From Comamonadaceae bacterium (lineage in GTDB: Bacteria > Pseudomonadota > Gammaproteobacteria > Burkholderiales > Burkholderiaceae_C), in NCBI GenBank assembly GCA_947476015.1, contig CANJOS010000008.1, positions 1 through 40,115 of the forward strand: a DNA stretch of 40,115 bases, given 5' to 3'. The notes beneath the pieces were generated by a model. It was not told the origin of the DNA, did no database searches, and saw nothing but the letters and a program-made list of their open reading frames with translations. This document shows, in pieces, positions 1-40,115 of this stretch; position 1 is the first letter of the stretch; the number at the start of each line of letters is the position of its first letter. The position numbers and the translations under genes were made by a program.

Positions 1-59
1 AATCAACTATTATTGAAAACAACTAATTCAATCATGTTGATTCAATTTGAAATAGGCAG

Positions 60-78
60 TTTGTAGAATTACTACAAA
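60..78. promoter_or_regulatory. Inverted repeat, possible operator
   Basis: A perfect inverted repeat TTTGTAG (60-66) and CTACAAA (72-78) with a 5-base spacer lies in the AT-rich 241 bases before the nitroreductase gene. The size and symmetry fit a dimeric regulator site. No second copy was seen in the window, so the assignment is speculative. Confidence 0.3.
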
Positions 79-115
79 TAATTCTGCCAAAAAATTGATG
101 GTTTATTTAAAGTCG

Positions 116-138
116 ACAGTCCCCTTTCAGGGGGGCAT
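116..138 (+). promoter_or_regulatory. GC-rich palindrome, copy 1 of a shared motif
   Basis: A 23-base site begins ACAGTCCCCT and ends AGGGGGGCAT, inside otherwise AT-rich DNA. Its first ten bases are identical to those of the site at 9649-9671. It ends 103 bases before the nitroreductase start codon. A -10-like TAATGA begins at 161, 22 bases after the site, which would centre the site near -46, where class II activators bind. The binding protein is unknown; the LuxR-type or IclR regulator of this window are candidates. Confidence 0.55.
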
Positions 139-241
139 TAAAAATCAAATATCACGATTTTAATGATTGATTGAAATACTTTAAAAAAGCCGATAGCAAC
201 TTAATGGATGTTAACAAGAATCAATGTGGAGAAATTAAAAA

Positions 242-925
242 TTGACCGATACAATCAATGCAATGAGTTTTGACGAGTCCATTCGTAACCGTCGATCTGT
301 ACGTGGGTTTCTCTCGAACGAAGTTCCAGACTCAACTTTGAAAGATGTATTTCAATTAGCACAACTCACGCCATCGAACTGCAATGTTCAACCATGGCTT
401 CCGCATGTGGTTTCTGGTCAAACCATATCGCGATTGCGCGAAGCTCTCATCAAAGCTGCAAGCAATGGCATCCCTCCTGATTCTGATTGGCCATCGGACG
501 GCAAGTTCACAGGGATATATCGTCAACGTCAAGTTGACGCTGCAGTTAAGCTCTACGACGCAATGGGCATTGAACGAACTAACCTTGTTGGCCGACAAGC
601 AGCATACATTCGCAACCAAGCTTTTTTTGATGCACCGCATGCAGTTTTCATTTTCTTGGAACAACCGTTTGACACTCGTGAAGCTGCTGACATAGGCATG
701 TATGCACAATCATTGATGCTGGCAATGACATCCCGCGGCATTGCCTCATGTGCACAGGGTGCACTGGGCCTATATCCCAATATCATCAGAGAACATTTAG
801 ACCTTTCTTCAGATCACCGACTACTTTTTGGCATCTCCTTTGGGTATGAAGATCCCAAAGTAGCCGCCAATCTTGCTCGCGTCGGGAGAGCCGACCTTTC
901 GCAGGTTGTTCAATTTCACAGGTAA
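242..925 (+). CDS. Nitroreductase family flavoprotein
   Basis: This 227-residue protein has the length and layout of FMN-dependent nitroreductase-fold enzymes, which use NAD(P)H to reduce nitro groups, quinones or activated double bonds. Visible are the N-terminal RRSVRGF phosphate-binding segment (residues 17-23), a SNCNVQPW segment near 45-52, and a GIASCAQGAL stretch that matches the family's C-terminal FMN/dimer region. The start is TTG at 242, chosen because GGAGA (228-232) sits 9 bases upstream; an in-frame ATG at 263 lacks such a site. A GC-rich palindrome at 116-138 lies in its promoter region. The racemase gene follows 71 bases later, perhaps co-transcribed. The natural substrate is unknown; in this setting an enoate or quinone-like intermediate is possible. 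Confidence 0.85.
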   Translation: MTDTINAMSFDESIRNRRSVRGFLSNEVPDSTLKDVFQLAQLTPSNCNVQPWLPHVVSGQTISRLREALIKAASNGIPPDSDWPSDGKFTGIYRQRQVDAAVKLYDAMGIERTNLVGRQAAYIRNQAFFDAPHAVFIFLEQPFDTREAADIGMYAQSLMLAMTSRGIASCAQGALGLYPNIIREHLDLSSDHRLLFGISFGYEDPKVAANLARVGRADLSQVVQFHR

Positions 926-996
926 TTCCAACAGCTCTTATCGCTGCAGTGCCATGGTGTGATCAACATGGTTTTCTTTAAAAAAGGAGAGACCTC

Positions 997-2148
997 ATGC
1001 CCGGACCTTTAAATGGATTGAGAGTGATTGAATTAGGTGCGATTGGACCCGCACCCTTTGCAGGCGGCCTCCTAGCTGATCTAGGGGCTGATGTCGTCCG
1101 TATTGATCGGCCACCCCCAAAACACGCATCATCAGAGTCACCCCCGCAGTTTGACTTTTATAACCGCAACAAGCGTTCCTTAGCGTTGGATTTAAAGCAC
1201 CCTGATGCTATCAAAACAGTGCTGCGAATGGTCTGTCAAAGCGATATGTTGATAGAGGGGTTTCGGCCAGGTGTTACCGAGCGTCTAGGATTGGGCCCAC
1301 AAGCTTGCATGGATGCTAACCCTCTGCTGGTCTATGGTCGCATGACGGGTTGGGGACAGAGTGGACCGTTGGCCCAAGAGGCAGGCCACGATATCAATTA
1401 CCTCGCATTGACTGGAGCACTACACTGCATTGGCATGGCCGGACAACCTCCCTCGCCACCCCTCAATTTGGTCGCTGATCTAGGTGGCGGAGCCATGTAC
1501 CTTGCCATGGGCATACTTGCGGCAACATTTGAAGCCCAGAGGTCTGGGCAGGGACAAATTGTTGACGCTGCAATGATTGATGGTGTGGTTCACTTGATGT
1601 CTGCATTTCAAGCGTTCAGGCAACAAGGAACTTGGACCTCCGAACGCGGTGAAAATATTGTAGATGGCGGTGCACACTTCTATGGCACTTATGAAGCTCA
1701 AGATGGAAAGTACATTGCCGTAGGCGCTATCGAACCACACTTTTACGCGGCGCTTCTGCATGTGCTAGGCCTTGATCACTCAGTTCTTCCAGCCCAAAAC
1801 GATCGAACTGCATGGCCCAAAATGCGCGCCCAATTTGCAGCTATTTTTCTGACCAAAACACGCGATGAATGGGTGAAGATCATGGCTGGCAGAGAGGCGT
1901 GTTTCTCTCCTGTTTTAAGCATTGATGAAGCACCACAACATCCTCAGATGAAGCAACGGGGGGTATTCCAAAAGTTTGACGATGTGCTGCATCCAAGCCC
2001 AGCACCGCGATTCAGCAAAACTCCTGGCGCCTTGAGAAGACCAGCCCCAGCGCCAGGGCAGCACAGCGAGGAAGTGCTTGCAGGCTGGGGGCTATCAACT
2101 GACGAGATTAATTCGCTGCAGGAAGTGGGAGCAATGCATCAGGCGTGA
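997..2148 (+). CDS. Alpha-methylacyl-CoA racemase (CaiB/BaiF fold)
   Basis: This 383-residue CaiB/BaiF-fold protein closely follows alpha-methylacyl-CoA racemases, which interconvert (2R)- and (2S)-2-methylacyl-CoA so that branched chains or steroid side chains can enter stereospecific beta-oxidation. His131 (in GHDINY), Asp161 (in NLVADLGGG) and Glu246 (in GAIEPHFY) are each five positions beyond the catalytic His126, Asp156 and Glu241 of the Mycobacterium tuberculosis racemase, so the active site looks complete. A strong GGAG (986-989) lies 7 bases before the ATG. The 3' end overlaps the convergent ketopantoate-reductase-like gene by 41 bases. The hydratase-2 and SDR genes of the opposite operon supply later steps for the same kind of substrate. 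A CoA-transferase role is less likely given the racemase residues. Confidence 0.9.
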   Translation: MPGPLNGLRVIELGAIGPAPFAGGLLADLGADVVRIDRPPPKHASSESPPQFDFYNRNKRSLALDLKHPDAIKTVLRMVCQSDMLIEGFRPGVTERLGLGPQACMDANPLLVYGRMTGWGQSGPLAQEAGHDINYLALTGALHCIGMAGQPPSPPLNLVADLGGGAMYLAMGILAATFEAQRSGQGQIVDAAMIDGVVHLMSAFQAFRQQGTWTSERGENIVDGGAHFYGTYEAQDGKYIAVGAIEPHFYAALLHVLGLDHSVLPAQNDRTAWPKMRAQFAAIFLTKTRDEWVKIMAGREACFSPVLSIDEAPQHPQMKQRGVFQKFDDVLHPSPAPRFSKTPGALRRPAPAPGQHSEEVLAGWGLSTDEINSLQEVGAMHQA

Positions 2149-3121
2149 GGGCCGTCTTAATCCTCAGTTTGAGCAGCGCGTAGATGTCGTTCAGTGTGGG
2201 GGTTTGACCCCCTACGAGCTCTTTCATGGCGGATACCGAGTCAAGCAAAACATCAATCTCTAGCGGACGGTGTCGATCAAAATCCTGAAGCATTGACATC
2301 TTGTGGGCACCCGCCATTCTGGCAGCTTTTATTCGATCTTCTATTGATATTGGCATTTGTTGAACACCGGAACGCAAAGCCAAATCATCGGCCTCTGCCA
2401 TCATTCGTCTCACAATATCCACAACATCAGCTTCATCGTTCATTTCGGCCAGTGTGCCTTTGGTGAGCACGGCCATTGGATTCCAACAAAGACTGCTGAT
2501 CATTTTGGCCCAGATCCATGAGCGAATATCTGACACGATTGGTGCTTCCAAACCAGCGCTACTAAAGGCTTTGGCTAAAAGCTCAATGCGCAGGCTGTTT
2601 GAGCCATCGGGCTCGCCAATGGGAAAGCGCGAAAGGCTGCCATCATGGTGAATGACACCGGGTGAAATAACTTCTGATGCAACCCAGTAGACACAACCCA
2701 ACACTCGCCGCGGTTCAAGTGCCTTCCATTGAAGACCGCTTGGATCAATTCGATCTAAGCGCTTGTCACGCAATGGCCCTTGCATCTGATGAAAATACCA
2801 GTATGGGATGCCCGTAGTGGGGGGGATGACCACGGTATCGGGACCGAGCAAGGTCTTTATCTGTTCTAGCGCCGGTGTCACTTGATGCGATTTAAGGGCT
2901 AGGATGACCACATCCTGATGGCCTAGTTCAGATGGATTGTCCGTGGCTTTGACCTTGATACATCGCTCGCCGCCTGGTGAAATCAGTCGAAGACCGTCCT
3001 GCTTGATTGCATGGAAATGCTCTCCCCTGACAACCAAACTCAGGTCGACCCAACTCACATGCGCAAGATGAGCCGCTAAGTAACCTCCAATTGCGCCGCC
3101 TCCAAATATGCAAAGTTTCAT
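2108..3121 (-). CDS. Ketopantoate reductase-like NADP-dependent dehydrogenase (ApbA/PanE family)
   Basis: The 337-residue protein starts with the Rossmann motif GGGAIGGY (residues 8-15) typical of 2-dehydropantoate 2-reductases. It carries the family's WAKMISSLCWNP segment with the Lys and Asn expected at the active site, and a C-terminal RPLEIDVLLDS...TPTLND block. True PanE makes pantoate, but this copy is the last gene of a transport and beta-oxidation operon, 16 bases after the hydratase gene. It more likely reduces or oxidises a branched 2-oxo or 2-hydroxymethyl catabolite (inference). It overlaps the 3' end of the racemase gene by 41 bases, tail to tail, so no terminator fits between them. 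Confidence 0.85.
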   Translation of the reverse strand: MKLCIFGGGAIGGYLAAHLAHVSWVDLSLVVRGEHFHAIKQDGLRLISPGGERCIKVKATDNPSELGHQDVVILALKSHQVTPALEQIKTLLGPDTVVIPPTTGIPYWYFHQMQGPLRDKRLDRIDPSGLQWKALEPRRVLGCVYWVASEVISPGVIHHDGSLSRFPIGEPDGSNSLRIELLAKAFSSAGLEAPIVSDIRSWIWAKMISSLCWNPMAVLTKGTLAEMNDEADVVDIVRRMMAEADDLALRSGVQQMPISIEDRIKAARMAGAHKMSMLQDFDRHRPLEIDVLLDSVSAMKELVGGQTPTLNDIYALLKLRIKTALTPDALLPLPAAN

Positions 3122-3137
3122 ATCGTTTCCTTATAAT

Positions 3138-4004
3138 TCAAACGGTATCTAGGCGGGCACTACCTCGATCTAACAGCAGCACATCTCGTTCAACGGAGCG
3201 CGCGCGAAAACGGACCAGTTCCCCATATTCAAACAATTCAATTCGAACCGTTTCCCCAGGAAAAGCGGGCTGAACGAAACGCACAGACATTTCAAGTAAG
3301 CGTTCCGGTTGACTGGGTGCATACCGCTTTATGATCGCACGACATGCCAGCCCCATCGTATGGAGGCCATGCGAAATAGGTCGTTGAAAGCCCGCCATTC
3401 TTGCGATATGTGGATCAGCGTGAATCGGCATGAGATCATGGCTGGCCTGTCGATACATCAGCGCCCCCTGAGGTGATGTGCTGTAGTCAATCTGCCAACT
3501 TGGATCCACGGTGATTGCGAGCGGACTGCTCCCAAGAACCGGAATTCCCCAATTTCCACAACCGCCATCACCGCGAAGAAACTGCACTGAGCGTATCGTT
3601 GCCAAGGGCGTATCTAATTCTTTGTCAGTGACAAGATGTTCAAAATGAAGCAAAGCGCCTCTTCCAGGGCCTTTGTCCTCTACTGATTTGAGGACGTGGA
3701 AAGTTCGAACTGTGCCTTGAATTGTCAGCGGGCGATGCAATGTAAAGGCTAGTTCACCATGAACGATAGAAACCCAATCGATGCCTGCACACGGATCCCT
3801 GTGCCACATGGGTTGCCAACCTAAAGTTACACACTGACTTGGGACAATCTTGAGGCCTCGGCCTTCGTAGACGAAGGGCAGTTCATCCTCATTCAATGGG
3901 TCTGAACCCATGCCGAGGGACAAAGCGTAAAGAATTGAATCACGAGATACATAGGTTTGATCGCAAGGCTCAAAACGTAAATTTTTCACATAGTCAAGGT
4001 CCAT
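3138..4004 (-). CDS. MaoC-family (hydratase-2 type) enoyl-CoA hydratase
   Basis: From the ATG at 4004 the protein has 288 residues in two hot-dog halves, as in the (R)-specific enoyl-CoA hydratase 2 domain of peroxisomal multifunctional enzyme 2. The N-terminal half includes YALSLGMGSDPLNED (residues 26-40). The C-terminal half has the hydratase-2 signature in the form SHDLMPIHADP, keeping catalytic Asp190 and His195, followed by AGFQRPISHGL. The usual Gly-Asp-x-Asn is here His-Asp-x-Met, which may alter substrate choice. The reading frame is open to 4121, but GGAGGT at 4015-4020, 10 bases from 4004, decides the start. With the SDR upstream it would hydrate and then oxidise 2-enoyl-CoAs. Confidence 0.85.
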   Translation of the reverse strand: MDLDYVKNLRFEPCDQTYVSRDSILYALSLGMGSDPLNEDELPFVYEGRGLKIVPSQCVTLGWQPMWHRDPCAGIDWVSIVHGELAFTLHRPLTIQGTVRTFHVLKSVEDKGPGRGALLHFEHLVTDKELDTPLATIRSVQFLRGDGGCGNWGIPVLGSSPLAITVDPSWQIDYSTSPQGALMYRQASHDLMPIHADPHIARMAGFQRPISHGLHTMGLACRAIIKRYAPSQPERLLEMSVRFVQPAFPGETVRIELFEYGELVRFRARSVERDVLLLDRGSARLDTV

Positions 4005-4014
4005 GTGATGTCTG

Positions 4015-4020
4015 ACCTCC
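4015..4020 (-). promoter_or_regulatory. Ribosome binding site of the hydratase gene
   Basis: GGAGGT on the minus strand, 10 bases before the ATG at 4004. It lies next to the stop codon of the preceding SDR gene and supports the shorter hydratase start over an in-frame ATG at 4022 that overlaps that stop. Confidence 0.6.
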
Positions 4021-4021
4021 A

Positions 4022-4825
4022 TCAATTCGGCGTCAGTACAGCACCACCACAAACCGAAATAACTTGACCTGTCACATATTGAGACAAATCTGTTGCCAAG
4101 AACTCGACCACCCCCGCACAATCCTCAACGCGGCCAAATCGACGTAATGGAATCTGTGCTGCCTCATCATCAGTACCGACCCCTCTTTTTGCTACTTGCG
4201 CAGCCACTCGCGCTGTCATCATGACGCCGGGCGAAAGGCAATTGGCCCTGATCCCATGAGGACCCAGTTCGGCCGCGAGGTAACGGGTGTAGTGAGTGAC
4301 AGCAGCTTTAGAAGCCGCGTAAGCTGATAATAGGCCCTGTTTATAGGTGGTGATGCCGGACTGTGAAGATATATTGATGATCGAGCCACAGCTTTGAGAC
4401 TTCATAATTTTTGCCGCAGCTTGGCAGCAATGGACCGTGCTCATGTAATTCACATCCATCAAAAATACGGTGTCCTCCTCCGGTGTGATCGTGGGATAAC
4501 TCCGGTCTGCTGGGGTCAGAGCGCCGCCGGCGTTATTGATCAAGATATCAATTCGACCTAGCGCCTGATGAGCCTTGGCAATCGCAGCAAAGGCGTCTTC
4601 ACGGTTGGCCAAATCGCATTCGATGCCAATGCTTCGTCGACCCATGGCTTCAATTTCGGCTGTGACACTTTCAGCACTGAGCTTTTCACCGAATTGAGCG
4701 GCGCTATTCAGATCGATGTCGATAACAGCAACGTCTGCACCTAAGGCTGCGAGGCGCAAAGCATAGGCTCTGCCAAGACCCCTTGCGCCCCCTGTGACGA
4801 CAGCCGTTTGATTGCGTAATTTCAT
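4022..4825 (-). CDS. Short-chain dehydrogenase/reductase
   Basis: A classical SDR of 267 residues: cofactor motif TGGARGLG (11-18), NNAG (97-100), a Ser pair near 153-154 and the catalytic YAASK (Tyr169, Lys173). Asp36 after the second strand suggests NAD+ preference. Between the ABC ATPase (4-base overlap) and a hydratase-2 gene, it most likely oxidises the 3-hydroxyacyl-CoA made by that hydratase, the same partnership fused in eukaryotic multifunctional enzyme 2. The substrate is inferred from neighbours; the SDR fold is certain. Confidence 0.88.
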   Translation of the reverse strand: MKLRNQTAVVTGGARGLGRAYALRLAALGADVAVIDIDLNSAAQFGEKLSAESVTAEIEAMGRRSIGIECDLANREDAFAAIAKAHQALGRIDILINNAGGALTPADRSYPTITPEEDTVFLMDVNYMSTVHCCQAAAKIMKSQSCGSIINISSQSGITTYKQGLLSAYAASKAAVTHYTRYLAAELGPHGIRANCLSPGVMMTARVAAQVAKRGVGTDDEAAQIPLRRFGRVEDCAGVVEFLATDLSQYVTGQVISVCGGAVLTPN

Positions 4826-5592
4826 GCTGAAATTCCTTTTTGAATATTCCGAGATTCAATGGTGCCTGCGCCCAAATATGCTCTGCGTATTAAGTCACTG
4901 TCCTTCAACTCCAAAGCAAGACCGTGTCCGATGATTCGTCCATTTTGTACAACATAGGCTGTGTCGGCGATTTGTAGCGCTCGCTCAACCATCTGCTCTA
5001 CCAATAAAATCGTCGTACCTTCTTTTCGAAGTTGAACCACTGCGTCCAAAACCTTGTCGATCACCGAAGGGGCCAAACCCAAGGAGGGTTCATCTAACAT
5101 CAGCAAAGAAGGGTTACGTATCATGGCTTGTGCTACCGCCAGCATCTGCTGCTGACCTCCAGACAAAACTCCAGCGTTAACTTTCCTACGTTCCAAGAGA
5201 ACAGGAAATAATGTGTGAACACGGTCAAAGCGTCTGGTCGTTTCTTCCTTGCTTAGGCGTGTTCCCCAGAGTCCAAGTTCAAGGTTATCTTGAACTGACT
5301 GGCTACGAAATAGACGACGGCCTTCGGCAACATGCAGCAAACCACGACCGATAATTTCGGCGGGTTCTAGGCCAATCATAGACTCGCCGGCAAGCAGTAT
5401 TTCGCCAGAATGCGGCTTGAGCAAACCTGACAAGGTTCGCAACAGCGTGGACTTCCCTGCACCATTGCTTCCGACAATGGCAACAAATCCGCCACGCGGA
5501 ACTTCCAATGACACACCTTCCAGAACCGCGACCCGACCATAACCGACATGGATGTCTTTAACTTGCAAATATGCTTCTGTTGCGTTGTTCAC
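4822..5592 (-). CDS. Branched-chain amino acid-type ABC transporter ATPase (LivF-like)
   Basis: This 256-residue cytoplasmic ATPase has Walker A GSNGAGKST (41-49), signature LSGGQQQ (143-149) and Walker B LLMLDEPSLGLAP (about 163-175). The VAEGRRLF segment (88-95) is typical of LivF rather than LivG. It would pair with the ATPase half of the fused LivM-LivG protein upstream, with which it overlaps by 4 bases. Family members import branched amino acids but also aromatic and fatty-type acids; the catabolic neighbours suggest the latter here. Confidence 0.92.
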   Translation of the reverse strand: MNNATEAYLQVKDIHVGYGRVAVLEGVSLEVPRGGFVAIVGSNGAGKSTLLRTLSGLLKPHSGEILLAGESMIGLEPAEIIGRGLLHVAEGRRLFRSQSVQDNLELGLWGTRLSKEETTRRFDRVHTLFPVLLERRKVNAGVLSGGQQQMLAVAQAMIRNPSLLMLDEPSLGLAPSVIDKVLDAVVQLRKEGTTILLVEQMVERALQIADTAYVVQNGRIIGHGLALELKDSDLIRRAYLGAGTIESRNIQKGISA

Positions 5593-7400
5593 TTCGCACC
5601 TCGCATGGCTTCACGGCCCATGTAGGCTCGCTCGACCTCTGGATGACTGAACACCTCATCGGGTGTACCATCAGCTAAGACACAACCGCGGTCTAGTACA
5701 GTGACTGAGCGACTGATCCGAGCGATCAATTCAAGGTGATGTTCAACGACAAGCACCGTGGTACCTTTTGCAACAATCGCTTCTATGAGAATACCTAATC
5801 GGTCCAATTCAGCCAAAGACAGGCCAGCTGCAGGCTCATCGAGCAACAACAATGACGGTCTACTGACCATGGCTCGAGCAATTTCTACCAGCCGCTGTTG
5901 TCCGTGTGGCAAATCACCCGCGATGTCGTTGGCTCGCTCAGCAAGCCCTACAAACAATAACAATTCCATTGCATTGGTTTGACCCTCAGCCTGATCACGA
6001 GAAGCTCGGGCCATGCGCAAGGCAATCTCGAAAGCAGAGGCTTTTTCGCTAACAAATCCCCCCAGTTGCACGTTGTCCAAAACAGTCATGTCATTGAGAA
6101 GTTTGGGCGTCTGAAAGGTACGTCCAACGCCTAAGCGTGCGATCTGATGCGGTGCCATCTTCATGACATTCACTGAGCCGATGATGATTGATCCTTCATC
6201 TGCTTGAACAAAGCCGCTGATTGCGTTGAGTATGGTTGTTTTGCCAGAACCATTCGGCCCGACCAATGCATGAACACAAGCAGAATCTGCATGAAGGTCG
6301 CAACCATCGAGTGCTTTGACACCACCAAAATGTTTCTTAAGGCCACGGATCATTAATGAAACATGTTGAATAGGGTCGGCATGAACGGGTCGCTTTTCTC
6401 CATCCAGAACAGTGATGGAGGCAGGTCGATCAAACCAGCGTCGCCACCACTTCATTCCGGTGATTCCGTGGGGTGCAAACACCATCAGAACCAAAAGAAT
6501 CACGCCATAGATCAACAACCGCCAACTTTGCAACGGGCCCAGCAATTCAGGCAACAGAAAGAACACCAAAGTGCCAATGACGGGGCCCCAAAGCCGCCCC
6601 AATCCGCCTACGACAATGGTCAGAAGGAAAAAAATTGAAAAATCTGCATTGAAATCCTCTGGCGTTATCACTGTCTTTTGAACCGCGAAGAAAGCTCCTG
6701 CCAAACCAGCCAACGCAGCACTGATCGCAAATGCAAATAGCTTGATTCGCCAAATTGATACCCCTGCAGCCGTCGCAGCCAAGGGGTTGTCGCGAGCAGC
6801 CACCATGCCTCGTCCGATGCGTGATTGAACAAGGTTACGTGAGAGGATAAAGGCCAGTACCACGCACGCAGCTACAACGATGTAAACCTCAACAGGAGAC
6901 AAAGAACGTCCGAAAAGGCTGGGTGCAGGAATGCCTACAATGCCGCTGAAGCCTTTGGTCACACCCTTCCATTCAACAAGCAGATCGGAAACAACCTGGG
7001 AAAAAGTTAAAGTAACTAAGGCGAAATACCAAGTCGACAGTCGCAAGGCTGGCAGAGCCATCAACACACCCGTCACAGTCGCAAGCGCAACCCCAGCGAG
7101 GGAAGCGATCCAAAAAGATATCTGTGCATCAACCATCAATAAGGCTGTCGTATAGCCCCCGATTGCAACCAATGCGCCATGGCCCAACGAGACAAGGCCA
7201 GCGTAACCCATGAGCAGATTCAAACCAATTGCCACCAACATCATGACCGCAGCCTGAGTTGCCAAAAATAGTATCAATTGCCCCTTAAACCATAAAGGAC
7301 TAGAAAGGACCACTAAAAGTATGAACGTTAAAAATAAGCTTCGGTACTTTACAAACCCCCACCGAACGGCTGTCTCTTGAAAACTTGTACTTGTGTTCAT
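5589..7400 (-). CDS. Fused ABC permease-ATPase (LivM-LivG fusion)
   Basis: From the ATG at 7400 this is a 603-residue fusion. Residues 1 to about 325 form a LivM-type permease of hydrophobic helices with the family segment GLNLLMGYAGLVSLGHGA (59-76) and GGLGRLWGPVIG near 265-276. Residues from about 345 are a LivG-type ATPase with Walker A GPNGSGKTT (381-389), the signature variant LPHGQQRLVEIA and Walker B LLLLDEPAAGLS. The frame is open upstream to 7481, but those codons overlap the LivH gene and encode nothing family-like. The gap to livH is 7 bases. With LivH, LivF and the binding protein it makes a complete importer. Confidence 0.92.
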   Translation of the reverse strand: MNTSTSFQETAVRWGFVKYRSLFLTFILLVVLSSPLWFKGQLILFLATQAAVMMLVAIGLNLLMGYAGLVSLGHGALVAIGGYTTALLMVDAQISFWIASLAGVALATVTGVLMALPALRLSTWYFALVTLTFSQVVSDLLVEWKGVTKGFSGIVGIPAPSLFGRSLSPVEVYIVVAACVVLAFILSRNLVQSRIGRGMVAARDNPLAATAAGVSIWRIKLFAFAISAALAGLAGAFFAVQKTVITPEDFNADFSIFFLLTIVVGGLGRLWGPVIGTLVFFLLPELLGPLQSWRLLIYGVILLVLMVFAPHGITGMKWWRRWFDRPASITVLDGEKRPVHADPIQHVSLMIRGLKKHFGGVKALDGCDLHADSACVHALVGPNGSGKTTILNAISGFVQADEGSIIIGSVNVMKMAPHQIARLGVGRTFQTPKLLNDMTVLDNVQLGGFVSEKASAFEIALRMARASRDQAEGQTNAMELLLFVGLAERANDIAGDLPHGQQRLVEIARAMVSRPSLLLLDEPAAGLSLAELDRLGILIEAIVAKGTTVLVVEHHLELIARISRSVTVLDRGCVLADGTPDEVFSHPEVERAYMGREAMRGAK

Positions 7401-7407
7401 GGCTTTC

Positions 7408-8286
7408 TTAAACAGTACGCGCTTCGAGAGAATTAAACAGGCCGCCCGGCCGAACCAGAAGAACCACCAGAACCACGGCAAGCATCACGCCATTGTGATA
7501 ACCAGGGGATAACCACAAGGCACTGAATGCCTCAACCAAGCCAATCAGATAACCCGCCATCAGGGCACCTTGATTGCTGCCCAAGCCACCAATTGCCGCG
7601 GATGCAAAGCCCTTGAGGAGCAGCATTGCACCCAAAAGAGTTGATGCGTTGAGGATTGGCGCCGCCAGCATTCCCGTCAGTGCTGCAAAACCACCGCCTA
7701 ACGCAAACGACCAGCGCGAAATGGCGTTAGGATCAATGCCACGCAATAGCGCAGCGTCGCGATCTTCCGCGACTGCCATCGCGGCCTTTCCCCAGAGAGT
7801 TCCATAGAGTCGCTCAATAGCAATCACCAATAAAAGTGTCAAGATAATCAATGCGATCTGATAACTTGAGATGGAAACACCATTGAATGGCAGCATGTCT
7901 GTAGAAAAAGGAGCTGGGGCCGGCACCACGATGGGGTCTGGACCCCATATTTTTCCAACAATGTTGACAATGATCATCGCTACTGCGAGGGTTGTGATGA
8001 TCCAAGCGTGGCCATGACTGCTTTGTCGCAATACAGGCGCAACAGCTACTCGCTCCTCCAAAACAGCCAATGCGGCAATGGCCAAAATGGCCACGACCAA
8101 GGCAACCCACCATGGCAATTTCATTTGCGTCAAAAGAATAGCCCCGCCCATGGAACCCAACATGACCAAGTCACCTTGGGCGAAGTTAAATACCCTGGTC
8201 GGGCGATAGAGAATATTAAATCCAACCGCAATCAGACCATAAAGGCTGCCAGCCGTTAAGCCAGTCACTACCGTATCAAACCACAT
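7408..8286 (-). CDS. ABC transporter permease (LivH-like)
   Basis: A 292-residue, strongly hydrophobic inner-membrane permease. It carries the LivH hallmarks SLYGLIAVGFNILYRPTRVFNFAQGD split across residues 16-41 and GGLGSNQGALMAGYLIGL in the last third. It follows the binding-protein gene by 16 bases and precedes the fused LivM-LivG gene, with which it would form the heterodimeric channel. The ligand is not predictable from the permease. Confidence 0.92.
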   Translation of the reverse strand: MWFDTVVTGLTAGSLYGLIAVGFNILYRPTRVFNFAQGDLVMLGSMGGAILLTQMKLPWWVALVVAILAIAALAVLEERVAVAPVLRQSSHGHAWIITTLAVAMIIVNIVGKIWGPDPIVVPAPAPFSTDMLPFNGVSISSYQIALIILTLLLVIAIERLYGTLWGKAAMAVAEDRDAALLRGIDPNAISRWSFALGGGFAALTGMLAAPILNASTLLGAMLLLKGFASAAIGGLGSNQGALMAGYLIGLVEAFSALWLSPGYHNGVMLAVVLVVLLVRPGGLFNSLEARTV

Positions 8287-8302
8287 GGAAGAAGCTCAAC
8301 CC

Positions 8303-9532
8303 TCAAGCACGTTCGCGGAATACGTGCATTGATTTTGGATCTTTGCCAGACAGCAAAGTGGCCATCACCATCTGATCACCGGTGAGTGCACAGTGGTTTT
8401 CGGGGGTAAAACTGATGCGTCCGATCATGCCGTTGTAGTTCTTGACCGCATCAAAGGCAGCCTTCACACGTTCTGAATCGAATTTCTTTTCAGCGTCCAC
8501 TACAACCTTCAGCAAGTGCAGAAAATCGTAAAACGGACTGATGGCTGCATTGATTTCCCATTGTTTTGACTCAGGGAAATTAATCACACGCTTGGCATGT
8601 GCCACCTGACGGCCTCCAATGTTTTCATTCTGGGTATAGGTAAAAACTTTCAGCAAGGTGCCAGATGCATTCTTAAGTATTTCGGGGTCAGCATTCTCTA
8701 GAACGACGTTCGAGAACATTGAGTTCCCACCTAGCAAAGCCGGGTACCACTTCATCGCCTGAAGTCCAGCAGCTGTCAATAAAATACCTTGCGCTGGCGA
8801 GTTCCAAATCACCAACGCATCGGCGCCAGCTGCCCGAATTTTATTAAGGTAAACCTTCAAATCGGTTGCATTGAGAGGATAGGTCTCGACTGCAACTGGC
8901 TCAATTCCATACTTCTTTAAGGAACGTCTTGTCGCTATTCCTCCAGATTCTCCTAGGGCGGAATTCTCAAGCAGCAGACCAACTTTTTTGAGTTTCAACT
9001 TCTCTGCGATGTGTTCCGCAATTGCCTCGCCCTGATGGCTGGTGTTGTAGGTGAACTGATATTGGTAGGGGTACTTTTTCCCATCAGCCAGTTCTTCTGT
9101 CCAACCACCGCCTGCATGGATAATTTTGGCCGGGGTCGTAGATGCAACCGCTGCCAATGTATGTGAACTGCCTACTGGCCCCAGAATGGCCTGTGCCCCA
9201 CTGTCCAGCAGTTTACGGACCACTGCTGGCTCCTTGGCAGGTGAACTTTCATCATCTGCCTCAATGATCTCAACTTTGCGGCCAAGAATTCCGCCAGCAG
9301 CATTGATCTCTTCGACGGCAATTTTCACACCAACGTAGAGCGGGGCAAATGATGATGCAACCAACCCGGTGAGAGCCCTTGCAGAACCAATTTTAATTGT
9401 GTCGGTGTTCTGAGCAAACGCTGATCCAACCGCTGACATCAAGGATGAGCCGGTTAGAGCAGACGCACCATAGAGAACACTGCGACGGGTCAAGTTGCCG
9501 GAAAGGGAAGAGCTGCGATTTTGAATGCTCAT
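8303..9532 (-). CDS. ABC transporter substrate-binding protein (LivK-like), Tat-type signal
   Basis: From the ATG at 9532 the protein has 409 residues. The N-terminus has a twin-arginine stretch LTRRSVL (14-20), a hydrophobic segment and an AFA cleavage site near residue 40. The mature part starts with TIKIGSARALTG and has the family blocks AVEEINAAGGILGRKVEII and AILGPVGSSHT of type I periplasmic binding proteins. AGGAG at 9540-9544, 7 bases upstream, decides the start; the longer frame to 9592 is unsupported. First gene of the minus-strand transport operon, divergent from the IclR gene and so probably controlled by it. The ligand may be a hydrophobic acid rather than leucine. Confidence 0.9.
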   Translation of the reverse strand: MSIQNRSSSLSGNLTRRSVLYGASALTGSSLMSAVGSAFAQNTDTIKIGSARALTGLVASSFAPLYVGVKIAVEEINAAGGILGRKVEIIEADDESSPAKEPAVVRKLLDSGAQAILGPVGSSHTLAAVASTTPAKIIHAGGGWTEELADGKKYPYQYQFTYNTSHQGEAIAEHIAEKLKLKKVGLLLENSALGESGGIATRRSLKKYGIEPVAVETYPLNATDLKVYLNKIRAAGADALVIWNSPAQGILLTAAGLQAMKWYPALLGGNSMFSNVVLENADPEILKNASGTLLKVFTYTQNENIGGRQVAHAKRVINFPESKQWEINAAISPFYDFLHLLKVVVDAEKKFDSERVKAAFDAVKNYNGMIGRISFTPENHCALTGDQMVMATLLSGKDPKSMHVFRERA

Positions 9533-9618
9533 AGAAAGTCTCCTGTTGGAATAGTCTGGACAATGAAGATTTTTGAAGAACTCAGAGGACAAATAACTTG
9601 TCCTTTACGATGCCCACA

Positions 9619-9631
9619 TGCACAGTGTGCA
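9619..9631. promoter_or_regulatory. Candidate IclR operator palindrome
   Basis: The 13-base palindrome TGCACAGTGTGCA (six-base arms around a central G) lies in the 236-base region between the divergent transport operon (start 9532) and the IclR gene (start 9769). The direct repeat CACATGC occurs at 9615-9621 and 9630-9636, overlapping its edges. The length is close to known IclR-family operators, and the site is placed to control both directions. The assignment to this IclR protein is inference. Confidence 0.5.
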
Positions 9632-9648
9632 CATGCTTATAGTTCGGG

Positions 9649-9671
9649 ACAGTCCCCTGCAGAGGGGACAT
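9649..9671 (+). promoter_or_regulatory. GC-rich palindrome, copy 2 of a shared motif
   Basis: Perfect 7-base arms GTCCCCT (9652-9658) and AGGGGAC (9663-9669) around GCAG, flanked as in copy 1 by ACA before and CAT overlapping the end. It ends 97 bases before the IclR start. A CATAAT -10-like hexamer is at 9699-9704. No T-run follows it, so it is not a terminator. Confidence 0.55.
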
Positions 9672-9768
9672 GGCGGGATGTGCTTTATCCAAAGTCCGCA
9701 TAATGCTTTCCAATGACATGGGGCATCGCGCTGATTTTTTTGACTTTGTACAAAATAAAGAGGTACCA

Positions 9769-10590
9769 ATGAGCAGAGAGACAATCGGAAAAGCTGAAGA
9801 ACTACTGGATGAAGCCGGTACCGGCGGGGTTCAGGCAGTTGAGACAGGTATTCGGCTTTTATTAGCTCTGATTGCCTTAGGACCTACCTCCAAACTCAAA
9901 ACACTTGCTGAACAATCTGGCATGTCACCCCCTAAGGCCCACCGATACCTCACCAGCTATTGCCGCAGTGGCTTGGTAGAGCGTGACAGTAATGGGGGTG
10001 GCTACCGTCTGGGACCCCTTGCATTGCAAATGGGTCTGGCGGTATTGCGACACATGGACGTTGTGAAAGTATCTAGCTTGATTCTGACAGAGCTCAGAGA
10101 CGAGACGGGCTTTACGGCCGCTCTAGCAGTATGGGGGTCCTTCGGACCCACTTTCGTCAGACTCGAAGAATCAAATCAACTGGTCGTCACGACCACACGT
10201 CCAGGAACGGTGCTTCCGATTCTCAGTTCGTCTACCGGAAAGATTTTTGGCGCCTTTTTGCCTCGGCAAATCACAGCATCAGTTCTTGCAGCGGAAATGA
10301 AACGACGTGGTGGACTGAATGGAACATCTGGGCAGCTTAAAGACCGAGAACTAATCAAAACCATGTTTGAGCGGATTCAGAGGGAAGGTATTGCGTATAA
10401 CGACTCTCAGGAATACCACAGGGGAATCAATGCATTGGCAGCTCCCATATTCGACCATTTAGGGAATCTTGCAGCCGCCATCACAATTTGGGGCGAAGTA
10501 GGAGTGCTTGACACCCGACACAATGGTCCTATCGCCAAACTCTTAAAAGAAAAAACCAAAGACGCATCCCGCAAAATGGGAATGCTTTGA
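9769..10590 (+). CDS. IclR-family transcriptional regulator
   Basis: From ATG 9769 (AGAGGT at 9759-9764) the protein has 273 residues. A winged helix-turn-helix spans residues 20-80 (VQAVETGIRLLLAL, then LKTLAEQSGMSPPKAHRYLTS). A C-terminal effector-binding domain contains VVTTTRPGTVLPILSSSTGKIFGAF and the late GINALAAPIFDHLGNLAAAI block typical of IclR proteins, which bind small aromatic or organic acids. The frame is open from 9670 but codons before 9769 look unlike the family. Divergence from the transport/beta-oxidation operon suggests that it controls that operon and itself. A GC-rich palindrome at 9649-9671 and a TGCACAGTGTGCA site lie upstream. Confidence 0.92.
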   Translation: MSRETIGKAEELLDEAGTGGVQAVETGIRLLLALIALGPTSKLKTLAEQSGMSPPKAHRYLTSYCRSGLVERDSNGGGYRLGPLALQMGLAVLRHMDVVKVSSLILTELRDETGFTAALAVWGSFGPTFVRLEESNQLVVTTTRPGTVLPILSSSTGKIFGAFLPRQITASVLAAEMKRRGGLNGTSGQLKDRELIKTMFERIQREGIAYNDSQEYHRGINALAAPIFDHLGNLAAAITIWGEVGVLDTRHNGPIAKLLKEKTKDASRKMGML

Positions 10591-10761
10591 ATTCTGCGGC
10601 TGAGACAACCATGCTGCGGTGCCCAAGAGGGCCCTGTTAAATCACCAAATTTGTTCTGGCTCGAATTCAAACCAGGGGAATTCATACAAAAAAGGGAAAA
10701 CCCTGATTTCACTGAATTTTAATACGCGTAATCTACTTACGTTAAACAGAATAATTGATAC

Positions 10762-10766
10762 AGGAG
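10762..10766 (+). promoter_or_regulatory. Ribosome binding site deciding the LuxR-type gene start
   Basis: AGGAG lies 8 bases before the ATG at 10775 but only 2 bases before an in-frame ATG at 10769, so the downstream ATG is the more plausible start. A GTG at 10619 in the same frame has no comparable site. Confidence 0.5.
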
Positions 10767-10774
10767 CAATGTTC

Positions 10775-11635
10775 ATGATATGCGGCTTGTCAATGGTGGA
10801 AGCATATCCCTCTTATGATTTGAGCGGGAATTTAGCTGATCTGGTTGAGGGAATCGGAACTGAGTCCTTTGGTCGGGGCCTGGTGAGATTACTCCATCAA
10901 ATCTGCGGCGCCAATCATTGCGCTGCATTTAATTTTGGCAATGATGACATCAAACCATTGGTTGTCAGTAGCATGATCGCGCCTTGGTCTGCAAGCGCTC
11001 AAGTCAAGCGCTACATCAAAGATGGCTGGTGGAAAAAGGACCCAGTGATCAGTCGCGCTAAAGAATGCGTGGACAAATATTCCACTGGCGTCATTCAGAT
11101 GCAATTGGATCACGCAGATATCAGAGAATTAAGACAAATGATTTACCCTCGCATCAGTGATGGCGTGATGCTGTGTGGGCGAATGGGTGATACAACGATC
11201 GGTTTGAGCGTTTTAAGTGACTGCCCAAACTCCAAGTTTGCCCCGAATAGCTTTGAAACTCTCAGCCAATACGCAGGCACTTTGCTGTCGGCCGTGGCCA
11301 AGCACTCTAGTTTCATCGCCCAGATACCAAATGCCGCAAATGCCCTCACTGATTTGATCGAAATAGAGAATTGTTTCCTTGCGACAACCGACTTGCCCAA
11401 ACGCGAATTGGAAGTCTGCGCACGGATCCTTTATGGAATGTCAACGATAGGTATTTCTATCGATCTTGGCATCGGTGAGGAAAGCGTCAAGACTTACCGC
11501 AAACGTACATATCAGCGGCAAAAAATTGGCTGCGAACGAGAGTTGTTACACCGTTATCTCGCCCTCTGGAGTCAATGGCACTCAAACAGGACCCCTTGGT
11601 TAATGTCGATGAAACCCGCGAACCAAGTGCATTAA
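10775..11635 (+). CDS. LuxR-type (GerE HTH) transcriptional regulator
   Basis: From ATG 10775 the protein has 286 residues. The C-terminus is a GerE/LuxR helix-turn-helix (LPKRELEVCARIL, then ISIDLGIGEESVKTYRKR) with the usual spacing. The N-terminal about 210 residues are not a response-regulator receiver and show only a loose GAF-like or autoinducer-domain-like make-up, with a Trp-rich segment (DGWWKKDPV). No luxI-type synthase gene is present, so it would be an orphan sensor, perhaps of a CoA ester or the growth substrate. It follows the IclR gene by 184 bases and converges on an SDR gene 42 bases away. It is a candidate reader of the GC-rich palindromes. Function unproven. Confidence 0.78.
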   Translation: MICGLSMVEAYPSYDLSGNLADLVEGIGTESFGRGLVRLLHQICGANHCAAFNFGNDDIKPLVVSSMIAPWSASAQVKRYIKDGWWKKDPVISRAKECVDKYSTGVIQMQLDHADIRELRQMIYPRISDGVMLCGRMGDTTIGLSVLSDCPNSKFAPNSFETLSQYAGTLLSAVAKHSSFIAQIPNAANALTDLIEIENCFLATTDLPKRELEVCARILYGMSTIGISIDLGIGEESVKTYRKRTYQRQKIGCERELLHRYLALWSQWHSNRTPWLMSMKPANQVH

Positions 11636-11677
11636 ACAGATCGCTAGAAATTTCAGGTCACTTGGAGTTTTGAGTGC

Positions 11678-12466
11678 TCACAATGCAATACGGCCGAATG
11701 GATGGGTGCTACTGACACCCCCGTCCACCGCAAAACATTGTCCGTCGATGAAGGACGCATCGTCACTGGCTAAAAAGGCTGCCATGGCGGCGATTTCCTC
11801 AGGTTGGCCTGCGCGCTTAAGCGGGGTTACATGTCCGATTTTGGATTCGATGCCTTTGGCACGCGCTTGTTCAAACACCTTACGTGTCATCTGAGTTTCG
11901 ACCAAACCAGGCAAGATGGCGTTGACCCGAACGTTGCTCCCAGCAAATGCATTTGCCGCACATTGCGCCAGGCTGTTAACTGCAGCCTTGCTGGCACTGT
12001 AGGAAATAGCACCAGCGTTGGCTCGCAACGAGGCAGCCGAGGATGTCAATATGATGGACCCGCTGCCCTGAGCCACCATGTGAGCGCCAGCATGCTTGAC
12101 AGCTAAGAAGCAACTGATGGTATTGATTCGATAGACATCTTCCCACTCCTGCACTGTCTGCTCCAAGAGTGGTGTATTGGTTCCGGGAATCGCAATGTTT
12201 GAAAAGAACACGTCAAGTCCTCCAAATTCTGCGATGCATCGAGCGACAATGTCCGCTACATTGGATTCCACGGAGGCATCAGTGACCATCGCGACAGCAA
12301 TGCCCCCCGCTGCGCGAACCATCTCTACGGTCTGATGGGTGTTCTCAAGACTGCGGCCCACAACGAGCACCGATGCGCCCTCATTGGCAAATCGAATTGC
12401 GCTGGCACGGCCAATGCCGCTTCCGCTGCCAGTAATCACGGCCCGTCGACCTCTCAATCGATTCAT
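11678..12466 (-). CDS. Short-chain dehydrogenase/reductase
   Basis: A 262-residue SDR with cofactor motif TGSGSGIG (12-19), a catalytic Ser in ILTSSAAS and YSASK, and a C-terminal GQCFAVDGGVSSTHPF ending typical of FabG-like enzymes. The usual NNAG is replaced by SNIA in FFSNIAIPG, an uncommon change next to the cofactor. Arg38 in VVGRS suggests NADP(H) use. It is the last gene of the ACAD, kinase, ligase, SDR operon, 86 bases after the ligase gene. It probably oxidises or reduces a hydroxy/oxo acyl intermediate of that pathway (inference). Confidence 0.87.
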   Translation of the reverse strand: MNRLRGRRAVITGSGSGIGRASAIRFANEGASVLVVGRSLENTHQTVEMVRAAGGIAVAMVTDASVESNVADIVARCIAEFGGLDVFFSNIAIPGTNTPLLEQTVQEWEDVYRINTISCFLAVKHAGAHMVAQGSGSIILTSSAASLRANAGAISYSASKAAVNSLAQCAANAFAGSNVRVNAILPGLVETQMTRKVFEQARAKGIESKIGHVTPLKRAGQPEEIAAMAAFLASDDASFIDGQCFAVDGGVSSTHPFGRIAL

Positions 12467-12552
12467 GACTTAATTTCCTTTTTCCTTGAGCAGTGTTAGT
12501 GAATGGATACCGCTGGGCATAACCGTCACAGCGCAGATCAATATAAAAATAA

Positions 12553-14190
12553 TCATCGATCCTCACCGGATTGTCGAAAAGCTTTGGCGCGTTCACGTAG
12601 CGTGAATTTTTGAATCTTTCCGCTTGCAGTTGCTGGCAGAGCTTCGATGATTTCGATTCTTTCAGGCCAATACTGTTTAGCAACTTTATTCTCAGCCATC
12701 CATTCTTGGCAAGCCAAAAGGTCGAAGTTAGCACCCGGCCGCAAAACTACAAATGCGCAACTCCGTTCGCCCAATCGATCATCAGGATAACCCACAATAG
12801 CTGTCGAGAGTACAGCGGGGTGCTTGTAAAGCAGACTTTCTATTTCAAACACCGGTACATTTTCGCCACCACGAATCAGAACGTCCTTGATTCGCCCGTT
12901 GATGCGAATATATCCTTCTGCATCCATGTAGGCGAGGTCGCCAGTCTCGAACCAACCTTCCGTATCAAAGGTCACAATATCAGGTCGCTTGTAGTAACCC
13001 AAGAACATTTGTGCGCCGCGAACAATCAAGCTACCTGTCTCACCGATGGGTAAAATATCGCCATGACTGTTGACCACCTTGACTTCCATCCCCGGGACTG
13101 CAGAGCCGTCAGTTGATGACGACTTCTCTAACGCACGCTCAGGTTCAGTCAAAGTTGCCCCTAACGTCTCGGTCATACCCCACAGAGAACATACGTCCAC
13201 ACCCAGCTCTTTGATGGCTCGGTCAATCAAAACCGGAGGGATGGGTGCACCTCCGCATAAAAATGTACTCAATTGTTGAGGATGGACTGAGCCAGATGCG
13301 ACCGTCTCGCAAATATCCGCAAGGAATGGCGTCGAAGCTGCCATATGTGAAACGCCTTCTTGCGCCATGATTTCTACACCACGCTTTGGATCCCATATAT
13401 CCTGAAGCACAAGCGTACCACCCAGCATGATGGACTGCAGCATGACCGCTGCATAACCCGTCATGTGACCAAGCGGAGAACAGCACAGATGAACATCGTC
13501 TGTGTCTAAATGAAAACGCTGCGCCAATGCGGTTGTACAAGCAATCAACGTATTGTTGTTGTGCATGACGCCTTTAGGTTCACCAGTTGTTCCTGATGTG
13601 AACATCAGAACTGCAAGGTCATCGCAGTTGATATCAGTAGCTTTCGTAAGTTGGCTTCGTTCACTCTGCAAAAGTTCTTGAAAACCTTCTCCTCCATCAT
13701 CGTCAACAACAGCGACATACTTCAGGCTGGGTACTTGTTCCCTCAATGATTGCGCCATAGATGCATGGTCGAATGATCTAAAGACTTTGGGTACAACCAA
13801 TAACTTGGCTTGGCTGAAATTGATCATAAACTTCAACTCGTGTTCACGAAAGATGGGCATCAAAGGATTGACCACAGCACCCACTCGACCACAAGCAAGC
13901 GCTAAGACGACAAACTGCCACCAGTTGGGCAACTGAATGGCCACAATGTCGCCCTTCCCTATGCCCAAATGTCTCAAAGAATTTGAAGCCAAGGCGACGC
14001 GACGTTCCAATTCCTCATAGGTCAATTTGAGCGAGTCGGGACGGTCAACTCGGTAAGCTGTAAGCGCAGTTTTGTTTGGCCAGCGACGAACAGCCTCACA
14101 AAAATAATCATCCACTGATCGGTCAAGCCAGAGACGTTGGGATCTCATCTCACTCGCATGCCTGATGCTGTCAAAACTTGATTGATTCAC
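12553..14190 (-). CDS. AMP-dependent acyl-CoA synthetase/ligase
   Basis: A 545-residue ANL-superfamily ligase that adenylates a carboxylic acid and transfers it to CoA. Motifs: MFTSGTTGEPKG (196-207), WGMTETLG, GWFETGDLAYMDAEG and GRIKDVLIRGGENV, and the C-terminal PATASGKIQK with catalytic Lys525. The start is GTG at 14190 with GGAG 7 bases upstream. It lies between the kinase (47-base gap) and the SDR (86 bases). It is the counterpart of LvaE in the levulinate operon and probably activates the acid that the kinase and dehydrogenase then process. Chain length or ring content of the substrate is not deducible. Confidence 0.92.
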   Translation of the reverse strand: MNQSSFDSIRHASEMRSQRLWLDRSVDDYFCEAVRRWPNKTALTAYRVDRPDSLKLTYEELERRVALASNSLRHLGIGKGDIVAIQLPNWWQFVVLALACGRVGAVVNPLMPIFREHELKFMINFSQAKLLVVPKVFRSFDHASMAQSLREQVPSLKYVAVVDDDGGEGFQELLQSERSQLTKATDINCDDLAVLMFTSGTTGEPKGVMHNNNTLIACTTALAQRFHLDTDDVHLCCSPLGHMTGYAAVMLQSIMLGGTLVLQDIWDPKRGVEIMAQEGVSHMAASTPFLADICETVASGSVHPQQLSTFLCGGAPIPPVLIDRAIKELGVDVCSLWGMTETLGATLTEPERALEKSSSTDGSAVPGMEVKVVNSHGDILPIGETGSLIVRGAQMFLGYYKRPDIVTFDTEGWFETGDLAYMDAEGYIRINGRIKDVLIRGGENVPVFEIESLLYKHPAVLSTAIVGYPDDRLGERSCAFVVLRPGANFDLLACQEWMAENKVAKQYWPERIEIIEALPATASGKIQKFTLRERAKAFRQSGEDR

Positions 14191-14237
14191 GAATTATCTC
14201 CATCTGATCAATTGATCTGTCGAAGTTCAGGCAACCA

Positions 14238-15287
14238 TTAGTGGCCAGATCGAATAAGTTCCATGCCACGCTGAGCATAGGCCAATGCCAACTTGCGTCC
14301 GACGCGAGCAGCATCGGGCAGAAACCCATTTCCCGCTTCTCCGCGTGCCGCTACGCCAGCAGAGCCCACAGCACCTCGGAACATCGCAAAGGCTTTGTGA
14401 AAAGTCGTCATCCTCTCTGGCGAATTTGCCAGCTCGTAATACAGCTCAAGATAATCAGTCTCACTGGGTATCCCCATCTCAACCAGAGAAAGCCCCAGTA
14501 ATCCCCCATTTTCGTCAGTGGCCATGGACCAAGCTTGACTGTTGAAAGCCACATCCACCAAGGGGTGACCTAATGTCGAAAGCTCCCAGTCCAGTACACC
14601 AACGATGCGAGACTCTGATGAATGGAATATCAGATTTCCGATTCGGAAGTCTCCGTGGCACAACGCCAATAATTCGCTGGTAGGCACATGCGAGGACAAC
14701 CAAATGACCAACTGGTCAAGTGCGGGGTTGTCGACATCATCTCGCCGAAACGATGCCCACTGCTGGGACCACCGCTTAAGTTGTCGCTCAAAGTAGTTTC
14801 CTGGTCTGCCATAGTCACCTAAGCCAATCGCATGAAAGTCCAAACGGTGAATAGCAGCCAATGTCGAACCCATTGACCTGTAAATATCTCTTCTCTCATG
14901 CGGATTGAGGCCGGGGAGCGCAAAATCTTGAAAGACACGGCCCTCAATTCGCTCCATCAGGTAAAAAGGTGTGCCAAGTATTTCCCTTTCGCTGCAATAG
15001 TGCATCGGTTGGGGCACTGGTACCTCGCTCCCTTTTAACGCCATGAGTACCCGAAACTCTCGGTCAATCGCATGGGCAGAGGGCAACACCACACCGGCGG
15101 GCTGCTTTCGCAACACGGCCTGCCAGCTTCCGCGGCGCAAGAAATAGGTTGGGTTGGACATCCCGCCCTGGGTGCGAGAAATTTCAAGAGGTTCGCCTTC
15201 ACCACCAGTCGACCCAAAGACTTTCAATAGATAGGCATCAAGTCGAGAAAACTCGAAATCAAGTCTTTGTTCAACCGCAGATTTCAT
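14238..15287 (-). CDS. Phosphotransferase-family kinase (ACAD10/11 N-domain/LvaA-like)
   Basis: A 349-residue APH-fold kinase. It shows the loop QGGMSNPTY (40-48), VLRK with Lys61, ERIEGRVF (112-119), the catalytic loop CHGDFRIGNLIF (Asp213, Asn218) and the metal-binding Asp233 in LDWELSTLGHP. This is the pattern of the kinase domain fused to an acyl-CoA dehydrogenase in animal ACAD10/11, and of LvaA, which phosphorylates 4-hydroxyacyl-CoA. Here the kinase overlaps the acyl-CoA dehydrogenase gene by 4 bases (ATGA), the split equivalent of that fusion. A hydroxyacyl-CoA kinase role is inferred from this arrangement. Antibiotic resistance is unlikely. Confidence 0.88.
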   Translation of the reverse strand: MKSAVEQRLDFEFSRLDAYLLKVFGSTGGEGEPLEISRTQGGMSNPTYFLRRGSWQAVLRKQPAGVVLPSAHAIDREFRVLMALKGSEVPVPQPMHYCSEREILGTPFYLMERIEGRVFQDFALPGLNPHERRDIYRSMGSTLAAIHRLDFHAIGLGDYGRPGNYFERQLKRWSQQWASFRRDDVDNPALDQLVIWLSSHVPTSELLALCHGDFRIGNLIFHSSESRIVGVLDWELSTLGHPLVDVAFNSQAWSMATDENGGLLGLSLVEMGIPSETDYLELYYELANSPERMTTFHKAFAMFRGAVGSAGVAARGEAGNGFLPDAARVGRKLALAYAQRGMELIRSGH

Positions 15288-16537
15288 TTATGCACTTGCT
15301 TACCACTAAACCCAAAAAGGTACTGCGCGACACGACGCATCTGGACCTCTTCTGATCCTTCAGTGATGCGATATCGACGATGGTGGCGATAAATATGTTC
15401 GAAAGGAAGTGTTCTGCTGTAACCGATGCCACCATGAGTCTGCATCGCACGGTCAGCTGCATCACAAGCGAGTCTGTTAGCACGGAAATTACAGATAGAG
15501 ACCATGTCACTGATTTCAAGCGGATCCTGATGATCCATTTGCCAGGCAGTTTTAAAGATGAAATTACGAACCATCTCACATTCAGCGTAAAGCTCGACCA
15601 GCGGAAACTGAATACCTTGCTTCTTGGACAAGGGCTCACCAAAGGCAATACGTGAACGTGCATAACTTGCAGCCAGTGTGATGCAATAGCGCGCCGCGCC
15701 AGCGCTCGCTGCTGCTTGACGGATTCTGTTTTCGTGAATGAAACGCTGGGCTAAAACCAGACCTTCACCTTCCTTGTACAAAATGGCGCTGTCTGGCACA
15801 CGGACGTTTTTCAACTCAACCTCAGCATGATCGCTGGGCATATTGAAAGTCCAGTGGTTGTAGAGAATATTGTGCCCTTCTGATTGGACTGGAACGATGA
15901 ATGCGGTGATACCCTTACCGTCACCTGGTTTGCCAGAAGTTCGGGCAAATACGAGGTTGGCATGGGCACGAGCGACCTGACTGTTCCAACGCTTCATGCC
16001 GTTAATCACCCAATGGTCTCCGTCTCGCACCGCCTTTGTCTCGAGCCAGGTCGCATCGCTACCGTGACCAGGCTCAGTTAAGGCAAAGGAAAGGTGCATT
16101 TTGCCAGTGATGATGCCCTCAATGTATTTCTTCTGATCTGGAGATCCGTAGGATTCAAGAACTGGAACAATGGGGAAGTTACCAACAATCGAGGACTCAT
16201 CTTGTAAATCATTGTGAAGGCCCAAGCCCTTACCCGCCAAGTGCTCGCGGATTGCTGCGACCATCAGGTTGGATGCTGCTTGTCCACCGCAAGCTTTGGG
16301 CAAGCCCAGTCTCAAATGGCCAGCTTTGTCGGCGCGTCTCTCCATCTCAGAAATCAAAGCGCGCCAGTCATCTCGAGGACGTCCATCATTATCCCAATCT
16401 GTTCGAGAATTTTCTCGCCGGTGGTCGAAGAAGCGAATATTGTCATTCTCGCGTTCGAGAGGTTTAATTTCCTTCTCAATGAATGAGTCGAGATCGGCCA
16501 GTTTTTCAGTGATCTCGTGCGGCAGTTGAAAGTCCAT
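15284..16537 (-). CDS. Acyl-CoA dehydrogenase (ACAD10/11-like)
   Basis: From ATG 16537 the protein has 417 residues, the size of a single-domain acyl-CoA dehydrogenase. It has the flavin motif LTEPGHGSD (153-161), MKRWNSQVARA, QTHGGIGYS (366-374) and YRITEGSEEVQMRR with candidate catalytic base Glu393. The ending matches the ACAD11-type group, whose bacterial members sit beside APH-type kinases. In that group the enzyme can act on a phosphorylated hydroxyacyl-CoA, removing phosphate to give an enoyl-CoA; that activity is inferred here. The frame is open to 16657, but codons upstream of 16537 are not family-like and run through a palindrome. It is the first gene of a four-gene operon. Confidence 0.9.
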   Translation of the reverse strand: MDFQLPHEITEKLADLDSFIEKEIKPLERENDNIRFFDHRRENSRTDWDNDGRPRDDWRALISEMERRADKAGHLRLGLPKACGGQAASNLMVAAIREHLAGKGLGLHNDLQDESSIVGNFPIVPVLESYGSPDQKKYIEGIITGKMHLSFALTEPGHGSDATWLETKAVRDGDHWVINGMKRWNSQVARAHANLVFARTSGKPGDGKGITAFIVPVQSEGHNILYNHWTFNMPSDHAEVELKNVRVPDSAILYKEGEGLVLAQRFIHENRIRQAAASAGAARYCITLAASYARSRIAFGEPLSKKQGIQFPLVELYAECEMVRNFIFKTAWQMDHQDPLEISDMVSICNFRANRLACDAADRAMQTHGGIGYSRTLPFEHIYRHHRRYRITEGSEEVQMRRVAQYLFGFSGKQVHK

Positions 16538-16625
16538 CTTAATGATTCCAGAAAAGTTGAAGATAAATTTGGATAGCAACAGGATCAACCATGGATTTAT
16601 TAAAAGCTTGAAGCTTGATTCTTGA

Positions 16626-16648
16626 TGCCCCCCTAGGGGGGGACTTCC
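16626..16648 (-). promoter_or_regulatory. GC-rich palindrome, copy 3 of a shared motif
   Basis: Read on the minus strand, AGTCCCC is followed by CCCTAGGGGGGCAT; the core CCCCCCTAGGGGGG is a perfect palindrome. It ends 88 bases before the acyl-CoA dehydrogenase start, in the same orientation relative to the gene as copies 1 and 2. A TAATAA -10-like hexamer follows 23 bases later. No T-run follows on either strand, so a terminator is unlikely. Confidence 0.55.
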
Positions 16649-16711
16649 GCAATTCAACCTGATTTGACATTGCGACTTTCATCCATCAGCCTCGTTAGGC
16701 AGAAAGATAAT

Positions 16712-17686
16712 CTACTTCCTGCGCCAATCTTCGACCCATCCCCAAATTCCACGTCTGAATGACAACACGCAGATCACAAAAATAGCGCCTTGAATGAGCG
16801 TCATCCAAGAACCTAGACTGGCTAGATATGAGCTTAAACCAACCATAATGAAGGCCCCGAGGATAGGCCCCAACAAAGTCCCTAAGCCTCCGATCAAAGT
16901 CATGAGAATGATTTCCCCTGACAGCCCCCAATAAACATCATTCAATGTTGCCAGTTGTAAAACAATGGCTTTGGTTGCCCCAGCAACGCCCGCCAAAGCC
17001 GCGGACAAGGTAAATGCTAGGAGTTTGATGCGATTGACTTTGTAGCCCAAGGAAATAGCCCGGGGTTCATTCTCACGAATAGCTTTCAAGGCGTGGCCAA
17101 ATGGTGAATTCACAGCCCTGTAAATGACGAAAAAACCAAGCATGCAAATCGCCATCACAAAATAATAAATGGCGTAAGGGTTTTCAAGGTTAATGAGCCC
17201 AAACAAACGCCCTCTTGGAACGGCTTGAATGCCGTCCTCACCTCCGGAAAAATCACTGGCTTGAACGTAAAAAAAGAAAAGCAATTGGGCCAACGCAAGC
17301 GTGACCATTGCAAAATAAATGCCCTGACGGCGTATGGCCAACGCACCGATGATCCATCCCACCAGCGTAGCTGCTGCAGTGCCAAAGATCAGAGCGACCT
17401 CTGGGGTGATGGCCCAAAATTTCAAGGTGTGGGCCGTGATGTATGAGGCCGTTCCAAAAAAGGCAGCGTGTCCGAAAGAGAGCAGACCTGTATAACCAAA
17501 GAGCAAGTTAAAAGAAGCTGCCAGCAATGCGAAACACAGTGCCTTCATCACGAAAATGGGGTAAATGCCCACAAATGGCACGATGAGGAGTAACAACAAT
17601 AATGCTGCGATGAGGACATGAACACCATCGATTGCACCTTTTACGTCATGCGAAAGTTTGCTTGTTTCGGCAGAAGAATCGCTCAT
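16712..17686 (-). CDS. ABC transporter permease (LivM-like)
   Basis: A 324-residue hydrophobic permease with the LivM blocks AASFNLLFGYTGLLSFGHAAFFG (split around residues 57-79), IRENEPRAISLGY and LIGGLGTLLGPILGA. Its gene overlaps livH by 4 bases and ends the second ABC operon. It would pair with the LivH-like permease just upstream and the LivF/LivG ATPases. The gap to the next gene downstream is 174 bases and contains a GC-rich palindrome but no clear terminator, so some read-through into the acyl-CoA dehydrogenase operon is possible. Confidence 0.92.
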   Translation of the reverse strand: MSDSSAETSKLSHDVKGAIDGVHVLIAALLLLLLIVPFVGIYPIFVMKALCFALLAASFNLLFGYTGLLSFGHAAFFGTASYITAHTLKFWAITPEVALIFGTAAATLVGWIIGALAIRRQGIYFAMVTLALAQLLFFFYVQASDFSGGEDGIQAVPRGRLFGLINLENPYAIYYFVMAICMLGFFVIYRAVNSPFGHALKAIRENEPRAISLGYKVNRIKLLAFTLSAALAGVAGATKAIVLQLATLNDVYWGLSGEIILMTLIGGLGTLLGPILGAFIMVGLSSYLASLGSWMTLIQGAIFVICVLSFRRGIWGWVEDWRRK

Positions 17687-18570
17687 GATTTTTTACCAAA
17701 CAAACCGGACGGTTTCACCATCAGGACCAAGGCCATGATCAGAAAAATGACAGTGGTTGAAGCTTGTGGATAAAAAACTTTGGTCATGCCTTCTGCAAGA
17801 CCCAAGGCATAGCCACTGAAAATGGCACCCCCTATCGATCCCATACCACCGATCACCACAACAGCAAAAACCACAATGATGGTGTTGGTTCCCATCGAGG
17901 AACTCACTTGATAAATAGGCGCTGCCATCACTCCAGCAAAGGCAGCCAACAATACGCCAACGCCATAGGTCAGCGTCATCATCCTAGGAACACGGACGCC
18001 AAAAGCTTGAACCAAGGAGGGGTTCTCAGTCGCAGCTCGTAAGTAAGAACCCAGCTTGGTTTTTTCAATCACCAGCCATGTGACCAAACACACCACCACT
18101 GAAACACAAATGACCCACAGACGGTAGTTAGGCAAAAACATAAAGCCCAAATTCCTTCGCCCTTGCAAGGCTTCTGGAATGGCATAGGGCAAACCTGAAA
18201 CACCGAAGCCTTGCCGAAATGCACCTTCAATCAACAAAGCCAAGCCAAAGGTCAGAAGCAAGCCATAAACAGGATCGAGTTTTTTAATCTTTCTCAAAAA
18301 GAACCATTCGATGAACATTCCAGTGAAGGCCACAAGAACAGGCACAACAACCAGTGCGGCCCAATAGTTGAGGTCTAAGAATTTCAAAGCCAACCAAGCA
18401 CAAAAAGCACCCATCATGTATTGGGCGCCATGTGCAAAATTAATCACATTCAAAAGTCCGAAAATAATGGCCAGACCCAAGCTCAACAATGCATAAAAAG
18501 ACCCATTGATGAGCCCAATGAACAATTGACCGTAAAAAGCCTGAGAGGGAATTCCAAAAATTTCAGTCAT
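17683..18570 (-). CDS. ABC transporter permease (LivH-like)
   Basis: A 295-residue inner-membrane permease with LivH segments GLAIIFGLLNVINFAHGAQYM (split near 32-52), LGSYLRAATENPSLVQAFGV and IGGMGSIGGAIFSGYALGL. Six bases after the LivF stop and overlapping the LivM gene by 4 bases, it forms the channel of the second branched-chain-type importer. It is clearly diverged from the LivH-like gene at 7408-8286, so the two importers are not a recent duplication. Confidence 0.92.
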   Translation of the reverse strand: MTEIFGIPSQAFYGQLFIGLINGSFYALLSLGLAIIFGLLNVINFAHGAQYMMGAFCAWLALKFLDLNYWAALVVVPVLVAFTGMFIEWFFLRKIKKLDPVYGLLLTFGLALLIEGAFRQGFGVSGLPYAIPEALQGRRNLGFMFLPNYRLWVICVSVVVCLVTWLVIEKTKLGSYLRAATENPSLVQAFGVRVPRMMTLTYGVGVLLAAFAGVMAAPIYQVSSSMGTNTIIVVFAVVVIGGMGSIGGAIFSGYALGLAEGMTKVFYPQASTTVIFLIMALVLMVKPSGLFGKKS

Positions 18571-18576
18571 GCTGGC

Positions 18577-19299
18577 TCAAACGCTCAAATATTTATCGAT
18601 TTGATCCAAGACTTTCGGATCCTCAATGTCTTTGCGACTGAATTGATCAACCACTGCACCCTGCTCCACTACATAAAAATGATCAGAAATTTGAGATGCA
18701 AAATTAAAATTTTGCTCAACCAGCAAAACCGTAAAGCCCAGTTTTTTCAACTGCTGAATTGCAAAGGCAATTTGTTGAACAATGACGGGAGCCAAACCTT
18801 CTGTAGGTTCATCCAGCAGTAAAAAATGAGCACCTGTTCTCAAAATTCTGGCAATTGCCAACATTTGCTGTTCACCTCCAGACAACTTTGTTCCCTGACT
18901 GTTTCGACGCTCTAGCAAATTGGGGAAAAGCTGGTGAATGGCATCAATGCTCATACCGCCTGGCTTGATGATGGGCGGCAACAGTAAATTTTCATGGACT
19001 GACAAACTGGCAAAAATCCCACGTTCTTCTGGACAGTAAGCAACACCCTTTCTTGCCACTTCATCAGGAGAGTAAGTCACAATGTCATGGCCTTCAAAAT
19101 AAAGATGCCCTGTTCGCTTTCCAACCAACCCCATAATGCTTCTCAAGGTACTGGTTTTACCTGCGCCGTTTCGCCCAATCAAGGTTGCAATTTCACCCTT
19201 ATTAACCGAAAAGTTCATGCCATGCAAAACTTTTGACTCGCCATACCAAGCTTGCAGGTCTCTAACTTCTAGGATAGATGGTGCGTTGGCTGGCGTCAT
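18577..19299 (-). CDS. ABC transporter ATPase (LivF-like)
   Basis: From ATG 19299 this is a 240-residue ATPase with Walker A GRNGAGKT (42-49), the LivF-type CPEERGIFASLSV segment, signature LSGGEQQMLAIAR and Walker B FLLLDEPTEGLAP. AGGTG six bases upstream supports 19299 over a GTG at 19308. The ATG follows the LivG stop by one base, so translation is probably coupled. It powers the second importer with LivG, LivH and LivM. Confidence 0.92.
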   Translation of the reverse strand: MTPANAPSILEVRDLQAWYGESKVLHGMNFSVNKGEIATLIGRNGAGKTSTLRSIMGLVGKRTGHLYFEGHDIVTYSPDEVARKGVAYCPEERGIFASLSVHENLLLPPIIKPGGMSIDAIHQLFPNLLERRNSQGTKLSGGEQQMLAIARILRTGAHFLLLDEPTEGLAPVIVQQIAFAIQQLKKLGFTVLLVEQNFNFASQISDHFYVVEQGAVVDQFSRKDIEDPKVLDQIDKYLSV

Positions 19300-19300
19300 A

Positions 19301-20056
19301 TCAAGCACCTATGTAGGCGGTTCTCACTTGCGGATTTGCAGAGACTTCGATATAGGATCCCTCTGCCAAAATCTGCCCTCGCGCCAAAACCGTAATCCAG
19401 TCAGACAGGTCCTCCACAACTTTCAAATTATGTTCCACCATCAACACCGTTCGACCAACGGCAGCTTCTCTGATCAAAGTCATGATGCGTTCGATGTCTT
19501 CTCGGCCTAGGCCTGCCATCGGTTCATCCAGCAGCATGACTTGAGGATTCAAGGCTAAGGTGGTTGCAAATTCGAGTGCTCTTTTCCTGCCATATGACAG
19601 ATCAGAGGCGGTGTGTGTTCTAAAATCTTGCAAGCCTACTGCAGTAATCAACTCATCCACTTTGTCGCTGAGTCCCTCTAAACATCGGTCTGAACGCCAG
19701 AAGTCATAGTGCAAATTCAGAGGTCTTTGAAGAGCGATGCGAACATTTTCGCGAACACTGAGGTGTCCAAAGGTGGATGAAATTTGGAAAGACCTGACCA
19801 AACCGCGTGTGGCAATGTCCGCAGGGTCATCCCGTGTGATGTCTTTTCCGTTGAAAAATATTTTTCCTGAGGTCACCGTCAGAAAACGTGTCAATAGATT
19901 GAAAACAGTGGACTTGCCAGCGCCATTCGGCCCTATCATGGCATGAATCGAACCGCGCCGAACTTGCAGGTCGACACCTGAGACAGCCTTAAAACCCTGA
20001 AATTCCTTGGTCAAACCAAGGGTTTTAATCACAAATTCATCCGTAACAGACGTCAT
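19301..20056 (-). CDS. ABC transporter ATPase (LivG-like)
   Basis: A 251-residue ATPase with Walker A GPNGAGKST (42-50), RSFQISSTFGHLSVRENV, the degenerate signature LSYGRKRALEFA usual in LivG proteins and Walker B VMLLDEPMAGLG. The start overlaps the stop of the small kinase-partner gene by 4 bases. Kinase-pair and transporter genes therefore share one message, which suggests that import and kinase steps serve the same substrate. Confidence 0.92.
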   Translation of the reverse strand: MTSVTDEFVIKTLGLTKEFQGFKAVSGVDLQVRRGSIHAMIGPNGAGKSTVFNLLTRFLTVTSGKIFFNGKDITRDDPADIATRGLVRSFQISSTFGHLSVRENVRIALQRPLNLHYDFWRSDRCLEGLSDKVDELITAVGLQDFRTHTASDLSYGRKRALEFATTLALNPQVMLLDEPMAGLGREDIERIMTLIREAAVGRTVLMVEHNLKVVEDLSDWITVLARGQILAEGSYIEVSANPQVRTAYIGA

Positions 20057-20583
20057 CGATTTTTCTCAGCAACTTCTACAAAATGAGGCACTTCTTTAGG
20101 CGAAGGATCAAAACCCAAAGGCAAATACCAAGCCCTGTCAAAAGTAATGCGATCGACGCTCATCTCCAAGACCAAAGTTTCGAGTTTTCTGCGAATACTT
20201 TCTTCATACGAAGCGGACTCTCGAATGACTTCACGCACAACGGCGGCAATTTCAAAGGCAGCCAATCGAATCACATTTGATTTCAATTCATGCGATGACA
20301 GAACTGCTGTGCCCGTTTCAATCGAAGACTCTAACAGCGACTTATTTTCTGGTGAGATGATCGCACCAGAATTTTGAATTGCTCTTGCCAAGGCCAAATT
20401 ATCCCGAAGTTCAAATGTTTCGCGGTAACATAAAAAATCAAGACGTCCTCTGACAAACTCTAAGTAATCTACAACCAATTTCAGTTGCTCAGCAGCTAAA
20501 GGATCATTGGGATTGATGGCAGGCGCGACAACATCAGTCAGAGATTTGACAGCGGCACGAAGGCCATTTTCTGTGACATCCAT
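20053..20583 (-). CDS. Small helical kinase-partner protein, paralog 1 (LvaB-like position)
   Basis: A 176-residue, largely helical protein with no signal peptide or membrane segment. It shares with the proteins at 23822-24358 and 29605-30141 an N-terminal block (AVKSLTDVVAPAI, then PLAAEQLKLV, residues 11-38) and a C-terminal block RAWYLPLGFDP (about 150-160); the middle is poorly conserved. It overlaps the stop of the phosphotransferase gene by one base, and its ribosome binding site is inside that gene's last codons, so the two are translationally coupled. In Pseudomonas putida the small LvaB works with kinase LvaA on 4-hydroxyvaleryl-CoA; an equivalent partner role is inferred. A remote link to the DUF6285 group is possible but unverified. 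Confidence 0.75.
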   Translation of the reverse strand: MDVTENGLRAAVKSLTDVVAPAINPNDPLAAEQLKLVVDYLEFVRGRLDFLCYRETFELRDNLALARAIQNSGAIISPENKSLLESSIETGTAVLSSHELKSNVIRLAAFEIAAVVREVIRESASYEESIRRKLETLVLEMSVDRITFDRAWYLPLGFDPSPKEVPHFVEVAEKNR

Positions 20584-21800
20584 TACAAACGCTCCTTTAA
20601 CAAGCGGGCGAGATCCAAGGACACTGCGGGTGCAATACCCTTTACGCGCGTCAGCAAAATATCTTGATGTGATTTACCGAGACGTGCAACGCGATAGGCC
20701 GTGGCCATGGCGGAACACAAAATTTGATAGGAATTTAAAACTTTGTAATAGTAAAGTCGATCAGGATCAACACTCAATCCTGATGCATCCTCGTATCGTT
20801 TATAAAATTCATTCAATGGAACTAGGCCACACACGTAATAAGTTTGACCGTCCTCAGAATAATGACCCATGGTAGTTTGAGTAGTCCAAGCCAAATCTCG
20901 GTGGCGATCACCAATATGCCCTCGCTCCCAATCTAACCATGCGGTCATTTGCCCCGTGGCTTCTTCAAACAGAAAGTTACCGCTTCGATAGTCGCCATGA
21001 ACAATGCTGGCATGGTCTAAGGTGGGTAAATTACGCTCAAGCCAATTAGACGCCACCTCCATGAGCGCGTAGTCCTCACCCCGATCTTCTTCCCAAATTC
21101 GACGGCCACGATTGAGCTGCCAAAGAGCGCTTTGAGTACCTCCAATTTGGGGATGATCCATGGTTGTGAAAACCTTGTCTTCGGTCTTCATGCTGTGAAT
21201 CGTGCCAAGATGTTTGATGAATTGTGGCGCTAATTGTTTTCTCAACTCGGGGCCAAACACAGTTCCCAAACCACTCACCTTGCCTGTGGCGGTAGTTTTA
21301 GGCTTTGTCACGCCATCTGCAAAGGCATAAATCAGGGCAGGTTCTGGAAACCACTCTCCCTTTGGATCTAACCAAAATACACGAGGAACGGGAATGATGC
21401 CTTCAAACAGATTCAACAATTCAAACTCACGGGCTCGACTGGTGGTGTTCGATGACTCCGAAGGGTCCATTCGAATGACCAAGCGGTCGACGCTGGGTCC
21501 ACGCCTTGGATCAATCCAATGCAAGGTAAATCCCATTTGGATTTTGGAAACGCCGCCCGTGAACCAGGATTGATCCCTCACTTGAAAATCACCTTGGATC
21601 TTTTCTTCCAGCATCTTTTGCAGACAGGTTGAAAGTTCTGCCAAGGTGGGCCGTCTGTAAGGGGGACTGCTCCTAAGTCGCATCTTACGAACCAACAACT
21701 CATCCGTTTCCCGCTCGCCTGGGTAACGTCGACTGATGTCTTGAATAAACGCCTCGGACGGATTGTCTCGATTATCGAAATTACCCATTGAACCGAACAT
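20583..21800 (-). CDS. Large phosphotransferase-family kinase, paralog 1
   Basis: A 405-residue APH-fold kinase. It has an N-terminal helical extension (RRYPGERETDELLVRKM, 24-40), a nucleotide loop GGVSKIQ (82-88), VIRMDPSES (108-116), PEPALIYAFADGVTKP (152-167), catalytic HGDYRSGNFLF (268-278, Asp270 and Asn275) and LDWERGHIGDRHRDLAW (289-305, Asp290). Compared with the kinase at 14238-15287 it is about 55 residues longer, has SK instead of SN in the loop, and Met where that enzyme has the Lys of VLRK. It lies between the binding-protein gene and its small partner, inside an ABC transporter operon. The likely role is phosphorylation of an imported hydroxyacid or its CoA ester (inference). 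Confidence 0.83.
   Translation of the reverse strand: MFGSMGNFDNRDNPSEAFIQDISRRYPGERETDELLVRKMRLRSSPPYRRPTLAELSTCLQKMLEEKIQGDFQVRDQSWFTGGVSKIQMGFTLHWIDPRRGPSVDRLVIRMDPSESSNTTSRAREFELLNLFEGIIPVPRVFWLDPKGEWFPEPALIYAFADGVTKPKTTATGKVSGLGTVFGPELRKQLAPQFIKHLGTIHSMKTEDKVFTTMDHPQIGGTQSALWQLNRGRRIWEEDRGEDYALMEVASNWLERNLPTLDHASIVHGDYRSGNFLFEEATGQMTAWLDWERGHIGDRHRDLAWTTQTTMGHYSEDGQTYYVCGLVPLNEFYKRYEDASGLSVDPDRLYYYKVLNSYQILCSAMATAYRVARLGKSHQDILLTRVKGIAPAVSLDLARLLKERL
20592..20597 (-). promoter_or_regulatory. Ribosome binding site inside the kinase gene (coupling, pair 1)
   Basis: AAGGAG on the minus strand lies within the last codons of the kinase gene (Lys-Glu-Arg-Leu-stop), 8 bases before the ATG of the small partner gene at 20583. 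Pairs 2 and 3 have the same arrangement. Confidence 0.6.
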
Positions 21801-21842
21801 ACAAAATCCTCGTCGACTGAAGCAAAAAATTTTTACAAGCGC

Positions 21843-23063
21843 TCAACGTTTGACCAAAGAGCATTCTTCAGGTGAAGCGGGCCTGAAAGCCTTTTCTGCA
21901 GGAATTCTTTGAACCAACTTTAAATAATCCCAAGGTGCCTTGGATTCTTCAGGTCGCTTAACTTCCATCACAAACATATCATGCATATGACGCCCATCAG
22001 CGCGAATGGTTCCGACACCAAATAAGGGATCGTCTGTGCGCAGCTCTTTCATTTTAGAAACCACTTGTGGTCCAACTCGCGTACCCGCAGCAGTGGTGGC
22101 TTTCAAATAATGCAGAACTGAAGCGTAGACACCGGCTTGAACATCTGATGGATAGTCTCCGCCATTTCGTTGCGCAAATCTACGAGCAAAATTGCGCTTT
22201 CCTTCATCAATATCCCAATAGAAAGCGGTTGTAGCTATCAACCCACGAGAAGCTTTGAGCCCTAAGCTATGGATATCGTTGATAAAAATAGCCAGTGCGA
22301 CCAATTTTTGTCCCCCATCGGTAATTCCAAATTCACCCGCTTGCTTTACAGCATTCACAAAATCATTCCCGCCCATGGCCAAGCCTACAATTTTTGCCTT
22401 GGATGCTTGTGCTTGCAATAAGAACGATGAGTAATCTTGAGTGTTAAAGGCCGGTCGGTTACTGCCAATGACCTTGGCACCAGCAGCCAACGCAAATCTA
22501 CTGGCCACGGCCTCCAATCCAAGACCACCCGCATAATCGGCTGTTATGAAAAACCAAGTATCACCGCCGCGTTCAACTGCCGCCGTCGCAGTGTTTCTGC
22601 CCAATGACCAAAGGTCGAAGGTCCAATGGACGGTGTTAGGCGAGCATTCCTTGCCCGTCAATGAATCATGACCACCGCCAGAAACTAAAAATGCAGCATT
22701 GCTGTTTCTGACCAAGAAATTAACGGCCAATGCAACAGCAGAGTTAGGGACATCCACAATGGCACTGACACCCTCGTCCAACCACTTGCGAGTCACGCTC
22801 GAACCAATGTCTGCTTTGTTCTGATGATCGGCAGAGATCACTTCAATTTTAAAGGGCAACCTGCCAGCACTTTTCTCAAAATCTTCAACAGCCATCTGTG
22901 CGGCCACCACAGAGCCTTTGCCACTCCATGCAGAGAACCCACTTTGCATGTCAGTCAACACACCAATTTTCACTGGCGCATTGGACTGAGCAATTCCTGA
23001 GCCCGCAGTGAGGCCTAACAAAGCGAATGAAAGACACCAAGATAAAGCACGCATTTTCTTCAT
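21843..23063 (-). CDS. ABC transporter substrate-binding protein (LivK-like)
   Basis: From ATG 23063 the protein has 406 residues with a Sec signal peptide (MKKMRALSWC..., hydrophobic core, GIA cleavage near residue 25). The mature part starts PVKIGVLTDMQSGFS and is a type I periplasmic binding protein of the amide/branched-chain group. The charged MSF... start blocks of classical LivK are absent, as in receptors for organic acids. AAAGG 7 bases upstream supports the start; the longer frame to 23114 is unsupported. It is separated from its ATPase and permease genes by a kinase pair, which is unusual. Confidence 0.9.
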   Translation of the reverse strand: MKKMRALSWCLSFALLGLTAGSGIAQSNAPVKIGVLTDMQSGFSAWSGKGSVVAAQMAVEDFEKSAGRLPFKIEVISADHQNKADIGSSVTRKWLDEGVSAIVDVPNSAVALAVNFLVRNSNAAFLVSGGGHDSLTGKECSPNTVHWTFDLWSLGRNTATAAVERGGDTWFFITADYAGGLGLEAVASRFALAAGAKVIGSNRPAFNTQDYSSFLLQAQASKAKIVGLAMGGNDFVNAVKQAGEFGITDGGQKLVALAIFINDIHSLGLKASRGLIATTAFYWDIDEGKRNFARRFAQRNGGDYPSDVQAGVYASVLHYLKATTAAGTRVGPQVVSKMKELRTDDPLFGVGTIRADGRHMHDMFVMEVKRPEESKAPWDYLKLVQRIPAEKAFRPASPEECSLVKR

Positions 23064-23193
23064 GATTAAACCTTTCGAATCAATGGACAAATATTCACAA
23101 AATCTAAATCGCATGGAGGGACAAAAAACTTGTACACATCATTACTTTATGCTGAAGAAGTATCGGCTCATACTAGGCAAAACCCTTGAAACA

Positions 23194-23802
23194 TTAGCTT
23201 TCCAATGATCGAAAGTCGGCAAGCGTTTCGTTCAAGCTGTCCAATCGCAAAGCTTCAAATGATTCCCCGCTGAGACGAGTCACTGAACAGTGATTCAAAT
23301 GAAATTTGCCATACCTAATTTCAGACAGCCCCAAAACTGCAGATACGAATGTTTTGGTCGTCACGCCGTGGGTGAAAACAGCAATTCGTTGCCCCTTTTC
23401 ACCTTCAAAGATACGTCGATAGGCACTGTAAACATTCCGCATGAAAACTTCTGGGTCATGACCATAAAATTGGAGGGGTGATGCCATAAATCGGGCCAAG
23501 TTTTCTGCCGATTCCTCTTGACGCATTGTTTCTATAGATCGATATCGATCAGACGGATAGTCAACTTCTGCCAACCCCTCAAATATTTCAATATCCAGAT
23601 TCAATAATTTGGCCAAGGGTGTTGCAGTGTCAATTGCACGCCTTTGTGGGCTAGAAACAATTCGATCGATACCCTCATCGACCAGTTTTTCTGCCAACGA
23701 AAAAGCATGTTGCATGCCTTGTGTATCTAAGGGTGGATCCCCTGGACACAATGAATGATTCTCGTCGGGGCGACCGTGTCGAATGATCAATAAATGTTTC
23801 AT
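23194..23802 (-). CDS. Histidine phosphatase family protein (phosphoglycerate mutase-like)
   Basis: From ATG 23802 the protein has 202 residues with the histidine-phosphatase motif RHGRPDEN (8-15, catalytic His9), SSPQRRAIDTA (50-60, phosphate-binding Arg), proton donor candidate Glu79 in GLAEVDY and the second His145 in FTHG. Such enzymes remove phosphate from small metabolites or proteins. The frame is open to 23832, overlapping the preceding gene by 11 bases, and that longer start cannot be excluded. It directly follows a kinase/partner pair and precedes a transporter gene. It may therefore recycle the phosphorylated intermediate or clear a dead-end product (inference). Confidence 0.87.
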   Translation of the reverse strand: MKHLLIIRHGRPDENHSLCPGDPPLDTQGMQHAFSLAEKLVDEGIDRIVSSPQRRAIDTATPLAKLLNLDIEIFEGLAEVDYPSDRYRSIETMRQEESAENLARFMASPLQFYGHDPEVFMRNVYSAYRRIFEGEKGQRIAVFTHGVTTKTFVSAVLGLSEIRYGKFHLNHCSVTRLSGESFEALRLDSLNETLADFRSLES

Positions 23803-23821
23803 GTTCACTTTAAGCAAAGAA

Positions 23822-24358
23822 TCAACGGTCATTCATTTGGAAGACCTGGTCAATCGGCGGCACCATCTCAGGTTTTGACTCCCATCCCTGTGGCAAAAAC
23901 CAAGCTCTTTGGGCATCCAAAAACGCTTTACTACCTGACAAAATGACCTTTTCAATCCGCTTTCTCAATTCATGGTCCACCGTCGCTGTCGTCCGAACCA
24001 AAGCCGTCAATAGGGCTGCGAGTTTTTGTGAACAAGCTTGCAAGTCAAAGTCTCTTGTTGATGACAATTTTTGGAGTTCACGCGCTTTGGCCAAGGTTTC
24101 ATCTAAAGCAAGTGAAATTGCTGGAGAAACCAAGTTTGCATCGACTTTCACCTGCTCTGACATCTCTATGTAATGACTTAGTTCAAATTGATGACGATCG
24201 TGAGCATATGCATGACGACTCAAAATCAACTGCAGATACTTCGAAACAAGCTTGGTTTGTTCATGCGCCAGAGGATGATTCGGGTCAATGGCGTCATAAA
24301 TCACCTCGTCCAAGGCTCGGATTGCAGCACGCAGTGCGTTATCAGTGTGGTCGGCCAT
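23822..24358 (-). CDS. Small helical kinase-partner protein, paralog 2
   Basis: A 178-residue soluble, mostly helical protein of unknown function, paralogous to 20053-20583. It shows LRAAIRALDEVI and PLAHEQTKLV near the N-terminus and AQRAWFLPQGWESKP near the C-terminus. The start overlaps the kinase stop by one base; GGAGG (24366-24370) inside the kinase's final codons serves as ribosome binding site. The constant pairing with the kinase suggests a complex, as for LvaA/LvaB. The middle third is weakly conserved between the three copies, pointing to old duplications. Confidence 0.75.
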   Translation of the reverse strand: MADHTDNALRAAIRALDEVIYDAIDPNHPLAHEQTKLVSKYLQLILSRHAYAHDRHQFELSHYIEMSEQVKVDANLVSPAISLALDETLAKARELQKLSSTRDFDLQACSQKLAALLTALVRTTATVDHELRKRIEKVILSGSKAFLDAQRAWFLPQGWESKPEMVPPIDQVFQMNDR

Positions 24359-25614
24359 CAGAGACCCTCCTCAAGGATTGCAACTCGCAAGTCTTCGGAA
24401 ATCTGGTAAGCAGCACCTTCAATCCAGGACAACAAAATATCTTGGTGTGAGCGGCCTAACCTCGCCACACGATAGCCGGTTCCCAGAACAGATGCAATCA
24501 GTTGGAAGCTGTTCATGATCCGGTAATAACGAAGCCGTTTAGCATCAACTTTCAAGCCTGAAGCTAATTCATACTGCTCATAAAAATCATCCAAAGGTAC
24601 CAGTCCAGAAACTAAAAATGTCGTCCTGTCCTCATCATAATTTCCAAAAAGCGGCGTGGTAATCCATGCTAAATCGCGGTGACGATCTCCGAGGTATCCT
24701 CGCTCCCAATCCAGCCATGCCGTGATTTTTCCAGTGTCTTCATCAAACAAGAAGTTCCCTGCTCGATAATCCCCGTGCAATACGCTCACAGTGTCAAGCA
24801 GCGGCAGGTTTCGTTCTAGCCAATTACTGGCAATTTCCATGATGGGGAGATCTTCGGCACGGTCTTCTTCCCATATGCGCCTGGCCCTGTTGAGTTGCCA
24901 AAGCGCACTGTCAGAAGTTCCTAGTCTAGGAATATCGAATGCGCTAAAATCTGAACTTGAATAGTCGAACGTGTGAATGGCTGCCAAATGAGCAACAAAT
25001 TGCGGGCCTAAGAGAGGTCTCAATCGAGTTCCGAAGTCATTGCCTACGCCAGAAATCCGGCCCTCCACTGCTTTAGGCTTGGTCACTCCTGTCGCAAATG
25101 CATAAATCAATGAGGGCTCTGGAAACCATTTTCCCTCGGCATCGACCCAATAAACACGGGGCACTGGAAGAGTTTTAGCAAATGCACGAATCAATTGCGA
25201 TTCACGCATTCGACTGGTAGCGTTCAAAGATTCCTGAGGCTCCATTCGAATGACGAGTTCTGTGCTAACTCGCCCTTGCTCAGGGTCATGCCAGTTCAAT
25301 TCAAACGCCAATTGTATTTTTGAACCGCCGCCGGTCATCCAACGCAATCTTGAGACCTCGAAATCCCCTTGGACATGCGCTTTCAGAAAGGCATCTATGT
25401 AAGATGCAAAATCTTTCAAATTTGTTGCAGGTCTTCTTGGGTGGTGGCGATGCTGCATTTTTCGAGTGAGCATCGCATCAAATTCACGCTCCGTAGGAAA
25501 GCGCTCGCGCATAGCCTGAATAAAATCATCTGATGGCGCGTCTCGAACTGAGTGATCAGTCTCGAAAATATTTTGCAGATGAAATAAGCCTGGATCATGG
25601 TTTGGCGTTGTCAT
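24358..25614 (-). CDS. Large phosphotransferase-family kinase, paralog 2
   Basis: A 418-residue APH-fold kinase with RERFPTEREFDAMLTRKM (36-53), loop GGGSKIQ (95-101), VIRMEPQES (121-129), PEPSLIYAFATGVTKP (166-181), catalytic HGDYRAGNFLF (280-290, Asp282, Asn287) and LDWERGYLGDRHRDLAW (301-317). It lies 13 bases after a DHSWG-motif gene and is coupled to the small partner gene. The same three-gene order recurs at 29605-32451 on the other side of the TRAP genes. The conserved EEDR(A/G)ED stretch before the catalytic loop is shared with the other two copies and may help define the substrate site. Confidence 0.83.
   Translation of the reverse strand: MTTPNHDPGLFHLQNIFETDHSVRDAPSDDFIQAMRERFPTEREFDAMLTRKMQHRHHPRRPATNLKDFASYIDAFLKAHVQGDFEVSRLRWMTGGGSKIQLAFELNWHDPEQGRVSTELVIRMEPQESLNATSRMRESQLIRAFAKTLPVPRVYWVDAEGKWFPEPSLIYAFATGVTKPKAVEGRISGVGNDFGTRLRPLLGPQFVAHLAAIHTFDYSSSDFSAFDIPRLGTSDSALWQLNRARRIWEEDRAEDLPIMEIASNWLERNLPLLDTVSVLHGDYRAGNFLFDEDTGKITAWLDWERGYLGDRHRDLAWITTPLFGNYDEDRTTFLVSGLVPLDDFYEQYELASGLKVDAKRLRYYRIMNSFQLIASVLGTGYRVARLGRSHQDILLSWIEGAAYQISEDLRVAILEEGL
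24366..24370 (-). promoter_or_regulatory. Ribosome binding site inside the kinase gene (coupling, pair 2)
   Basis: GGAGG on the minus strand lies in the codons for the kinase's terminal Glu-Glu-Gly-Leu, 7 bases before the ATG of the small partner gene at 24358. Confidence 0.6.
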
Positions 25615-25627
25615 GATAAATGTCTCC

Positions 25628-26632
25628 TTATCCTGTCGTGATTGATGCAGGCCAATCGTTCCAACGTCTTCCTCTTCGTTGGGTCGTCGCTGTAATCGGC
25701 AAGACTTCCATCACAACACCGTAGCCTACTCTGTCACCCAACAGCCATCTCATCAGAGCGGTGTAGCAGGTGGTCGCATAGATATTCCAGGGCGCCCCCA
25801 CATCGGCCATGGCGGACAACTTATAAATCTTACCTCGCACGTCGGTGACCTTGAGTTGCATTGAGGTAATGGTAGAGCCAAGACGCGTACTGGTGATGTC
25901 CAGTTCCATCACACCATATTGAAGTCCATTTTCCAACACATAACCATGCGCTAACTTTTGATCCTGGCCGTTCGGCGCATCCAAATCTACATGCGTAATC
26001 AGGTGGAAAGCTAAATTTTCGTCAAACTGCGCAGAAATTGAATCCATGGGAGGCAACTCAAGCTCGCCTCGTTCCCCCCAACTGTGGTCCATTCGCTCAA
26101 GGGAATTCACCTTGTATTCTTTACCGCGAACTTTAACCACCCCAGTAACACGACCCGTCATATCGAAATGGCCTTTCCAAGCTTTCGAAAGACCAGATTT
26201 CGCAATTTTTTCTTCTTCAGTGCCAACGGCGTGTGGCGTGTGTGCTGGATCATGTACATCAAAAGGGTCCATGATTCCGATCCAATCAACGTGAATTTCG
26301 GTATTGTCATAGCCTACATAATCGATTCGAAATTCTCTGGGTGGCTTGACCGAACGAATTTTTAGCCCTGAAGGTGAATCAATGTTTGAAAATCTTTCAG
26401 GTGCCGGTAAATGAACTTGACTGTCTACATACAACAACTCCGCTCTGTTATCGGTGAGCGAACCAAAGAAGTAAATTTCATTCAGCATGACACCCAAAAC
26501 GGGGCGAGCTGCAACGTAGACCATGACCAGCAAATGTTCTTCCGGAATAGCAATCGGAAAAATATAAGTTTCTGCCCATTTGTAGTTTGCATTAGGCGGG
26601 GTGTGATACTCAAGATCTGCAGCCGTGATCAT
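25628..26632 (-). CDS. DHSWG-motif protein of unknown function (DUF7064/AttH-CrtC-like), paralog 1
   Basis: A 334-residue protein without signal peptide. It has an N-terminal WAETYIFPIAIPEEHL block (19-34), a central GHFDMTG...VRGKEYKV section, the motif ERMDHSWGER (179-188) and many alternating beta-strand segments. DHSWG-type motifs in beta-rich proteins recall the AttH/CrtC-like (hydroxyneurosporene synthase) fold, which hydrates double bonds or binds lipophilic ligands; I place it there tentatively. It is closest to the protein at 31444-32451 and more distant from 35078-36064. A start-proximal AAGGAG supports the ATG. It lies 13 bases before a kinase gene and 45 bases after the TRAP operon. 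Confidence 0.7.
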   Translation of the reverse strand: MITAADLEYHTPPNANYKWAETYIFPIAIPEEHLLVMVYVAARPVLGVMLNEIYFFGSLTDNRAELLYVDSQVHLPAPERFSNIDSPSGLKIRSVKPPREFRIDYVGYDNTEIHVDWIGIMDPFDVHDPAHTPHAVGTEEEKIAKSGLSKAWKGHFDMTGRVTGVVKVRGKEYKVNSLERMDHSWGERGELELPPMDSISAQFDENLAFHLITHVDLDAPNGQDQKLAHGYVLENGLQYGVMELDITSTRLGSTITSMQLKVTDVRGKIYKLSAMADVGAPWNIYATTCYTALMRWLLGDRVGYGVVMEVLPITATTQRRGRRWNDWPASITTG

Positions 26633-26677
26633 GAAACTCCTTTATATGACCAAGAAAATTAAATATTCTGATTGAGC

Positions 26678-27955
26678 TCACATCAACCATTTGTAGGGAA
26701 TCATGAGCAAATCAGGAAAGATGATCAATAGAAATAGAACAACTATTTGTGCAACGAGAAATGGCCAACTGCCTCGTACCATGTCACCCATAGAAATCTT
26801 TGATACACCACTTAGAATATTCAGAACAATACCTACCGGCGGCGTGATCAAACCAATCGCGTTGTTCATGATAAACAACACGCCAAAATAAACGGGATCA
26901 ATACCAGCCTGCTTCACAATAGGCATCAGAACCGGTGTCAGAATCATCAAAGTTGGCGCAAAATCAAGCGCAGTCCCAATGATGACAACCAAAACCATCA
27001 TGAGGAACATCAAAAGCCGGGGACTGCTCATGAAGGGCTCCAAGATGGAAGCAATTTGCTGAGGGATTGCAGAAGTTGTAATTAACCAAGCAGAGACCAA
27101 GGCTGCAGCGATCAGAAAAACAATCACAGATGTTGTTTTAGCGGAAGCAACCAACAAGGGATAAAGATCCTTGAAGGAAAGCTCTCGGTAAATGTACATG
27201 CCTACAAACATGGCATAAGCGCAAGAAGCAACTGCGGCTTCAGTTGGGGTGAAAATACCGGCCTTCATACCACCTACGATGCCAAATGGCATGATCAAAC
27301 CCCAAAGTGAAGATCTGAATGTTTTCAGAATTTCAGCAACACTCTTTTGAGGTAAGAGATCGAATTTTTCATTTCGAACCACCCACATCCATGCAATTAC
27401 CAAGGACAATCCCATTAGAAGTCCAGGAAAAATGGTGGCCATGAATAATTTGCCAATGGACACATTGGCAATCACACCAAACACAATGAAAGCAACCGAA
27501 GGCGGCATACAAGGGGCAATCACACTGCCAGCTGCAATCAAACCTGCAGAACGCGGAACGTCGTATCCTGCATTGCGCATCATAGGAATCAAAATACTAC
27601 CAAGCGCTGCTGCATCTGCCGCAGCTGAGCCTGAGATAGCTGCCATCACAATGGATGCGAAAATTGCAACCAAACCCAAACCACCACGGATGTGTCCGAC
27701 GAGGGCCAGAGCAAAGTTAACAATATGCTTGGATATTCCTCCCTTGTTCATCAATTCGCCAGCAAAGATAAAGAAGGGTATGGCGAGCAAAGGGTAACTG
27801 TCTGCCCCTTCAATGAGTTTTTGTGAAAGCAATGTGGTATCAAATGAACCTTGTAAAAACATCAATGACAAGGCGCAAACGATCAAGGCAAATGCAATAG
27901 GCATTCCAAGTGCCATCGCCCCCATTAATGAAACTAAAAAAACGAGTACCGTCAT
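26678..27955 (-). CDS. TRAP transporter large permease (DctM-like)
   Basis: A 425-residue, highly hydrophobic membrane protein of the DctM group, which forms the ion-driven channel. Family blocks include GMPIAFALIVCALSL near residue 17, SYPLLAIPFFIFAGELMNKGG (around 53-73), SGSAAADAAALGSILIPMM and NNAIGLITPPVGIVLNI. It overlaps the DctQ gene by 4 bases and ends the TRAP set of receptor, small and large permease. TRAP systems import organic acids without ATP. The two flanking kinase modules suggest that the cargo feeds the kinases. Confidence 0.93.
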   Translation of the reverse strand: MTVLVFLVSLMGAMALGMPIAFALIVCALSLMFLQGSFDTTLLSQKLIEGADSYPLLAIPFFIFAGELMNKGGISKHIVNFALALVGHIRGGLGLVAIFASIVMAAISGSAAADAAALGSILIPMMRNAGYDVPRSAGLIAAGSVIAPCMPPSVAFIVFGVIANVSIGKLFMATIFPGLLMGLSLVIAWMWVVRNEKFDLLPQKSVAEILKTFRSSLWGLIMPFGIVGGMKAGIFTPTEAAVASCAYAMFVGMYIYRELSFKDLYPLLVASAKTTSVIVFLIAAALVSAWLITTSAIPQQIASILEPFMSSPRLLMFLMMVLVVIIGTALDFAPTLMILTPVLMPIVKQAGIDPVYFGVLFIMNNAIGLITPPVGIVLNILSGVSKISMGDMVRGSWPFLVAQIVVLFLLIIFPDLLMIPYKWLM

Positions 27956-28497
27956 GGTGCCGGACCTTTTGAATGCACATTTGGCATTGGTTGTGAAGTT
28001 TCGAAAAATAATTCTGAATCAGGTAATTTCCTAGAAAGCAACCTAATTAAATGAATCACTGTGAGCAATCCAATACCAATACTCACCACATAGCCAACTC
28101 CGTACAACCAAATCATGGGCATCCCAACGACCATGGACAGCGTAGAAGCGCTGACCTCGTGCTGGCGCCAAGTACCCATAAAAATAAGAGCGCAACACAC
28201 AATAACAATCAAATCACTCAAAAATGCACAAAAAATACGTCCCTGTCTAGGCAAGGATGCAACCAACGAATCCACATTCAAATGTGATCGATCACGTGTC
28301 GCAATCACAGCGCCTAAGAAAACGATCCATACGAAAAAAGTTCGGGAAAGCTCCTCAGATGCAGAAATACCTGTCCCAAATCCGTAACGAAGGATGACGT
28401 TCAGCAAAACTAGGCAGAGCATGCTTGCAAGTAAGAATGCCAAAATGCCCTCCGAAATACGAAAGAAAATAGCCTCGAATCGTTGAAATGTTTTCAT
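27952..28497 (-). CDS. TRAP transporter small permease (DctQ-like)
   Basis: A 181-residue protein with four predicted membrane helices. It has the DctQ features EELSRTFFVWIVFLGA (44-59) and RDRSHLNVDSLV (67-78), which precede the third helix. It bridges receptor and large permease in TRAP transporters. The gene starts 52 bases after the receptor gene and overlaps dctM by 4 bases. Confidence 0.9.
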   Translation of the reverse strand: MKTFQRFEAIFFRISEGILAFLLASMLCLVLLNVILRYGFGTGISASEELSRTFFVWIVFLGAVIATRDRSHLNVDSLVASLPRQGRIFCAFLSDLIVIVCCALIFMGTWRQHEVSASTLSMVVGMPMIWLYGVGYVVSIGIGLLTVIHLIRLLSRKLPDSELFFETSQPMPNVHSKGPAP

Positions 28498-28549
28498 GTT
28501 TGATTCCAGTTCAGATTCAGGGCTATTTCAAAGCAACTTAAAGAGATAT

Positions 28550-29563
28550 TTACTTTCCAGCGACAGATTTCACATCATTGTTAAGTGCCGTCATCATGTC
28601 CGCACCAATTGCAGGAAGCGCTTTTTCATAGACTGGCTTGATGGCATCCCGCATGCGAGCAAATTCAGCAGGACTGATCGCATTTACCAACATGCCTTTG
28701 GCTTTCAAACGACCAATACCCTCTTCCGCCTGTTGGCGATTGAGTTGACGTTGGGCCAAACGCTCAGTGAATGAACAATCGCGAAGAGCAGATTGCTCAG
28801 CTGGTGAAAGTTTGTCAAACAGTTGCTTCGAGTAAATCACGATACCGGGGTTGTACATGTGTCGAGTCAGACTCAAATATTTCTGAACTTCATGGAATTT
28901 CACCGCTTCAATCACTGGCACAGGATTTTCTTGACCATCAACAGTTTTGGTTTCTAGTGCTGAATACACTTCTGTGAAGGGCATCGGAACTGCAAAACCA
29001 CCCAAGGCTTTGAATGTTTCCACCATCATGGGATTGGGAATAACGCGAAATTTCAAACCTCGCATATCTTCCATTTTGGTGATAGGAAGCTTTGAATTGG
29101 TGGCATTTCGAAATCCATTTTCCCAATAGGCTAGCGTGACCATGCCTTGGGTTTCCAGACGTTGCGCCAAAATTTCGCCAGCCTTACCGTCCATGGCGGC
29201 GTCTGCTTCCTTTTCGTTAGCAAAAACAAAAGGAAGGTCAAAAGCGGCTGCAGCAGGCACCATAGTCGACATAAAGGAGGTCACGGTGACCACCATGTCC
29301 AAGGTGCCGGAACGCAATTGCTGAATGGTAGGACCATCATTTCCCAATGAGCCATCGAAGAATGGCTGAATTTTCAGCCTGCCCCCCGATTTTTGGGCAA
29401 CACACTGAGACACCTTGGTCAACGCAACACCCAGCGAATGCTCTTTTGAAATATTGACTGATGCGCGAATGGTTCTCTCTTGAAACTGTGCATTCGCATT
29501 CAGAGTTAAAATTGAAGCGCCCAATACGATCGCTTTCAAACCTTGAGAATAAATTTTCTTCAT
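28550..29563 (-). CDS. TRAP transporter substrate-binding protein (DctP-like)
   Basis: A 337-residue periplasmic receptor with a Sec signal peptide (MKKIYSQGLKAIVLGASILT, cleavage after NANA near residue 25). Family features include SGGRLKIQPFFDGSLGND (59-76), the DLPFVFANEKEAD segment, MEDMRGLKFRVIPNPMM, in which the Arg usually binds the ligand carboxylate, and FTEVYSALETKTVDGQENP. A strong AAAGGAG precedes the ATG by 5 bases. It follows the small kinase partner by 41 bases. The ligand is a carboxylate by family; its identity is unknown. Confidence 0.92.
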   Translation of the reverse strand: MKKIYSQGLKAIVLGASILTLNANAQFQERTIRASVNISKEHSLGVALTKVSQCVAQKSGGRLKIQPFFDGSLGNDGPTIQQLRSGTLDMVVTVTSFMSTMVPAAAAFDLPFVFANEKEADAAMDGKAGEILAQRLETQGMVTLAYWENGFRNATNSKLPITKMEDMRGLKFRVIPNPMMVETFKALGGFAVPMPFTEVYSALETKTVDGQENPVPVIEAVKFHEVQKYLSLTRHMYNPGIVIYSKQLFDKLSPAEQSALRDCSFTERLAQRQLNRQQAEEGIGRLKAKGMLVNAISPAEFARMRDAIKPVYEKALPAIGADMMTALNNDVKSVAGK

Positions 29564-29604
29564 GATGTCTCCTTTAAGTGTTGTGAAAAAATACCAAATG
29601 AAAT

Positions 29605-30141
29605 TTAAATATCAGGACAGCGTTCAAACCATTGATTCAAACTCGGCAATGCATCGGGTTTAGCCTCAAAGCCAAGAGGCAAAAACCAACTGCGCTTCAG
29701 CGCTAAAATTTCGCCAGATTTTTCTAGAACTTTTGACGACAAAGTTTCAAATAGTTCAAAATTTTGATAAGCACAAGAGCGCAATAGCTGGCTGACAGAA
29801 CCCAGGATATTGCTGGTATGGTCCCGCCACTTTGAAGCAGGCGATCCTGTTATCTTCAAATCGCGCGATGCGAGCAATAGCATCCTATTTAAGTTTTTGA
29901 TCATGGGATCAGTTGAGTGAAAACAAGCACAAACAGCATGGCCCAACTCAACGTTCAAATTGAGCTCAGTCCAATCAAGTTTGCGTGACAGGTCACGTTG
30001 GCTTAAATAGAACTCAAGAAACATGCTGACCAATCGCAATTGCTCAACGGCCAAGGGGTTCGATCGATCGACAGCAGGTGCCACCACTTCATTAAGCGCT
30101 TTGATAGCGGCAGAGAAACCGTTTTCACTTGGATCAGGCAT
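29605..30141 (-). CDS. Small helical kinase-partner protein, paralog 3
   Basis: From ATG 30141 the protein has 178 residues: FSAAIKALNEVVAPAV and PLAVEQLRLV near the N-terminus and LKRSWFLPLGFEAKP near the C-terminus, matching the partners at 20053 and 23822. The frame is open to 30234, but GGGAG at 30148-30152 and the paralog alignment favour 30141, giving an 8-base overlap with the kinase stop. The middle has little in common with the other copies. Function unknown; a partner of the adjacent kinase is the best guess. Confidence 0.75.
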   Translation of the reverse strand: MPDPSENGFSAAIKALNEVVAPAVDRSNPLAVEQLRLVSMFLEFYLSQRDLSRKLDWTELNLNVELGHAVCACFHSTDPMIKNLNRMLLLASRDLKITGSPASKWRDHTSNILGSVSQLLRSCAYQNFELFETLSSKVLEKSGEILALKRSWFLPLGFEAKPDALPSLNQWFERCPDI

Positions 30142-31408
30142 GATGTGCTCCCTGAAGAATTGGCTTTTTGCTAGACACAACACCTGCCAAAGCAAGGCGA
30201 AGTTCTTCCAACAACACATAAGCTGCAGCTTCAATTCTTGATAGCAAAATATCTTGGTGTGATTTTTTCAAACGAACCACTCGATAACTTGTCCCCAAAA
30301 CAGTGACGGCTTGCTGGAATCTGCTCAGAATGGTGTAGAAGTGAAGTTTTCCCAGATCAACTTTCAAACTTGAAACCCGTTCATACTCATCAATAAATTC
30401 TTCAAGAGGAAAGAACCCGCAAATCAATAAATCATTTCCAGATTCATCGTAGTGGCCAATCGCCTCAGATGTAGCCCAGGCCAAGTCTCGATGTCGATCA
30501 CCAATGGTGCACCGCTCCCAATCTAAAATTGCCGTGATTTTTTCTGTACCGGGGTCGAAAAGAAAATTACCGCTTCGATAGTCACCATGGATCAGACTGG
30601 CATGGTCCAGTTCAGGCAGGTGGCGCGTTAACCATATTCGCGCAATATCGAGTAACGGTATGTCATGCGCCCTGTCCTCTTCCCAGCCTCGCAAAGCACG
30701 GTTGAGTTGCCACATGGCAGATTCTGTCGATCTTAGATTTGGACGATCAAAACTGGTCAAATCACAGCGACTGTGATCAAAGTTGTGCACTTTTGCCAAG
30801 CACTCAATGAATTGCGAACCTAAGGTACGGCGGGCTTTGGGACCAAAATTTATTCCCAGTCCAGTGACGCGCTGATTCGAGAAGTTGGTGGGCTTGGCAA
30901 TCCCTGAACTGAAGCTGTAAATCAGGGCAGGCTCAGGAAACCACTCGCCATCGCGGTCGACCCAATACATTTCCGGCACGGGTATGACCTTTGCCAATGC
31001 ATCAATAATTTGTCCTTCCCTCAATCGACTTGAAGGGTTCAAAGACTCTGCAGGCTCCATTCGCAACACTAAGTCTCGCTGAAAGTGTCCTTTTAGAGGT
31101 TGCTCTGTGGCTAAAGTGAATTTCATCTGTAATTTGGAGCCACCGCCTCCCAGCCACGAGGCATTTGAGACTTCATACGCGTAGCGAAGTTTTGACTTCA
31201 ACATCGCGTTGATGTAACCCACCAAATCATCAATACTTTGCATTTTGAAGGGGCCGTTTGCCCTTCGATGCATTCGTCTTGTAAAGGCCCAATCAATTTC
31301 TTTTTCAGTAGGATATTGACTGCGCATCACCTCAATGAAATCTGGGCTAGGCTTATCGCGGTCCACAACGCCATCTGAAGTGACTGATGAAGGCAAGAAT
31401 GAAGTCAT
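30134..31408 (-). CDS. Large phosphotransferase-family kinase, paralog 3
   Basis: A 424-residue APH-fold kinase with RSQYPTEKEIDWAFTRRM (29-46), loop GGGSKLQ (88-94), VLRMEPAES (114-122), PEPALIYSFSSGIAKP (158-173), catalytic HGDYRSGNFLF (274-284, Asp276, Asn281) and LDWERCTIGDRHRDLAW (295-311). It lies 35 bases after a DHSWG-motif gene. Catalytic Asp, Asn and metal-binding Asp are all present, so all three large kinases look active. The divergent loop and N-terminal extension separate them from the kinase of the acyl-CoA dehydrogenase operon. Confidence 0.83.
   Translation of the reverse strand: MTSFLPSSVTSDGVVDRDKPSPDFIEVMRSQYPTEKEIDWAFTRRMHRRANGPFKMQSIDDLVGYINAMLKSKLRYAYEVSNASWLGGGGSKLQMKFTLATEQPLKGHFQRDLVLRMEPAESLNPSSRLREGQIIDALAKVIPVPEMYWVDRDGEWFPEPALIYSFSSGIAKPTNFSNQRVTGLGINFGPKARRTLGSQFIECLAKVHNFDHSRCDLTSFDRPNLRSTESAMWQLNRALRGWEEDRAHDIPLLDIARIWLTRHLPELDHASLIHGDYRSGNFLFDPGTEKITAILDWERCTIGDRHRDLAWATSEAIGHYDESGNDLLICGFFPLEEFIDEYERVSSLKVDLGKLHFYTILSRFQQAVTVLGTSYRVVRLKKSHQDILLSRIEAAAYVLLEELRLALAGVVSSKKPILQGAHHA
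30148..30152 (-). promoter_or_regulatory. Ribosome binding site inside the kinase gene (coupling, pair 3)
   Basis: GGGAG on the minus strand within the last codons of the kinase gene, 6 bases before the ATG of the small partner at 30141; it decides that start over the longer open frame. Confidence 0.55.
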
Positions 31409-31443
31409 TCAATTATTATCAAAAATATTTTTACTTCAAACCA

Positions 31444-32451
31444 TTAGCCAGTAAACAGAGATCGATAGCCTTCGGTCCATCGACGTCCATGCCGTTTTGA
31501 CAGGGCAGGCAATCCCATGGTTTCCATCACGCACCCGTGACCAATTCGATCCTTGTAGATCCAACGCATCATGCTGGTGTAAGTCACAGTGGCCGCATAA
31601 GCATTCCAGGGCGCTCCAATTTCCGAGTAGGCATACATCTGAAATTGTTTATCTCGGACGTCTGTCAATTGAATGTCCATGGCCGTAACAACATTGCCCA
31701 GACGGGTTGTTTCCAGCTTGCAGTCTTTGATGCCGTAGACTTTTCCATCTTCCAATATGTAAGCATGGGCTAGTTTTTGATCAGAACCTGTAGGCGCATC
31801 CAAATCCAAATGTGTGATCAAATGCAGTGCAAGATCTTCGCCAAAACTTGCAGAAATGGAATCCTGAGCGTTCATCACAATCGGGTTGCGAAATCCCCAA
31901 CTGTGATCCATCCTTTCTACGCAATTAACCTTGTATTCTTGACCTCGAATTTTCACGGTCCCCCTGACTTGCCCCGTTAAGTCAAAATGACCGCCCCATG
32001 CAGCACCCAAACCAGAACCTGCGTGTTGTTCTGCCTGAGTTTTTGCAGCTTTAGGACTGTGATTGGGATCATGTATATCGAAAGGGTCCATCAAACCAAT
32101 CCAATCTACATGAATTTCTGTGTCGTCGTAGCCCACGTAATCAATCCGATAATCTCTCGGCGCATTCACCGCTTGAACAGACAAGCCCATAGGCGATCGT
32201 ATGTCTGAAAATTTGGCGGGAGCTGGCAGATGAGGTTCTACATGGAAGTAAACCAAATCACTTCGGTTCTGCGAAAGCGAACCATAAATGGCAATGTCAT
32301 TGACCATCACACCGATGCCTGGCCTGACGACCACATAAACGGTGATCATCAGACGTTCTTCTGGGATGATGATGGGGAAAAAATACGTTTCAGCCCATGT
32401 ATGCCCAGCGTTAGGTGGTGTGTGAAACTCCAAATCTTGCGCGGTGATCAT
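31444..32451 (-). CDS. DHSWG-motif protein of unknown function (DUF7064/AttH-CrtC-like), paralog 2
   Basis: A 335-residue protein clearly paralogous to 25628-26632 along its length: MITAQDLEFHTPPNAGHTWAE at the start (split), DYVGYDDTEIHVDWIGLMDPFD, ERMDHSWGFR and a C-terminal RWIYKDRIGHGCVME. There is no signal peptide or membrane helix. The start overlaps the ligase stop by 4 bases, and the kinase follows 35 bases later, so ligase, this protein, kinase and partner form one translational unit. Either an enzyme acting on a CoA ester or a ligand-binding protein is possible; the fold assignment is tentative. Confidence 0.7.
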   Translation of the reverse strand: MITAQDLEFHTPPNAGHTWAETYFFPIIIPEERLMITVYVVVRPGIGVMVNDIAIYGSLSQNRSDLVYFHVEPHLPAPAKFSDIRSPMGLSVQAVNAPRDYRIDYVGYDDTEIHVDWIGLMDPFDIHDPNHSPKAAKTQAEQHAGSGLGAAWGGHFDLTGQVRGTVKIRGQEYKVNCVERMDHSWGFRNPIVMNAQDSISASFGEDLALHLITHLDLDAPTGSDQKLAHAYILEDGKVYGIKDCKLETTRLGNVVTAMDIQLTDVRDKQFQMYAYSEIGAPWNAYAATVTYTSMMRWIYKDRIGHGCVMETMGLPALSKRHGRRWTEGYRSLFTG

Positions 32452-34007
32452 GCCTTAATTCCAAACTTTTCCCGAAGAACGCGTTTCAGAATTTTGCCAC
32501 TTGGACTAATTGGCAAGGAAGGTTCGAAAATGACCTGCTTTGGCAATTTGTAACCTGCAATCAGCGTTCGACAATGGGCAATCAATTCATCTTGCTTGAT
32601 TTCTTTCCCTGGCTTTGTAACAACTACTGCGGTCACACGCTCACCCCATCGCTCATCAGGCAACGCTATGACGGCCGACATTGCCACATCGGGGTGTTTT
32701 TGAATGGCTTGCTCTACCTCTGCAGAATAAACATTTTCACCCCCCGTTACGATCATGTCTTTGACACGATCGACAATGTAGTACAACCCGTCTTTTGGAT
32801 CGCGGTAACCTGCATCGCCAGTTTTATACCAACCACGGTACAAGACGAGCGCCGTCTGCTCTGGCTGATTACGATAACCTGAAAAAATAGCAGGGGAGCG
32901 CATTTTGATTTCACCAATTTCACCATCCGGGACAGGTTGCCCTTCGTCATTGACAATTTGAAAATCGATTAGAGGGAGTGGTGTGCCGCATGACTTGAGT
33001 TTGCTTTCATCGATCAAATCGTGCTGTTCAGGTCGTAAAACACTCATGGCCCCACAACTCTCTGTAGCACCGTAAAACTGCATGTAATCACACGAAATTT
33101 CTTTCAATGCACGCTTGAGAAGTTGCGCATTGATGGCTGAGCCGGCATACATGATCAAACGCAAAGAACTTGTGTCTGCTTGAGATGCCTCAGGATGATC
33201 TAGCATCATTTGAATCACAGTGGGTGCCAAAACTAAAATACTTGGTTTGGTTTTACCTATCAATTTGAGCATTTTTCCAGGCTCCAAGACAGGCATGATT
33301 GAAACGGTACAACCGTTGTACATCGCCTGTATGGGTAGCGCCGTTCCCAACAAATGGAAGTTGGGCATGACCATCATCAGAACATCATCCGCTCGCCACT
33401 GAAAGACGGGTTCGAAGTGCTCACTCAAACGCATGAAATTGAGTGCCTGGTGAGAAATTTCAACGCCCTTCGCTTGTCCAGTAGTCCCTGATGTGTACAT
33501 TAACCATGCAATGCTAACGGGAGTACTTGGAAGCCCAGGATCATCTGATGATGCATCACTAAAGAATGTGTCCAAGTTCCCGTGAACGTTATGAGCGGGT
33601 TGAATCACCACGTAAGTTGCAGAATTTTGAGCGATTTGTCGAACTTGATCCAACAAGGGAATCAATTCTTCCTCAACAAATATGATTTTCGGCTGACTGT
33701 CATCCATGATGGCTGCAAGCTCTGGCGGTGCCAACCGCCAGTTCAGCGGCAAGACCGTGGCCCCTGCTTTGGCGCCACCATATAAAACTTCAAAAAACGG
33801 AATGGAGTTCTTGCCCAAAAATGCAACCACGTCGCCTTCCTTGACACCCCGATGCTTCAATTTGTTCGCAATAGCAGACGTTACCGAATTTAAATCCGCA
33901 TAGTTCAAAGAGAATTCACCTTCAAGTAAGGCCGTTTTAAAGGGCGTTACTCTTGCGTAATGTCGGACAATGTCAGCCACATTGTTGATATCTGCATAAA
34001 GCCACAT
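32448..34007 (-). CDS. AMP-dependent acyl-CoA synthetase/ligase
   Basis: A 519-residue ANL ligase with MYTSGTTGQAKG (170-181), YGATESCG, GWYKTGDAGYRDP, VDRVKDMIVTGGENVYSAEVE (split) and C-terminal SPSGKILKR with catalytic Lys505. It resembles medium/long-chain and feruloyl-type CoA ligases and is well diverged from the ligase at 12553-14190. It is coupled by a 4-base overlap to a DHSWG-motif gene that leads to a kinase pair, so it probably makes the CoA ester on which that module acts. The 135 bases upstream contain nested inverted repeats. Confidence 0.92.
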   Translation of the reverse strand: MWLYADINNVADIVRHYARVTPFKTALLEGEFSLNYADLNSVTSAIANKLKHRGVKEGDVVAFLGKNSIPFFEVLYGGAKAGATVLPLNWRLAPPELAAIMDDSQPKIIFVEEELIPLLDQVRQIAQNSATYVVIQPAHNVHGNLDTFFSDASSDDPGLPSTPVSIAWLMYTSGTTGQAKGVEISHQALNFMRLSEHFEPVFQWRADDVLMMVMPNFHLLGTALPIQAMYNGCTVSIMPVLEPGKMLKLIGKTKPSILVLAPTVIQMMLDHPEASQADTSSLRLIMYAGSAINAQLLKRALKEISCDYMQFYGATESCGAMSVLRPEQHDLIDESKLKSCGTPLPLIDFQIVNDEGQPVPDGEIGEIKMRSPAIFSGYRNQPEQTALVLYRGWYKTGDAGYRDPKDGLYYIVDRVKDMIVTGGENVYSAEVEQAIQKHPDVAMSAVIALPDERWGERVTAVVVTKPGKEIKQDELIAHCRTLIAGYKLPKQVIFEPSLPISPSGKILKRVLREKFGIKA

Positions 34008-34052
34008 AGATCACTTTTCCATATTTAAAGAGTTCAGGTTTTCATAGAATCA

Positions 34053-34120
34053 ATGTATCAATCGCTGGGAGTCAAAGAAAGAGCAATTGACTCACTGGAC
34101 ATGTAACTAAATTGATACAT
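34053..34120. promoter_or_regulatory. Nested inverted repeats upstream of the ligase operon
   Basis: Two perfect inverted repeats are nested: outer ATGTATCAAT (34053-34062) with ATTGATACAT (34111-34120), and inner GAGTCAA (34069-34075) with TTGACTC (34087-34093). They fill the gap between the LysR stop (34143) and the ligase start (34007). No T-run follows on the minus strand, so paired operator sites are more likely than a terminator. The regulator is unknown; a LysR protein of the window is possible. Confidence 0.45.
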
Positions 34121-34142
34121 CAGCAAGGGTTTCTACGAATGT

Positions 34143-35069
34143 CTATGGCCCGATGTACTCACCTCTTAACTTTTTAGCGGCAAGCAATGCTTTGGTCTGA
34201 GTGCAAATCAGTTGACACATTTTCTGCGTCGCCAATGACATCGATACCCCCGCTGGTGCAGAGATGCCGCGCGTCAATGTCAAGCCCTCAATAGGAACGT
34301 GAACCGTTTTAGCGGCGCCATGCGTTGGCGCTGACACTGAACTGGCAGGCATCATTGCGTAACCAAGTTCTGCTGAGACCAGTTGGATCATGGGTGCGGC
34401 ATCGTCAGTTTCCAAGAGATTGTGAGGAACTAAACCTTGTTTTTCAAACGCTGTGTCTATCAACATTCGAGTGGTGTTATGGGCCACAGGCAAAATTAAT
34501 TTCAAACGCGACACTTCTTGCATTGAAATTTTTGATCGCTTGTTCAAATTTGAATTGGCAGGCCCTACCAAAACAAAAGGCTCTATGAAAAAAGGCCGAA
34601 AAATCAGCTGAGGTTCTGCAATGGGGGCATTTAGCACAGCCACATCAATTTCTCGCGCCAACAACGCAGAACGCAATCGAAACGACGTGCCTTCTCGTAT
34701 TCTGAGTTTGACATCAGGATACAGCTCAAGGTAGTTTTTCACCAAAGGCGCCAAAAGAATACCGCACATGGTGGCTGTCATCCCAAAGGCCACAGAGCCC
34801 GAGGGTTTGTCTGCCGCATTGTTGACTTCGTCACGAACTTTGCCAAGCAAACCCAAGATAATTTCTGCTTGCCTGCGCAAAGCTTCGCCTGCTGGTGTCG
34901 CCTCGACACCTCTGGCATTGCGTTGAAGCAGTTTAACGCCAATCTCAGCTTCAAGCTCTTTCACTTCACGACTTAACGCTGAGTGGGCAATCTGCAAATC
35001 ATCTGCGGCCCTGGAGAGACTGCCAGCTTGGACGATCTTTACAAAATGATCCAATTTCTTAGGCGTCAT
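34143..35069 (-). CDS. LysR-family transcriptional regulator
   Basis: A 308-residue LysR protein: N-terminal winged helix (residues 1-60, with LSRAADDLQIAHSALSREV, then EAEIGVKLLQRNARG) and a periplasmic-binding-like effector domain. The gene lies 8 bases after the DHSWG-motif gene at 35078-36064, on the same strand, so it appears co-transcribed with it. The ligase operon begins 135 bases downstream, behind nested inverted repeats. It probably regulates the ligase/kinase/transport run; the inducer is unknown. Confidence 0.92.
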   Translation of the reverse strand: MTPKKLDHFVKIVQAGSLSRAADDLQIAHSALSREVKELEAEIGVKLLQRNARGVEATPAGEALRRQAEIILGLLGKVRDEVNNAADKPSGSVAFGMTATMCGILLAPLVKNYLELYPDVKLRIREGTSFRLRSALLAREIDVAVLNAPIAEPQLIFRPFFIEPFVLVGPANSNLNKRSKISMQEVSRLKLILPVAHNTTRMLIDTAFEKQGLVPHNLLETDDAAPMIQLVSAELGYAMMPASSVSAPTHGAAKTVHVPIEGLTLTRGISAPAGVSMSLATQKMCQLICTQTKALLAAKKLRGEYIGP

Positions 35070-35077
35070 GTCTTTAA

Positions 35078-36064
35078 CTATGTGCGACTGCGGCGACCTG
35101 CTCTTGACATTTTGTCAGCCAAGTAATCTAGGCCAAAAATATCTCCTACTTCACCATACCCTGTTTTGTCTTGGTATCTGTATCGCATGCAACACTGAAA
35201 AGACACATGACATGGGTTGAAGGAATACCAAGGATGGCCCGCCACTGCGCTGCCATAAATTTCGTATTCCTTGCCTCGAATATCTTTGACCCACACTGTA
35301 ATACCCATGGGCAAAAGTTCTGCTCTGGAAGTTTCAATTTTGGAGTCAACCAAACCATGCACGATGCCGTTTTCAACCACAAAACCAAAGCGTAACTTGT
35401 CATAAGTGACATCACCAGCTTCTAAATCCAAGGGCACAGCAATGTGAAATGCCAAATCCTTGCCGAAGTTGATGGAGATCCAAGACACCGACCGAGTTCC
35501 AATTTCTTCTCTAGGTCCCCAACTGTGGTCCATGCCCTCATAGCAATCGACTTGGTAGGTTTTTCCGCGCAGCTTCAGTTCACCCGTGATATGGCCTTTC
35601 ACTTCAAAGTGACCGTTCATCCATGCCGTGCCTACCCGGGGGTCACTCGCTTTTGCGATCAACGGATTTTCGGCGGGATCATGGGGGTCAAAGGGTTGAT
35701 GGAAGCCCTTGAAATCCAAGTTAAAACCACAGGTTCCCAAAGCACTTTCGTAATCGAACCGATAGGCTTTGGGGCCCTCTGTGGCTTCAACGCTGAGACC
35801 ATTTGCAAGGGTGTATTTGCTGAAAGATGTCGGACATGGCAAATGCATTTGCGCATCCGTAAAGTCAACCTCGTAAGGTTGAACACAAAGACCCTCACTT
35901 ACCAAAATTGACGAAATCGCAATCCCAAGATTGGGTCTGGCCAGTACATAAACATTTCCAAAAATTCCAGGCTCCGGGATGAAAAATGGCAAAAATGTTG
36001 TTTCTGTCCATGTTCTGTCGTTTGGGTCGCGAGGATGAAAATCACTGTCGGAAATTTGAATCAT
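35078..36064 (-). CDS. DHSWG-motif protein of unknown function, paralog 3
   Basis: A 328-residue protein related to those at 25628 and 31444 but more diverged. It has WTETTFLPFFIPEPGIFGNVYV near the N-terminus (split), FHQPFDPHDPAENP, EGMDHSWGPR in the centre and RYRYQDKTGYGEV near the end. Arg of the ERMDHSWG motif is Gly here. Unlike the other two it is not followed by a kinase gene but by a LysR gene. It is the first gene of the long minus-strand run and divergent from a second LysR gene 254 bases away. Function unknown. Confidence 0.7.
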   Translation of the reverse strand: MIQISDSDFHPRDPNDRTWTETTFLPFFIPEPGIFGNVYVLARPNLGIAISSILVSEGLCVQPYEVDFTDAQMHLPCPTSFSKYTLANGLSVEATEGPKAYRFDYESALGTCGFNLDFKGFHQPFDPHDPAENPLIAKASDPRVGTAWMNGHFEVKGHITGELKLRGKTYQVDCYEGMDHSWGPREEIGTRSVSWISINFGKDLAFHIAVPLDLEAGDVTYDKLRFGFVVENGIVHGLVDSKIETSRAELLPMGITVWVKDIRGKEYEIYGSAVAGHPWYSFNPCHVSFQCCMRYRYQDKTGYGEVGDIFGLDYLADKMSRAGRRSRT

Positions 36065-36168
36065 AAAAATTCCAAAATATTAATTTTTGCCATGCTTCGA
36101 ATGCTTTCACATCCAATTAGAACTTCAACATAATGCGGCCGCGTATTTTCCCAATCTGTGCCAAGCAG

Positions 36169-36191
36169 CCACCCTCCTTTTGGGGAGACAT
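36169..36191 (+). promoter_or_regulatory. Weak GC-rich palindrome, possible copy 4 of the shared motif
   Basis: CTCC and GGAG arms around TTTTGG, ending in GACAT, align to copies 1-3 at about 15 of 23 positions. It lies 127 bases before the LysR start at 36319 and 104 bases before the divergent gene at 36064. It is degenerate, so membership in the motif family is uncertain. Confidence 0.3.
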
Positions 36192-36262
36192 TATTTAAAA
36201 TGATCTGCAGGTCAATGTAACTCTCGCGCCAATTAATTCATATTGAAATATTGAACTCAAGA

Positions 36263-36279
36263 TATGCTTTAATTGCATA
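36263..36279. promoter_or_regulatory. LysR-type binding box
   Basis: TATGC (36263-36267), 7 bases, GCATA (36275-36279) contains the T-N11-A arrangement typical of LysR-type boxes. It lies 39 bases before the LysR start at 36319, in the region shared with the divergent minus-strand gene. A second small palindrome TTGAACTCAA is at 36251-36260. Probably the autoregulatory site of the LysR protein. Confidence 0.5.
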
Positions 36280-36318
36280 CCTAAGTCGCAAGGTATTCAA
36301 TAATTTCGGGAATTCGAA

Positions 36319-37257
36319 ATGCCTCAATTCATTCCTTCACACATCAAAACGCGGCAATTGCAATTATTGGTGGAGCTCAATCATTCTGGTTCTGTGCTTC
36401 AAGCAGCATCCAATTTAGGGATGACCCAATCAGCAGCCTCTCGCCTTCTGAGCAGTCTTGAAAAGGAAATTGGCGTGGTGTTGTTTGAGCGTCATGCACG
36501 AGGCGTAGTTCAAACCCCATTCGGCGAAGCTCTTACTCGCAGAGCCATTTCAGCATTGGCTGAAATAGCGCGGGCAGCCACAGACATTGAAGAATTGCTT
36601 CGCGGTGGAAAAGTTCCGCTTTCCATCGGTTGTATGTTGAGCCAAAGCTCCAGTTTTTTACCTGCCGCGCTGCGAGAATTGGCCATTCGCACACCGAACA
36701 TCGTTGTAAATACTCAAGTCGACAGAAGTGAGGTTCTAATCAATGGATTGATGGCATCTAAATATGACTTCGTTATTGCCCGAGTCAGAGATGCTTCATT
36801 GAACTCTGAGTTGGTCTTTGAACATGTGGTGAACGAGCCTATTGGCGTTTATGTACGCCCAGGCCATCCTTTGTCCAGACGTCACAAAGTCAGCTTAGAG
36901 GAAATTGCCACATTTGATTGGATTTTGCCCCCTCGAGAAACAGATTTGCGAGTCCGTCTTAATGGACTTTGTACACAGAACGGCATGCCAGCATTTGGCG
37001 GTTCGCTTGAAACCATGTCAGTCCCAGTCATTCTCAGCATGTTGAGCCATACCGATATGGTGGTTGCCCTGCCCATTGACTTTGCGCGTCCTTTTTGTGA
37101 AAACAAAACCATCGCAGCTGTTCAAATCGAGCTTGGCATCAGCTCTGACAACATTGGCATCGTCAGCAAACGACATGCAAGCATGTCTCCTCAGCTCAAG
37201 CAGGGGTTGGAGGTCTTCAGGGAAATGAGCCGAAAATTGCGCCTTCGAGTTCAATGA
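36319..37257 (+). CDS. LysR-family transcriptional regulator
   Basis: A 312-residue LysR protein with N-terminal helix-turn-helix (VLQAASNLGMTQSAASRLLS, then LEKEIGVVLFERHARGVVQT) and an effector domain similar to regulators of aromatic or organic-acid catabolism. It is divergent from the run beginning at 36064, with a T-N11-A box between them, and converges on the Bug receptor gene with only 7 bases between stop codons. By position it may control the divergent DHSWG-motif gene and the operon behind it. Confidence 0.92.
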   Translation: MPQFIPSHIKTRQLQLLVELNHSGSVLQAASNLGMTQSAASRLLSSLEKEIGVVLFERHARGVVQTPFGEALTRRAISALAEIARAATDIEELLRGGKVPLSIGCMLSQSSSFLPAALRELAIRTPNIVVNTQVDRSEVLINGLMASKYDFVIARVRDASLNSELVFEHVVNEPIGVYVRPGHPLSRRHKVSLEEIATFDWILPPRETDLRVRLNGLCTQNGMPAFGGSLETMSVPVILSMLSHTDMVVALPIDFARPFCENKTIAAVQIELGISSDNIGIVSKRHASMSPQLKQGLEVFREMSRKLRLRVQ

Positions 37258-37264
37258 AAATTCA

Positions 37265-38236
37265 TCACGCCGGCTTTAAACCTGCTGCCGAAATCAATCG
37301 CCCCCACTTGTCCTTTTCACTGGCCACAAAAGCTTTGAGTTCAGCACCTGTTTTGACTTGAGAATCCACCCCCATTTGCAACAACTTCTCTTGAACTTCT
37401 GGTCGTTCAAGTGTTCTGCTGATGGCCGACGTAAGTGTTTGAATCACTTCACTCGAGACTCCCTTAGGTGCAAACACGACGGTCCACCCTACCAACTCAT
37501 AGCCTGCAACACCTTGCTCAGCAATTGACTTTACCCCCGGCAACAGGCGACTTGATTTCAAGGATGTGACACCAAGCGGCTTCAATTGCCCCGAAGCAAC
37601 TTGCGCGTGTAAAGAAGCAATGGTGTCAACCATGAACTCAACATGTCCACCCAACACCGCAGTGATGGATTGCGCACTGCCTTTGAAGTCAACAGGCATC
37701 ATTGCCGCATTGGTTCGCATCTTGAAAAGTTCATGGGCCATGCGACAGGTGGTGGTGGACACTGCAATGTTCAGTGCATCAGGTTTGCTTTTGGCTACAG
37801 CCATCAAATCAGCGACATTGTTCACTGGTGAGTTGCTTGCTGTGACATACACCAAGGGCAAAATGCCCACCATGGCGATGGGTTCAAAATCTGCTTGCGC
37901 ATCAAAACCAGTTTGACTGAACAAAAATGAATTGGCAGCATGAGTGGCATTGGTGCCAATCATCAAGGTATAACCATCAGGCGCTGATCGGGCCGTGATT
38001 TGCGTTCCAATATTCCCGCCGGCACCTGGCCTGTTGTCAATCACGACCGGCTGCTTCAATGCTTTAGACATCTCTTCACCTAGGTAGCGCCCCATAATGT
38101 CGGTTCCTTGACCGGCTGCATAGGGAATGATCAATTTAACAGGCTTGTTGGGATAGTTTTGTGCATGGCACAAAGCAGCAGCGAGTGTCATGCTGACCAA
38201 ACCTAGTGTTCGAGTCCACTTGAGATATGTGTTCAC
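37265..38236 (-). CDS. Bug-family tripartite tricarboxylate transporter substrate-binding protein
   Basis: A 323-residue periplasmic receptor with signal peptide (hydrophobic core, cleavage after CHA near residue 25) and the Bug hallmarks YPNKPVKLIIPYAAGQGTD, VIDNRPGAGGNIGT and DGYTLMIGTNATHA. The start is GTG at 38236 with GGAG five bases upstream. No TctA or TctB membrane genes are adjacent, which is common for this expanded family in Burkholderiales. It is the last gene after the CoA-transferase (30-base gap) and may bind a carboxylate feeding that pathway or act as an orphan sensor. Confidence 0.92.
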   Translation of the reverse strand: MNTYLKWTRTLGLVSMTLAAALCHAQNYPNKPVKLIIPYAAGQGTDIMGRYLGEEMSKALKQPVVIDNRPGAGGNIGTQITARSAPDGYTLMIGTNATHAANSFLFSQTGFDAQADFEPIAMVGILPLVYVTASNSPVNNVADLMAVAKSKPDALNIAVSTTTCRMAHELFKMRTNAAMMPVDFKGSAQSITAVLGGHVEFMVDTIASLHAQVASGQLKPLGVTSLKSSRLLPGVKSIAEQGVAGYELVGWTVVFAPKGVSSEVIQTLTSAISRTLERPEVQEKLLQMGVDSQVKTGAELKAFVASEKDKWGRLISAAGLKPA

Positions 38237-38266
38237 TTCGTCTCCTCTTTCATAAATTTTATCTGT

Positions 38267-39475
38267 TCACTTCATTGATTGTGCGATCATTACAGTTTGA
38301 AAGGCTCTAATCTGCGTTTCACTGAAACCCAACTCCTTCAGGATTGACTCATTGTGCTCCCCTAAAGCGGGCGCATGTCTGCGGAAGGAAGTTCTCTCAC
38401 CATCCAAACGCAATGGTTGTGCAATGCTGCGAACCGTTCCTAATTCAGGATGTTGGTATTCAAAACGCATGCCACTTTCAGTGGTATGCGGATGCTCAGA
38501 AAGTTCACCCAATGTATGCAATGGAGAGGATGGGATACCTTCTTGATCCAAGGCCTTCAGCCAGAAGTCTCGTGATTTCTTTTTTAAGGTGTCAGAAACA
38601 AGCGCCACGGTTGCCTCTCTGTTGGCAACCCGCAAAGCATTGGTCGCAAAAAGAGGATCGTTGACGAAGGCCTCAAGTTCAGCAATGGCACAAAAACGCC
38701 TCCAAAGCACATCGTTGGCCACGCCCAAGATCAGAGGCTTGTCTGCCGTGTCAAACGCTTGATAGGGGCAAAGCGATTCGTGCCCCGAACCCGGCTTGAT
38801 GGGTTCGGTGCCGCGCTCCCAAAAACTCTGAAGAAAATAGCCTAAAAATCCGGTGGCCGTGTCAAACAGAGAAGCTTCCACCAAGCCGCCCTGTCCCGTT
38901 CTACTGCGTCGATGGATGGCGGCCAGAATACCGCTCATGGCATGCATTCCGGTGGCCTGGTCGACGGGTGAGAATGGGCTGCGGACAGGCACTCCCCCCG
39001 GTTCCCCCGTGATGGCCAACATGCCTGTGAAAGCTTGCAAAATGACGTCATATCCTTTGCCTTCTCGCATCGGGCCTACACTGCCATAACCTGAGATTTG
39101 ACAATAAACAAGACGTGGATTGATGGCTTTCATAGCCTCATAGTTCAAGCCTAATTTTTCAGCAACGCCAGGTCCAAAGCTGGTGATGGCAACATCAGCC
39201 CATTGAATCAATTCATGCAAAATTTGCCGGCCTTCTTCTGAGGTCATGCTCAATGCAATACTTCGCTTATTGCGATTTGCACTTAAATAAACGGCGCCAT
39301 AACGAGCCTCTCCATTTTCTCTAAATGGAGGCCAACTTCTGGTTTCATCTGGAAGGTCTTTGGACTCCACCTTGATCACATTGGCGCCCATGTCGCCCAA
39401 GTACTGAGCGCACAGAGGGCCCGCAAGAACTTTGGACAAATCGAGAACCTTGATGTCGGAAAGTGGCAATTCCAT
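38267..39475 (-). CDS. CaiB/BaiF family CoA-transferase
   Basis: A 402-residue family III CoA-transferase that moves CoA between carboxylic acids. Visible are GPLCAQYLGDMGANVIKVE (19-37), NRNKRSIAL (67-75), GYDVILQAFTG with candidate catalytic Asp143, and SPFSPVDQATGMHA. Unlike the racemase at 997-2148 it lacks the GHDINY histidine and has the transferase GYD pattern. It lies 48 bases after a crotonase gene and 30 before the Bug receptor gene. Donor and acceptor are unknown; succinyl-CoA is a common donor in the family. Confidence 0.9.
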   Translation of the reverse strand: MELPLSDIKVLDLSKVLAGPLCAQYLGDMGANVIKVESKDLPDETRSWPPFRENGEARYGAVYLSANRNKRSIALSMTSEEGRQILHELIQWADVAITSFGPGVAEKLGLNYEAMKAINPRLVYCQISGYGSVGPMREGKGYDVILQAFTGMLAITGEPGGVPVRSPFSPVDQATGMHAMSGILAAIHRRSRTGQGGLVEASLFDTATGFLGYFLQSFWERGTEPIKPGSGHESLCPYQAFDTADKPLILGVANDVLWRRFCAIAELEAFVNDPLFATNALRVANREATVALVSDTLKKKSRDFWLKALDQEGIPSSPLHTLGELSEHPHTTESGMRFEYQHPELGTVRSIAQPLRLDGERTSFRRHAPALGEHNESILKELGFSETQIRAFQTVMIAQSMK

Positions 39476-39523
39476 GGTTAATTTCCAGTCAGGTCCAGGG
39501 TTGTTGCATTTCGATGATTGGCA

Positions 39524-40115
39524 TCAGTTTTTCGATTGGGTGAATTTTTTCAGTCGGTTCTTAATTTGAACTAATGAAGAATGCAAATTGACTTCTTTTG
39601 CTTTTTCTTGCTCATGAGCCAGTGCTGAGCCCAATATCAACTGAGCTTCTTGATCAAGCAAGGCCTTGTAAGTTTTCAAATGCACAGGATCAGCTTTAAG
39701 CATTTGACATGCTAAATTTTGACAAAACGGTAACAAGTCAGCAGGCTGAACCAAGTGATTGACAAGACCCCATCGGTACGCATCTTCTGCATTGAAAAAC
39801 TGTCCCGTGAAAGCCAACTCCTTGGCGCGTGCCAAACCCACACGCTCTATCATTCTGACTGAGCCTCCCCAGCCAGGCAACAAACCAACATGCACATGGG
39901 TGTCTGCAAACTTTGCCTCGTGGGAAGCCACCACAAAATCGCAAGCCAACACAATTTCCAAGCCACCTGTGATGGCAGGTCCATTGACGGCAGCAATGAC
40001 GGGGCCTGGAAATTTTCGAAGAGCTGCCACAAAATCATGTTTGAAAGCCGCAGCTGATGGCCCTTCTGAAGACTCCCATTCGTCCAAATCCAAGCCTGCA
40101 GTGAAGAATTTGGCA
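39524..40115 (-). CDS. Enoyl-CoA hydratase/isomerase (crotonase) family protein, 5' end outside the window
   Basis: The gene is cut by the window edge; about 197 C-terminal residues are visible. The visible part opens with AKFFTAGLDLDEW, the first oxyanion-hole segment, followed by NGPAITGGLEIVLACD. In rat enoyl-CoA hydratase the catalytic pair is Glu144 and Glu164. The first aligns with Glu in GGLE, but the second, 20 positions on, is His (FADTH). The protein may therefore be an isomerase, hydrolase or other crotonase rather than a true hydratase. It is the first visible gene of the crotonase, CoA-transferase, Bug receptor set. Confidence 0.85.
   Translation of the reverse strand, partial: AKFFTAGLDLDEWESSEGPSAAAFKHDFVAALRKFPGPVIAAVNGPAITGGLEIVLACDFVVASHEAKFADTHVHVGLLPGWGGSVRMIERVGLARAKELAFTGQFFNAEDAYRWGLVNHLVQPADLLPFCQNLACQMLKADPVHLKTYKALLDQEAQLILGSALAHEQEKAKEVNLHSSLVQIKNRLKKFTQSKN

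Follow-up and report, generated by a model that had tools for sequence, protein, structure and literature searches.

The window, a stretch of 40,115 nucleotides from a Comamonadaceae bacterium, carries a run of 24 genes (11678-36064) that lie on a single strand throughout and are separated by no more than 135 bp. The run contains three modules of a kinase and a small partner protein, ABC and TRAP importers, and two acyl-CoA ligases. The linkage of the kinase pairs to import genes, proposed in a preliminary description of this DNA, is thus borne out. No RNA families or tRNAs were found in the window. The features are as follows.

35078..36064, minus strand: lyase c, a DUF7064/DUF7065 protein (Pfam) and probable phospho-alcohol lyase, assigned to kinase 1
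34143..35069, minus strand: LysR regulator (Pfam), between lyase c and the acyl-CoA ligase
32448..34007, minus strand: AMP-forming acyl-CoA ligase (Pfam AMP-binding), with a 4 bp overlap with lyase b
31444..32451, minus strand: lyase b, a DUF7064/DUF7065 protein and probable phospho-alcohol lyase, lying 35 bp ahead of kinase 3 (DUF7065 E 5e-7)
30134-31408, minus strand: kinase 3, APH fold, 424 aa (Pfam APH E 6.5e-26)
29605-30141, minus strand: partner 3, 178 aa, overlapping the kinase 3 stop by 8 bases
26678..29563, minus strand: TRAP importer genes, with the binding protein at 28550-29563 (DctP, Pfam) and membrane subunits at 27952-28497 and 26678-27955, the latter two named from sequence and position
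25628..26632, minus strand: lyase a, a DUF7064/DUF7065 protein and probable phospho-alcohol lyase, lying 13 bp ahead of kinase 2 (DUF7065 E 3.4e-9, DUF7064 E 2.9e-8)
24358-25614, minus strand: kinase 2, APH fold, 418 aa (Pfam APH E 1.5e-21)
23822-24358, minus strand: partner 2, 178 aa, overlapping the kinase 2 stop by 1 base
23194..23832, minus strand: histidine phosphatase (His_Phos_1 E 6.1e-32), overlapping partner 2 by 11 bp
21843..23114, minus strand: branched-chain-type ABC binding protein (Peripla_BP_6 E 3.8e-94)
20583-21800, minus strand: kinase 1, APH fold, 405 aa (Pfam APH E 2.4e-20)
20053-20583, minus strand: partner 1, 176 aa, overlapping the kinase 1 stop by 1 base
16712..20056, minus strand: branched-chain-type ABC ATPases and permeases (LivG, F, H, M; Pfam), the first gene overlapping partner 1 by 4 bp
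11678..16657, minus strand: acyl-CoA dehydrogenase (ACAD), ACAD10/11-type kinase, second acyl-CoA ligase and SDR, closing the co-directional run

All three kinases match the APH family (PF01636) and carry its catalytic HxDxxxGN and DWE motifs. Kinases 2 and 3 are 55% and 45% identical to kinase 1, respectively. In a quick kinase tree, 42 partner-linked kinases group together in a single clade (SH-aLRT 99) that leaves out nine kinases fused to DUF6285, three adjacent to it, and the ACAD10/11-type kinases. The window kinases are spread over three sub-clades of this group with relatives in differing genera, indicating that they are not recent local duplicates; kinase 1, for example, shares its sub-clade with Paracoccus, Methylobacteriaceae, Rhodococcus, and Nocardia. 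The idea of three separate lineages in a diverged system parallel to LvaA therefore agrees with the tree, in which the partner-linked kinases have their own clade and LvaA is not among the sequences. The kinase at 14238 had been set apart as a shorter, ACAD10/11-type enzyme, and it is indeed 349 aa long (versus 405-424 aa) and matches ACAD11 at E 1.9e-65, versus 1.6e-6 for the kinase at 24358. The best match to a solved structure in the kinase search was 3ats, which we take to be Rv3168. Entry 9fsg (379 aa) matched at 2.5e-8 in the kinase comparison, and is tentatively identified as 25-hydroxysteroid kinase (25-HSK) from neighboring entry codes; a literature search found no paper naming entries 9fsg, 9ft5, 9fu5, or 9o56.

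Each kinase is coupled to its small partner as previously described: the DNA confirms overlaps of 1, 1, and 8 bases and purine-rich, ribosome-binding-like sites within the last kinase codons, with the mechanical reading frame of partner 3 having an upstream TTG as its start. Partner 1 shares 29% identity with partner 2 and 31% with partner 3. The AlphaFold2 model of partner 2 is all-helical (pLDDT 96.9), and residues E33, Q34, R151, and W153 are nearly invariant in the family. No Pfam family was detected for the partners, homologues among the matches listed likewise lacked a Pfam domain, and PHROGs gave no match. At kinase loci elsewhere, the partner is the next gene in 18 of 20, and in the remaining two (L023 and L025) the kinase is broken, being frameshifted and shortened, so that the pairing is not due to chance. 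Viewed from the other side, a kinase adjoins 44 of the 45 partner genes examined, and the pair is therefore not mostly apart in other genomes, as expected for a tightly linked partner. None of 44 pairs was fused, and homologues among the matches listed (120 of 251; 120 of 1486) had the lengths of single proteins.

A search of 59 relatives did not turn up the partner, yet it is present on catabolic plasmids. A profile finds it in six of six plasmid stretches, whereas tblastn with partner 2 returned a single plasmid record, indicating that single-sequence searches miss the family. Weak matches at the phylum level in two further loci (L038 and L039; E 1e-4 and 5e-4) were taken as chance, as no kinase or lyase lies within 3 kb.

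Most likely, the partner serves the kinase as a subunit, acting in folding, activation, or substrate docking. It could instead be an independent enzyme or regulator that is only translationally coupled to the kinase; the nearly invariant residues could be catalytic, and partners diverge faster than kinases (29-31% versus 45-55% identity). We consider this unlikely given the adjacency described above, the restriction of the partner to one kinase clade, the correlation of distances, and the fact that DUF6285 takes the same place in related cassettes.

Three proteins with DUF7064/DUF7065 domains, one per kinase, did not figure in the preliminary description; nor did the histidine phosphatase. The Pfam curated cut-off for DUF7065 is exceeded in all three and that for DUF7064 in two, with the protein at 31444-32451 scoring 23.9 versus 24.7. 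A model of lyase a (pLDDT 92.1) had as its top Foldseek match the 25-phosphosteroid lyase (25-PSL) 9g4c, at E 6.2e-13, so that a lyase of the 25-PSL fold adjoins a kinase in the window. Based on this match, the cassette most likely dehydrates alcohols, and the eliminating enzyme is likely to be the DUF7064/DUF7065 protein. Residues E21, H155, R169, D182, S184, W185, G186, R188, D264, and R266 of lyase a are conserved. Lyases a and b directly precede kinases 2 and 3. Lyase c was matched to kinase 1 because its nearest relatives (60-62% identity) are the lyases of cassettes L011, L007, L008, and L014, and the kinases of L007, L008, and L011 are within the four nearest to kinase 1. A literature search found no paper naming DUF7064 or DUF7065.

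From the genes, their linkage, the kinase clades, and the predicted folds, we infer that each module is probably an ATP-dependent alcohol-dehydration cassette in which a kinase and then a lyase convert an alcohol to an alkene. The APH-fold kinase, with its small helical partner, would move an ATP phosphate onto a hydroxyl of a compound that has been imported or activated with CoA. The DUF7064/DUF7065 protein would then expel the phosphate, and the resulting alkene would enter a beta-oxidation-like catabolism. Overlapping stop and start codons would keep partner synthesis in step with that of the kinase, and the phosphatase that accompanies a minority of cassettes probably removes dead-end phosphoesters. 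The three modules, which share the run with the importers and the two ligases, may represent three substrate ranges.

The system had been likened to LvaA/LvaB, in which hydroxyl phosphorylation is followed by ACAD-dependent elimination. The general logic, phosphorylation of a hydroxyl and then loss of phosphate, is supported. The kinase and partner could phosphorylate a hydroxyacyl-CoA from which the ACAD eliminates phosphate, with the DUF7064 protein as an accessory. Acyl-CoA ligases and an ACAD do lie in the same run, and the Lva logic has been reported, with an LvaB-LvaA interaction seen by pull-down in the available text of PMC6692424 and formation of 4-phosphohydroxypentanoyl-CoA by LvaA in that of PMC11342911. 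DUF6285 is fused to the kinase C-terminus in some proteins and adjoins the kinases of L165 and L168. In three genomes it occupies the place of the partner and ends a DUF7064-kinase cassette, in the same order as in the window. LvaB presumably belongs to the DUF6285 family, and by position, then, the partner resembles it. The resemblance ends there, however, as Pfam detected DUF6285 in none of 108 partner-family members nor in the three window partners, and hhalign gave a probability of about 0.1% in both directions, no better than a reversed-column control (0.2%). Membership of the partner in the DUF6285/LvaB family is therefore ruled out at the sequence and profile level. A likeness of the N-terminal helices noticed by eye was unsupported by hhalign. 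In addition, the kinase clades are separate, the window ACAD is generic (best ACAD11 chain 7.3e-29 versus 7.8e-49 for the best match) and already has an ACAD10/11-type kinase beside it, and it is 25-PSL that the DUF7064/DUF7065 model matches. An LvaA/LvaB system with ACAD-dependent elimination is thus improbable.

Least probable is a phosphate-trapping or protection scheme, in which the kinase holds imported alcohols, the DUF7064 protein performs isomerase, hydratase, or cyclase chemistry on the phosphorylated compound, and a phosphatase finally removes the phosphate: phosphatases of three unrelated families adjoin a minority of cassettes, importers adjoin many, and the lyase fold class also includes a hydratase and Diels-Alderases, but in most cassettes the phosphatases sought were absent, and Foldseek ranks a phosphate lyase highest.

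Returning to the dehydration cassette, a broader reading can be offered more tentatively. DUF7064/DUF7065 proteins, perhaps including the Rv3169 family, may be phospho-alcohol lyases whose kinases gained small companions more than once, with a new all-helical family in one clade and DUF6285 in another. Together they might form a widespread, often plasmid-borne, modular route from alcohols to alkenes beyond sterols, represented here by three modules in one operon for three substrates or three hydroxyls of one compound. In the available parts of the literature found, the setting described for alcohol dehydration by a kinase and a distinct lyase is anaerobic sterol breakdown, and a search on alcohol kinases and phosphate lyases found no report of a kinase-partner-DUF7064 cassette. 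If the proposal is correct, such dehydration would have a far wider distribution, taking in environmental Proteobacteria and Actinomycetes. Two Pfam domains of unknown function would then gain a role, the known kinase companion families would grow by one that has no Pfam entry, and many "aminoglycoside phosphotransferase" annotations unconnected to antibiotics would be explained.

The nearest known chemistry is that of the 25-HSK/25-PSL pair of Sterolibacterium denitrificans, in which 25-PSL strips phosphate from a tertiary-alcohol phosphoester. Common to both systems are a separate kinase and a phosphate-eliminating lyase of the same fold class. They differ in that the window lyase has no sequence match in the PDB at E up to 1, either as a single sequence or as a 20-row profile, and no molybdenum hydroxylase family is among the window proteins scanned with Pfam. 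The available text on 25-HSK/25-PSL mentions no small partner, and that of the 2021 paper reports no lyase candidate near the 25-HSK gene. Among the papers searched from 2024 onward, one names 25-PSL. Mycobacterium tuberculosis Rv3168-Rv3169 likewise places a kinase in an operon with an Rv3169-family protein, and the accessible part of PMC5340868 mentions no small partner between the two. Matches to the NCBIfam Rv3169 model were weak for two window DUF7064 proteins and fell far under its cut-off (19 versus 150 bits). A Pseudomonas citronellolis region has a histidine phosphatase adjoining an lvaA homologue, as the window has a phosphatase beside a kinase, but its kinase is LvaA-type, the region has no lvaB homologue, and the available text of PMC6692424 mentions no partner of the window family. 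For the kinase-companion unit, LvaA/LvaB is the nearest analogue. The window kinases fall in another clade than the DUF6285-linked and ACAD10/11-type kinases, their 176-178 aa companions are unrelated to DUF6285 by profile, and the window ACAD is not close to ACAD11. What the window shares with the LvaA/LvaB/LvaC system of Pseudomonas putida and with ACAD10/ACAD11 is an APH-fold kinase with a small companion (LvaB in the Lva system) and, as proposed, phosphate elimination.

The preliminary description of three APH-fold kinases, each followed by a small partner whose start overlaps the kinase stop, was borne out by gene calls, Pfam and a reading of the DNA. Kinases 2 and 3 are each immediately preceded by a protein that matches Pfam DUF7065 and DUF7064, a probable phospho-alcohol lyase, and a third such protein lies further along the window.

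20053-20583, minus strand: partner 1
20583-21800, minus strand: kinase 1
23822-24358, minus strand: partner 2
24358-25614, minus strand: kinase 2
25628-26632, minus strand: DUF7065 plus DUF7064 protein, lyase a
29605-30141, minus strand: partner 3
30134-31408, minus strand: kinase 3
31444-32451, minus strand: DUF7065 plus DUF7064 protein, lyase b
35078-36064, minus strand: DUF7065 plus DUF7064 protein, lyase c
11678-36064, minus strand: co-directional run with three kinases, three partners and three DUF7064 proteins; a histidine phosphatase, two acyl-CoA ligases, an ACAD, an ACAD10/11-type kinase and an SDR; a TRAP importer, a branched-chain-type ABC importer and a LysR regulator

The run comprises 24 genes between 36064 and 11678, all encoded on the minus strand. 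Gaps never exceed 135 bp and many genes overlap, and on this spacing the run may form a single transcription unit. Its kinase at 14238 belongs to the ACAD10/11 type (ACAD11, E 1.9e-65). The matches of the kinase at 24358 to solved kinases are all remote (3ats, 2.2e-11; 9o56, 4.3e-10; 3dxp, 1.4e-9; 9fsg, 2.5e-8; ACAD11, 1.6e-6), and a profile built from all three window kinases left the ranking unchanged.

Scanning GTDB species genomes with the kinase returned 20 loci, including ones from Paracoccus, Variovorax, Xenophilus, Hydrogenophaga, Rhodococcus and Nocardia, and the partner came next after the kinase in 18 of them. The other two (L023 and L025) carry kinase genes of the partner-linked clade that are broken, by frameshift or truncation. 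Adjacency was counted over 41 stretches: the window, the 20 kinase-found loci and 20 found with the partner. A same-strand kinase adjoins 45 of 46 called partner genes, or 44 of 45 once a duplicate place (L026 = L138) is removed; in the sole exception another gene is called between the two. The L021 partner, truncated where its contig ends, is not part of these figures. These 44 pairs (18 kinase-found, 23 partner-found and 3 from the window) have the kinase first in 43 cases and overlap in 36, mostly by 1 or 4 bases, with start codons in the fetched loci set by a codon-usage script, so that individual overlaps may be off. A DUF7064 gene occurs somewhere in the stretch for 34 pairs and is absent from it for 10. 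It lies on the same strand within 6 kb in 18/18 kinase-found and 3/3 window pairs versus 9/23 partner-found pairs, and the three-gene form is thus universal only in the closer clade. In L130 and L188 the pair has a DUF7064 protein on each side. Some cassettes adjoin a further APH protein whose match is ecdysteroid-kinase-like (L190:11757-12842, L125:10549-11742 and L126:5056-6228), and luciferase-like flavin oxidoreductase genes adjoin those in L128, L133 and L186.

Sixty-one kinases were placed in a quick maximum-likelihood tree, from which one duplicate and two truncated kinases had been left out and in which four rows are long branches. It groups 42 partner-linked kinases in one clade and 9 DUF6285-fused kinases in another (SH-aLRT 99 for each). 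The window kinases are split over three sub-clades, one shared with Paracoccus, Rhodococcus and Nocardia, a second with Hydrogenophaga and Xenophilus and a third with Variovorax and Xenophilus. Lyases c, a and b have their closest relatives in cassettes of the same three groups; those of partners 1 and 2 also fall in the matching kinase groups, and those of partner 3 (31-33%) lie elsewhere. Because the Paracoccus gene order (ABC binding protein, lyase, kinase, partner, LivG, LivF, LivH, LivM) is that of the window's first module with a lyase in place, lyase c is most likely the counterpart of kinase 1 despite the 13 kb between them. Distance correlations, uncorrected for common ancestry, were 0.66 for kinase and partner over 42 pairs (permutation maximum 0.24) and 0.45 for kinase and lyase over 28 sets with different lyases (permutation maximum 0.17).

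A search of 59 relatives, including 35 congeners, did not find the partner. Wider searches found it in 2 more genomes out of 369 from the class and in 11 out of 36 from one family, with no credible additional case among 398 genomes of the phylum. At 0.478, the GC content of the window is below that of 14 other contig stretches from the assembly (0.488-0.536), and its tetranucleotide profile is outside their range (0.15-0.19 versus 0.08-0.14), consistent with a horizontally acquired island. In this assembly, which is 79% complete, a misbinned contig might look the same. A fourth DUF7064/DUF7065 protein on another contig of the assembly (C4; L175:521-1537, near the contig start) speaks mildly for a resident system. 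Its neighbourhood includes a regulator-like gene together with Liv, ACL and ACAD-like genes.

Tblastn with kinase 2 matched seven plasmid records. One stretch around the match was examined in six of these, a second Sphingopyxis macrogoltabida record being left out, and all six hold kinase, partner and DUF7064 gene (Rhodococcus ruber, R. opacus, R. aetherivorans, S. macrogoltabida, Sphingomonas sp. MM-1 and Novosphingobium resinovorum, the last with its DUF7064 genes ~5 kb off on the opposite strand). Partner and adjacent lyase are annotated as hypothetical proteins in the four examined records with gene tables. On the conjugative plasmid pISP1 of Sphingomonas sp. MM-1 (L189) the cassette lies ~5-6 kb from linA and linX, and MmgE/PrpD and Zn-alcohol dehydrogenase genes are also present.

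In Sterolibacterium denitrificans the kinase 25-HSK is reported to add phosphate to the tertiary C25 hydroxyl of steroids; a second, separate enzyme, a lyase, eliminates the phosphate to give a subterminal alkene (PMC8449060, PMC7411048, PMC11061730). As of 2021 the lyase gene was described there as not known, with no candidate near the 25-HSK gene (PMC8449060). Structures released in 2026 bear the name 25-phosphosteroid lyase. Primary 26-hydroxysteroids are described as further 25-HSK substrates whose phosphoesters are no pathway intermediates (PMC8449060), and we suggest that phosphatases adjoining cassettes might clear such off-pathway phosphoesters. Phosphatases of three Pfam families are represented near cassettes: His_Phos_1 (window and L024), SurE (L011 and L017) and Y_phosphatase3 (two plasmids). 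Phosphatase queries matched only L011, L017 and L024 among 513 proteins of the 41 stretches, a set in which the window is represented by its nine cassette proteins only.

LvaB, the 12 kDa companion of the Pseudomonas putida kinase LvaA, is described as interacting with it in a pull-down (PMC6692424). Three genomes (G272, G831 and G150) carry one or two DUF7064 genes, then a divergent kinase, then a standalone DUF6285 gene, all on the same strand:

L193:2911-7894, DUF7064-kinase-DUF6285 cassette, DUF6285 in the partner's position
L194:4328-7003, the same arrangement
L195:4711-8543, the same arrangement

Two further DUF6285 loci, examined over stretches of 8-9 kb, have a kinase and no DUF7064 gene, and in several genomes of G150's family (L032, L068-L084) DUF6285 is fused to the kinase C-terminus (APH kinase frames of ~475 aa). 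In a Nocardia genome (G839, L196:4222-6346) a DUF7064 gene precedes the kinase and no small companion was found, a two-gene form reminiscent of Rv3168-Rv3169. The kinases that accompany DUF7064 proteins thus have the new partner, DUF6285 or no companion. The partner has no detectable relationship to DUF6285 in Pfam or profile comparison, yet DUF6285, which we take to be the family of LvaB, occupies its position in three cassettes. On these grounds we regard the partner as analogous to LvaB, not as LvaB itself.
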